From positions 1-46,917 of the forward strand of contig JACQFS010000059.1 in the NCBI GenBank assembly GCA_016199935.1: a stretch of DNA of 46,917 bases. The letters are read 5' to 3'. Position 1 is the first letter of the stretch. The number at the start of each line of letters is the position of its first letter. The translations under genes and the position numbers were made by a program. Shown here piece after piece: positions 1 to 46,917 of this stretch. A model generated the notes under the pieces. It searched no databases and was not told where the DNA came from. It worked only from the letters and a program-made list of their open reading frames with translations. This DNA is from Verrucomicrobiota bacterium. GTDB lineage: Bacteria; Verrucomicrobiota; Verrucomicrobiia; Limisphaerales; JACQFS01.

Positions 1-2
1 TC

Positions 3-1427
3 TACGGCATCAACACCGGCTTCGGCCCGCTCAGTGGTTTCCGCATCGCCCCGGACGACCAGACGCAACATCAGCTCAACCTCCTCCACCACCTGCTCGT
101 CGGGCAGGGCGCGTTGTTTTCGGAAACGGAAACGCGCGCGATCATGCTCGCCCGCGCGAACACTTTGGCCCGCGGCTTCTCCGGCATTCGCGAGGAACTC
201 ATCGAACTCCTGCTCGCCGCGTTGAACAAAGGCGTGCTGCCGGAAATTCCGAGCGAAGGTTCCGTCGGCGCCAGCGGCGATCTCGTGCCGCTCGCGCACA
301 TGGCCGGCCTGCTCGTCGGCATCGGCCACGCACGCGTCGGCGGCCAGCGCCTGCCCGCGGCCGAGGCGTTGAAAAAAGTGGGCCTCGCGCCCGCCGTGTT
401 GCAATGCAAGGAGGGCCTCGCGCTCGTCAACGGCACCTCGGTGATGACCGGCCTCGCCGCGCTCGCCGCGCACGAGGCCGAGCGCGTGCTGCAATGGATG
501 GAGTTGCTCACGGCCTGTCTTTTTCAGGCGCTCGACGGCGAGCCGGAGGTGCTCTGCCAGCAGATTCACAAGGCCCGCGGCTTTCGCGGCCAGTCGCTCG
601 CCGCGCAGCGCATCAGCGACTCGTTGCGGACGAATCCCGCGTTTGCCAAAAAAATTGACGAGCACCAGTGGGGTTCATTGCCAAAACCCGTCGAGCCGGG
701 CGCGGAAATCCAGGACCCCTACTCGCTGCGGTGCGCGCCGCAGATTCTCGGCGCGTTTCAGGAGGCGCACTGGCACGTCGAACACGTCATCACGCGCGAA
801 CTCAACGCGAGCACGGACAACCCGCTGATTTTTCCCGACAGCGAAATGGTCATCCACGGCGGAAATTTTTACGGCCAGCAGATCGCGATGGTCAGCGACT
901 ATTTGCGGATGGGGCTGATCAAGCTCGCGCTGCTGGCCGAGCGCCAGATCGAGCGGCTCGTCAACTGGCGCTACAGCCGCGGGCTGCCGCCGATGCTTTC
1001 CGGCGGCGCGCCCGGATTGAACTCCGGCTTCTCCGGCGCGCAACTGCTCGCCACCTCGCTTGCCGCCGAGGCGCGGCTGCTCGCCACGCCCGCGTCGGTC
1101 GCGACCATCTCGACGAACGCGAACAATCAGGACGTCGTGAGCATGGGCTGCATCGCGGCGAAGATGACGCGCACCGTCCTGCCGATGGTCTGGAAGATCG
1201 CCGCCATCGAGGCGCTCGCGCTCGTGCAGGCCGCCGATTTGCGCGGCGACAAAAACGTGATGGGCGGCGATTACCGAAAACTTTACGACCGCGTGCGCGC
1301 CGTCTCGCCGAAGCTCGGATCGGATCGCCCGCTCGCCGACGACATCCAGCGTGTGACCGCGTTGCTGCAATCCGAGGAGGCCCAGCAGCACTGCCTCGCG
1401 CCCACTTCTCCGCCCGATGCCGACTGA
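3..1427 (+). CDS. Aromatic amino acid ammonia-lyase (HAL/PAL/TAL family), tyrosine-type, 5'-truncated by window
   Basis: Removes ammonia from an aromatic amino acid to give an aryl-acrylate such as p-coumarate; cytosolic. The reading frame is open from base 3, so the start lies upstream. The family signature YGINTGFGPL is at the very edge, and the MIO-forming triad Ala-Ser-Gly sits in VGASGDLVPLAH (bases about 267-302). The substrate-selectivity pair reads His-Leu in LLHHL (His codon at 90-92), the pattern of tyrosine ammonia-lyases rather than the Phe-Leu of PAL or Ser-His of HAL. It overlaps the next gene by 11 bp, so the two are translationally linked. With the halogenase/methyltransferase that follows, this matches aryl-polyene/flexirubin-type clusters that use a hydroxycinnamate starter. 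Seen: motifs and overlap. Inferred: tyrosine as substrate and the pathway. Family assignment is very secure. Confidence 0.93.
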   Translation, partial: YGINTGFGPLSGFRIAPDDQTQHQLNLLHHLLVGQGALFSETETRAIMLARANTLARGFSGIREELIELLLAALNKGVLPEIPSEGSVGASGDLVPLAHMAGLLVGIGHARVGGQRLPAAEALKKVGLAPAVLQCKEGLALVNGTSVMTGLAALAAHEAERVLQWMELLTACLFQALDGEPEVLCQQIHKARGFRGQSLAAQRISDSLRTNPAFAKKIDEHQWGSLPKPVEPGAEIQDPYSLRCAPQILGAFQEAHWHVEHVITRELNASTDNPLIFPDSEMVIHGGNFYGQQIAMVSDYLRMGLIKLALLAERQIERLVNWRYSRGLPPMLSGGAPGLNSGFSGAQLLATSLAAEARLLATPASVATISTNANNQDVVSMGCIAAKMTRTVLPMVWKIAAIEALALVQAADLRGDKNVMGGDYRKLYDRVRAVSPKLGSDRPLADDIQRVTALLQSEEAQQHCLAPTSPPDAD

Positions 1428-3765
1428 TTGCGATGTGCTGATCATCGGCGCCGGGCCGGCCGGCGCGAGCGCGGCGGCGCTGCTCCAGCGCGAGGGTTTC
1501 CGCCTGCTCGTCGTCGAGAAGCAGCGCTTCCCGCGCTTCCTGATCGGCGAGAGTTTGCTGCCGCACACGATGGACCTGCTGGACGAGGCCGGGCTGCTTG
1601 GCGTGGCGCAGGCGCAGAGTTTCATCCACAAATGCGGCGCGGTCTTCTACCGCAACGGCCAGGTGTGCGACTTCGATTTTTCAAACCAGTTCACGCCCGG
1701 CTGGAAATACACCTTTCAAGTTCCGCGCGCGGATTTCGACAAGGCCCTCGCCGACGAGGTCGCGGCGCGCGGCGTGGAAATCCGCTACGGCCACGGCGTG
1801 ACGGCCGTCCGCTTCGACGCCACGCACGCGACGGCGACCATCGAGCAACCCGACGGCGCACGCCGCGACGTGACGGCCCGGTTTATTCTCGATTGCAGCG
1901 GTTACGGCCGCGTGTTGCCGCGCCTGCTCGACCTCGAACGGCCCTCGAACTTTCCCGTGCGCGAGTCGCTCTTCACGCACGTCACCGGCGATCGTCGGCC
2001 CGAGGGTCGCGAAGAGGGAAAAATCTGGATCTGCATTCACCCCGACGGCGGATGGATCTGGATCATCCCGTTTTCCAACGGCCGCACGAGCGTCGGCGTG
2101 GTGGCGGAGCCGGAATTCTTCAAGCGCTTCCCCGGCGAGCCGGCGGAGCAGTTGCGCGCGATCCTGATGTCCGACGCGCGCGCGGCCGAGCGACTGGCGG
2201 ACATGGAAGTTGTTTTTGCGCCGCAGCGCATCACCGGCTACGCGTGCGGCGTGAAACAATTCTGCGGCCCGCGCTATGCGCTCGCCGGCAACGCCACGGA
2301 ATTTCTCGACCCGATCTTCAGTTCCGGCGTCACGCTCGCGCTCGCCTCCGCCAACCGCGCCGCGAAGGTCATCACGCGCGAGTTGCGCGGCGAGGCGGTG
2401 GACTGGCAGCAGGACTACGTGGAGTTCGTGAAGCAGGGCATTGATACGTTCCGCGCCTACGTCGTCGCGTGGTATAACGGCACGCTGCCCGACATTTTCT
2501 TCGCACCTGGCAAGACGCCGGCGATCATGCGACAGATTTGCTCCGTGCTCGCCGGTTACGTGTGGGACAAAACCAATCCCTACGTCGCCCAGCCCGAGCG
2601 CGCGCTGCCGCTGCTCTCGCGCATCGTCAACTTTCCCCAGCCCGCTGTCCCCGCCACGGAACCCGCGCCGCCGGCCAACGTCCCCGACCCGCGCTCGAAA
2701 AACTTTTTTTCCGAAGATCCCCTCACGGCCTACGACGCGAAGTCCGAGGCGCAGCGGATCGCCTTCGCGCCCGTCGTGTTTCAGGCCAGCCGCCTCCTGC
2801 GCGAGCACGGCATCCTCGAACTCATCCAGCGCAGCGGCGCGTCCGGCCTGACCCTCGACGAGTTGACCGCGACCGTCGCCCTGCCCCGCTACGGCATCAA
2901 GGTCCTCCTCGAATCCGGCCTCGGCGGCGGCCTGCTCCTGGTCAACGACGGCCGCTACACGCTCAGCAAGGTCGGCTATTTCGTCCTGCGCGACCCGATG
3001 ACGCGCATCAACATGGATGTCGTTCACGAGGTCTGTTACCGCGGGATGTTCGAACTCGACACCGCGTTGAAGGAAGGTCGGCCCGCCGGACTGAAGTCGC
3101 TCGGCGATTGGAAAACTTTCTACGAAGGTCTCGCCTCCCTGCCGCCGCGCACGCGCGACGCGTGGCTCGCGTTCGACCATTACTATTCCGACCAGGCGTT
3201 TCCCGCCGCGCTGCCGCTCGTCTTCGCGGACAAGCCGAAGCGCCTGCTCGATGTTGGCGGCAACACCGGCAAGTGGGCCATCCAGTGCGCGAAATTCGAT
3301 CCGCACGTCCGCGTCACCATCGCCGACCTGCCGCCGCAGCTCGAACTCGCGCGCGCCAACCTCCGCGAGCAGGGCTTCGAAGGCCGCGTGGACTTGTTCG
3401 CGACCGACCTGCTCGACCCGGCCCGGCCGCTGCCCGGCGGACACGACGCGATCTGGATGAGCCAGTTCCTCGACTGTTTTTCCGAAAAGGAAATCGTCTC
3501 CATCCTGCGGCGCGCGGCCGAGGCGATGAGCGCGGACAGCTCTCTCTACATTCTCGAACTCCTCTGGGACCGCCAGCCCAACGCCACCGCCGCCTTCTGC
3601 CTCCAGCAGACCTCGCTTTACTTCGCGTGCATCGCCAATGGCAACAGCCAGATGTATCACTCCGCCGACCTCCTGCGCTGCATTGCCGCGAGCGGCCTCC
3701 GCGTCGTCGAGGATCGCGATGAGGTGGGCCTGTATCACACGCTGTTGAAATGCCGGAAGGCGTGA
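1417..3765 (+). CDS. Flavin-dependent halogenase-like oxidoreductase fused to SAM-dependent O-methyltransferase
   Basis: A 782-residue two-domain protein. Residues about 5-400 are an FAD enzyme: Rossmann motif GAGPAGASAAALL at 11-23, GESLLPH near residue 47, the W-x-W-x-I-P motif of flavin-dependent halogenases (GGWIWIIPF near 210) and FLDPIFSSGVTLAL near 298. A Pro/Ala-rich linker (about 410-430) leads to a methyltransferase of the plant-type O-methyltransferase fold: a winged-helix dimerisation region and the SAM motif LLDVGGNTGKWA near residue 609. The likely role is ring halogenation or oxidation plus methylation of a phenolic polyene head group made from the upstream lyase product. The two activities are normally separate proteins, so the fusion is notable. 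The start ATG at 1417 lies inside the lyase gene. It could be an oxidoreductase without halogenating activity; both domain families are secure, the chemistry is inferred. Confidence 0.9.
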   Translation: MPTDCDVLIIGAGPAGASAAALLQREGFRLLVVEKQRFPRFLIGESLLPHTMDLLDEAGLLGVAQAQSFIHKCGAVFYRNGQVCDFDFSNQFTPGWKYTFQVPRADFDKALADEVAARGVEIRYGHGVTAVRFDATHATATIEQPDGARRDVTARFILDCSGYGRVLPRLLDLERPSNFPVRESLFTHVTGDRRPEGREEGKIWICIHPDGGWIWIIPFSNGRTSVGVVAEPEFFKRFPGEPAEQLRAILMSDARAAERLADMEVVFAPQRITGYACGVKQFCGPRYALAGNATEFLDPIFSSGVTLALASANRAAKVITRELRGEAVDWQQDYVEFVKQGIDTFRAYVVAWYNGTLPDIFFAPGKTPAIMRQICSVLAGYVWDKTNPYVAQPERALPLLSRIVNFPQPAVPATEPAPPANVPDPRSKNFFSEDPLTAYDAKSEAQRIAFAPVVFQASRLLREHGILELIQRSGASGLTLDELTATVALPRYGIKVLLESGLGGGLLLVNDGRYTLSKVGYFVLRDPMTRINMDVVHEVCYRGMFELDTALKEGRPAGLKSLGDWKTFYEGLASLPPRTRDAWLAFDHYYSDQAFPAALPLVFADKPKRLLDVGGNTGKWAIQCAKFDPHVRVTIADLPPQLELARANLREQGFEGRVDLFATDLLDPARPLPGGHDAIWMSQFLDCFSEKEIVSILRRAAEAMSADSSLYILELLWDRQPNATAAFCLQQTSLYFACIANGNSQMYHSADLLRCIAASGLRVVEDRDEVGLYHTLLKCRKA

Positions 3766-3814
3766 CGGTGAAATGTTTATCCCGAATTCCGCATCGGCCC
3801 GCGTGGTGATTGTC

Positions 3815-3934
3815 GGGCAGGCATCCTGCCTGCCGGTTCACGGGGCATCCTGCCCCGTGTCTGTCAGCACGTGATTGCGCGCCATCCTCGCCGGGCAAAG
3901 ATGCCCGGCTAACCGGCAGGCAAGATGCCTGCCC
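3815..3934. repeat. Nested palindromic repeat element, type A
   Basis: A 120-bp inverted repeat filling most of the gap before the toxin-antitoxin pair. The left arm (3815 to about 3859) and right arm (about 3890-3934) are near-complementary, and each arm contains two hairpins of its own. The first is GGCAGGCA/TGCCTGCC with loop TCC or TCT. The second is CACGGGGCA/TGCCCCGTG in the left arm but GCCGGGCA/TGCCCGGC in the other, so stem pairs change together. This suggests selection or copying as a foldable unit. Probably a dispersed intergenic repeat. Confidence 0.85.
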
Positions 3935-4005
3935 TACATCAGCCCGCCGCCCGGCTCGGGGTTTGAACACTTGTTTCAGCAGCACCTTCCCGCTACCTTT
4001 CGGCC

Positions 4006-4209
4006 ATGAGCACTGTGCAGGAAATCAAGGCCGCCATTCCCAAACTCACGCTGGAGGAACGGGCAGAGGTGGCGCGTTGTCTGCACGGCTGGGCGGACGA
4101 CGAGTGGGATGAGCAGATGAAACGCGACCTGGCCGCCGGCAAGCTGGGCAAGCTGCTGACCAAAGTGGATGCCGACCTCGCCCAAGGGAAAATCTCCGAC
4201 CCGCCGTGA
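4006..4209 (+). CDS. Addiction-module antitoxin-like protein (PF09720-type)
   Basis: A small acidic protein of 67 residues, helical in character, beginning MSTVQEIKAAIPKLTLEERA. It resembles the short 'putative addiction module component' family that precedes RelE/ParE-type toxins in many bacteria. The stop overlaps the GTG start of the next gene (GTGA at 4206-4209), the usual tight coupling of an antitoxin with its toxin. By analogy it would bind and neutralise the toxin and repress their shared promoter, but no operator is obvious; the upstream gap is filled by the palindromic element ending at 3934. Identification rests on size, the LTLEERAEVA-type motif and the neighbour. Confidence 0.75.
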   Translation: MSTVQEIKAAIPKLTLEERAEVARCLHGWADDEWDEQMKRDLAAGKLGKLLTKVDADLAQGKISDPP

Positions 4210-4469
4210 TCTCCCAGACGAACGCGGATTTCTGGGCGTGCTTCAACGCCCTGCCCAAGGAGATTCAGGCGCTGGCACGCGAACGGTTCCGCCTCTGGCA
4301 AAGCGACGCCTTCAACGCCGCGCTCCACTTCAAGCCGCTGCTCAATGATGTCTGGTCCGTGCGCGTGAACCAAGGCTACCGCGCCTTGGGCCGTCGTCGG
4401 GAAAATCTCATCGTGTGGTTCTGGATCGGGACGCACGCGGAATATGACCAACTGCTCAAACGGCTGTGA
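4206..4469 (+). CDS. RelE/ParE-type toxin of a type II toxin-antitoxin pair
   Basis: An 87-residue basic protein with a RelE/ParE-like fold signature: N-terminal helical part (FNALPKEIQALARERFRLW), then beta strands in WSVRVNQGYRALGRR and the ending IVWFWIGTHAEYDQLLKRL, which is typical of the toxins paired with PF09720-type antitoxins. Toxins of this superfamily are mRNA interferases or gyrase poisons; which applies cannot be told from the sequence. It starts at GTG 4206, overlapping the antitoxin stop by 4 bp. The frame is intact, so the module may be active. Confidence 0.78.
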   Translation: MISQTNADFWACFNALPKEIQALARERFRLWQSDAFNAALHFKPLLNDVWSVRVNQGYRALGRRRENLIVWFWIGTHAEYDQLLKRL

Positions 4470-4497
4470 AGCCCGGCTCGTGCCCTGATCTCCAGTG

Positions 4498-5418
4498 ATG
4501 TTCCCCGACTACCTGAAAATTCCCGCCGCCGAACTCGGCCGGGGCACGCCCGTGAAACTCCGCGTGCTTGGCGACGCCGCCTCCCTCGCGCGCGACCACG
4601 CCGCCGCCGTGAAGGACGAAATCCTCCGCGCCCGCAGCGAGGGTCGCGCGGCGACGCTCATCGTGCCCGTCGGGCCGGTGGACCAGTTCCCCATTCTCGC
4701 GCGGATGATCAATGACGAGCGGCTCGACTGCCGCGACGTGGTGCTCATCAACATGGATGAATACCTGACCGACGACGACCAGTTCGTGCCGGTCGAGCAT
4801 CCGCTGAGCTTTCGCGGCTTCATGGAACGCGCGTTCTACGGCCTGCTCGATCCCGCGCTCGCGCCGCGCCCGGAGCACCGCGTCTTCCCCGACCCGCGCG
4901 ACTGCGACGCCATCGGGCGGCTCATCGAGAAACGCGGCGGCGTGGATGCGTGCTTCGGCGGCATCGGCATCAACGGCCACCTCGCCTTCAACGAACCGTC
5001 GGAAGATGGTGGCCGTGTTCGTGAGAACACGGGTGACTCGCAGAACGCGGGTGACTCACCGGCCGACGAATCACCCGCGCTCTCACGAGCGCGGCCACTC
5101 ACCGTCGAAGCCTTCGCCGCGCTGCCCACGCGCGTGCTCTCGCTCACGCGCGAGACGCGCACCATCAACTCCGTCACCGTCGGGGGCGGACTGGAGGTCG
5201 TGCCGCGGCGGGCGGTGACGGTGGGGATGAAGGAAATCCTCGCGGCGCGGCGGCTGCGCTTCTACTGCAACCGCCCGTGGCAGAGCGCGGTGGTGCGGCG
5301 GGTGTTGCACGGGCCGCTCACCGCCGCCTGCCCCGCCTCCCTGCTCCGCCGCCATCCCGACGCGACGCTCACCGTGGCGGACTACGTCGCCGCCCCGCCG
5401 GACATCGGGCTGCGATAA
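4498..5418 (+). CDS. Glucosamine-6-phosphate deaminase/isomerase-like protein (NagB family) with in-frame repeat insertion
   Basis: A NagB/6-phosphogluconolactonase-family sugar-phosphate isomerase of about 306 residues. Recognisable landmarks are VLINMDEYL (matching the MDEY active-site segment of NagB), GGIGINGHLAFNEP (matching GGVGNDGHIAFNEP) and LTRETRTINS with AVTVGMKEIL toward the C terminus. Two oddities stand out. The Asp of the NDGH motif is Asn here, so the standard deaminase mechanism may be altered. Directly after the FNEP loop, about 30 residues rich in Asp, Ser and Arg are encoded by a 90-bp palindromic repeat (5009-5098), exactly 30 codons, absent from typical family members. 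ATG 4498 is chosen as start; a GTG lies immediately upstream at 4495. Its substrate is uncertain because the neighbours give no pathway clue. Confidence 0.82.
   Translation: MFPDYLKIPAAELGRGTPVKLRVLGDAASLARDHAAAVKDEILRARSEGRAATLIVPVGPVDQFPILARMINDERLDCRDVVLINMDEYLTDDDQFVPVEHPLSFRGFMERAFYGLLDPALAPRPEHRVFPDPRDCDAIGRLIEKRGGVDACFGGIGINGHLAFNEPSEDGGRVRENTGDSQNAGDSPADESPALSRARPLTVEAFAALPTRVLSLTRETRTINSVTVGGGLEVVPRRAVTVGMKEILAARRLRFYCNRPWQSAVVRRVLHGPLTAACPASLLRRHPDATLTVADYVAAPPDIGLR
5009..5098. repeat. Nested palindromic repeat element, type B, inserted in frame in the nagB-like gene
   Basis: A 90-bp inverted repeat with 31-nt arms (5009-5039 and 5068-5098) identical at 27 of 31 positions after reverse complementing. 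Each arm contains a hairpin: TGTTC-GTGA-GAACA on the left, and CGCTC-GTGA-GAGCG in the reverse complement of the right arm. Both differences within the stem are compensated pairs. A third partial copy of the arm end (GCGGGTGACTC, near 5047-5057) lies between them. The length is exactly 30 codons with no stop in the gene's frame, reminiscent of the protein-inserted palindromic elements known from Rickettsia. Confidence 0.88.
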
Positions 5419-5433
5419 AAAAGGCCGAATTCA

Positions 5434-5823
5434 TCATTTGGATTTCGGATACAACTCAAGGGGTGACTTCAACTCCACTTTCTCATCAGCCCAGCAGATA
5501 ACCATTTCACTCGTGCCCAAATAACCTTCCGCATTGATCTCAAGTCTCCCGCCGGCCATCCCCATTGCATCCGCAAAGATCAAACAAAGGAATCCCCACC
5601 TACGTTCAGCGGGCACTCGAAACAGTCCGGCCTCATCTGAGTCAACGAATGTCTTGGGGTGTCCGCGTATCCCTACTTGCGCGCCTTTGACCGGCGCCCT
5701 CGAAACGGCATCCACAACAGTTCCGCTGACGGGTGGAGTCGTCGCAACACGCCAAGGGATGCAACCGATAGCAAGTTGAGCAACTGCTACGAGCAACAGA
5801 CAATTGATGACTTGAGAGCGCAT
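5434..5823 (-). CDS. Small lipoprotein with carboxypeptidase-regulatory-like (beta-sandwich) domain
   Basis: A 129-residue exported protein. The N terminus is a lipoprotein signal (hydrophobic INCLLLVAVAQLAIGC, lipobox LAIGC, Cys at about residue 21). The remainder begins PVSGTVVDAVSRAPVKGAQVGIRG, the pattern of carboxypeptidase-regulatory-like or transthyretin-type domains that decorate cell-surface proteins. It faces the NagB-like gene convergently with only a 15-bp gap and no clear terminator hairpin between them. Function unknown; membrane-anchored location is well supported by the signal. Confidence 0.75.
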   Translation of the reverse strand: MRSQVINCLLLVAVAQLAIGCIPWRVATTPPVSGTVVDAVSRAPVKGAQVGIRGHPKTFVDSDEAGLFRVPAERRWGFLCLIFADAMGMAGGRLEINAEGYLGTSEMVICWADEKVELKSPLELYPKSK

Positions 5824-5892
5824 AACTCGAAGTTGTCTTCAACAGGATGCAACCAGTTCACGATCTCCGCAGCGCAATTGTTTTGGGTAACA

Positions 5893-6195
5893 CTACGCTC
5901 TTCGACGGTTAATCAGTTTCCGACGCACGAGAAAAATTAGCAGGGACCAAACAACCGCCGAGATGAAGACCGACGCCAGCATCAACAGGCCGGACCACGG
6001 ACCCGGAATCTGAAAACGGTTTTCAAGCGCCTCCGCTGCAAAACCAAAAGGTGCAACCGGCAAGAGCAACAGCCCGGTGATTACGCTGAGGGGTCGGTTG
6101 GCCGGTAGATCGTTCGGCTCAAATTGGAAAATGATCATGAAGCCGATCAGTGCTGCGGCGACAATGCTCGCGGAGATTATGAAGTATGTTCTCAC
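5893..6195 (-). CDS. Small integral membrane protein, unknown function
   Basis: A 100-residue protein with three predicted membrane stretches: IISASIVAAALIGFMIIF near the N terminus, a segment around VITGLLLLPVAPFGFA, and LLMLASVFISAVVWSLLIFL near the C terminus, followed by a positively charged tail (VRRKLINRRRA), consistent with a cytoplasmic C terminus. It starts at GTG 6195 without a strong ribosome binding site, so the start is the weakest part of the call. It lies upstream of and in the same direction as the small lipoprotein (69-bp gap), and the two may be co-transcribed. No family recognised. Confidence 0.6.
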   Translation of the reverse strand: MRTYFIISASIVAAALIGFMIIFQFEPNDLPANRPLSVITGLLLLPVAPFGFAAEALENRFQIPGPWSGLLMLASVFISAVVWSLLIFLVRRKLINRRRA

Positions 6196-6353
6196 CGTTC
6201 TCGCGTTTTCACCAACCAGCCCGCTCTTTCGCCCAAGCCATCCGGGCTAAGTCTGGTCGGGTTTGCGTGCGTTTGGTCTGCTCCTCTTTCCGCTTTTTGT
6301 CGAGCGGGTATTGAGGTTGAACGTCGGCAACGCCGGAATCGCCAGCCGGACGA

Positions 6354-6719
6354 CCGGGCCTCCCGGCGCCTTGGCCGGGCCGTTCTGCCAGACGACCGGC
6401 TGGTTTTGTCGAACGGCAAAACCATTCGGCCAAGGAACCGAACCGTTCCGTCGTCGTGCAGAACCATTCGGTCGGACGACCGGGCCATTTTGCCAAAGGA
6501 CAGAATCATTTGGTGAAGGAACAGAATGGTTTTGCCGGACGACAGAACCATTCTGACAAGGAACAAAACGATTCTGTCAAAGCACAGAACCGTCCTGACA
6601 AGGAACAGAATCATTCTGACGGACGACAGAATCGTTTGGTCGGACGACAGAATGGTTCTGACAAGGAACAGAACCATTCCGAGAAGGCGCAGAATCGTTA
6701 TGCAATCGCGCAAAACCCC
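6354..6719. repeat. Minisatellite of 21-bp units (about 17 copies)
   Basis: Degenerate tandem repeat with a strict 21-bp period; units begin at 6375, 6396, 6417, 6438, 6459 and every 21 bp to 6711. The core unit is close to CAGAAYCATTCTGACAAGGA plus one base, alternating with variants ending GGACGA. The upstream units are more GC-rich and more diverged. Because the period is a multiple of three and the unit lacks stops, several frames on both strands stay open. On the plus strand one frame reads as heptads of the kind Gln-Asn-His-Ser-Asp-Lys-Glu; on the minus strand another reads as hydrophobic/basic heptads. No frame has a convincing start or ribosome binding site, so I annotate it as a DNA repeat rather than a gene. 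Confidence 0.88.
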
Positions 6720-6836
6720 AGAAAACAACGATTTTCAGCTCCGGTTCCCGATCCGGCGGGACCGGATGCGGCCTTAACGGTGGTCGTTCAGCATCCTGAC
6801 ATCCACACCTTGCGGCCGGCCGCCCTCACCCCTGCC

Positions 6837-6941
6837 CTCTCCCGGGGGGGAGAGGGGGAAACGCACTCAGCGTCGGCGAAGGCCGGACGCGTTCGGAACT
6901 TCCACGGCTGGGGAACGATTCTCCCTCTCCCTCCGGGAGAG
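6837..6941. repeat. Nested palindromic repeat element, type C
   Basis: Inverted repeat with arms at 6837-6863 and 6916-6941. Each arm is a hairpin: CCCTCTCCC/GGGAGAGGG around a G loop on the left and CTCTCCC-GGA-GGGAGAG in the reverse complement of the right arm. The centre carries a further small GC hairpin near GGCGAAGGCC. It lies just 3' of the minisatellite and 5' of the HTH gene. It resembles the CCCTCTCCC-type intergenic repeats widespread in GC-rich bacterial genomes. Confidence 0.72.
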
Positions 6942-7006
6942 TAGCACTGTTGGGTTTTGAACACCGGTCGGTCTGCGTAAAACGAGACGGCGTTTCACCC
7001 AAGCGT

Positions 7007-7240
7007 GTGCCGAAAAAGACGTTTCCAACAACGGTAAACACGCTGGTTGATCACATCCACGTCAAGCGAGTCGAAAACGGGCTTCTGGCCAGGGAATTGG
7101 CCGAAAGAGTGGGCATTCCGACCTCGGTGATTCGACTTTGGGAACGAGATATTCAGAAGCCGAGCGACACGGAATGGCAGTCATTGACCGCGATCTTGGG
7201 CTTACCTCCTGACGTGATGGGCACCAAATTCAACAGGTGA
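7007..7240 (+). CDS. Small helix-turn-helix (XRE-like) DNA-binding protein
   Basis: About 77 residues from GTG 7007; a TTG at 6950 would add 19 residues but lies in a repeated sequence and is less likely. The protein has the HTH pattern IHVKRVENGLLARELAERVGIPTSVIRLWERDIQKPS, in which helix 2-turn-helix 3 is ARELAERVGIPTSVIRLWE, as in Cro/C1-type regulators with a following Trp-Glu-Arg. The ending SLTAILGLPPDVMG also fits that family. Members are often stand-alone regulators linked to mobile or accessory DNA. An identical 12-bp sequence, TGTTGGGTTTTG, occurs on both sides of the gene (6948-6959 and 7246-7257). Target unknown. Confidence 0.6.
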   Translation: MPKKTFPTTVNTLVDHIHVKRVENGLLARELAERVGIPTSVIRLWERDIQKPSDTEWQSLTAILGLPPDVMGTKFNR

Positions 7241-7362
7241 GTCGGTGTTGGGTTTTGCACACTCGACCCGGTTGGCGGAAACATAACTCGACAGTCGCGC
7301 CGCGCGCACGCTTTAACAAGCGCGGCGGATGAGCGCGGCTCGACGGCAGGCGGAATTGATTC

Positions 7363-7836
7363 CTACCTTTTATACTCCTTCAAGAAGCCGGCGAATTCGC
7401 GGCGGTGTTCTTCCTCATTCCCCTGGATTTGGATGGCCAGTTCCTGCGTCACGTAGTCCCGCTGTTCGCACATGCGGATGATCTTGTCGTATTGCGCGAT
7501 GGCGTTTTCCTCGGCGAGCACCACGCCCTCAATGACCGTGACGACGTCCGTCGGCTCCTCGGGCGGCTGGAGGAACCGCTGGTTGCGTTTCAATTCCAGC
7601 GAGCCGGGCACGCGCCCGCCGAGTGTCTTGATGCGATGCGCCAGCAACTGGGCGTGCGACAATTCGGTGGGCACGTCCGCCGCCAGCTCCTTCTTGATGA
7701 CTTCGGAGCGCACACCGTCGAGATGGGACGCGTTGGCAAGGTAGTTCTCCACCGTTTCCAACTCCATCCCGTAGGCGACGCAGAGTTCGTCAATGATGTC
7801 CTGACCATGACCGTTCGGTTTCGATGTCATTTTCAT
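7363..7836 (-). CDS. Ferritin-like (bacterioferritin/Dps-type) four-helix protein
   Basis: A 157-residue all-helical protein with the spacing of carboxylates and histidines seen in ferritin-like di-iron folds: Glu residues in helix 1 (ELCVAYGMELETVENYL), ELSHAQLLAHRI in helix 2, LAEENAIAQYDKII in helix 3 and GNEEEHRREFAGFL in helix 4. The E...SHAQ..AHR and EEEHRREF segments would supply metal ligands. It likely binds iron or detoxifies peroxide in the cytosol; no export signal is present. It has a good ribosome binding site (AAAGGTG) and a sigma-70-like promoter directly upstream (7858-7886), so it is probably a single-gene transcript. It could equally be a ferritin-like protein that has lost catalysis. 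Confidence 0.78.
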   Translation of the reverse strand: MKMTSKPNGHGQDIIDELCVAYGMELETVENYLANASHLDGVRSEVIKKELAADVPTELSHAQLLAHRIKTLGGRVPGSLELKRNQRFLQPPEEPTDVVTVIEGVVLAEENAIAQYDKIIRMCEQRDYVTQELAIQIQGNEEEHRREFAGFLKEYKR

Positions 7837-7857
7837 AAGTCACCTTTCGTTATCATG

Positions 7858-7886
7858 AATATCTTCGCTGCTTCGTCCCGAGTCAA
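7858..7886 (-). promoter_or_regulatory. Sigma-70-like promoter of the ferritin-like gene
   Basis: On the minus strand, -35 TTGACT (complement of 7881-7886) and -10 GATATT (complement of 7858-7863) are separated by exactly 17 bp. The transcript would begin near 7851, giving a very short leader that contains the AAAGGTG ribosome binding site before ATG 7836. Matches are 5/6 and 4/6 to the housekeeping consensus. Confidence 0.5.
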
Positions 7887-7938
7887 ATTTCGATCGACAT
7901 CCACGCCACTTTTCTTTGCGGCCGCAACCCACAATGGA

Positions 7939-8526
7939 TCATCGCACGGCATCGAGTCCCCGGAAGAAAAGCCCGTCGATTTCCTGAAGCGGCCCCAGGG
8001 GCCGGACCTTCACTTCCGCTTTTGAAACCGACGGCTGGCCGGAGGAGAGCTTGTAAACGACCACGTCGTCCTTGATCAAGATGAGGCCCTTGAACTGCCA
8101 GCCGCTCTCGTGCGTCTGCCGCTTGAAGCTGGTCATGTCGAGAAACAGGTTTCCGTGGCGTTTGGATTTCACGTTGTTCAACTCCAGTTCGAAGGCCCGG
8201 CTTTTTTCGCGGGCCTCGATGCATGCACGCACCGCCTCGTCGAGATCATCTTTGGTGATGGCTGGATTGGGGATGAAGCGCTGGATGATGTCCACATAAG
8301 TGAGCAGCCGGACGTTGGGCGACACGTTTGGGTGAAAACCAAGGCATTCAAGCTCGTTCACGCTCGTTTCATGCGGGACGATTCGGTCGAAGGCCGCCTG
8401 AACCTCGTCGTAACTCTTCCACATCGCCTCGGTGGCCGCGCCGCTTTTTGGAAACAGCGACGCGCATCCGGCCAGCAGGAGTCCCGTCCCCCCGGCGATC
8501 AGCAGCTTGGACCAGCATCGCAACAC
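7939..8526 (-). CDS. Outer-membrane-type lipoprotein, unknown function
   Basis: A predicted lipoprotein of about 195 residues. GTG 8526 is preferred as start: it follows GAGAAAGG and immediately yields a compact signal, VLRCWSKLLIAGGTGLLLAGC, with lipobox LLAGC. Longer in-frame starts up to 8700 would place 58 unusual residues before the signal. The mature part is soluble with mixed alpha/beta character. It contains HETSVNELECLGFHPNVSP, resembling the 'small turn then Gly-x-x-P' layout of BamE/SmpA-like lipoproteins, though that likeness is weak, and then FERLINE-like basic/acidic segments. It is transcribed towards the ferritin-like gene. Function not recognised. Confidence 0.68.
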   Translation of the reverse strand: MLRCWSKLLIAGGTGLLLAGCASLFPKSGAATEAMWKSYDEVQAAFDRIVPHETSVNELECLGFHPNVSPNVRLLTYVDIIQRFIPNPAITKDDLDEAVRACIEAREKSRAFELELNNVKSKRHGNLFLDMTSFKRQTHESGWQFKGLILIKDDVVVYKLSSGQPSVSKAEVKVRPLGPLQEIDGLFFRGLDAVR

Positions 8527-8693
8527 AGCTTTACGCCTTTCTCCCGGACCCACCGACAACCAGGCGCCCCTCCACATTGGTCCCGGTTGTGCGGCGATCC
8601 GGGCTGATACTTCGCTGAAGCGACTTACGACAAGTGGGGATTGAATCAAGCTAGGCAGCCCGCTTCGCGACTTGTCCCCTTGCGAAAACGGAC

Positions 8694-9131
8694 CTACCAC
8701 CGGAGGGACAACAGGCGTGAGGTTGGTTCATGCCTGGCCGGATCCACAAATGCGCGGCCGCCCGGCGAGGCGGCGTTGTTGACAGTGGTGATCCACGGTT
8801 GAGGTTCATCTCCCCATTTGAAGTATTTTCCCGTGCCCGGTGGCGATGGCATCGGCTGGGGCGCGAAGAGGGAAACGAAGCGCCCCGGCACTTGGGTGGA
8901 TTTGCCGCCACGAAACGCTTCGATGAGCGGCCCGCGATCTTCCAGCACGGATTGTTCGCGCAAAGGCGCCCCTCGAAGAACGGCGTCCCCAGCGGAGCGC
9001 GACAACACCGAATTGGCCGGCTGCTCCGGAACGACTGTGGCGGCGGACAGGTCAACCGACTTTTCCTCCGCCCGCAGCAAGACGGTCGCAAACGTGACGG
9101 CAACGAACGTGAACAGGTATTTCGTTTTCAT
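8694..9131 (-). CDS. Exported protein, unknown function
   Basis: A 145-residue protein with a clear signal peptide (MKTKYLFTFVAVTFATVLLRAEE, cleavage probably after LLRA). The mature part is polar and low in predicted structure, with a Pro-rich segment SLFAPQPMPSPPGTGKY. It lies just upstream of and in the same direction as the lipoprotein gene, so the two may be co-expressed. No domain recognised; homologues, if any, are probably restricted to related bacteria. Confidence 0.6.
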   Translation of the reverse strand: MKTKYLFTFVAVTFATVLLRAEEKSVDLSAATVVPEQPANSVLSRSAGDAVLRGAPLREQSVLEDRGPLIEAFRGGKSTQVPGRFVSLFAPQPMPSPPGTGKYFKWGDEPQPWITTVNNAASPGGRAFVDPARHEPTSRLLSLRW

Positions 9132-9296
9132 GATTTACCGCTACGGCCGGGCAGGCGACATGTCAACCGACGGAGAACCACGACGCGGTATGGGGCCGGC
9201 CCGGAGGCTCGGTCAGGTTTTTCCTTACTCCCAATGCAGCAATGTGGCGGGGAATTTCCAGACTAGGTTTTGTTCGGAACAACAAAAGGACGATTT

Positions 9297-10244
9297 ATGA
9301 AAACGATCTTGAAATCACTGGCCGTTGGATTGGTTGGAAGTCTGGTTCTCGGCACGCTCAACAGTCGTGCGAACCTGGAGGTGTCCGGTTCGGTGGAGAT
9401 TCATGCCACGACAGAATTTCACGCACTGCTGGCACCGCATGGGGCTTGGATCGAGGTGGATTCATTCGGCCGATGCTGGCAGCCGGGGAACGTCACGGTC
9501 GAGTGGCGGCCGTATTGCGTGGGCCATTGGGTCTGGACGGACTGTGGCTGGTATTGGGCGAGCGATGAACCGTGGGCCTGGGCCTGTTACCATTATGGCT
9601 GGTGGTATTATCACCCGGTTCACCATTGGGTCTGGGTGCCGGGCATCGAGTGGGCGCCGGCGTGGGTGACTTGGCGGTCGGGGGGCGGATTCGTTGGTTG
9701 GGCTCCGCTGCCGCCGCGAGGTATCACGCTTTCCGTGCGCATCAGTGGCGGGGTGCCCTCGCCGTTTGTGTTCGTCGAGGCGCACCGCTTTCACGAACGG
9801 TTGCAGCCGGCCAGCGTCATCGTCAACAACACGACGGTCATCAACAAAACCACGGTGATCAAAGGCAACCTGCGGCACGATACCCGGACCTTTGGGGACG
9901 CTGCGCCACAGAAGGTCGTCGTCAACGAAGGACTCAAACTGGCGGATCTTCAGGAGGCCACCGAGAAACGAATCCCATCAATGAAAATCCATGAGGCCAT
10001 CAGCCAGACGGCGTTTCCGCGCGAAGCGAGGCACGCCCCGGCTGGCACGGATCGGTTGAGCCCGGAGCACAAGGTGCCGCCCGGCGCACCTCCCGAAACT
10101 CCGGAAGGACGACCGGGCAAACGTGATGAAGTCGTGCCCGCGCCGGGCCAACCGCCCGGGGTGGAGCCGGGTGACAAAGGCAGACGTGATGAACCGCCCA
10201 GAGGTCACGGAAAAGGCAAAGGTCCGCGGAGCGAGCAATTCTGA
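9297..10244 (+). CDS. Exported DUF6600-type protein, Trp/Tyr-rich
   Basis: 315 residues. ATG 9297 is chosen because AAAGGA (9285-9290) is well placed before it and it begins a proper signal peptide (MKTILKSLAVGLVGSLVLG...NSRA). Residues about 30-140 form a strikingly aromatic segment with repeats such as WVWTDCGWYWASDEPWAWACYHYG and HHWVWVPGIEWAPAWVTWR, the hallmark of the DUF6600/'YXWV' family of exported proteins found in Verrucomicrobiota, Acidobacteriota and Proteobacteria. The C-terminal third is Pro/Gly/Lys-rich and probably disordered. The molecular role is unknown; the envelope location is well supported. It is divergent from the exported gene at 9131 across a 165-bp gap that probably holds both promoters. 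Confidence 0.82.
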   Translation: MKTILKSLAVGLVGSLVLGTLNSRANLEVSGSVEIHATTEFHALLAPHGAWIEVDSFGRCWQPGNVTVEWRPYCVGHWVWTDCGWYWASDEPWAWACYHYGWWYYHPVHHWVWVPGIEWAPAWVTWRSGGGFVGWAPLPPRGITLSVRISGGVPSPFVFVEAHRFHERLQPASVIVNNTTVINKTTVIKGNLRHDTRTFGDAAPQKVVVNEGLKLADLQEATEKRIPSMKIHEAISQTAFPREARHAPAGTDRLSPEHKVPPGAPPETPEGRPGKRDEVVPAPGQPPGVEPGDKGRRDEPPRGHGKGKGPRSEQF

Positions 10245-10385
10245 CTGTCACCCGCCGCCATGCCGGCCATCCAGACAACAAGGAGCCGCTTCTTAACTCC
10301 GATACCGCCGTTGCAGTCGGTAAGAAATCCCAACTGCTGAGTAAAAGCGGACTCAAGCACCGGGACAGATTTCAAACAATTTTCG

Positions 10386-11360
10386 CTACGGGGAGCGCAG
10401 TTGGTAGAACCGCTGCGAATAATTTCCCGCCCCAGTATCAGTGAATCCGTAAACGCCGTTGCTGATTTGCGTCGCGGGTCCGAGGTTCACCCAGTCTATG
10501 GGCGCCACCGCCAGATCGTCCGTCGCGAACACGTTGAATTGCGTGGAACTGGGGTTGGCGAAGGTGAATCGAAATGCGCCGTCGCCGTCCACCGCCAGTC
10601 CGGTCAAGGTTGGTGCCGGGGATGCGGCCGCGCCAGCGGCGTATTGGATGCCGCCCAGCAGATGCCCGCGAAACAGTGGCTCGGAGTAGTGGTTCGTGGC
10701 GTGGCCCATGGCCGTATACCAGGACCGACCCCCGTCGTAAGCATGATACCACGAGATCGGGTGATCCGTCCCCATCGTGCCGCCGGAGTAGGTGGATTCA
10801 TCAACCCTCGCGAGCACGTGGATGCTCGCGTCATTCGTGCGCGGGTTGGGCTTCAAATTATACCACTCATCGGTCCTTACCCAGGCGGCGGGCAGAAAGC
10901 GCGTGGAAATATTATTGGTGTCCTCCACCCGGACCGTCGCCGTCTGGATGGCGGGATGGTCGGTGAAATACGCACCGACCAGTGCGCCATACCATGCCCA
11001 CGTCAACTCCGTGTCCGAGGCGGCGTGGACACCCACATAGCCGCGCCCCGCCTGAATGTAGCGGGTGAACGCGTCCTGCTGCGCCTGATTGAGCACGTCA
11101 CCACTCGTGTTCAGGAACACCACGACCTGATACGGAGCCAGCCCCGCATCCGTGAACACCGAGGCATCCTCGGTCGCCGTCACCGAGAAGTTGTTGCTCG
11201 CCCCCAGTTGCTGGATGGCGGCGATGCCGGCGGGAATGGAATCGTGGCGAAAACCCGCGGTCTTGGAAAAAACCATCACCGCGTATCCACTCCCCAGGCA
11301 CGGAAGCAGCGCCATCCCCAGCAGGATCACAATGAGGGCGATGAAGGCCTTGAAGTTCAT
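10386..11360 (-). CDS. Exported ThuA-like (class I glutamine amidotransferase-fold) protein
   Basis: 324 residues with an N-terminal signal (FIALIVILLGMALLPCLGSG). Residues about 25-245 are a ThuA domain: VMVFSKTAGFRHDSIPAG, GRGYVGVHAASDTE, WAWYGALVGAYFTDHP and HPISWYHAYDGGRSWYTAMGH with the closing HLLGGIQYAAG. ThuA proteins are linked to sugar (trehalose or polysaccharide) utilisation but their chemistry is not established. The last 65 or so residues are a small beta domain ending in RFYQLRSP, a C-terminal style common in exported Verrucomicrobiota proteins. It begins 6 bp after the stop of the 11367-11816 gene, suggesting a two-gene operon. Confidence 0.88.
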   Translation of the reverse strand: MNFKAFIALIVILLGMALLPCLGSGYAVMVFSKTAGFRHDSIPAGIAAIQQLGASNNFSVTATEDASVFTDAGLAPYQVVVFLNTSGDVLNQAQQDAFTRYIQAGRGYVGVHAASDTELTWAWYGALVGAYFTDHPAIQTATVRVEDTNNISTRFLPAAWVRTDEWYNLKPNPRTNDASIHVLARVDESTYSGGTMGTDHPISWYHAYDGGRSWYTAMGHATNHYSEPLFRGHLLGGIQYAAGAAASPAPTLTGLAVDGDGAFRFTFANPSSTQFNVFATDDLAVAPIDWVNLGPATQISNGVYGFTDTGAGNYSQRFYQLRSP

Positions 11361-11366
11361 CTTGCG

Positions 11367-11816
11367 TCAGCAGTTCTGCCCGATGGGTAAAGCGGCATTG
11401 CCACTTCCCACCCAATGACTCATCGCCAAATCACGATCTGGTGCAGTGACAGTTATGAAACATTGGGGGTGATCCAAGTCGGCTCGCGCCTCGCAACCCG
11501 GGCTGGATGAGGGAATCCCGTTCAGATTCACGGACTGCCGTGACGTGCCCGCCAACGGCTCGCGCGGCACCGGTTTGTCCGGGGGCCTGACCGGTGGCAT
11601 CGGCACCGGCTTCCAAGGTGGGGCGGGATTGCTGGGAATCGGCATGGGCGGCACCGGGCGGTTGGTCTCGACGCGATTTGTGGATCCCGGCTGATTGGTC
11701 GGCCAACGGTTGGTCCAGTTTGAGTTGTATGGCCAAAGCGGGGACGGATCGTCAGGTTCCGCAGCGGCGCCGTTAAACGCCATCCCCAGCGCGATGAGAA
11801 GAACGGTCGTTTTCAT
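11367..11816 (-). CDS. Exported proline-rich protein, unknown function
   Basis: 149 residues with a short signal peptide (MKTTVLLIALGMAFNGAAA). The mature part is a low-complexity Pro/Asn/Trp/Arg region, including NRPVPPMPIPSNPAPPWK and PPVRPPDKPVPREP, and ends with three cysteines that could form disulfides outside the cytoplasm. It directly precedes the ThuA gene on the same strand (6-bp gap), so they are probably co-transcribed. No known domain; it may be a flexible wall- or matrix-associated protein. Confidence 0.6.
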   Translation of the reverse strand: MKTTVLLIALGMAFNGAAAEPDDPSPLWPYNSNWTNRWPTNQPGSTNRVETNRPVPPMPIPSNPAPPWKPVPMPPVRPPDKPVPREPLAGTSRQSVNLNGIPSSSPGCEARADLDHPQCFITVTAPDRDLAMSHWVGSGNAALPIGQNC

Positions 11817-11989
11817 GATCGACCCCGAGTTTCTTCATGGTGATTGGCAGCTTCGGTGGCCGCTTGCGTTGCGCGGAAGGGATCGTCTCACTGGACTTCG
11901 CAAGGCGTCCTCCCAGCCAACGGGACAGGGCGGCAGCAAAACCAAGTGTGAGCGGCTTCCGGCGGCCAACCTCGATGACGTCGTCCCAG

Positions 11990-12044
11990 CCTGGCGGGAG
12001 CGGCCCCTCCCCCATCGAGTGGAGGAGGGCACCGCCGGGCCAGG
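11990..12044. repeat. Imperfect palindrome in the 11.8-12.1 kb gap
   Basis: Inverted repeat with outer stem CCTGGC (11990-11995)/GCCAGG (12039-12044) and inner CCTCC/GGAGG, around CCCATCGAGT. It lies in a 265-bp gap between two minus-strand genes. It might terminate the SYLF gene transcript or be part of a dispersed repeat; the GGGGTTTT after it is a weak T-run on the plus strand. Nothing else recognised in 11817-12081. Confidence 0.45.
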
Positions 12045-12081
12045 GGTTTTCGTCCGTTGAGTTCGCAGAATCATGGCAACG

Positions 12082-12768
12082 CTATTTTTTTGAAACCTGC
12101 GTCGAGTATTCTGCGAGCTTGTCGCCCAACTCCACCGTGGCCTCGGTGGGTTTTACCTTCTTGTCGAACAGGATGTCCTTCATCGTCAGGAACTCTCCGT
12201 AGTAGATGCGGTTGGCTTCGTCGTTCGGCGAGAGCTCGTTGCACTTGACGACCGCCCCGCCGTAGAGGCCCTTGCGGTCAATGTAAACCAGCACCGGTCC
12301 GCTGCGGTTGGAGACCTTGCCCTCGGCATTGCCGCTGGCGTTTCCAGCCGTGCCCTGCGCCTGGCCGGCGAACTCAAACTTCGGCTGCGTCAACTGCGCG
12401 TTGACCTCCTTGTTCATCAGCAGGACGACCACGAACGAATGTTCGCCGCCGATCTGCGCGCCGAAGCTCCCTTCGGAGGTGCGCACGAACGCCGCGGGAC
12501 CCCATTTCGCGCCCTCTCCGTCCCGGACCAGCGCCACGCCGCCGCCGCCCTGGTAGCCCAACACCAATCCGCCCTTGCCGCGTTCCAGCAGCACGATGCC
12601 CTGGGCCTTGCGCAGGTATTCGGCTGGGATGCACTTGTCTGGCTTTCGCTGCATCTGGTCGAACTGCGCGGTCAGGCTGCGGATTCGAATGTCCAGCTCC
12701 GCCTTCTCGACTGCCAACGTCGAGGCGACGAAGCCCATCAGGATCAAACCAATCAGTGTCGTTTTCAT
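12082..12768 (-). CDS. Exported SYLF-domain (lipid-binding Ysc84-type) protein
   Basis: 228 residues from ATG 12768, chosen because AAAGGAA precedes it and it begins a signal peptide (MKTTLIGLILMGFVASTLA); an in-frame ATG 36 bp upstream would spoil the signal. The mature protein matches the SYLF/Ysc84 domain: IPAEYLRKAQGIVLLERGK, the glycine-rich LVLGYQGGGGVALVRDG, KWGPAAFVRTSEGSFGAQIGG, VVVLLMNKEVNAQLT and YIDRKGLYGGAVVK. SYLF domains bind phosphoinositides in eukaryotes; bacterial exported forms are probably membrane-associated. An 18-bp palindrome (TGCATC...GATGCA, 12805-12822) lies 36 bp upstream of the start and could be an operator. Confidence 0.85.
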   Translation of the reverse strand: MKTTLIGLILMGFVASTLAVEKAELDIRIRSLTAQFDQMQRKPDKCIPAEYLRKAQGIVLLERGKGGLVLGYQGGGGVALVRDGEGAKWGPAAFVRTSEGSFGAQIGGEHSFVVVLLMNKEVNAQLTQPKFEFAGQAQGTAGNASGNAEGKVSNRSGPVLVYIDRKGLYGGAVVKCNELSPNDEANRIYYGEFLTMKDILFDKKVKPTEATVELGDKLAEYSTQVSKK

Positions 12769-12874
12769 AATGTGGTTCCTTTCATTTTCGGTTTCGTTTT
12801 TCACTGCATCCCGGCCGATGCAAATGGCGCGCCTCCTTTGAATTCAATGCACGCCACACCGGCCGGAAATTAAG

Positions 12875-12896
12875 GGAGGGATGGGATCGTCCCTCC
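12875..12896 (-). terminator. Possible terminator after the PRC-barrel gene
   Basis: GGAGGGA (12875-12881) pairs with TCCCTCC (12890-12896) around an 8-nt loop, about 30 bp downstream of the stop at 12927. In the minus direction it is followed by CTTAATTTCC, a weak T-rich run. Confidence 0.4.
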
Positions 12897-12926
12897 GTGA
12901 TTTGACAACCCGTCCGCCAACGCCGT

Positions 12927-13496
12927 TCAGCCCAAGTCCGGATCGTAATCCAACGGGTTGTCGTCGCCCGGCTTGGGTGCGCTTGGGATGTCTTTGAAGT
13001 CCGGCTTGATGGCCGGCGTGTCACCATCCTTCTGCCAGAACGGTTCGGCCCCCCAACTCGGCGTGGCCATGCTGGGCCATTGATCCCGGTCGAACCCTTT
13101 CGCCTCGGCGACCTTGGATTTTTCCGCCCGCAGGATGAGGTAACTTCCGTTGGGGCTGGCGGTGAGCGCGTTCATGGGCACGGCGATCAGTTTCTCGTCG
13201 AGTCCAAACAAGCCGCTCTTAGCCCCCAGCACGGCGTAGGCGACGCGTTCCGACTTGAGGTCGAACACCACGTTGGCGATTACACCGAGGCGTTCGTTTT
13301 GGTCGTTGCGAACGGCCATGCCGATGATGCCGGTGGCTTTGTTGAACGCGGCCGGCTGGCCGTCGGTGGTTTTGGTTGTGGGATACTCGCGTCCGGCGAG
13401 CGTCTCCTGGTCATCCACAGCCATGAGTCCCTGGCTCAATGTCAGCCCCAGGGCCGCAATGGCGGTGAACACCATGGTTTTGCTTGGTGTTTTCAT
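12927..13496 (-). CDS. Exported PRC-barrel domain protein
   Basis: 189 residues from ATG 13496, preferred over the in-frame ATG at 13514 because AAAGGAA sits just ahead of it. Signal peptide with core TMVFTAIAALGLTLSQGLMA. Residues about 50-130 match a PRC-barrel: KATGIIGMAVRNDQNERLGVIANVVFDLKSE (continuing AYAVLGAKSGLFGLDEKLIAVP). The C terminus is Pro/Asp-rich. PRC-barrels of this exported type are common in stress-related proteins of soil bacteria and often occur with SYLF or DUF1328 genes, as here. The ligand or partner is unknown. Confidence 0.82.
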   Translation of the reverse strand: MKTPSKTMVFTAIAALGLTLSQGLMAVDDQETLAGREYPTTKTTDGQPAAFNKATGIIGMAVRNDQNERLGVIANVVFDLKSERVAYAVLGAKSGLFGLDEKLIAVPMNALTASPNGSYLILRAEKSKVAEAKGFDRDQWPSMATPSWGAEPFWQKDGDTPAIKPDFKDIPSAPKPGDDNPLDYDPDLG

Positions 13497-13671
13497 GGGA
13501 TTCCTTTGGTTCAAGGTTCATGTTTTTGTTTCTGTTCTGGAGCCACTTCTGGCTTCACACAAAAACCATCGGACTCTTCGCTCGGAGTGCAAATGGATTT
13601 CTTGGCGCACTCCGAACCGGCCGCCATTTGACTGACGGAGCATCTTCATCCACCATCCGCACCATAGTAAA

Positions 13672-14256
13672 ATGCCGCACGTGACGAATCTGATCCGATC
13701 CTCGGAATTTCCGGTCCTCCCTCTTCCCTCCAACCGCCGCGGGAATTCGTTGGTGCACCGGGCACTGTTTTGCCTCGGAATCTGGTTCGGCGCGTGGCTG
13801 GTGTGTCTCAACTCTCCGGCTTCAGCGGTGACGCTGGAGGAGTTGCGGACCGACACGAAATTGACGCCGGAGCGCTTCATGTCGCACTTCGCGGATTTCA
13901 AATTCAGTCTCGGCCGCGCGGTGCGCGATCCCGAAACGTTCCTCTCCACCCGGAGCGGGGACTGTGACGATTTCGCCACGCTCGCGGCCGACGTGTTGCG
14001 GCAAAAGGGCTATAACACGCGGCTGGTGGCGGTTTTCATGCCCCACGACGTTCACGTGGTCTGCTACGTCGCCGAGACCAACAGCTACCTCGACTACAAT
14101 CGCCGCCGGCAGTCCTCGCCGCTCGTGAAGAGCAACGGCACACTCGCCAACATCGCCGACAGCGTGGCCAAATCCTTCCGCACCACCTGGCGTTCCGTTT
14201 CCGAGTTCACGTTCCGGAAAGGCAGCCGGGATTTTGTGCGGACAGAATTTCGCTGA
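13672..14256 (+). CDS. Exported transglutaminase-like cysteine protein
   Basis: 194 residues. A hydrophobic segment (ALFCLGIWFGAWLVCLNSPASA, about residues 31-52) is an atypically late signal or membrane anchor. The rest has the order of a transglutaminase-like catalytic triad: Cys in RSGDCDDFATLAADVL, His in MPHDVHVVCYV and Asp in NSYLDYN. Such domains in bacteria are often peptidases or amidases acting on the envelope. It is divergent from the PRC-barrel gene across 175 bp, which contains the 8-bp inverted repeat CGGAGTGC...GCACTCCG (13583-13614), possibly a shared operator. No ribosome binding site is visible, so the true start could lie a little downstream. Confidence 0.68.
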   Translation: MPHVTNLIRSSEFPVLPLPSNRRGNSLVHRALFCLGIWFGAWLVCLNSPASAVTLEELRTDTKLTPERFMSHFADFKFSLGRAVRDPETFLSTRSGDCDDFATLAADVLRQKGYNTRLVAVFMPHDVHVVCYVAETNSYLDYNRRRQSSPLVKSNGTLANIADSVAKSFRTTWRSVSEFTFRKGSRDFVRTEFR

Positions 14257-14527
14257 GGCTTTCGCGAAACGCGGCCCGCGGGTCCCGCTCCCTTCAACCA
14301 ACGCCGGAGACGGGAGACACTGCGTCATCGCGTCCCGGGTCCTTGGCGAATCTTCCCGGCCCCGCGGCGCACCGGATCACAGTTCCCGTCGTCGTTGATT
14401 CCTACGCGTCGTCAGGCATTTCCCGATGCGACGACGCGGAGTTCCTCTCATTGAGGCCGGTCGCCGGTGGATTAGTCTGCACCCGTTTCCGGCACCGGCC
14501 CAAACAGGTGCCCGGAACAGGTTGCAC
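14257..14527. other. Non-coding gap with a 9-bp inverted repeat
   Basis: No gene seen. CGCGTCGTC (14405-14413) and GACGACGCG (14430-14438) form a perfect 9-bp hairpin about 90 bp ahead of the following gene. It may be an operator or a terminator of the transglutaminase-like gene. Confidence 0.35.
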
Positions 14528-15094
14528 ATGAAAGCCACCTTGGAATCCCAGACCATCCTGAACGTGACGGTTGCCTACGAGGATTTTCCGGCTTCCAAGC
14601 GCGTGCGGGAGATGCTGGACCAGTTCGGCAAATTTGTCGGCCCGGCGCAAACGCTGAGTTGCTGCTATTGGAAATTCGACATGCTGGCCATGCCGAAACT
14701 CGGCCGGCTTGCGGCGTTGGGCGCCACGGCAGGCGAGCTGATCGTGATTTCTTCCACCAACCCCGGCGAACCGGCCTTCGCAGTCAAACTTTGGATTCAA
14801 CAGTGCCTCGCAAATTCAGAATGCCGCGCGCGGATGTTAATTTCGCTTTGCGAGTCCCCCAACGGAGACGCGGAATTTTTTCCGGCCGTGAGCAGCTACT
14901 GCCGCGAAATTGCGGAGCGTGCCGGCATGGCGTTTCTGAGTGACCGGGACCTCCAACAGCCGGACGAGGTCGGGTTCGATTTCCGCGGCCTGCGCCATCT
15001 GGCCGGAGCGAATCGGTTCATCCGAAAGTCCGCGGCCGAGGTCAGGCAGCGGCGTCCGCCAACGGCCCGCCTCGCCAGCCGGAATGCGCAATGA
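14528..15094 (+). CDS. Unknown-function alpha/beta protein, paralogue A (W-K-F-D motif family)
   Basis: 188 residues from ATG 14528. It is clearly related to the protein at 27174-27725: both begin MKATL, and share V-T-[IV]-A-Y-E-D, W-K-F-D-[MV]-L, [DE]-x-[IV]-V-I-[AS]-S-T-N-P-[GS]-E-P, an L-[IV]-S-L-C-E strand and S-S-Y-C-R-x-I-A-x-R-x-G-M. Alternating strands and helices suggest a Rossmann-like or receiver-like fold, but I see no phosphorylation, nucleotide-binding or catalytic motif I can name. No signal peptide, so cytosolic. It stands at the left end of the trehalose island, with 152 bp before TreS. The specific C terminus is basic. I do not know its function. Confidence 0.7.
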   Translation: MKATLESQTILNVTVAYEDFPASKRVREMLDQFGKFVGPAQTLSCCYWKFDMLAMPKLGRLAALGATAGELIVISSTNPGEPAFAVKLWIQQCLANSECRARMLISLCESPNGDAEFFPAVSSYCREIAERAGMAFLSDRDLQQPDEVGFDFRGLRHLAGANRFIRKSAAEVRQRRPPTARLASRNAQ

Positions 15095-15246
15095 GTCATG
15101 CACGGGAACTTGTGCCGCCGCGTTGCCGTTCGCCGGTTCCAGTGTCATATTATTTCCGTGGCCGCGGACGCGGGCAATCGGGGATGCGTGCCGCGGGAGA
15201 ACATGGCCGGCTGACGGCTGGATTTCCGAACTCAACAAACGTCCAT

Positions 15247-18200
15247 ATGCCCAAGCATCACCAGTCCGCGAATGCGCCCCCTGATCCGCTTTGGTATAAG
15301 CAGGCGGTCATCTACCAGCTTCACGTGCGGGCTTTCCACGACAGCGACGCCAACGGCATCGGCGATTTTCGCGGGCTGACCGGCAAACTCGATTACCTTC
15401 AGGACCTGGGCGTGACGGCGCTGTGGCTGCTGCCGTTTTATCCCTCGCCGCTCAAAGACGAAGGCTATGACATCGCGGATTATTTTTCCGTCAACCCGGC
15501 CTACGGCACGCTGGCCGACTTCAAGGTGTTCCTGCGCGAGGCCCACGCGCGGCGGATGCGCGTGATCACCGAACTGGTGCTGAACCACACCTCCGACCAA
15601 CACGCGTGGTTCCAACGTGCGCGACGCGCGAAGTCGGGCAGTCGCTGGCGGGATTACTACGTGTGGAGCGACACACCGGAGAAATACCAGGGCACGCGCA
15701 TCATCTTCAAGGACACCGAACACTCGAATTGGACGTGGGATCCCGTGGCGAACGCCTATTACTGGCACCGCTTCTACTCGCACCAGCCGGACCTTAACTT
15801 CGATAATCCCGCCGTTCACAAGGAAATGTTCCGCGCGCTGGATTTCTGGATGGACCTCGGCGTGAGCGGCGTGCGGCTGGACGCCGTGCCTTATCTCTAC
15901 GAGCGTGAAGGCACGAGTTGCGAAGGTCTGCCCGAAACGCACGCGTTCCTCAAAACCCTTCGTCAGCATGTGGACGAAAAATACGGCGACCGGATGCTGC
16001 TCGCTGAAGCCAACCAATGGCCCGACGACGCGGTGGCTTACTTTGGAGGCGGACGCGGCGACGAGTGCCACATGGCGTTTCATTTTCCGTTGATGCCGCG
16101 ATTGTTCATGGGGCTGCGCATGGAGGACCGTGTTCCGATCGTTGACATTCTCCAGCAGACGCCGCCGCTGCCCGAGACCGCGCAGTGGGCGTTGTTCCTC
16201 CGCAACCACGACGAGCTGACGCTGGAAATGGTGACCGACGAGGAGCGCGACTACATGTATCGGATGTATGCGCACCTGCACCAGGCGCGGCTCAACCTCG
16301 GCATCCGCCGACGGCTCGCACCGCTGCTGGGCAACGACCGCCGGCGCATCGAGTTGCTCAATTCGCTCCTGTTCTCGCTGCCGGGCACGCCGGTCGTTTA
16401 CTACGGAGATGAAATCGGCCTGGGTGAAAACATCTACCTCGGAGACCGCAATGGCGTGCGCACGCCGATGCAGTGGAGCGCGGACAAGAACGCCGGCTTC
16501 TCCCGCGCGAATCCGCAGAGCCTGTATCTGCCCATCAATCTCGACCCGGAAAATCACTACGAGGCCGTGAACGTGGAAGTGCAGGAGCGCAATCCCCATT
16601 CGTTGCTGTGGTGGATGAAGCGCCTGATCGCGCTGCACAAGCGCTGGAAGGCCTTCGGTCTGGGCACGATGGAATTCCTGCATCCCGATAATCGCAAAAT
16701 CTTCGCGTGTGTCCGGCGGTATCAGGGCGAGTGCATCCTGGTGGTGGCAAATCTCTCCCGCTTCGTGCAGCCGGTGGAACTGGACCTCGCCGCCTTCCAG
16801 TCGCTGGTGCCGGTGGAGCTTTTCGGCCGCTCCGAATTCCCCGCCATCACCGACAAGCCCTATTTCCTGACACTCGGCCCGCACGCGTTTTTTTGGTTCT
16901 CGCTGGAAACAAAAGCGGCGGTGCAAACGGGTTCGGCCGCTTCGCCGGCCGGCGTGGAGGGGTTGCCATTGCTGAGCCTGGAGGAGGAGTGGGAGGAAAT
17001 ATTTCACGAGCGCAACCGCGACTCCTTCGAGTCGGCGCAGCAGCAGTGGCTGCCGTCATGCCGCTGGTTCGGCGGCAAGGCGAGGACGATCAAGGGCGTC
17101 CACGTCCGGGAAATCATCACGGTCCCGCTCGCGGAGGAGAAAATTTTCCTCACCTTTCTGCAGGTCGAATATTTCCAGACTGAGCCGGAGCTTTACGTCC
17201 TGCCGCTGGCCGCTGCGTTTGGTGAACAGGCCGACGCGCTTGGTCGCGACTGGCCGGCGCTGCCGCTTGCGCGACTGAAACTGAATCGTTCGAATCTGAG
17301 CGGCATCCTCTACGACGCGATCGGCAACAAGCCGTTCTGCCAGGAGTTGCTCGACATCATTTCCCGCCGGCGCAGCCTGGCCGGTGAGCGCGGCGAACTC
17401 CGGGCCAGCCACACCGCCGTCCTGCGCAAGCTGCGCATGGAAAGCGCGCTGGCTTTGGGGCCGTCGAACAGCAAGGCGGACCAGAGCAACTCCTCAGTGA
17501 TCTACGGCGACCGGCTGATCTTGAAATTTTTCCGCCGGATCGAGGTGGGCGTGAACCCCGACTTGGAGATCGGCCGTTTCCTGACGGTGCGGAAATTTCC
17601 GCACTCGCCGCCGGTCGCGGGCGCATTGGAATACCGCGGCCTCAACGACGAGGAGATCACCGTGGCGCTGCTTTCCTCCTTCACTGCAAAGTGCAAAACC
17701 GCTTGGGAACACACCCTCGATACGCTGGGCCGGTTCTACGAACGGGTGCAGGCATTGCCGGAGGAAAAGCGGACCGCACCCCGGCCCTCCGCATCCATCA
17801 CCAAACTGGCGGCCGGCGACTTGTCCGAAACGGCGAGGGACATGCTCGGCACCTACGCTGAAACCGCGCGCATCCTCGGCGAGCGCACCGCGGCCCTTCA
17901 CCTGGCGCTGGCGGCGGAGACGGAAGACCCGAACTTTGCGCCCGAACCTTTCACCCCGCATTCCCAGCGCGGACTCTTCCAAGCCTGGCGCAACCTCACG
18001 CGGCATAACTTCCAACTTCTCAGCCAGCGGCTCAAGGGACTGCCGCCGGAAGTTCAGGCGGATGCGGCCCGCGTGCTCGGTGCGGAGGGCGAGATTCTCA
18101 AACAGTTTCGCGCCATCTACGAACGGCGCATCAACGCCGTGCGCATCCGCGTGCATGGCGACTTTCACCTCGGCCAGGTGCTCTACGACGGCAGGGATTT

Positions 18201-18615
18201 CTTGATCACGGATTTCGAAGGCGAGCCGGGGCGCGCCCTGAGCGAGCGGCGCATCAAGCGGTCGGCGTTGGTGGACGTGGCCGGCCTGGTGCGGTCGTTC
18301 CACTACGCGGGCCACGCGGCGCTGTTGAAACAAGTTGAGCATGGCACGTTGTCGCCCGCGCAAGTCGCGCCGGTAAGCCAGTGGGCGCGGTTCTGGTGCC
18401 GGTGGGTCGGCGCAGTATTCTTCAAGGCTTACCGTCAGACGGCCGGCTTGGCGGCGTTCCTGCCGTCCAGCGACGACGATCTGCCCGGAATGATGGAGGC
18501 TTACCTGTTGCGAAAAGCCGTATACGAATTGGGCTACGAACTGAACAACCGTCCTGGTTGGGTAAGGATTCCGCTGGAGGGAATTTTGGAACTGCTGACT
18601 CCCGAGAAAGTTTGA
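15247..18615 (+). CDS. treS: Trehalose synthase fused to maltokinase (TreS-Mak)
   Basis: A 1122-residue bifunctional enzyme. Residues about 12-550 are a GH13 trehalose synthase that interconverts maltose and trehalose: WYKQAVIYQLHVRAFHDSD, the catalytic Asp in GVRLDAVPY, the acid/base Glu in LLAEANQWP and the third carboxylate in RNHDEL. From about residue 590 a maltokinase follows: N-terminal cap motif CRWFGGKARTI, then the kinase core with VHGDFHLGQVLYDGRDFL and TDFEGEP, which phosphorylates maltose to maltose-1-phosphate with ATP. In other bacteria maltose-1-phosphate feeds GlgE alpha-glucan synthesis, but no GlgE is visible here. ATG 15247 is chosen because homology begins just after it; the frame is open further upstream. 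GH57, TreY and TreZ genes follow closely. Confidence 0.94.
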   Translation: MPKHHQSANAPPDPLWYKQAVIYQLHVRAFHDSDANGIGDFRGLTGKLDYLQDLGVTALWLLPFYPSPLKDEGYDIADYFSVNPAYGTLADFKVFLREAHARRMRVITELVLNHTSDQHAWFQRARRAKSGSRWRDYYVWSDTPEKYQGTRIIFKDTEHSNWTWDPVANAYYWHRFYSHQPDLNFDNPAVHKEMFRALDFWMDLGVSGVRLDAVPYLYEREGTSCEGLPETHAFLKTLRQHVDEKYGDRMLLAEANQWPDDAVAYFGGGRGDECHMAFHFPLMPRLFMGLRMEDRVPIVDILQQTPPLPETAQWALFLRNHDELTLEMVTDEERDYMYRMYAHLHQARLNLGIRRRLAPLLGNDRRRIELLNSLLFSLPGTPVVYYGDEIGLGENIYLGDRNGVRTPMQWSADKNAGFSRANPQSLYLPINLDPENHYEAVNVEVQERNPHSLLWWMKRLIALHKRWKAFGLGTMEFLHPDNRKIFACVRRYQGECILVVANLSRFVQPVELDLAAFQSLVPVELFGRSEFPAITDKPYFLTLGPHAFFWFSLETKAAVQTGSAASPAGVEGLPLLSLEEEWEEIFHERNRDSFESAQQQWLPSCRWFGGKARTIKGVHVREIITVPLAEEKIFLTFLQVEYFQTEPELYVLPLAAAFGEQADALGRDWPALPLARLKLNRSNLSGILYDAIGNKPFCQELLDIISRRRSLAGERGELRASHTAVLRKLRMESALALGPSNSKADQSNSSVIYGDRLILKFFRRIEVGVNPDLEIGRFLTVRKFPHSPPVAGALEYRGLNDEEITVALLSSFTAKCKTAWEHTLDTLGRFYERVQALPEEKRTAPRPSASITKLAAGDLSETARDMLGTYAETARILGERTAALHLALAAETEDPNFAPEPFTPHSQRGLFQAWRNLTRHNFQLLSQRLKGLPPEVQADAARVLGAEGEILKQFRAIYERRINAVRIRVHGDFHLGQVLYDGRDFLITDFEGEPGRALSERRIKRSALVDVAGLVRSFHYAGHAALLKQVEHGTLSPAQVAPVSQWARFWCRWVGAVFFKAYRQTAGLAAFLPSSDDDLPGMMEAYLLRKAVYELGYELNNRPGWVRIPLEGILELLTPEKV

Positions 18616-18618
18616 ACG

Positions 18619-21057
18619 ATGGAACGTTTCATTTGCATTCACGGACATTTCTACCAGCCGCCGCGGGAGAACCCGTGGCTCGAAGCTGTCGAGTTGCAGG
18701 ACTCCGCGCTTCCTTATCACGACTGGAACGAGCGCATCGCAGCCGAGTGCTACGCGCCAAACGCCACCGCGCGCATTCTCGACGGCGACGGGCGCATCGA
18801 GCGCATCGTCAACAATTATTCCCGGATCAGTTTCAACTTCGGCCCCACGCTGCTGGCTTGGATGCAGGAACGCGCGCCGGACGTGCTGCACGCCATCGTC
18901 GAGGCCGACCGCGTGAGCCGGCAGATTTTTTCCGGCCACGGCTCCGCGCTCGCGCAGGCTTACAACCACATGATCCTGCCGCTCGCGAACCGCCGCGACA
19001 AACACACTCAGGTGCTTTGGGGCATCCGTGATTTCGAGCACCGCTTCGGCCGTATGCCCGAGGGCATGTGGCTGCCGGAAACCGCCGCCGATCTCGAATC
19101 GCTCGATGTGCTCGCCGAACTCGGCATCAAATTCACCATCCTTTCACCCTTTCAAGCCAACCGCTTCCGTCCGTTCAGCGGCGGGGAGTGGGAGGATGTG
19201 AATGGCGGGCACATTGATCCCACGCGGCCTTATCTCGTGCGCCTGCCGTCCGGGCGGAGCCTCGCGATTTTTTTCTACGACGGCCCGGTTTCAAAGGCCA
19301 TCGCGTTCGAGCAACTGCTGAAGGACGGGCCGCAGTTCGCCCGCCGCCTGACCGACGCGTTTGATGAAAAGCGCGGCTGGGATCAGCTCGTGAACATCGC
19401 GACCGACGGCGAGTCCTACGGCCATCATCATCGTTACGGCGACATGGCGCTGGCTTACGCGCTGCAATACGTCGAGGCGAACCAGCTCGCGCGCCTGACC
19501 AACTACGGCGAGTATCTGGAAAAGCATCCGCCCGCACACGAGGTTGAAATCCACCAGCCCAGCGCGTGGAGCTGCCCGCACGGCGTGGAGCGCTGGCACA
19601 GCGACTGCGGTTGCAACTCCGGCGGGCACGCGGGCTGGAATCAACAGTGGCGCCAGCCGTTGCGCGGCGCGCTCGACTGGCTGCGCGACCAGCTCGCACC
19701 GCGTTACGAAGCCAAGGCGCGCGATTTTCTGAAAGATCCGTGGGCCGCGCGCGACGACTACATCGCGGTCATCCACGACCGTTCCGCGGAAAACACCGCC
19801 CGCTTTTTCAGCCGCCACGCGACGCACGAACTGAGCGACGCCGAACAGGTCACCGCCCTGCGCCTGCTGGAAATGCAGCGCCATGCCATGCTCATGTTCA
19901 CGAGTTGCGGCTGGTTCTTCGATGAACTCTCCGGCCCTGAAACGGTGCAGGTCATCCAATACGCCGGCCGCGCCATCCAGCTCGCCAACGATTTGCTCGA
20001 CGAAAACCTGGAGCCGGGCTTCCTGAACACGCTCGGCTTCGCGAAGAGCAACCTGCGCGAGCATCGCGACGGGCGCGACATCTACGAAAAGTTCGTCAAG
20101 CCCGCCATCATGACGCGCGAGACCATCGGCGCGCACTACGCCATCAGTTCGCTCTTCGAATCGTATCCGGAACAGGCGCGCATTTACTCGTTCACCGTGC
20201 ATCAGGAGGACCGCCAGTTGTTTTCGGCCGGCCAGACACGCCTGGCCCTCGGGCGGATCCGCGTCGCCTTTGAAATCACCCGCAACTCCGACGTGGTCAC
20301 CTACGCCGTGCTCCACATGGGCGAGCACAACCTGAATTGCGGCGTGCGCTTCGATGGTGAACCGGAGGCCTACGCGGCGCTGGTGAACGAGGCCCGCGCG
20401 GCCTTCGAGCACGCCGATTTCGCGGAGATCATCCGGCTCATGGACCGTCATTTCGGCGGGGCCCATTACTCGCTGAAAAATCTCTTCCGAGATGAGCAGC
20501 GCCGGGTGCTCAACCAGATTCTCGCCGCCACGCGTGACGAAATTCACAACACCTACCGTCTCATCACCGACCGCTGCGCGCCGTTGATGCGCTTCCTCGC
20601 CGACCTTCACGCGCCCGCGCCCAAGGTTCTCGAAGTGGCGATGGAACTCGTCCTGAACGCCGAGCTGCGCCGGCAGTTTGAAAGCGACAGCCTGGACTTG
20701 GAGCGCGTGCGCAGCCTGCTCGCCGAGTGCGAGGCGACCAAGGTCGCGCTGGAGACGGACGTGCTCAACTACGCGCTGAAGGAGCACATGGATCGCTTGA
20801 GCGATCAGTTTCTCAAAAGGCCGGAGGATGAGGCGCTGTTGCAACGCCTCCTGAGCGCGGCGGACTTGATTCACAGCCTGCCGTTCGAGGTGAACCTGTG
20901 GAAGCCACAGAACACCTACTATGGCATGATCGCCACTTCGCTGTCGGAGATGCGCCAGCGTGCCCTTGACGGCGACGAAACTGCCAAGGCATGGGTGGAA
21001 AAGTTCCTCATGCTTGGCGAGCAACTTGGTTTTCTGGTGGAACGAAAAACGTCATGA
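18619..21057 (+). CDS. Glycoside hydrolase family 57 protein with DUF3536 domain
   Basis: 812 residues starting 3 bp after the TreS-Mak stop. The N terminus, ICIHGHFYQPPRENPWLE, is the classic GH57 opening with metal/sugar-binding His. GH57 motif 3 with the nucleophile Glu is GMWLPETAADLESLDVLAE. The motif with the acid/base Asp reads IATDGESYGHHHRYGDMALAYA. The region from about residue 350 on matches DUF3536, a C-terminal extension typical of bacterial GH57 proteins annotated as alpha-amylases. The expected role is hydrolysis or transfer on alpha-1,4-glucans in the cytosol; there is no signal peptide. Its place between TreS and TreY suggests it shapes the glucan used by TreY. Exact specificity is not established for this subfamily. 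Confidence 0.9.
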   Translation: MERFICIHGHFYQPPRENPWLEAVELQDSALPYHDWNERIAAECYAPNATARILDGDGRIERIVNNYSRISFNFGPTLLAWMQERAPDVLHAIVEADRVSRQIFSGHGSALAQAYNHMILPLANRRDKHTQVLWGIRDFEHRFGRMPEGMWLPETAADLESLDVLAELGIKFTILSPFQANRFRPFSGGEWEDVNGGHIDPTRPYLVRLPSGRSLAIFFYDGPVSKAIAFEQLLKDGPQFARRLTDAFDEKRGWDQLVNIATDGESYGHHHRYGDMALAYALQYVEANQLARLTNYGEYLEKHPPAHEVEIHQPSAWSCPHGVERWHSDCGCNSGGHAGWNQQWRQPLRGALDWLRDQLAPRYEAKARDFLKDPWAARDDYIAVIHDRSAENTARFFSRHATHELSDAEQVTALRLLEMQRHAMLMFTSCGWFFDELSGPETVQVIQYAGRAIQLANDLLDENLEPGFLNTLGFAKSNLREHRDGRDIYEKFVKPAIMTRETIGAHYAISSLFESYPEQARIYSFTVHQEDRQLFSAGQTRLALGRIRVAFEITRNSDVVTYAVLHMGEHNLNCGVRFDGEPEAYAALVNEARAAFEHADFAEIIRLMDRHFGGAHYSLKNLFRDEQRRVLNQILAATRDEIHNTYRLITDRCAPLMRFLADLHAPAPKVLEVAMELVLNAELRRQFESDSLDLERVRSLLAECEATKVALETDVLNYALKEHMDRLSDQFLKRPEDEALLQRLLSAADLIHSLPFEVNLWKPQNTYYGMIATSLSEMRQRALDGDETAKAWVEKFLMLGEQLGFLVERKTS

Positions 21058-21066
21058 CGCACCGCC

Positions 21067-23607
21067 ATGTCTCCCAGCATCCAGCCAGAAGCAGCGACAG
21101 AGCGGATTCCGCGGGCCACCTACCGGCTGCAATTGAACACCCGCTTTCGCCTGCGCGACGCGCTCGCGCTCGTGCCGTATCTGCATGAGCTGGGTGTCTC
21201 GCATATTTACACCTCGCCATTGTTCAAGGCCCATCCCGGCAGCGCGCACTGCTACGACGTTTGTGATTTCAGCCAACTGAATCCCGACCTGGGAACGGAA
21301 GCCGAACTCGCGGAGTTGGTGGCCGCTCTGCGCAGCCGCGACATGTGCCTCGTGGTGGACATCGTGCCAAATCACATGGGCATCGGCGGCCCGGAGAACG
21401 CGTGGTGGTGGGACGTTCTCACCCACGGCCCGGCGAGCCGGTTTGCCGGCTACTTCGACATTGATTGGAGCAGCCCCGATCCGCGGCTGAACGCGAAGGT
21501 GCTCATGCCCGTGCTCGCTGATCGCTACGACCGCGTGCTGCAGCGGCGCGAACTCCGGATCCATTTCGCGGACGGAAAATTCACGTTGCGTTACGGCGAA
21601 CACCGGTTCCCTCTCCGTCCGGAATCGCTCGCCTCGTTGAAGGTGTCGGTGCAAAACGCGGGCGCGTCCGGGGAAGACACGGAGAAGCTTCTGGAAGATT
21701 TGGACAGCAATCCCGAGGCGCTCGATGCGCTCGTTCAGCAGCAGCACTACCGTCTGACCTTCTGGCCCCACGGCGACAGCGAGTCGAACTACCGCCGCTT
21801 CTTCAACGTCTCCACGCTCGCCGCACTCCGCATTGAAGACGGCCACGTCTTCGCCGACATGCATGCACTGCTGCGGCGCTGGTTCGAAGCCGGTTTGGTT
21901 GACGGCGTGCGCGTTGATCATCCCGACGGCCTGCGGGATCCGGAGCAATATCTCCACCGGCTTCGAGACCTGGCACCGCACGCATGGATTGTGGTGGAAA
22001 AAATCCTGCAACCCGGCGAAACGCTGCCGGCCACCTGGCCGGTCGCGGGCACCACGGGCTACGACTTCCTGAACCGTGTGGGCGGGCTGTTCATCTCAAC
22101 GGCGGGCGAAAAGCCGCTGACCGATTTCTATGCCGAATTCACCCGCGAGCCGACCAGCTATCCAGCCGTCGCCCACGAGAAGAAGCGGCGCGTGCTGCGC
22201 GAATTGTTCGCTTCGGAAGTCCACCGCCTCACGACGCTCCTGCTTCAGCTCGCTGACCGGCACTGGCAGTTGCACGATTTCACATCCGACGAACTGCGCG
22301 AGGCGCTGTGTGAAGTGGCCGCCTGCTTCGGGGTTTATCGGACTTACGCCCAAGCTGAGACGCGAGTCGTCACACAGATCGACAACGCCCGCGTCCACGC
22401 CGCTGTCGCCTTCGCCCGCCAGCAACGGCCCGATCTCGACCCTGTGCTGTTCGCCAGCCTGCATGAACTGCTCCTCCTGCATTGGAGCGGCGAGGTGGAG
22501 GGCGAGTTTGTCGCGCGCTTCCAGCAACTGACCGGACCTGTGGCCGGCAAGGGCATCGAGGACACGGCGTTCTACTGCTTCAACCGGTTCGTTTCGCTGA
22601 ACGAGGTCGGCGGCGGTCCGGATCAGTTTGGTGTTTCCGTTGAAACCTTCCATGAGGTTTGCGTGGAGGCGCAGGCGCAACGGCCTCATTCGATGCTCGC
22701 GACTTCCACCCACGACACCAAGCGCAGCGAGGACGTGCGCGCGCGGTTGAGTCTGCTGTCGGAAATTCCCGACCGCTGGTGTGACGCCGTGCGTCGTTGG
22801 TCGGCGATGAACGAACGCCATCGTCGCGACGGCCGGCCCGATCGCAACGCAGAGTATTTTTTCTACCAGACCCTTGTCGGCGCCTGGCCACTGTCGCTGG
22901 ATCGCGCGCTGGCATACCTGGGAAAAGCCGTCAACGAGGCTAGCCAGCACACGACCTGGACGCATCGCGACGCCGCTTATGAGGATGCCATCCGCGCCTT
23001 CGTTACGGGCACGCTGGGTGATCCGGAGTTCACGGGAGACTTGGAGCAGTTCCTCGCGCCGCTCGCGGCGCCGGCGCAGATCAACTCGCTCGCGCAAACG
23101 CTGCTCAAGCTCACCGCGCCCGGCGTGCCGGACATTTATCAGGGCGACGAACTGTGGGATTTCAGCCTCGTGGATCCCGACAATCGCCGGCCCGTGGACT
23201 TCGGATTGCGCTGCCGCCTTTTGTCCGGGCTGCCAAGCCTGAAAGCCGAAGCCGCGTGGCGACGCCGCAGCGAGGGTGTGCCGAAACTTTTCCTGATCCA
23301 GCGCGCGCTCAACCTTCGTCGACGAAATCCGGACTGGTTCGCACGGGGCAACTATGAGCCGATCCTCGCGCGTGGAAGGAAGGCGGACCACGTCGTCGCG
23401 TTCAGTCGCGCCGGACACGCGGTCACGGTGGTGCCGCGATTGATCCTCGGCGTGAAAGGCGACTGGGCCGACACCGCGCTGGATTTGCTGCCCGGCGAGT
23501 GGCGCAACGAATTCACGGACGAGCATCTCCGAAGCGCATCCGTCAACCTCGCGGAACTATTCCAGAAATTTCCCGTCGCACTGCTGACTCGAAAGGAGGA
23601 CGGCTGA
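21067..23607 (+). CDS. treY: Maltooligosyl trehalose synthase
   Basis: 846 residues, a GH13 enzyme that isomerises the reducing-end alpha-1,4 bond of malto-oligosaccharides to an alpha,alpha-1,1 bond. The opening RATYRLQLNTRFRLRDA and VPYLHELGVSHIYTSPLFKA are TreY-specific, as are DGVRVDHPDGLRDPEQYL (catalytic Asp), IVVEKILQPGE (Glu) and STHDTKRSEDVRARL. The C-terminal part contains PGVPDIYQGDELWDFSLVD. Length fits the family, slightly shorter than actinobacterial forms. It starts 9 bp after the GH57 stop and its stop overlaps the treZ start (TGATG at 23605-23609), so these genes form one transcription unit. No regulatory site was seen inside. Confidence 0.96.
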   Translation: MSPSIQPEAATERIPRATYRLQLNTRFRLRDALALVPYLHELGVSHIYTSPLFKAHPGSAHCYDVCDFSQLNPDLGTEAELAELVAALRSRDMCLVVDIVPNHMGIGGPENAWWWDVLTHGPASRFAGYFDIDWSSPDPRLNAKVLMPVLADRYDRVLQRRELRIHFADGKFTLRYGEHRFPLRPESLASLKVSVQNAGASGEDTEKLLEDLDSNPEALDALVQQQHYRLTFWPHGDSESNYRRFFNVSTLAALRIEDGHVFADMHALLRRWFEAGLVDGVRVDHPDGLRDPEQYLHRLRDLAPHAWIVVEKILQPGETLPATWPVAGTTGYDFLNRVGGLFISTAGEKPLTDFYAEFTREPTSYPAVAHEKKRRVLRELFASEVHRLTTLLLQLADRHWQLHDFTSDELREALCEVAACFGVYRTYAQAETRVVTQIDNARVHAAVAFARQQRPDLDPVLFASLHELLLLHWSGEVEGEFVARFQQLTGPVAGKGIEDTAFYCFNRFVSLNEVGGGPDQFGVSVETFHEVCVEAQAQRPHSMLATSTHDTKRSEDVRARLSLLSEIPDRWCDAVRRWSAMNERHRRDGRPDRNAEYFFYQTLVGAWPLSLDRALAYLGKAVNEASQHTTWTHRDAAYEDAIRAFVTGTLGDPEFTGDLEQFLAPLAAPAQINSLAQTLLKLTAPGVPDIYQGDELWDFSLVDPDNRRPVDFGLRCRLLSGLPSLKAEAAWRRRSEGVPKLFLIQRALNLRRRNPDWFARGNYEPILARGRKADHVVAFSRAGHAVTVVPRLILGVKGDWADTALDLLPGEWRNEFTDEHLRSASVNLAELFQKFPVALLTRKEDG

Positions 23608-25394
23608 TGCACACGTTCCGCGTCTGGGCACCCGTGGCCGAGAAGGTCGCCGTGCAGGTCGGCCGGAAACAATTCGCGATGGAACGCGAGCCGGAGGGCT
23701 GGTGGATCGCGAAAGTCGCCACCGCGCGACCGGGCAGCGACTACGGATTTCTCGTGGACGGCGCGGGGCCGTGGCCCGACCCGCGCTCGCCGTGGCAGCC
23801 GCGCGGGGTAAACGGTTTGTCGCGCGTGGTGGATCACGGCGCGTTCCGATGGAGGGATGCGGGCTGGCTTGCACCCCCGCTTTCATCGGCGGTGATCTAC
23901 GAGTTGCACATCGGCACGTTCACGCCGGCGGGCACCTTTGCGTCAGCCATCCCGAAGCTCGATCACCTCGTCAAACTCGGCGTCACGCATGTTGAGTTGA
24001 TGCCGGTGAACGAATTTTCCGGCGTGCGCGGCTGGGGTTACGATGGCGTGGATTTGTTCGCGCCGCATCATGCCTATGGCGGACCGGAAGGATTAAAGCG
24101 GTTCGTGGATGCCTGCCACGCGCGGCGGCTCGCGGTGCTGCTGGACGTGGTTTACAACCACCTCGGGCCTTCGGGCAATTACCTTGGCAAGTTCGGCCCC
24201 TATCTCAACCCGCTCAACAAGTGTTACGCCACCGTCTGGGGACCAGCGCTCAATTTGGACGGCGTGGAGAGCGACGAAGTGCGCCGCTTCCTTTGCGACA
24301 ACGCGCTGATGTGGCTGCGCGATTGTCATTTCGACGGTCTGCGCCTCGACGCGGTCCACGCGATCGGCGACACGTCCGCCAAGCATTTCATGGATCAACT
24401 CGGCACCGAGGTGAAAAGGCTCGAAGCCCAGCTTGGCCGCCGCCTCGTGCTGATCGCGGAGAGCGACCTCAACGATCCACGTCTGCTCCGGCCCCGCGTG
24501 CGCGGCGGGTTCGCGCTCGATGCGCAATGGAGCGACGACTTCCATCACGCGCTGCACACGGTGCTCACCGGTGAATGCCACGGCTACTACGCCGACTTCG
24601 GCACGCTGGCCGATCTTGCGAAGGCCATCCGGCAGGCGTGGGTTTACGACGGCCGCTACTCCATTCATCGCCGGCGAAATCACGGGCACCCGCCGGGCAG
24701 GCTGAGCGGCCATCGATTCCTGGCCTACCTGCAAAACCACGATCAAGTCGGCAACCGCGCTCGCGGCGAGCGCAGCAGCAGCCTCTTGGGCGCGGGCCGC
24801 CTCAAAGTGGGTGCAGCGCTGGTGTTCACATCTCCCTTTGTCCCCATGCTTTTCGCCGGGGAAGAATGGGGCGCTTCGACGCCTTTTCTTTACTTCACCG
24901 ATCATCAAGAGCCGTCGCTGGCGAAAGCCGTCAGCAAGGGTCGCCGCCGCGAGTTCGCGGTGTTTAGCTGGAGGGCGAAGGACATTCCCGACCCGCAGGC
25001 GCGCGCCACATTTCTTCACTCCAAGTTGAACTGGCGGGAGCTCAAACAGTCGCCACACGCCGAACTGCTCGACTGGCATCGCCGGCTCATCCGCCTGCGT
25101 CGCACTGAACCTGCGCTGAACGACGGCTGCCTTGACCGCGTCACCACGCGCTTCGACGAGCGCGAGCGCTGGCTGGTGGTCGAGCGCGGCCCGATCAGTG
25201 TGGCGTGCAACCTGGCCGACCGCCCCCGGCGCGTTCCGTTGCGCCACGGCAGGCATGCAAAGCTGCTGGCTTCGGTGGAAAACATCGAACCAACGAATGC
25301 GTGTGTCGCCCTGCCTCCGGATTCGGTGGTCGTGCTAAAGCGCATCACCGCGAAAACACCAGCCGATGGGATTCGTTCATCACGCCGAAGATGA
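23607..25394 (+). CDS. treZ: Malto-oligosyltrehalose trehalohydrolase
   Basis: 595 residues; cleaves trehalose from the maltooligosyl-trehalose made by TreY. It starts at ATG 23607 within the TreY stop. An N-terminal E-set/CBM48 domain (TFRVWAPVAEKVAVQVG) precedes the GH13 barrel: YELHIGTFTPAGTF, HVELMPVNEFSGVRGWGYDG, the catalytic Asp in DGLRLDAVHAIGD, Glu in VLIAESDLNDPRL and the later QNHDQVGNRARGER. The WGYDGVDLFAPHHAYGGPEGL motif is typical of TreZ. No obvious terminator follows. Together with TreY this is a complete route from linear glucan to trehalose; a debranching enzyme (TreX/GlgX) is not present in the window. Confidence 0.95.
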   Translation: MHTFRVWAPVAEKVAVQVGRKQFAMEREPEGWWIAKVATARPGSDYGFLVDGAGPWPDPRSPWQPRGVNGLSRVVDHGAFRWRDAGWLAPPLSSAVIYELHIGTFTPAGTFASAIPKLDHLVKLGVTHVELMPVNEFSGVRGWGYDGVDLFAPHHAYGGPEGLKRFVDACHARRLAVLLDVVYNHLGPSGNYLGKFGPYLNPLNKCYATVWGPALNLDGVESDEVRRFLCDNALMWLRDCHFDGLRLDAVHAIGDTSAKHFMDQLGTEVKRLEAQLGRRLVLIAESDLNDPRLLRPRVRGGFALDAQWSDDFHHALHTVLTGECHGYYADFGTLADLAKAIRQAWVYDGRYSIHRRRNHGHPPGRLSGHRFLAYLQNHDQVGNRARGERSSSLLGAGRLKVGAALVFTSPFVPMLFAGEEWGASTPFLYFTDHQEPSLAKAVSKGRRREFAVFSWRAKDIPDPQARATFLHSKLNWRELKQSPHAELLDWHRRLIRLRRTEPALNDGCLDRVTTRFDERERWLVVERGPISVACNLADRPRRVPLRHGRHAKLLASVENIEPTNACVALPPDSVVVLKRITAKTPADGIRSSRRR

Positions 25395-25746
25395 ACTTGG
25401 TCGCGGCATGAATCCGCACTGGACCGCAAGGCCCCAAATCACCGCGGCAACTGCTCCTGGAACTCCGGTCACATCCCTGTGTAAGGAAAAGCCCGATCAC
25501 CGCCCGGAACATTCCCCACGGTTGCGCCGGGACCTGCGCCCGTTGACACGTCGCCGGCTTGGCCGTAGCGGTGAATCATGAAACGAAATGCGTATTCACC
25601 TTTGCCGGCATTCTGGTTGCGGCAAGCAGGGGACAAAATCTTGAACGTTCCGTCTCATTGCAAAATCGAACCGGTGAAACTATTCGCGACCAGCTTTGTT
25701 GCAGTTGTCTGGAGCGTCTGAAGAACCCTTAAGAGAAAGGATCGTT
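25395..25746. other. Gene-free gap between treZ and the DUF1328 gene
   Basis: No convincing coding potential, hairpin terminator or repeat found. The 3' part (about 25640-25740) is less GC-rich than its surroundings and probably holds the promoter of the next gene; AAAGGA (25736-25741) is its ribosome binding site. Confidence 0.35.
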
Positions 25747-25920
25747 ATGTTGAACTGGTCACTGACATTTTTGCTCGTTGCGCTGCTGGCCGCTTTCCTC
25801 GGGTTTACCGGAATCGCGGGCACAGCCGTCTGGCTCGCCAAAGCCTCGTTCGTGATCTTTTTGTGGCTGTTCGTCCTGTCCCTTATCTTTGGGCGACGGG
25901 CCACGCGATGCAACCGCTGA
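25747..25920 (+). CDS. DUF1328-type small membrane protein
   Basis: 57 residues with two membrane helices, [19 protein letters not shown] and [20 protein letters not shown], joined by the short loop IAGTA that is typical of the DUF1328/YtjA family (LLxWxxxFLIxAxxAxxxGFxGIAGxA). Members are stress-associated inner-membrane peptides of unknown activity, often next to other small stress genes. ATG 25747 is supported by AAAGGA six bases upstream. The coiled-coil lipoprotein gene follows by 96 bp in the same direction. Confidence 0.85.
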
Positions 25921-26016
25921 AGAACGTGAACACGAAGATGGGGAACTGGCGCACCGCCACAACCGCGGCTGCCGGTTCCGTTAGAGAAACGAAACTGAAA
26001 GCGAAAGGATGAAGTT

Positions 26017-26478
26017 ATGAAACTGACATACCCACTGGCGGCACTCGCCGCCGCACTGACGCTGGCCGGCTGCGATCAGGCCAAACCGCCTGAAAGCACG
26101 CCGACACCGGCACTGAAGACCAACGCCTCGGCCGCCGACGTTAAGAAGGAGGTCAAGGAGGCCGTGGACACCGCCCGGAACTACGTGGCGGACAACAAGG
26201 ACCAGTTCCTGGCATCCACCGAGCAGAAGTTCAAGGAACTGGACCTGAAGATCGACGAACTGGGCAAGAAGGCCGAGACGCTCACGACCGATGCGAAGGC
26301 CGAGGTCAGCCGGGCTCTCGATGCACTGCATGAGCAGCGCACCGAACTGGGCCAGAAGTTCGACGACCTGAAGAAGTCGAGCCAGGAGGCATGGAAGGAC
26401 GCCAAGACTGGCTTCGAATCCGCGTGGGCCGAATTGGAGAAGGCCTACGACAATGCCAAGTCGAAGTTCGGCTACTGA
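26017..26478 (+). CDS. Coiled-coil/apolipoprotein-like lipoprotein
   Basis: 153 residues. The signal is LTYPLAALAAALTLAGC, with lipobox LAGC and Cys near residue 19. After a Pro/Ala-rich spacer, residues about 45-150 form long amphipathic helices rich in Lys, Glu and Asp (KKEVKEAVDTARNYVADNKD, EQKFKELDLKIDELGKKAET and EVSRALDALHEQRTELGQKF), resembling apolipoprotein- or LEA-like helical repeats. It is likely an outer-membrane-anchored, surface-active or stress-protective protein; LEA-type action is inference. AAAGGATGA provides a strong ribosome binding site. A good hairpin terminator follows at 26492-26519. Confidence 0.75.
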   Translation: MKLTYPLAALAAALTLAGCDQAKPPESTPTPALKTNASAADVKKEVKEAVDTARNYVADNKDQFLASTEQKFKELDLKIDELGKKAETLTTDAKAEVSRALDALHEQRTELGQKFDDLKKSSQEAWKDAKTGFESAWAELEKAYDNAKSKFGY

Positions 26479-26491
26479 ATGCGACCCATCC

Positions 26492-26519
26492 GCCTGACGC
26501 GCCACCCGGCGCGTCAGGC
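26492..26519 (+). terminator. Hairpin terminator after the lipoprotein gene
   Basis: Perfect 12-bp stem GCCTGACGCGCC/GGCGCGTCAGGC with loop ACCC, 13 bp after the stop. Only a weak T-run (CCGTTTC) follows. Confidence 0.7.
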
Positions 26520-26591
26520 ACCGTTTCAACGCGAGCAGGCGGGCCGGCACAAACGTTTGTCACTCCCGATGCAGGCCGCTTGGCGACCGGC

Positions 26592-26786
26592 TCACGGCTT
26601 GAGTGACTGCGGCTTGTCGGGACCGCGCTGACGGCTGAGCGTCGTCAGGATAATGACGGCCAGCGCGACAAGGCTGAACATGAGGAAGGAGAGTTGCATA
26701 CGCATGAGTCGGTTCAAGTGTCTGTGCCTCCACCCACCGGGAACCTCCGGACTCCATTGCGTTGCCCGATTGGATGGATCGTTCAT
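26592..26786 (-). CDS. Small single-pass membrane protein
   Basis: 64 residues from ATG 26786: a basic N-terminal part (GGWRHRHLNRLMRMQ), one membrane helix (LSFLMFSLVALAVIILTTL) and a short basic tail. AGAGGGG lies about 10 bp ahead of the start. It points towards the coiled-coil lipoprotein gene, convergent across the terminator. No family recognised. Its coding nature is supported by the single clean hydrophobic segment; the start could be further upstream. Confidence 0.5.
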   Translation of the reverse strand: MNDPSNRATQWSPEVPGGWRHRHLNRLMRMQLSFLMFSLVALAVIILTTLSRQRGPDKPQSLKP

Positions 26787-27173
26787 TCGACAAATCCCCT
26801 CTGGAAAAACAACTGCGACAACTGCGTCACTGGGCGGCCACCGCCGCCGAGTTTCGGTGGTCACGGGCTTTTCAAATCGTGCAACGACCCAGCGTCTGGC
26901 CGTGGAACCTCACCGCGAACATGACAACGCACGCGGGCAGGTTGATCGCCCCGGTCGCGGGTTCTGGACGCTCCATCGCCGGCTTGCGCAGGCCGACCGC
27001 GCGAACCGGAAGCGGGAACGCATGGCTGGTGAGAAACTCCACGGGCACTTCACGGCCCGCCGTTTCAGCCGGAGGAAAGTGGGGGTTCCGCCTCTGGGCG
27101 GAACCCCCATCCCCGGTTCCATTCCCTGGTCGTGAGGTGTGGTGCATCAAAATCTTTCCCGCCGCGTGCCGCG
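26787..27173. other. Gene-free gap, contains one strong hairpin
   Basis: About 390 bp between two minus-strand genes with no credible gene. It holds a perfect 12-bp hairpin at 27081-27108, and the promoter of the small membrane protein must lie here. Open frames in this stretch have no recognisable protein character. Confidence 0.4.
27081..27108 (-). terminator. Hairpin, likely terminator of paralogue B
   Basis: GGGGGTTCCGCC/GGCGGAACCCCC, 12 perfect pairs with loop TCTG, about 65 bp beyond the stop of the gene ending at 27174. There is no T-run on the minus strand, so it could instead be a repeat hairpin. Confidence 0.5.
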
Positions 27174-27725
27174 TCACGGGTGCGCCAGCACCGGGCTTTT
27201 GGTCGCCGCATGCAGGATCTGTTCTATCACCGGCGAGACAGTATCCGCGCGGCGATGGATCACCTCGGAATAGTCGGCCCCGGCATCGGCATTCACCTCG
27301 GGATCGCGGTCGCAAAAGAACATCATCCCCACCCGCCGCGCGATGCGCCGGCAGTAACTGCTGATGGCCGGTAGTGTGAACAGGTTGCCAGAGCCGATCT
27401 CGCACAGTGAAACCAGTGCGCCACGCACCTCGCCCTGCCCGGGGAGCCAACGTTCAATCCATTCGCCCACGTGCGGGGGCGGCTCGGAGGGGTTGGTGCT
27501 GGCGATGACAACGACATCCGACGTCTTCGCGTCGTCCACGGCCATTTCGAGGAGCTGCGGGATGCCCAGCACATCGAACTTCCACATGTGGGTTTTGATT
27601 TCAAAGTCGCCCCCCAGGATGGAAGCGATGCGGTCGAACAACTCCTTCGCGCGTTTGCCTGAGGCAACATCCTCGTAGGCGATCGTGACGTGAAGGCGAG
27701 CGGTGATCTTGAGCGTGGCTTTCAT
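27174..27725 (-). CDS. Unknown-function alpha/beta protein, paralogue B (W-K-F-D motif family)
   Basis: 183 residues, homologous along its length to the protein at 14528-15094. Shared features are the MKATL start, HVTIAYEDVASGKRAKELFD against NVTVAYEDFPASKRVREMLD, MWKFDVLGIPQL against YWKFDMLAMPKL, VVVIASTNPSEPP against LIVISSTNPGEPA and AISSYCRRIARRVGMMFFCDRDP against AVSSYCREIAERAGMAFLSDRD. Probably cytosolic with a Rossmann-like fold. It precedes the response-regulator gene's 3' end on the same strand with a 214-bp gap, so it may have its own promoter there. Function unknown; see findings for why the pair is interesting. Confidence 0.72.
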   Translation of the reverse strand: MKATLKITARLHVTIAYEDVASGKRAKELFDRIASILGGDFEIKTHMWKFDVLGIPQLLEMAVDDAKTSDVVVIASTNPSEPPPHVGEWIERWLPGQGEVRGALVSLCEIGSGNLFTLPAISSYCRRIARRVGMMFFCDRDPEVNADAGADYSEVIHRRADTVSPVIEQILHAATKSPVLAHP

Positions 27726-27939
27726 GGTGACTTCGGGTTCGCAGTCATTTTGGATACGCCGCCAGCATTACGCAGGGTCGGATCCGCTTCAATTAGAGGA
27801 GTTGCTCGCCAAAATGTGGTGCCGATGCCGATGGCCAATAGGGACTTTCCCTATACCCGTCGGAGTGCCGACTGCCGGAACGAGGCGTCCGCGGGCTGTT
27901 CCGTGCTGGAAACATCCTCAGTCCGAGGACGCGGGAAGC

Positions 27940-28632
27940 TCAACTTTTGGATGAGACGTTCGCCTCGACCCAGCGGATGGCGAAGTGGACCAGCTCGGGG
28001 CCGCTCTTCAGCTTGAGCTTCGCCTTGATGTGAGCGCGGTGCGCGTCCACCGTTTTTGGACTCAGGTGGAGGTGGCGCGCGATTTCAGGGCCTGAGCGTC
28101 CCCGGCCGATCAACTGGAGGATTTCAAACTCGCGGTCGCTCAAGCGGTCAATCGGCAGGCGGATTTGCGCGGCCCGGCCGCCGACGCAGGTTTCCAGCAA
28201 CCGCGCGGCCATGCTCTCGCTCAAAAAGACGTGCCCTTCGAGCACCTGGCGGATGGCCTGCAACATGCGGGCCGGCCCCTCCTGTTTCATGATGTAGCCA
28301 CGCGCGCCGGCGCGCAGCACGCGCTCGGCGTAAAGCGATTCGTCGTGCATCGAGATGACCAGCACCGCCAGATCCCGGCACACCGCGCGCAAATCCTTGA
28401 TCAACTCCAGGCCGCTCTTGGAGGGCAGGCTCACGTCCATCAATACCAGGTCCGGTTTGAGCTGTGGAATCTGCGCCAGCGCCTCGCCGGCGTCGTCGGC
28501 CTCGCCGCAGACCTTGAGGTCGCGTTCCCGTGTGAGGAGGTGGATCAGGCCCTCACGGAAGATCGGGTGATCGTCCACGATGTAAATACTTTGCGGGCGC
28601 GCTTTGCGAGTGGTGGCTTTTTGTGGGGGCAT
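27940..28632 (-). CDS. NarL/FixJ-family response regulator
   Basis: 230 residues. Receiver domain at about 14-130: IYIVDDHPIFREGL with the acidic pair, phospho-acceptor Asp in PDLVLMDVSLPSKSG, Ser in LVISMHDESLYAERV and Lys in GYIMKQEG. LuxR-type HTH at about 160-225: RLSDREFEILQLIGRGRSGPEIARHLHLSPKTVDAHRAHI. It should be phosphorylated by the adjacent multi-PAS kinase and act as a DNA-binding regulator. ATG 28632 has an ideal ribosome binding site (AAGGAG) inside the end of the kinase gene, whose stop is only 2 bp upstream, so the pair is translationally coupled. Target genes unknown. Confidence 0.95.
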   Translation of the reverse strand: MPPQKATTRKARPQSIYIVDDHPIFREGLIHLLTRERDLKVCGEADDAGEALAQIPQLKPDLVLMDVSLPSKSGLELIKDLRAVCRDLAVLVISMHDESLYAERVLRAGARGYIMKQEGPARMLQAIRQVLEGHVFLSESMAARLLETCVGGRAAQIRLPIDRLSDREFEILQLIGRGRSGPEIARHLHLSPKTVDAHRAHIKAKLKLKSGPELVHFAIRWVEANVSSKS

Positions 28633-28634
28633 GG

Positions 28635-31600
28635 TCAACTCCTTGGATGGCCGGCGGCGGTTCCCCGCCGGACTGTGCAGATCACCGAGGTTCCGCGTTC
28701 GGGCCGCCGCTGCACCACCACGGTTCCGCCGATCATGCCGGCCCGGTATTCCATGATGCGCAGGCCCATCCCGGTGCGTGAGATTCCGAAGGCGCTGATG
28801 CCGACGCCCTCGTCGTGAATGCCGAGGTTGATGCTCCGCGACGTGGCGGAGAGGCCGATTTCGATCCGGTTCGTGTGGCCATGTTTGATGGCATTGGTGA
28901 CGGCCTCCTGAGCAATGCGATAGAGGTGCGTCGCCACGTGGTTGTCGCGGACAAGCACCTCGCGCCGGCATTTGAAAATGCATCTGACGCGGAAAATGTC
29001 GCGGGTGCGTGCAGCCAGTGCGTGAAGCGCGGACATAAGCCCGTGCGGCTCGGCTTCGACCGGATGGAGTCCGCGCGCGAGACTGCGCGTCTGCGCGACG
29101 GCATCGTTGAGCAGTCGCGAAACCTTCGCAGCGTCGCGGGCCAGCGATGCGGGAAATCCGGAGAGATCTTTTTGCAAGCTCTCGCTCAGGCAGGCGATGC
29201 CAGCGAGTTGCTGCCCCAACCCGTCGTGCAAGTCCTGTGCGATGCGGCGTTGCTCACGGTCGCTGATTTGGAGGATTTCTGATTGCAGCCGCCTGCGGTG
29301 AGTGATGTCCGTCACGATGCCGCCGACGGCGTAGATTCGGTTGTCCGCGTCGAAGAGCGGGAACTTCGTGACGATGCTGGTGTGCGGGCCGTCGTCGTGC
29401 ATGGCCACCTCGTCAAAGACCAGCGGGCGGCGGGTCCGCGCCACGACCGCGTCGTTGGCGCGGAACGCTGCGGCCTGATCGGCGGGAAAGATTTCTTCGT
29501 CCAGCTTGCCGACGGTGCGTTTCAACGGCAGGCCAAACTCCTCCTCGAAGCGCCGGTTGAAATGCAGGTAGCGGCCCTGCGTGTCCTTGAGAAAAATCAT
29601 CGCCGGGCTGTGGTCCATGATCGCCTGAAGCCGGGCCTCACTTTCGCGCAGCGCCTTCTCGGCCTTTTTGCGGTCGGTGATGTCCCGGATCGCGCTGCAC
29701 ACCAGCACGCCCTCCGGGGTGCGCAGCGGGCTGAGGCTGATCTCGATTGGAAACTCGCTGCCGTCCTTGCGCTGGCCGAACAGTTCGAGCCCCATGCCCA
29801 TCGGCCGCGCGTGCGGGTTGGCGAAGAAATCCCCGCGATGGCCGACGTGACGGCGGCGGAAGCGTTCGGGCATGAGCCGTTCCAGCGGCCGGCCCTGCAA
29901 TTCCTTCCGGCGATAGCCAAAGAGCCGCTCGGTCTGCGAATTCACGAGCACGATTTCACCGCGCTGGTCCACGATCACGATGCCGTCGGGCGCGGACTCG
30001 ACCAACCCGCGGAACCTGGTCTCGCTCGCCCGGAGCGCCTCCTCGGCCACCTTGCGGGCAGTGATGTCGCGCGCGATGTGCGAGAAACCGGTCACGCGCC
30101 CGCGGGCGTCCTTGATCGGCGAGAGGGTGAGGAAAACATCAAGACGCTTTCCGTTCTTGCGCAGGCGGACGGTTTCAAACGGTTCCGCATTCTTCCCGCG
30201 CCGGATGATTTTGAAAGCCCGCTCGAACTCCTCACGGCGATCCGGCGGAATCAGGCGCAGCAGTGAACGGCCGATCATTTCCCCGGCGCGCCAGCCATAG
30301 ACCCGCTCCGCGCCTTTGTTCCAACTGAGGATGGTCAGGTCGAGCTTGACGCTCAGAATCGGCTCGGACGATGACTCGACGATGCCGGCCAGTTGGTCGC
30401 GCGCGAGGCTCGTGCGCCGTTGGGCGCGGATGGCGATGCGCAGGGCGAGGTTGCTGCGGGTCAGTTTGGAAGTGCGGTCCCAGACGTGCTGTTCCAGCTC
30501 GCGGTTGATCTTGGCCAGTTGGTCGCGTGTGCGGCGCAAGGCCGCCTCCGCCAGCTTGCGCTCCGTGATGTCAATGCACGAGCCGATGTAGCCGAGGAAC
30601 TCATGGGGTGCGGCGAATCGCGGCGTGCCGTTGTCCAGGATCCAGCGGTATTCGCCGTCGTGGCGCTTGAGCCGGTATTCCATCTCGAACTCCTTCCTCG
30701 CATCAAAAGAGGAAACGTAAATCTCCAGGCAGCGTTGCAGGTCGTCGGGATGGACGCCTTCGGCCCAGCCGTTGCCCAGCTCCTGTTCGAGCGTGCGCCC
30801 AGTGAATTCCAGCCATGACTTGTTGAAATAGGTGCACAGCTTGTCCGTGCCGGACATCCAGATGAGGACCGGCGCGGACTCGGCCAGGACGCGGAAGCGC
30901 GCTTCGCTCTCGCGCAGTGCCGCCTCTGCCTGCTTGCGCTCGGTGATGTCGGCGATGCACGCCACCCATCCGATCACCTTGCCCCGCCCGTCCCGCTCGG
31001 GCCGGTAGCCGACCCGCATGAAGCGCCGGCCGGTCTGCTGATAGGGAATTTCGATCTCGTAGTCCACCGGCTCTCCCTTGAGCACGCGCTCGACGTAGGG
31101 ACGGATCGTTTCAAAGGCCTCCTTGCCCATGATTTCCGGGATGAGCCGGCCCTCGATCTGTTCGGGAGGCAGGCCGAGGAATTCCGCGCAGGCGCGGTTC
31201 ACAAATTTGTAGCGCAGGTCGCGGCCACACTGGACGAGCATCACCGGCGCGGTGTCGGCGATGAGCTGGAGCTGGGCTTCGTGGGCGCGCAGCGCCTCCT
31301 CGGCCTGCTGGCGCGCGGTGATGTCGTAACTGAGCACGGCCAGACCGCGGACCTCGCCGTTCGGCCGCACGAGCGGCACGCGGATGACATCGAAGAAGCG
31401 GTCCGTCCCGTCGGACTTGGGGATGACCTCATCGTGCCGGCTCATCCGGCCGCTTTCCAAAACTGCCTGGTCCGCGCGCGCGCGCATTCGGAGCGAGGGA
31501 CGGTGAAAGGGAGAGACGGCCGCCAGCTCGGAGTTGCTCTTCGTCCAGTAATCACGCCCGGTCAGGTCGAACAATTCCAGCGCGGCGGAGTTGGCCATTT

Positions 31601-32231
31601 GCCAGCGCCCCGCGGCATCGTTGAACTGGATCGGGTGCGGCGAGGCTTCGATGAGCGCCCGCAGATTTTCCTCGCCCGCCCGCAGCGCCGCCTCGGTGTG
31701 CTTGGGTCCGCTGCTGTCCATCAGGGCGAGTTGAAAATGCTGGGTGCCGGGCATCGCCACGCAGGCCAGCCCCACCGGCACATCCCCGCGCAGCCGCACC
31801 TCGCTCGAAACCGCCGCGCGCGAACGCTGGCAACGCCGCAACTGATCCAGGAATTTCGGCGCATCCGCGGGCGCCAGCAGGAAGACGAACCGCCGCTGGA
31901 GCAGTCGGGATTTTCCACCGTCCAACATCGCGGTCGCGGCGCGGTTCAGGTCGAGGATCACCCCACGCGCATCGAGCGTGACCAGGCCGACGGGAGCGGA
32001 GTCATGGAGCCTGGCCTGCGCGGCGCGGGAGGCTTCGAGCTGCTGGCAGGCGTCGCGCAGCTCGCGGTTCTCCAGCTCCAGTTGCGAGATGCGCATCTCG
32101 AGTTCGCCGCACCGGGCCTCCAGCCCCGGCGGCGGGTTGCCATTGGAATTCGTCCGCGCCGCCTTGGAACGCGCGGGCCGCGCCGGCTTTGCCGACGGGC
32201 GCGCTCGCGTGGCGGTGCGGGCGGAGTTCAT
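28635..32231 (-). CDS. Multi-PAS sensor histidine kinase (NarL-type, HisKA_3)
   Basis: 1198 residues, no membrane segment, so a cytosolic sensor. After a basic N terminus and a short coiled coil ([23 protein letters not shown]) I count seven PAS-like modules, roughly at residues 70-175, 186-310, 318-435, 440-555, 605-720, 725-845 and 850-970, recognisable by repeats of ESEARFR/LIxxxP and the connecting DITxRKxAEEALR. The kinase part has the HisKA_3 phosphorylation motif [19 protein letters not shown] and an HATPase with [19 protein letters not shown] and [16 protein letters not shown]. It overlaps the upstream CheB-CheR gene by 4 bp (ATGA) and is followed 2 bp later by the regulator. What each PAS senses cannot be told. 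Confidence 0.95.
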
Positions 32232-35200
32232 CGTTTGCCTGGTGGCGTCACATCCTGGATGGCCAGCAGGACGAGGTCGCGTTTGCTCTCGGCTGTTTCA
32301 AGCCGGTGCGCGTTGAGCAGCATCTTGCGCCGGCCAATCGTCGGGAAGGTGTGTGTCACCTCGAAATCGGAGATGCGCGTTTCCTTCGGCAGCACTTCTT
32401 CGAGCAGCACGCGCAGCCGCGGGATGTTCCACTGGCGATTGCCGAGTTCGTAGATGAATTTGCCCTCGGTCTCATGGGGAGTGACGCGGAATTTTTCGTA
32501 GAATGCGTGGTTCGCCTTGACCACGCGCAACTGGCGGTCGAGCGCGACGAACGGCTCCCACAAGGTGTCGCTGACCTGTTCGAGGGCGCGCTTGAGCTCG
32601 TCAATGTCCACGAGCACCAGCACGGCGCCATCAATCTTGTTCTCCTTGGTGCGGTAGGGCCGGATGCGCAGCGAATACCAGCGGCCCTGGTGGTCGCGCA
32701 CCTCGCACTCCTTCAGGTGCAAAGTGTCGAGCACCTCGGCGATCATCGCCTCCAAACCGGGTGCGTCCAGGCTGGTCTTGATGTCGTTGAGACTGCGCCC
32801 GACATCGGTGGGAATGAGGTTGAAAAACTTCTGGGCCGCCGGCGTGAAGCGGCGCACCACCAGGCTGGCGTCCACCATCACGACGGGAATCTGGACGCTG
32901 GCCAGGAGGTTGAGCAGGTCGTTGTTGACGCGGCCGGATTCGATGTTGGCGTTCTGAAGCTCCTCGTTGACCGTGGCCAGCTCCTCGTTGGTGGACTGCA
33001 TCTCCTCCTTGGCGGTTTCCAATTCCTCGTTGGTGCTTTGCAGCTCCTCGTTGCTGGACTGGATTTCCTCGTTGGCGGATTTGAGCTCCTCGTTGGTGGC
33101 CTCCTGCTCCTCGATGATCGCCTGCAACGATTCGCGGGTGGAATCGAGTTCCTCGCGCAGACGGACGACCTCCGCCTCGGCGCGCGAGGACCGCGGGTGG
33201 CCGTCGCGACCGCGAACTGATTTCGAAGCGCTGGGCTCGGGCGGCTCCAGCAACCGCCCCTCCTCGAACAGCACCGCCAGGAACGGCTCTTTGGCGGGCG
33301 GCACTTTGAAAGGGACGACTTGCAGCTTGAGCAGGCAGCGCCGGTCCTTCGTTTTGACCCACGCGATTTCCTTGTGCACCGGCTCGCGCCCCTTGAGCGC
33401 CTGGGCGATGGCGGAACGCAGGTGCATCACCAGCTCGGAGCGCACCAGCTTGAGCAGGTTGAGGCTCGCGGCGCCGGGGGCGTGTTCGAGATACGGGGCC
33501 GTGTGGCCGCGGAACTGGAGCACCTGCATTTTGCCATCAATGACCACGCCACTCGGCCCGCAAAGCTGCAGCAGGACGCGGTCGGCCACTTTCTCGATGT
33601 TCGGCAGCACCGGCGGCGGGGGAGGTGGCTCGGCGGACGGAGCCGCGATTTCCTCGGCGAACACCTTGGGGCTGAAGGTGACCTCGGGCTGCGTGTGCGG
33701 CGAAGTCTTGGCGAAAATCCGCTGGTGCCTGTCCACCTGCGTGAACAGCTCGGACAATCCGGCGATACCCTCGGCCGGACTGAGCAGCAGGTAGCCGGTC
33801 GGCTTGAGCGCGTAATGGAAAATGGGGATCACCTGCTTTTGCAGTTCGGTGCCGAAATAAATCAGCACGTTCTGGCAGCAGATCAAATCGAGCTGGGAAA
33901 ACGGCGGGTCCGCGCCGAGGTTCTGCCGCGCGAACACGCACAGGTCGCGGATCGCCTTGCTGATGCGGTAACCCTCCTCGACCGGCGTGAAGAACCGTCG
34001 CAGCCGCGCCGCGGAAACATCCTGCGCGATGTTGGCGCGATAGACCCCCGCGCGCGCCCTGGCGATCGCCGCCTCGCTGATGTCCGTGCCGAAAATCTGC
34101 ACCGGATGGTCCTTCGCGTGGCCGCCCAAAAATTCCACCAGTGCGATCGCCATCGAATAAACCTCCTCGCCCGAGGCGCACCCCGGCACCCAGATGCGGA
34201 TCGGCTGTCCGCGCGGCCGGCCCTTGACCAGCGCCGGAAAGATTTTTTTGGCGAGCAGTTGATACGACTTCGGCTCGCGGAAAAACCGCGTCACGGTGAT
34301 CAGCGCGTCGTCAAACAGCGCCTCAACCTCGCCGGTGTGCGATTGGAGGAAGCGGGCGTATTCCTCCACCCGGCCGATGCGGTGAACCGCCATGCGGCGC
34401 AGGATCCGGCGCTTGAGCGTGGTCTGCTTGTAGCTCGAGAAATCCACACCGCGCGCCGAACGCAGCAGCGCGTAGATTTTTCCCAAGGCCCCGTTCGCCG
34501 GCCCGTCCGACTCCACGAACTTCTCCGCCGCCGTTGCCGCGAGGTAGGGATGGTGTGGTAGCTTCGCCAGTTCCCGCGCCATTTTCTCGGGCGGCAAAAC
34601 GAAATCCACGCAGCCCGACGCGATGGCGCTGCGCGGCATGCCGTCATATTTGGCCGTCGCGGGATCATGCGCGAAGGTGAGGCCGTCCGCGCCCTTGATC
34701 GCCTCCATGCCCAGCGTGCCGTCCGAGCCGTTGCCGGAAAAAATCATGCCCACGGCATTCCTGCCCTGGTCCTCGGCGAGCGAGCGGAGGAAAAAATCCA
34801 CCGGCATCGGCGGCACGTCGGACTGCCGGCGGGAGGTGAGCTTCAAATGGCCGCCGGCGATGGCGAGATTCTTGTTCGGCGGGATCACATAGACGTGGTC
34901 CGGCTCCACCGTCACGGACTGCCGGACCTCGACGACCGGCAGGCGCGTGATGCGCGAGAGCAGCTCGGTGAGCTTGCTTTCGTGCTTCGGGTCCAAGTGC
35001 TGGATCAGCACGTAGGCCATGCCCGAATCCACCGGCAGTTCCTCGAGGAATTTGGTGAACGATTCGTAGCCGCCCGCCGACGCTCCGATGCCGACGATGG
35101 GAAAGGCTTTCCGCACCTTATCCGCCATTGGCTTCCCCCCGCGTCCCAGCGGGGAAGCGCCTGTCCGTGGCCCGGTTTTTGCCCGCAACCTCGGCGCGCG

Positions 35201-35269
35201 CAGGGTGGCGGTTTTCCGTCGAGGAGAAGGTGACGCCACCTTGAATCGGAGCTTGGATTTTTTTTTCAT
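32228..35269 (-). CDS. CheB-CheR-PAS fusion protein (methylesterase/methyltransferase hybrid)
   Basis: About 1013 residues from ATG 35269; a GTG at 35278 is possible. Basic N-terminal tail, then a CheB methylesterase domain without a receiver: Ser in [11 protein letters not shown], His in [13 protein letters not shown], Asp in [12 protein letters not shown] CheR methyltransferase follows at about 260-520, with SAM motif [30 protein letters not shown] and [10 protein letters not shown] long coiled coil (repeats of the form NEELxSxNEEI, about 700-770) leads to two PAS domains (about 785-890, 905-1010). Such fusions occur in sensory operons with few or no chemoreceptors; no MCP, CheA or CheW gene is in the window. 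First gene of the operon with kinase and regulator. It may pass a methylation-state or PAS signal to the kinase, which is inference. Confidence 0.94.
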
Positions 35270-35405
35270 ACGTTCCACGCGTTTCGTTGCTCAACTCACG
35301 GCGCGAGCACACCCCCTTAAATCCCTGGTGTGACCTCGGACGAAATGCCCATTCTAAAACTGACACAGCCTCGCAGCATTCGTCCGGATTGATATGGGGC
35401 TGAAC

Positions 35406-35729
35406 TTAAGCTTGCTTCACCTGCGGGAGCAAGCCCCGACGGAGCCTGGGAGACACCACGGACGCAGACGGGTCAAGGGTGCAACGCGTGAGCATGACCG
35501 GAGTGGTTTCCGTGATCAGCCTGAACTGCGCTTCCGAATTCGACCCCGCTTCTTTTGGCGACTTGGAACTCCCGTTGCCATTGTTGAGAGCGACCCGTTT
35601 GCGGGAAGCACCGACGATCCTCGTCCGCGCCGGGGATTCCCTGGCCACCGCACGAGATCCGTTTTTCGCGACTTCCACCTCGGGTGGGGCGACTCGGGAA
35701 CGCTTCGGATTGATCCTCCGGTTGCTCAT
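35406..35729 (-). pseudogene. Remnant: N-terminal start of a PAS histidine kinase
   Basis: An open frame of 107 codons beginning MSNRRINPKRSRVAPPEVEV. It runs for about 75 residues as a basic linker and then enters a PAS opening, EAQFRLITETTPVMLTRCTLD, like the PAS starts in the neighbouring kinase. It then loses all similarity and stops. The rest of the sensor is missing, so I read it as a truncated relic of a second kinase. It is on the same strand just upstream of the CheB-CheR operon. Confidence 0.5.
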
Positions 35730-35930
35730 GGCTCGAAAAACTTGTCTCAAGGTAACTCTTTTCCCTCCGCCGGGGCAAGTCAGAGAATTGAACCAACCCC
35801 CGGACACCGGACGCACAGATAGCTCCTTCCGCAAGTTCGATACGAAGTGTTTGAGGTGCTCGAACTACCAACTGCTCTCGTGGTCGAGGTCGACGACGAG
35901 GCAGGTGAAGTCCGACTGCTGCTTGTCTGC

Positions 35931-36180
35931 AAGTGATGTTGCCAACAAGAGCTCGTCCCAGCGCGTTAGCTGCCTTCAGCGTCCCGAGTGTTTCTGACAT
36001 TGCTTCGGAAATGACTTCCAACTTCCGACGACCGGCTTCCTTGGGCGCTCCAAGTTGCAGAAGCTGGGTTTCCAGTTCGTCGATCCGATGGCTGCTCCCG
36101 ATGAGTTTATCGAGCATCACATCACGTTCCCTTTCCAACCGTTCGATGATGTAGTCCTTGCCCCGGTTGGCGATTCGCAA
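35931..36180 (-). pseudogene. Remnant coding fragment, coiled-coil rich
   Basis: Starts MRIANRGKDYIIERLERERD and is protein-like for about 83 residues, with heptad-style spacing (LIGSSHRIDELETQLLQLGA), then runs into sequence of no recognisable protein character. The frame stays open to 35473 but without conserved composition. It may be the 5' end of a gene cut by a deletion. No family recognised. Confidence 0.35.
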
Positions 36181-36185
36181 AAAGC

Positions 36186-36293
36186 CTCGTGGAAAAGATC
36201 GTCATCGGGGACAAGCAAATCGAAATACCCTTCTCGTATCTGCCTGCTTCTGAAGAAGTATGCAAAAATCAACAGCGGTTAGGGCCGGGGTGA
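36186..36293 (+). pseudogene. Possible C-terminal tail of a lost recombinase-like gene
   Basis: A short frame reading LVEKIVIGDKQIEIPFSYLP and on to a TGA at 36291. The 'ExIVIGxxxIEIxxxxLP' form resembles the C-terminal end of large serine recombinases. There is a stop a short way upstream in this frame, so only the tail is left. Weak call. Confidence 0.2.
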
Positions 36294-36458
36294 GGGCACG
36301 AAAGCACGGAAACCCTGCCACACTTCGCGGTCGAGTCAGGCGAAGTGCGCCGTCCTCGGAAAGGCGCGCGCCATTTCATCCGCGCCGCGGTTCGTTCATT
36401 CCCCGACGCCCGCTTTGACGCCCCGCCTTTTCCCGCCTAGCCTCCCACCACACACCCC
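36294..36458. other. Upstream region of the decarboxylase gene with a hairpin
   Basis: CACTTCGC (36321-36328) pairs with GCGAAGTG (36340-36347). This could be a terminator or operator ahead of the next gene. No ribosome binding site is evident before ATG 36459. Confidence 0.3.
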
Positions 36459-38093
36459 ATGAAAACTTCCCCGGCCATCGGCGAGTATCTGCTCCAGCGG
36501 CTCCACGAACACAACGTGCGGCACGTGTTCGGCATCCCGGGCGATTACGTGCTCGGCTTCTGCGACCAGATCGTCGCCAGCCCGCTGCGCTTCATCAACA
36601 CGTGCGACGAGCAGGGCGCGGGCTTCGCCGCGGACGCCTACGCGCGCGTGCGCGGGCTGGGCGCGGTGTGCGTCACCTACTGCGTGGGCGGGCTGAAGGT
36701 CGCGAACACCACGGCGGAGGCGTTTGCGGAAAAATCGCCGGTGATCGTCATCAGCGGCGCGCCGGGGATGCAGGAGCGCGAGAAGAATCCCCTGCTCCAC
36801 CACAAGGTCCGCGATTTCGACACGCAGAAAAAAGTCTTCGAGCAGCTCACGGTCGCCTCGGCGGTGCTCGACGATCCGCAGACGGCGCGGCGGGAGATTG
36901 ACCGCGTGCTCCAAGCGGCGTGGCGCTACAAGCGGCCGGCCTATCTCGAACTGCCGCGGGACATGATCTCGCAGCGCGGCACGGGCGCGCACCGGCACGC
37001 GGTCATTCACGAAAAGAGCGACCCGCACGCGTTGCGCGAGGCGGTGGCGGAGGCGGTGGCGATGCTGAATAGAGCGAAGCGGCCGGTGATCCTCGCGGAC
37101 GTGGAGGTGCACCGGTTCGGCTTGCAGGATTTGCTGCTGCGGCTGGCGCGGCGCGCGAACCTTCCCGTGGCGGCCACCATTCTCGGCAAGTCGGTCATCG
37201 GCGAGCATCATCCGTTTTACCTCGGCGTGTATGAGGGCGCGATGGGCCGCGAGGAGGTGCGGCGCTACGTGGAGGAGTCGGACTGCGTGCTGATGCCGGG
37301 CTTCTTCATGACCGACATCAACCTCGGCGTGTTCACCGCGCGGCTGGACCTCGCGCGCGCGATCGTGGCGACGAGCGAGAAGCTCTCGATCCGCTACCAC
37401 AACTTCGAGGGCGTGCGGCTGGATGATTTCCTGCGCGGACTGTTGCGCGCGCCGCTGCGCCGCCGCGTGCTTCCGAACATCCCGCGGCCGCATCCGCCCG
37501 CGCCGTTCACGCCCGTGCGCGGGAAGGCGGTCACGGTGCGTCGGCTGTTCCAGCGGCTCAACGCGTTTCTCGACAAGGACACGGTCGTCGTCGCGGACGT
37601 GGGCGACGCGTTGTTCGGCGCGGCGGATTTGTTCATCCGCGAGCGGACGGAATTTCTCGGCCCGGCGTATTACGCCTCGATGGGTTTCGCGGTGCCGGCG
37701 GGCGTGGGCGCGCAGCTCGCGAACCCGCGCCTGCGCCCGCTCGTGCTGGTGGGCGACGGCGCATTCCAGATGACCGGCATGGAACTCGCGACCGCCGCGC
37801 GCTACGGGCTGAACCCCATCGTCGTCGTGCTGAACAACCACGGCTACGGCACGGAGCGGCACATCAACGAAGGCCCCTACAACGACGTGCATCCGTGGGA
37901 ATTTCATCGCGTGCCGGAGGTGCTCGGCGCCGGCCGCGGCCATTTGGTGCGCACGGAGGAGGAACTGGACGCGGCGTTGCGCGCGGCGGCGGAGGACGCG
38001 TCGTGCTTCCACCTGCTCGACGTGCGGCTGGCGAAGATGGATCAATCGGCGGCGTTGCAGCGGCTGGGCCAGCGGCTGGGGAAAAGGGTGTGA
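36459..38093 (+). CDS. Thiamine-diphosphate-dependent 2-keto-acid decarboxylase (pyruvate/indolepyruvate decarboxylase family)
   Basis: 544 residues. Family residues are in place: Asp in VFGIPGDYVLGFCDQI, catalytic Glu in NTCDEQGAGFAADAYAR, the His-His pair in NPLLHHKVRDFDTQKKVFEQ and, in the C-terminal third, the ThDP motif VGDGAFQMTGMELATAARYG with NNHGYGTERHINEGPY (Glu of the YxxE motif). These distinguish it from acetolactate synthase and benzaldehyde lyase. It would convert pyruvate, indolepyruvate or a branched 2-keto acid to the aldehyde plus CO2 in the cytosol; the substrate is not determinable here. It is monocistronic on the plus strand, ending about 20 bp from the end of the convergent permease gene. 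Confidence 0.9.
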   Translation: MKTSPAIGEYLLQRLHEHNVRHVFGIPGDYVLGFCDQIVASPLRFINTCDEQGAGFAADAYARVRGLGAVCVTYCVGGLKVANTTAEAFAEKSPVIVISGAPGMQEREKNPLLHHKVRDFDTQKKVFEQLTVASAVLDDPQTARREIDRVLQAAWRYKRPAYLELPRDMISQRGTGAHRHAVIHEKSDPHALREAVAEAVAMLNRAKRPVILADVEVHRFGLQDLLLRLARRANLPVAATILGKSVIGEHHPFYLGVYEGAMGREEVRRYVEESDCVLMPGFFMTDINLGVFTARLDLARAIVATSEKLSIRYHNFEGVRLDDFLRGLLRAPLRRRVLPNIPRPHPPAPFTPVRGKAVTVRRLFQRLNAFLDKDTVVVADVGDALFGAADLFIRERTEFLGPAYYASMGFAVPAGVGAQLANPRLRPLVLVGDGAFQMTGMELATAARYGLNPIVVVLNNHGYGTERHINEGPYNDVHPWEFHRVPEVLGAGRGHLVRTEEELDAALRAAAEDASCFHLLDVRLAKMDQSAALQRLGQRLGKRV

Positions 38094-38112
38094 GCGGAGA
38101 ATGATGGCAAGA

Positions 38113-38892
38113 CTACGCCGCCTGCAGCAGCCCCCAGCGGCGGCGAATGCGGTGTTCGATCTGGGCGAAAAGGAACCGGTCGAGCAACAGCCCGAAGAGG
38201 ATCGTCAGCACCATGATGCCGAGCACCTGCGCGGCGTCGTTCAATTCGCGGCCCATGTAAAGCAGGTAGCCCAGCCCGACACTGGACTTGATCAGTTCGG
38301 CGGAAACCGCGCCGTGCCAGCCGAGAGTCCAGCCGAGTTTGATGCCCGTCACGATGCCGGGCAGCGCCGCCGGCAGAATCACCCGCAACGGCATGGCGTA
38401 GCCGGGTGTGCCCAGCGTGCGGGCCGCGCGCAGGTAAAGCGGCGGGATTTGCAGGATGCCGTCGGAAGTCGCGATGGCCACGGCCGCAAGCGAACTCATG
38501 ATGATGACAAAATAAATGCCGCGCTCGCTCAGGCCGAAGAGCAGCAGCGAGATGGGCGCCCACGCCGCGGTGGGCAGGGTTTGCAGGCCGAGAAAGAGCG
38601 ACTTGAGGCAGCGGTTGACGATGCGGCTCATGCCCATCAGCAAGCCGGTGAGCAGGCCGATGCCCGCCGCGATGGAAAAACCGACGGCCATGCGCAGGAG
38701 GGTGGCCTGCATGCTGGGCCAGAGCATTCCGTCACTGCCCAGTTCCCAGAGCCGCCGGGCGACTTGCAGCGGCGAGGGGAAGAGGTAATCGGGAATGAGT
38801 TGCAGGCTGAAGAGCGTCTGCCAGAGCGCAATCAGCGCCAGATAGAAGACGAGGACAATGCCCCTATATTTTTTCTCCGGGGATGGTCTCAT
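38113..38892 (-). CDS. ABC transporter permease (sulfonate/nitrate/taurine type)
   Basis: 259 residues from ATG 38892, supported by GGAGGAAAATA upstream. Six or so membrane segments, beginning IVLVFYLALIALWQTLFSLQ, and the BPD_transp_1 EAA loop LYLRAARTLGTPGYAMPLRVILPAALPGIVTGI, the coupling site for the ATPase. The N-terminal SLQLIPDYLFPSPLQVARRLWEL is typical of SsuC/TauC/NrtB permeases. It overlaps the ATPase gene by 29 bp. Last gene of a three-gene minus-strand operon. Confidence 0.93.
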   Translation of the reverse strand: MRPSPEKKYRGIVLVFYLALIALWQTLFSLQLIPDYLFPSPLQVARRLWELGSDGMLWPSMQATLLRMAVGFSIAAGIGLLTGLLMGMSRIVNRCLKSLFLGLQTLPTAAWAPISLLLFGLSERGIYFVIIMSSLAAVAIATSDGILQIPPLYLRAARTLGTPGYAMPLRVILPAALPGIVTGIKLGWTLGWHGAVSAELIKSSVGLGYLLYMGRELNDAAQVLGIMVLTILFGLLLDRFLFAQIEHRIRRRWGLLQAA

Positions 38893-39700
38893 TATTTTCC
38901 TCCTCCAGTTGCTTGGCGATGATGCCGGCGCATTCAGCCACTTTCGGATCGTTGATGTCCCGCGGGCGCGGCAGCTCCACGGTGAGTTCGGCCTTGATGC
39001 TTCCCGGCCGGCCGGTGAAGACAATCACGCGGTCCCCGAGGCAGGCCGCTTCGCGCGGGTCGTGGGTGACGGAGACGATGGTCTTGCGGGTGCGCACGAG
39101 GATGTCCTGCAATTCGGTGTAGAGCTTCGCGCGCACGAGGGCGTCGAGCGCGGGGAACGGTTCATCAACCAGCAGCACCTTGGGGTCGGGCGCGAGCGCG
39201 CGCGCCAGGGCCACGCGTTGTTTCATGCCGCCGGACAATTCGTGGACGGGCGACTTGGCGAATTCCTCCAGATGGACCAGCCGCAAAAGTTCCATCGCCT
39301 TTTCGCGCCGCCGCCGGGGCCGGAAGCGGTAGCCAGGCTCCCAGCGCAAGCCATAGGTAACGTTGTCAATCACCCGGAGCCACGGAAACAGCGCGTGTTC
39401 CTGGAAGAGCATCAAGCGGTCGCTGCCCGGCTCGGTGACCGGCTGGCCTTCGAGGGTGATCTCGCCGGACGTGGGCTCTTCGAATCCGGCGATCATGTTG
39501 AGCAGGGTGGATTTGCCGCAGCCGGACGGACCGAACAACACGACGAACTCTCCCTCGCTGACTTCGAGATCAATGGGCTGGAGCGCCTCGACCCTCTGCC
39601 CGCCGCTTTCGAAAACCTTGGTGACCCTGGTGAGGCGCAACTTCACCGTCGCTGTCGCCGCGCGGGCGGTTGCGGGAATGGATGAAGCGTTCGGGTCCAT
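38864..39700 (-). CDS. ABC transporter ATP-binding protein (SsuB/TauB/NrtD type)
   Basis: 278 residues. Walker A GPSGCGKSTLLNMIAGFEEP, Q-loop LMLFQEHALFPWLRV, signature ELSGGMKQRVALARAL, Walker B KVLLVDEPFPALDAL and the switch His in VSVTHDPREA. The order and the ALFPWL form match the nitrate/sulfonate/taurine importer subfamily. It couples ATP hydrolysis to import through the overlapping permease. It begins 7 bp after the binding-protein gene, so all three are one operon. Confidence 0.95.
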   Translation of the reverse strand: MDPNASSIPATARAATATVKLRLTRVTKVFESGGQRVEALQPIDLEVSEGEFVVLFGPSGCGKSTLLNMIAGFEEPTSGEITLEGQPVTEPGSDRLMLFQEHALFPWLRVIDNVTYGLRWEPGYRFRPRRRREKAMELLRLVHLEEFAKSPVHELSGGMKQRVALARALAPDPKVLLVDEPFPALDALVRAKLYTELQDILVRTRKTIVSVTHDPREAACLGDRVIVFTGRPGSIKAELTVELPRPRDINDPKVAECAGIIAKQLEEENNETIPGEKI

Positions 39701-39707
39701 GCGACGC

Positions 39708-40724
39708 CTATTCCCTCACGGCGGGAAGGTTCTTCTCCTTGAGCACCTCGTTCAGCGGTCCCAGCGAATAGATGCCCTTCAAATTCGGCGCGCTCCGGAG
39801 AAAACCAATTTTGTGCGCGGACTCGGCGGACGTGTGCAACGAGGCACTGATCGGGTCCCACGTGAACTCCACCCGCTCCATCGCCCGGGCAATCACCTCC
39901 TCGCGCAGCGGCTTGCCCGTTTCCCTTTTCAACTCGGCGTTCAGGACTTTGGCCGCCGCGACCTTGTCGGCATTGATCTGCTGGGTCACCTCGACCAGCG
40001 CCGCGAGCAGGTTCCTGATCAACTTCGGGTTCTCCGCCAAAAAACTGTTTCTCACCACGAGGTGGGTGATCACATGCCGGCCCTCCGGCCACAATGTTTT
40101 TTCATCGAGGAACAGTTCCCCGCCGCCTTCCAGTTCCAGCCGCGAGAGCCACGGCTCCACCGTCCACGCGCCGTGGATTTCCTTTTTCTGAAACAGCGTG
40201 AGCTGGTCCGGATTGGACAGCGGCAGCAACGTGAGCGTGCCGCCCTTTTCCCTGAACTTGTAGCCGCGCCCGGCAAACCAGACGCGGGCGGCCACGTCCT
40301 GCGTGTTGCCCAACTGCGGCGTGGCGATGATTTTGCCGTCGAAATCCCGCTCCGTCCGGATGCCGCCGTCCTTCCGCAGCACCAGTCCGGCCCCGCCGCT
40401 GGCGCTGCCGGCGATGATGGTGAAGCAGTCGCCCCGGGATTTGAGGTGGCCATTGATGGCCGGGTTCGGGCCCACGAACGTGGCGTCAACGGCGTCGGTG
40501 AAGAGCGCCTCGATGGCCGTCGGGCCGGCGTTGAAGGAACTCCACTTGACCGGCACGCCGATTTTCGTTTCGAACTGTCCCCCCGCCCGCGCATACACGG
40601 CCTGCGCGTGGGTGAGATTGGGGAAATGCCCCAGCCGCAACTCGTCCGCCGCGCCGGCACAAACGCCGCACAGCGGGAGCGCGAAGCAAATCGCCAACAG
40701 TCCCGGTTTCAGCTTGGTGCTCAT
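39708..40724 (-). CDS. ABC transporter substrate-binding protein (SsuA-like)
   Basis: 338 residues with a signal peptide (GLLAICFALPLCGVCAGA). The mature part matches the SsuA/THI5-like family: LRLGHFPNLTHAQAVYARAGG, KWSSFNAGPTAIEALFTDAVD, ATFVGPNPAINGH and IIAGSASGGAGLVLRKDGG. The pattern GxNPAINGxxxS is typical of aliphatic-sulfonate binding proteins, but thiamine-precursor or nitrate ligands cannot be excluded from sequence alone. Delivers ligand to the permease. First gene of the operon; about 140 bp of upstream sequence separates it from the long inverted repeat at 40872-40939, and I recognise no riboswitch there. Confidence 0.9.
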   Translation of the reverse strand: MSTKLKPGLLAICFALPLCGVCAGAADELRLGHFPNLTHAQAVYARAGGQFETKIGVPVKWSSFNAGPTAIEALFTDAVDATFVGPNPAINGHLKSRGDCFTIIAGSASGGAGLVLRKDGGIRTERDFDGKIIATPQLGNTQDVAARVWFAGRGYKFREKGGTLTLLPLSNPDQLTLFQKKEIHGAWTVEPWLSRLELEGGGELFLDEKTLWPEGRHVITHLVVRNSFLAENPKLIRNLLAALVEVTQQINADKVAAAKVLNAELKRETGKPLREEVIARAMERVEFTWDPISASLHTSAESAHKIGFLRSAPNLKGIYSLGPLNEVLKEKNLPAVRE

Positions 40725-40871
40725 ATTTCATTTGGCAGCTCCGGCTGGCTTCCCTTCACCCCGCAAAAGACGCGGCAATCTACCATCGGCTTTCCTCTCC
40801 GCGCAACTGCCGCCGCAAAAGCGGGCGATCTCCCTGAGAGCGCGATGCCGCGCCAGGTTCCGTCCGGCATT

Positions 40872-40939
40872 CCCAACCCACACAGAAAAGGCTCCCCGGC
40901 GATTGCAAAGCGCGGGGAGCCTTTTCTGTGTGCGTTGGG
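40872..40939. terminator. Long bidirectional-type hairpin terminator
   Basis: A 27-bp inverted repeat, CCCAACCCACACAGAAAAGG and on, perfect over 18 bp (40881-40898 with 40913-40930) and with one mismatch further out, around a 14-nt loop. In either direction the GC-rich stem is followed by TTTTCTGTG, so it can act on both strands. It ends the WG-repeat gene transcript (stop at 40969) and insulates the ABC operon. Confidence 0.8.
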
Positions 40940-40968
40940 TGTGCGTCGAGGAACCGGCGCGAGTGCCT

Positions 40969-41934
40969 TCAGTTGGTCGGGTTCCAGACGTATTTTCCGC
41001 TCGGGTCCACGTAGCCGACCTTGCGGCCGACTTTCACGCGCGCGAGACCGTCGTTGAAATCCGCCGCCTCGTCGAACTGCGGGTTGATGACGATCTTGCC
41101 GCCCTTGTCCACGTAGCCCCAGCGCTTGGCGCTGCGCACGCGCGCGAGTCCCTCGGAGAAGGACTCGGCATCCTCGAACTGCGGGTTGATGACCAGCTTG
41201 CCCGCGGTGTCCGCGTAGCCCCAGGTCTTGCCGACGCGCACGGGCGCGAGCCCTTTGGAAAATGAATGTGCGTCCTCGAACTGCGCGTTGATGACGAGTT
41301 TGCCGGCCTTGTCCGCAAAGCCCCAGTGTTTGGCGATGCGAACCTCGGCGAGTCCGTCGGCGAACGACCCGGCGCGCTCGAACTGCGGGTTGATGACCAT
41401 CTTGCCGGCCGTGTCCACGTAGCCGAAGCGGTTGCCGAGTTCGACGGCGGCCAGCCCTTCGGAGAAGGCGGCGGCGCTCTCGAACTGCGGGTTGATGACG
41501 AGCTTGCCGGACTTGTCAATGTAGCCGTGGCGCCGGCCCGAGCGGACGGCCGCGCGGCCCTCGGAAAAATTTCCCGCCGCCTCGAACTGCGGGTTGACGA
41601 CGTATTTGCCATCGGTGCCGATGTAGCCGAAACGGTGGCCCACCTCGACGGCGGCCAAGCCCTCGCTGAACGGCCCGGCCTTGTCGAACTGCGGATTGAT
41701 GGCGAGCTTGCCCGCGGTGTCCGCGTAGCCCCAGCTCTTGAGCCGCACATCGGCGAGGCCCGCGGCGAACGTGCCGGCGTGATCAAACTGCGGGTTGATG
41801 ACGAGCTTGCCGGAGCGGTTGATAAATCCCCAACGGTCGCCGACGACCACGGGAAAAAGCGTCGTCGCCGCGCGGACGGATGCGCCCGCGAACAGGACCA
41901 GGGCGAGGAGCGGAAGGAGGCGGGAGCGATTCAT
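40969..41934 (-). CDS. Exported WG-repeat protein
   Basis: 321 residues: signal peptide (LLPLLALVLFAGASVRA), then nine tandem WG repeats of 34 residues (102 bp), each of the form W-G-[YF]-x-D-x-x-G-K-x-V-I-N-P-Q-F-[DE]-x-A-x-x-F-x-x-G-L-A-x-V. They probably form a repeat solenoid used for binding at the cell surface or in the periplasm. The first and last repeats are the most diverged, as usual. The DNA repeats are nearly identical at the GAACTGCGGGTTGATGAC segment, so copy number can change by recombination. Monocistronic; terminated by the strong hairpin at 40872-40939. Ligand unknown. Confidence 0.93.
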   Translation of the reverse strand: MNRSRLLPLLALVLFAGASVRAATTLFPVVVGDRWGFINRSGKLVINPQFDHAGTFAAGLADVRLKSWGYADTAGKLAINPQFDKAGPFSEGLAAVEVGHRFGYIGTDGKYVVNPQFEAAGNFSEGRAAVRSGRRHGYIDKSGKLVINPQFESAAAFSEGLAAVELGNRFGYVDTAGKMVINPQFERAGSFADGLAEVRIAKHWGFADKAGKLVINAQFEDAHSFSKGLAPVRVGKTWGYADTAGKLVINPQFEDAESFSEGLARVRSAKRWGYVDKGGKIVINPQFDEAADFNDGLARVKVGRKVGYVDPSGKYVWNPTN

Positions 41935-42090
41935 ATTTGGATGGGTGCCGGTGTTGGTAGAGCGCGGGCGTCAGTCGGCCCGCCGCGTCGGGGCGGAGGT
42001 TTGTCGGCACGCGCGGGCGCGTCAAGGGGCGAATCGGCGTGGGGGATTTTGCAATGGAGATACCGACCCTGTCCCGAATGCAAACGGATC

Positions 42091-42189
42091 GGAGCGCGGC
42101 GTTTACGCCGCTTCAACGTTCGGATGGTCACGGGCCAATCGTCTGACCAGTAATCTTCCGACGCCGAAGCGGCCTGAAGGCCGCGCTCC
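42091..42189. repeat. Nested palindromic repeat element, type D
   Basis: A 99-bp inverted repeat with 28-nt arms (42091-42118 and 42162-42189). Left arm hairpin GCGGCG-TTTA-CGCCGC; reverse complement of the right arm has GCGGCC-TTCA-GGCCGC, a compensated G-C to C-G exchange in the stem. Outer ends GGAGCGC/GCGCTCC are identical. It fills the gap between the divergent WG-repeat and protease genes. Confidence 0.87.
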
Positions 42190-42245
42190 GGGAGCAGCGT
42201 CCGATTTCGCGTGCCGCCCGCGCGACGCCCCTTTAGGATTTCGAC

Positions 42246-42896
42246 ATGAAGCCACCAGTTCGAACGGGCACCGCCGCTTTGCTGATATTATCCGCCGGAA
42301 TCCTGCTCCTGCGCGCCGACGAGAAGCCGGCGACGATCACGCTGCCCGTGCGCGTGCATCTCCTCCAGTCGGCGAAGGAGACCGACCTGCACACGACGCT
42401 CACGGAGGCGGACGTGCGGCGCGTGTTCGGCAAGGTGAACAAAGTCTGGGCGCAGGCCGGCATCCAGTTTCGAATTGAGTCGATTGGCAAAACCGCCGCG
42501 CTCGACAACGCACCGGCGAACAAGGACGCGAAGGACCGCTGGGTGACGGACGCCGTGCCGAAGGAGCGGCTCGCCACCAACGCGCTCAACGTGTGCTACG
42601 TCAAACGCGTCACACCGAACGGATTCTGGACCGGGAAGATGGCGGTGGTGAAGGACACGGCGAAGCTGAAGGAAATTCCCGGCGGCATCGACGAGCCGCT
42701 GCCGCGTGTGACGTCGCACGAGCTGGGCCACGCGCTCGGGCTGCCGCACCGGCAGGACACGACGAACCTGATGGCGTCGGGAACGACGGGGTTTGCGCTG
42801 AGTGCGGAGGAGATCCGGATCGCGCGCGAGCACGCGGCGAGGCGGAGTTCAGCGGGGACGGGAGAGAAGACCGGCGGAGGGAAGCAGGCGGACTGA
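42246..42896 (+). CDS. Exported metzincin-like zinc metalloprotease
   Basis: 216 residues. Signal peptide (TGTAALLILSAGILLLRA); the ribosome binding site AGGA lies 7 bp before ATG 42246. The active site is SHELGHALGLPH, the extended HExxHxxGxxH zinc motif of metzincins, followed by a Met-turn-like NLMASG. Upstream, VRRVFGKVNKVWAQAGIQF resembles the N-terminal substrate-cleft part of such exported proteases. The C-terminal tail is Lys/Gly-rich. It probably acts outside the cytoplasm on a peptide or envelope substrate. Convergent with the O-antigen-ligase relic, 6 bp apart. Specificity not inferable. Confidence 0.82.
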   Translation: MKPPVRTGTAALLILSAGILLLRADEKPATITLPVRVHLLQSAKETDLHTTLTEADVRRVFGKVNKVWAQAGIQFRIESIGKTAALDNAPANKDAKDRWVTDAVPKERLATNALNVCYVKRVTPNGFWTGKMAVVKDTAKLKEIPGGIDEPLPRVTSHELGHALGLPHRQDTTNLMASGTTGFALSAEEIRIAREHAARRSSAGTGEKTGGGKQAD

Positions 42897-42902
42897 GAAG
42901 GG

Positions 42903-44420
42903 TCAGCGGCCGGCGGCGACCTGCCACGCGCGCCAGGCGCTTTCGTAATTCTTCAACTCGAACCACACCTCGCCCTCGAGCGCGAAGAAATATCCGGGCG
43001 CGTCGGGCTGCGAGTTCAAATAGCGGATGACTTCGAGTGCTTCCTTGTGCTCGCCGCTCGCGCGCAGGGCCAGGAAGTAATAGATGCCCGCGCCGAGGTC
43101 CTTGCGATTCGACACGTAGTCCTCGCGCAGGGAGGCCACCGAACGGGCGAGGGCGGGAGGCATCTCGGGCTTCGGATAATAACGCCGGGCAAGTTCGCAG
43201 GCCGTCTTGAAGTCTCCCTGCCTGGCCAGCACTTCACCGACGGAGTCCCAGCTTAGCGCGAGCCACGCGGGATTCGCTTCCATGGCCCGTCCCAACTCGC
43301 GGACATCGCCGCGTTGCGCCCAGAGGCGGAAAATCAGGCGCTGCTCCTCGGGCTTGAAGCCCTTCAGCCCCGGATCGCCGCGGAGCAGGCTCGTGAGAAC
43401 CTCGGCGAAATCCTCGCCGCTGGTTGAACCCAGGAATTCAAACTCGCGCCGCCGGTCGCCAATCGCGAGCTCCTTCAGGTAAGGCAAGATGTCGGGATGC
43501 TCACGCGCGGTCGAGAGCATGGAGCCGAAGAGACCGCTGGCTGAACGCGGGTCGGTCGCCAGCGCGGCACGCCAGGCGTCGGCGGCCAGGCGCGCCTCCG
43601 GGCCAAACCAGAAATCGCTCTCCTTGGTGGAGCCTTCGCGGATGAGCCACGCGCGGCCCTCCTCGTAACCGACACGGCCAACGGGTTCGAGCCAGCGCAC
43701 CACGGTGAAGTTGCTGATGGCCGGCGAGGTGACGCGGACGCTGGCGGCCAGCGCCGCGCCGCGGCCAAAGTGAAGCTCCCAGTCCAGCGGCGCGAGGCGC
43801 AGCGCCTCCGTGGCCAGCGCGGCACCCTCGGGATAATTTTTCGCGTCGAGCGCGGCGGACATCTGGCGCTTGAGCCGGAGGTATTCGGCGCTCGTGGGAA
43901 TTTTCACGAAGCCGAACGCCGAGATCAGCCACGCGAGGCCGAGCAGAAGAAATCCCGTGCCGAGCACGCGCGACCGGAGCGTCGCCTCCGTGCGCACCCC
44001 CAAGCCGCCCGGCGTCGCGAGCGCGAGCAGGAAGAGCGCGGGCCAGAGCGTCCCGATGCGATGCCCGGAGACATCCACGAGGCTGTGCATGAGAAACACG
44101 ACCACGGCCGCGAACGCCGCCGAGCGCAGCACGCGATCCGTCCCCTCCGCGAAGGGCAGGCACCGCCACAGCACGAGCCCGACGAGCGCCGCCAGCAGCA
44201 GCACCGCCGGCCAGCCCATTTCCGCGAGCACCCAGAACCAGTCGCTCTCCGGATGGATCGCGCGGCTCGCTGTCATCGACGCGGTCCGGTAACGCGGGAA
44301 CAGCGGGGAGAAATTGCCGAGCCCCGCGCCGGTCCAGCCGGCGTCGCGCGAGAGACTCAGCGCATCGCGATATATTTTCAGCCGGAAATCACCGGCGCGT
44401 TCACCCACACCCGCCTCACC
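42903..44420 (-). pseudogene. 3' part of broken O-antigen ligase/TPR gene
   Basis: Continues the ligase in a different frame from about base 44420: GAGDFRLKIYRDALSL-type start of the Wzy_C second half, then WTGAGLGNFSPLFPRYR, HPESDWFWVLAEMGWPAVLL and several membrane helices, including VFLMHSLVDVSGHRIGTLWP. From about 43870 on, the product is a soluble helical region with TPR-like repeats (ALDAKNYPEGAALATEALRL and DFKTACELARRYYPKP), a known C-terminal extension of verrucomicrobial O-antigen ligases. The frame has no start of its own at the junction; upstream extension to 44912 lacks protein character. The original gene would join polysaccharide to its lipid or anchor in the membrane. Confidence 0.75.
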
Positions 44421-45091
44421 GCCCCGATCCACAGCGGCACGCGCCGGCTGCGGTCGCGCCACGCATACGCGCACAGGCCCGCGAGCGCGACGCCGCCCAC
44501 GGCGAGGAAGTCCGCGCTCTGGTTGCGGTTGGGAAAAAAGCCGAAGGCGCGCGTCTCGCCCGGCGCGCCAGCCGGCGCGAACTGCGCCATCACGAGCCAG
44601 ACGGCCGCGAGCGCCGCGACGGCGAACGCGTAAAGCGGCAGCAGTTCGCGTCGGGACAAATGCCAGTGGCGCGTGAGCAGGTAGGCGGCCCACGCCAGGC
44701 CGGATATGAGCAGCAGCGCGTCCTCGAACGTGAGCCAGGGCTGCGGCGAATACGTGAACGGGAGCGCGACGTTCAGTTCGCCGAGCGCGCGGTGCCACGG
44801 CGCCGGGCCGAGCCACGCGGCGGGCAACAACGTCAACAGCGGCCACGCCGCCAGCGCCGCGAGCAGCGCGAAAATTTTTCCGCCCAGCTTCCGCTCCGGC
44901 GGCGAGAGCCACAGCAGCGCGCCGAGGCCGAGCACGAGCACCGCCTGGCCGCCGAGTTGATTCGCCGCGACGGCGAAGGGCGCGAACAGCGTCAGCGCCA
45001 GCACGAGCAGGTCGTGGATCACCGGTGACGTGAACGCGAAGCGGTTCACAGCGGCGGGAGATTTCAATCCGGGAGCGGAGGCGATGGCCAT
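44378..45091 (-). pseudogene. 5' part of broken O-antigen ligase gene
   Basis: Starts at ATG 45091, just after the stop of the WecA-like gene, and encodes about 237 residues with several membrane helices (IHDLLVLALTLFAPFAVA, IFALLAALAAWPLLTLLP and YAFAVAALAAVWLVMAQF). The ligase motif is AFGFFPNRNQSADFLAVGG, typical of the Wzy/WaaL family. The frame ends in a spurious tail VWVNAPVISG at TGA 44378, while the normal continuation is in another frame (see 3' part). Between the two, the expected Ser-Arg-Gly-type segment of about 60-80 residues is absent. Confidence 0.75.
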
Positions 45092-45092
45092 T

Positions 45093-46592
45093 TCAGTGAG
45101 CGGGCGAAGCCGGGATGGCCGCGGCGGCCGGCGCCCCGGCGGGTGGATCGAAAACCACCGCGGGACCATGCACCGACTGCCAGCGGCGCGAGGCCTTGAG
45201 CCACGCTTCGGAGGTCAGTTCGGAGATGAGGAAAAAAACCTTCGGATGCATCACCTGCGAGGAGCCGGTGAATTCGACGGCGACTTCGGGGTCGCCGCCC
45301 AGTTCGTGACGGTCGCTCAGGTCGGCCGGCGGCCCGCCCGCGGCGGGATTGCGCCACTCGCGCGACTGCGAGCCGATATGCACGCACACGCTGCTGAACT
45401 GGAGTTTCTGAACGCACCCCTCAAAGCAGGACCAGAGCTGGCCGACGGTGGGCGCGCGCTCGGCCTCCATTTCCAGACAGCGCCCCAGGGCCAGCGCGTA
45501 GCGCGACTCGCGGCGGATCCGGCCCGCCGAGCCGAGGGCGTGGCGCAAGGCCAGCCAGTCCTCCACCCGCGCGATGGAGCGGATCCCCGCGACGGCAAAC
45601 ACCGCGCCGATGCCGAGCGCCACCGGCAGCAGCCGGCCGCTCCAAAGCACGGAAAATCCCAGCAGCAGAAAAACAAACGACAACCCGTAGAGCACCAGCA
45701 CCGTCTTCGTCGGCGTGAGGCCGAGGTTGCTCAGGCGGTGGTGGATGTGTTTTTTGTCCGGCCGGAAAATCGGCAGCCCGCGCACGCCGCGCCGCAACAT
45801 CGCCACCGCCACGTCGAAGATTGGCAGCGCGAGCGCGAGCGTCGGCGCGGCCAGCGCGGCGAACACGTCGCGCTTGTGATTGCCCGCAATCGCCAGACAG
45901 CCGATGAGAAAGCCGAGCAGATACGCGCCGCCGTCGCCCATGTAGATGCGCGCGGGCGGAAAATTGAAATAGAGAAAGCCCAGCAGCGCCGCGCCCATGC
46001 CGGTGGCCAGCAGCACGCTCAGGCTGGCGTTCGAGCGCATGGCCACATACGCCAGCAGGCACAACACCATGAAGCTGATCCCGCCCGCCAGCCCATCGAG
46101 GCCGTCCACCAGGTTGATGACATTCGTCAACGCCACCAGCCAGAACACCGTCACCACGTAACCAAACGGCCCGAGCGCGTAAACGGTGCCGGTGATCGGG
46201 TTGCTCAGTTCCGTCACGCACAGGCCGCCCACGCACACCAGCACCGCGATGAGAATCTGCGCGAGAAATTTCAGCCGCGCGCTCAACGGCCGCACGTCAT
46301 CCACGAATCCGAGCAGGAACATTCCCACCGACCCGCAAGTGATGGCGATGAACTCGCGCCGATCCTGCTGCCCCAGTTGCAGCCGGGAGAAGCCGGCCGC
46401 CGCCACCGCGAGAAATGCCGCCACCAGCGCCACGCCGCCGATGCGCGGAATGGGATTGGCGTGCGTCTGGTGGAACTGCACCCGCCGCGCGAACGTCGCC
46501 GGCCAGAGCGAGCGCTTGAGGATCAACTGGATCAACCCCCAGCAGGTTCCCAATCCGATCAGTCCGATGAAGATGATCCCAAAGGGTGACAT
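45093..46592 (-). CDS. WecA-like polyprenyl-phosphate sugar-1-phosphate transferase with C-terminal extension
   Basis: 499 residues, starting at ATG 46592 where the membrane protein begins (MSPFGIIFIGLIGLGTCWGL). Residues about 1-340 are a GT4/MraY-WecA integral-membrane phosphotransferase: Asp pair in LLGFVDDVRPLSAR, catalytic region NLVDGLDGLAGGIS, YMGDGGAYLLGFLIG and the His-rich DKKHIHHRLSNLG. It would transfer a sugar-1-phosphate to undecaprenyl phosphate, the first step of surface polysaccharide assembly. An extension of about 150 residues at the C terminus is soluble and unusual for WecA; it resembles no domain I know. The ligase gene starts 1 bp beyond its stop. Confidence 0.92.
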   Translation of the reverse strand: MSPFGIIFIGLIGLGTCWGLIQLILKRSLWPATFARRVQFHQTHANPIPRIGGVALVAAFLAVAAAGFSRLQLGQQDRREFIAITCGSVGMFLLGFVDDVRPLSARLKFLAQILIAVLVCVGGLCVTELSNPITGTVYALGPFGYVVTVFWLVALTNVINLVDGLDGLAGGISFMVLCLLAYVAMRSNASLSVLLATGMGAALLGFLYFNFPPARIYMGDGGAYLLGFLIGCLAIAGNHKRDVFAALAAPTLALALPIFDVAVAMLRRGVRGLPIFRPDKKHIHHRLSNLGLTPTKTVLVLYGLSFVFLLLGFSVLWSGRLLPVALGIGAVFAVAGIRSIARVEDWLALRHALGSAGRIRRESRYALALGRCLEMEAERAPTVGQLWSCFEGCVQKLQFSSVCVHIGSQSREWRNPAAGGPPADLSDRHELGGDPEVAVEFTGSSQVMHPKVFFLISELTSEAWLKASRRWQSVHGPAVVFDPPAGAPAAAAIPASPAH

Positions 46593-46676
46593 GAAGTGGG
46601 CGGGTTTCGGTTCGGCGTATGGTCTGGTGGCGCGGCGGTTCGTAACGGAAACGAACGCCCTTTGAAATGACAATCT

Positions 46677-46917
46677 TCAGCCGCGGTGGCCGGCCAACGC
46701 GGCCGCAAACCGTTCCGCCACGGCGCGCACATCCTCCGACTCCACCGCGGCGCGGCCCCGTCGGCCCGCGGCTTCGCGGCCGGGAACGTCGGCGAGCCAG
46801 CGTTCGATTTCGCGGGCGAGCGCCGCGCCGTCCGCGTCCGGCAACACCGCGCCGCAATTTGTCTGCCGGATGACCTGCGCCACCTCGCTCGCCTCCGGGC
46901 CGAGAAAAATCACCGGC
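46677..46917 (-). CDS. C-terminal end of a glycosyltransferase, truncated by window
   Basis: The last 78 or so residues of a gene entering from the right. The segment FLGPEASEVAQVIRQTNCGAV, followed by LAREIERWLADVPGREAAGRRGRAAVE, is the typical ending of GT-B glycosyltransferases (family 4 and relatives), where the donor-binding Glu region and terminal helix lie. It is upstream of the WecA-like gene on the same strand, 84 bp apart, so part of the same polysaccharide locus. Donor and acceptor cannot be inferred from this piece. Confidence 0.72.
   Translation of the reverse strand, partial: PVIFLGPEASEVAQVIRQTNCGAVLPDADGAALAREIERWLADVPGREAAGRRGRAAVESEDVRAVAERFAAALAGHRG

Follow-up and report, generated by a model that had tools for sequence, protein, structure and literature searches.

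A CheB-CheR-PAS fusion protein with a candidate methyl-accepting coil, encoded with a histidine kinase and a NarL-type regulator in a genome without chemoreceptors

A three-gene operon of a Verrucomicrobiota bacterium (Limisphaerales) encodes a protein in which CheB methylesterase and CheR methyltransferase domains are fused to PAS domains and a long acidic helix, followed by a PAS-rich histidine kinase and a NarL-type response regulator, in a genome from which the usual partners of chemotactic methylation are absent. The sequence of the helix suggests that it resembles a methyl-accepting substrate, which is the new and testable point made here and one that the original prediction for this stretch of DNA had missed. 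We tentatively propose, with slightly less than even confidence, that the operon is a self-contained, methylation-tuned two-component sensor in which the CheR and CheB domains of the fusion would act on their own coil and so tune the linked kinase. The region analysed, referred to here as the window, comprises the 46,917 nucleotides of contig JACQFS010000059.1 (assembly GCA_016199935.1).

All three genes lie on the minus strand in the order fusion, kinase, regulator. The fusion gene (32228..35269) begins at an ATG at 35269, giving 1013 aa, or alternatively at a GTG at 35278, giving 1016 aa, and ends with a stop at 32228 that shares an ATGA overlap with the start of the kinase gene (28635..32231; 1198 aa). 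In the kinase, seven separate stretches each give a PAS match of their own, and they are followed by a HisKA_3 domain with its acceptor histidine (H1002) and a HATPase_c domain. The regulator (27940..28632) starts with an ATG 2 bp past the TGA of the kinase, with an AAGGAG sequence just upstream inside the kinase end, and it consists of a Response_reg receiver with its acceptor aspartate (D66) and a GerE/LuxR DNA-binding domain. The cheBR, kinase and regulator genes are translationally coupled, and the coordinates together with the Pfam assignments confirm the single operon, joined by the ATGA overlap and the 2-bp gap, that had been predicted. A scan for sigma-70 promoters found none.

Both methylation enzymes are well preserved in the fusion. 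The methylesterase domain (34568..35095, residues 62-237; PF01339, E=6.6e-55) retains an intact Ser-His-Asp triad at S67, H94 and D186 (1016-aa numbering, aligned to 1chd), and the triad is invariant in two sets of homologues (62/62 and 46/46). The N-terminal receiver that gates canonical CheB was not found, there being no Response_reg match in the CheB-CheR-PAS protein in Pfam, which bears out the earlier remark that this CheB lacks its usual receiver; the separate CheB proteins of relatives (loci L163 and L164) do have one. The methyltransferase is made up of a CheR_N alpha domain (34337..34477, residues 268-314; PF03705) and a SAM-binding CheR domain (33728..34294, residues 329-517; PF01739), and alignment to 1af7, 1bc5 and 5ftw recovers the conserved motif residues with a single deviation, R469Q. 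As an arginine occupies position 469 in 61 of 62 homologues, the CheR activity of this particular copy could be altered. The alpha-domain arginines R290, R291 and R295 are invariant, as is R294 save for one lysine in 46 sequences. In Salmonella CheR the matching basic helix region contacts the methylation helix of the receptor. The invariance of the CheB triad and of the key CheR residues over 46-62 diverse homologues implies that selection maintains the catalytic function across the family.

The partners with which such enzymes would ordinarily work were sought in the whole 5.03-Mb assembly, which is 97.7% complete, and control genomes gave matches in every search. The genome contains no MCPsignal domain (PF00015, the MCP hairpin tip, which is also absent from the fusion itself), no CheW domain and no flagellar rod protein (Flg_bb_rod); as CheA carries a CheW domain, there is also no normal CheA. 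This fusion contains both the only CheB_methylest domain of the genome and its only strong CheR domain, and one further CheR-like match is weak and below the cut-off. The original prediction had found no receptor, CheA or CheW in the window and had proposed a genome-wide search for MCP genes, with action on ordinary chemoreceptors and control of a motility regulon as what would refute it; the absence of chemotaxis partners holds genome-wide, beyond the window, and the receptor side of that refuting condition is contradicted, no ordinary chemoreceptors being found. With the catalytic residues intact, the predicted non-chemotactic two-component pathway linked to methylation enzymes is thus supported for this genome. 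Among 167 genomes of the order that are at least 90% complete, in which the fusion was detected by its coil, 56 carry it, and 21 of these 56 carriers lack MCPs. The fusion is nonetheless commoner in MCP-containing genomes of the order (odds ratio 2.96, p=0.0017), so that some copies may work with MCPs. Elsewhere, in Mesorhizobium sp. AR07 (L074, G080; 8.7 Mb, contig titled complete chromosome), a gene for a CheB-CheR-PAS-HWE kinase is present while MCPsignal gives no match at all. The opposite extreme to the present genome is a relative, G033, whose 4.5 Mb contain 31 MCPsignal matches along with five CheB-CheR-PAS loci that bear the coil.

The C-terminal half of the fusion contains a PAS-like domain (33251..33598), recognised by its PAS topology in the AF2 predicted structure and without a Pfam match, a PAS_10 domain (32600..32914, residues 789-893) and a PAS_4 domain (32246..32557, residues 908-1011). 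Between the PAS-like domain and the PAS_10/PAS_4 pair, the AF2 model, a monomer with a pTM of 0.51, has one continuous helix of 93 residues (32897..33175; residues 699-791 in AF2 numbering) with a central mean pLDDT of ~91. This helix, the candidate methylation-site array, is strongly acidic (net -19) and holds seven consecutive EExx[AST] motifs at an exact 7-residue spacing (residues 723-770), six of them consecutive also in the stricter form EExx[AST][AST], compared with at most two consecutive repeats in 20 MCPs of relatives. The pattern is like that of MCP sites, with alanine mostly replaced by serine or threonine. A repeat scan of 732 other neighbouring ORFs returned only further CheB-CheR-PAS pieces as top scorers. 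The strict EExx[AST][AST] run has a median of only 2 across the family, the residue after S/T often being V, L or I, and on reading the sequences the hydrophobic register around the EE pair is shifted by ~1 residue relative to Tsr.

Across the family this helix is the best conserved part of the protein. In a set of 62 sequences the coil core (residues 737-771) is the highest-scoring 35-residue window, above both enzymes (0.86); as that set had partly been gathered with a coil peptide, conservation was recomputed on 46 sequences, of which 29 had been retrieved with only the CheB-CheR part and 17 through similarity over the full length, and the result held in this less coil-biased set (0.81 for the coil window, with 0.72 as the highest value outside it). 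Resolved by heptad position, conservation is 0.97 at f and g (the two glutamates), 0.90 at e (Asn) and 0.86 at c (Ser/Thr), compared with 0.77 and 0.57 at the core positions a and d. The surface is therefore more conserved than the core (p=0.001), which is inverted for a coiled coil. The length of the coil is also constrained, being only 73, 80 or 87 residues, and its indels (L036, L040, L041, L172, L187, L188, L191, L193-L195) are of exactly one heptad, or 7 residues. Insertions and deletions in the cytoplasmic helices of MCPs likewise occur in heptad steps. The coil and the methyltransferase travel together: in one search CheR was in frame with all 36 intact strong coil matches, the other matches being one broken remnant of 90 residues and three weak ones without CheR, and the coil was present in all 28 readable fusions found by CheB-CheR alone. 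CheB-CheR without the coil was rejected as a control, since both loci considered for it turned out to encode CheB and CheR as ordinary, separate proteins, in one case beside fliF. Weaker heptads of the NEEL type are also seen in the coils of ordinary hybrid kinases without CheR.

CheR/CheB glutamate methylation is the textbook bacterial short-term memory, bound up with arrays of chemoreceptors. Where MCPs are missing from the genome, the obvious target left to these enzymes is the acidic helix with Glu pairs that belongs to their own polypeptide, and the repeat pattern, the association of strong coil matches with CheR and the conserved CheR arginines together suggest methylation of the coil. 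In the scheme that we propose, the PAS domains of the fusion would sense a signal, perhaps a ligand or a redox state, the SAM-dependent CheR domain would add methyl groups to glutamates of its own 93-residue coil, and the receiver-less CheB would strip them from the same residues, the modification taking place in cis or across a dimer. By analogy with MCPs, methylation would neutralise the charge of the acidic coil, alter its packing and so set the gain of the HisKA_3 kinase with its seven PAS domains, which would in turn phosphorylate the NarL-type regulator. That the coil is the substrate is suggested by conservation, and phosphotransfer between these two partners is expected since HisKA_3 kinases and NarL-type regulators are a standard pairing. 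A single soluble protein would thus unite the methylation helix of a chemoreceptor with CheR and CheB, in the absence of MCP, CheW and CheA. The weaker NEEL coils of hybrid kinases lacking CheR, the register shift against Tsr and the hydrophobic residue that often follows S/T all count against this self-methylation model, as do the higher frequency of the gene in MCP-containing genomes of the order, the R469Q change in this copy and the modest pTM of the monomer model.

The most serious alternative, which we regard as possible though clearly less probable than not, is that the conserved coil serves only in signalling or dimerisation and as a docking helix for the kinase, with CheR and CheB modifying another cytosolic protein in trans, for example the partner kinase, again outside chemotaxis. 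Conserved surface residues can also mark a docking surface, in almost every case a kinase lies next to the fusion or forms part of it, and somewhat similar coils are found in hybrid kinases without CheR. Set against this, only CheR fusions give strong matches to the coil, and the partner kinases vary in type (HisKA, HisKA_3 or HWE) while the coil hardly changes, as would be expected of a substrate for the unvarying CheR more than of a docking site for a partner that varies. The partner kinase of this operon was itself considered as the bearer of the EExx[AST] repeat and rejected, since none was found in it.

It is also conceivable that the CheR and CheB domains are sensory or structural modules, reading for instance the SAM/SAH level, so that catalysis is irrelevant and the protein is a PAS co-sensor for the kinase. 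The R469Q substitution in this copy, the unusual fusion and the PAS-rich context speak for such a role, which we nevertheless consider unlikely given how strictly the CheB triad and key CheR residues are kept among the homologues. Least probable of all, and very improbable indeed, is ordinary adaptation in chemotaxis, with the fusion acting on MCPs encoded elsewhere in the genome. Intact catalytic residues in both enzymes and the enrichment of the gene in MCP-bearing genomes of the order would agree with it, but for this genome it is largely refuted, since so complete an assembly gives no match to MCPsignal, to CheW or to the flagellar rod, and the order contains 20 other well-assembled carriers that are free of MCPs, with more elsewhere, including Mesorhizobium sp. 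AR07.

The CheB-CheR-PAS family is widespread, known to databases and essentially uncharacterised. Homologues occur in Verrucomicrobia/Lentisphaerae, Nitrospirota, Methylococcales, Alphaproteobacteria, Elusimicrobia, Bacteroidetes, Cyanobacteria and Deinococcus, as well as on plasmids, some of them predicted to be conjugative. No NCBIfam model above its cut-off covers the whole fusion, and no paper on its function was found in the open-licence literature. In many lineages a PAS histidine kinase is either encoded by the next gene, which frequently overlaps by exactly 4 bases, or fused at the C-terminus, so the gene order is not due to chance; the complete order of cheBR, HisKA_3 kinase and NarL regulator recurs in loci L033, L042-L045, L152 and L162, among others, of which L152 and L162 come from MCP-free genomes. 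Extending the self-methylation model to the family, and with a little more reserve than for the operon itself, we suggest that CheB-CheR-PAS proteins may be phylum-spanning soluble sensors that methylate themselves, the glutamate heptads of the coil serving as methyl-accepting sites and providing a reversible covalent memory for ordinary histidine kinases in bacteria that lack chemoreceptors. If methylation of the coil in cis does control ordinary histidine kinases, then adaptation by methylation would be a general signalling device, and a widespread self-contained chemical memory outside chemotaxis is suggested. The coil allows a specific and cheap question to be asked, namely which glutamates bear methyl esters. 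Several plasmid records (L197-L203, L206) are annotated as 'chemotaxis protein CheB' or 'CheR family methyltransferase', often with the GO term chemotaxis, though they are CheB-CheR-PAS(-kinase) fusions, and the first of these labels would mislead for receptor-free genomes.

One close parallel is the Tsr/Tar MCP/CheR/CheB system of E. coli, which shares the long helix with Glu pairs followed by small residues every 7 residues, the basic alpha-domain helix of CheR, the CheB triad and an output to a histidine kinase. In the present case all methylation parts are in one soluble protein, there is no MCPsignal tip, CheW or CheA, CheB is without a receiver, the kinases associated with CheB-CheR-PAS are of HisKA_3, HWE or HisKA type, and the output is a transcription factor. 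Roles for CheR outside flagellar taxis, with varied two-component outputs, have been described for alternative cellular function chemosensory pathways and CheR-TPR proteins (PMC3447774), but those pathways retain the chemoreceptors and CheA/CheW that are absent here. The same CheB plus CheR input architecture is found in Azospirillum hybrid kinases, for which CheB and MeTRC input domains are listed in a table (Table 3) with no function given (PMC4618731); in alphaproteobacterial relatives of the fusion the kinase (HWE_HK) is fused at the C-terminus, whereas here a HisKA_3 kinase with seven PAS domains is encoded by a gene of its own, coupled in translation. The kinase and regulator have the domain types of NarX/NarQ-NarL systems, from which the operon differs in its seven PAS domains as input and in having CheB-CheR-PAS as its first gene. 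Foldseek matched the PAS-long helix-PAS-PAS layout to PpsR (PDB 4hh2; PAS, long Q-linker helix, PAS, PAS) over 486 columns, at 13% identity and with poor overall superposition; PpsR lacks methylation enzymes and has a DNA-binding output.

The original prediction had also tied the operon to a neighbouring stress island, and this part was not upheld. The window does contain a trehalose/alpha-glucan cluster (15091-25394, plus strand) with genes for TreS-maltokinase, GH57/DUF3536, TreY-like and TreZ-like proteins, and a ThuA-domain gene (10389-11360, minus strand), yet none of the TreS-Mak, GH57, TreY, TreZ or ThuA genes has a homologue near CheB-CheR-PAS genes in ~90 related loci, and a conserved stress-island link was therefore rejected. 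As an uncontrolled observation, some proteobacterial plasmid copies of cheBR (L198, L199, L202, L203, L204) lie near other stress or osmolyte genes, namely those for Mn catalase, hemerythrin, amylo-glucosidase, YsnF/AvaK, CsbD and ectoine synthesis. Just upstream of the operon (35406-36180, minus strand) are overlapping ORFs without a Pfam match, one of which has the sequence 'FRLITETTPVMLTRC', resembling the start of a PAS domain, and perhaps represents a decayed sensor gene. Elsewhere in the window (114-3762, plus strand), an aromatic amino acid lyase gene is followed by one for a fused FAD monooxygenase/halogenase-like and O-methyltransferase protein, possibly a small secondary-metabolite cluster.
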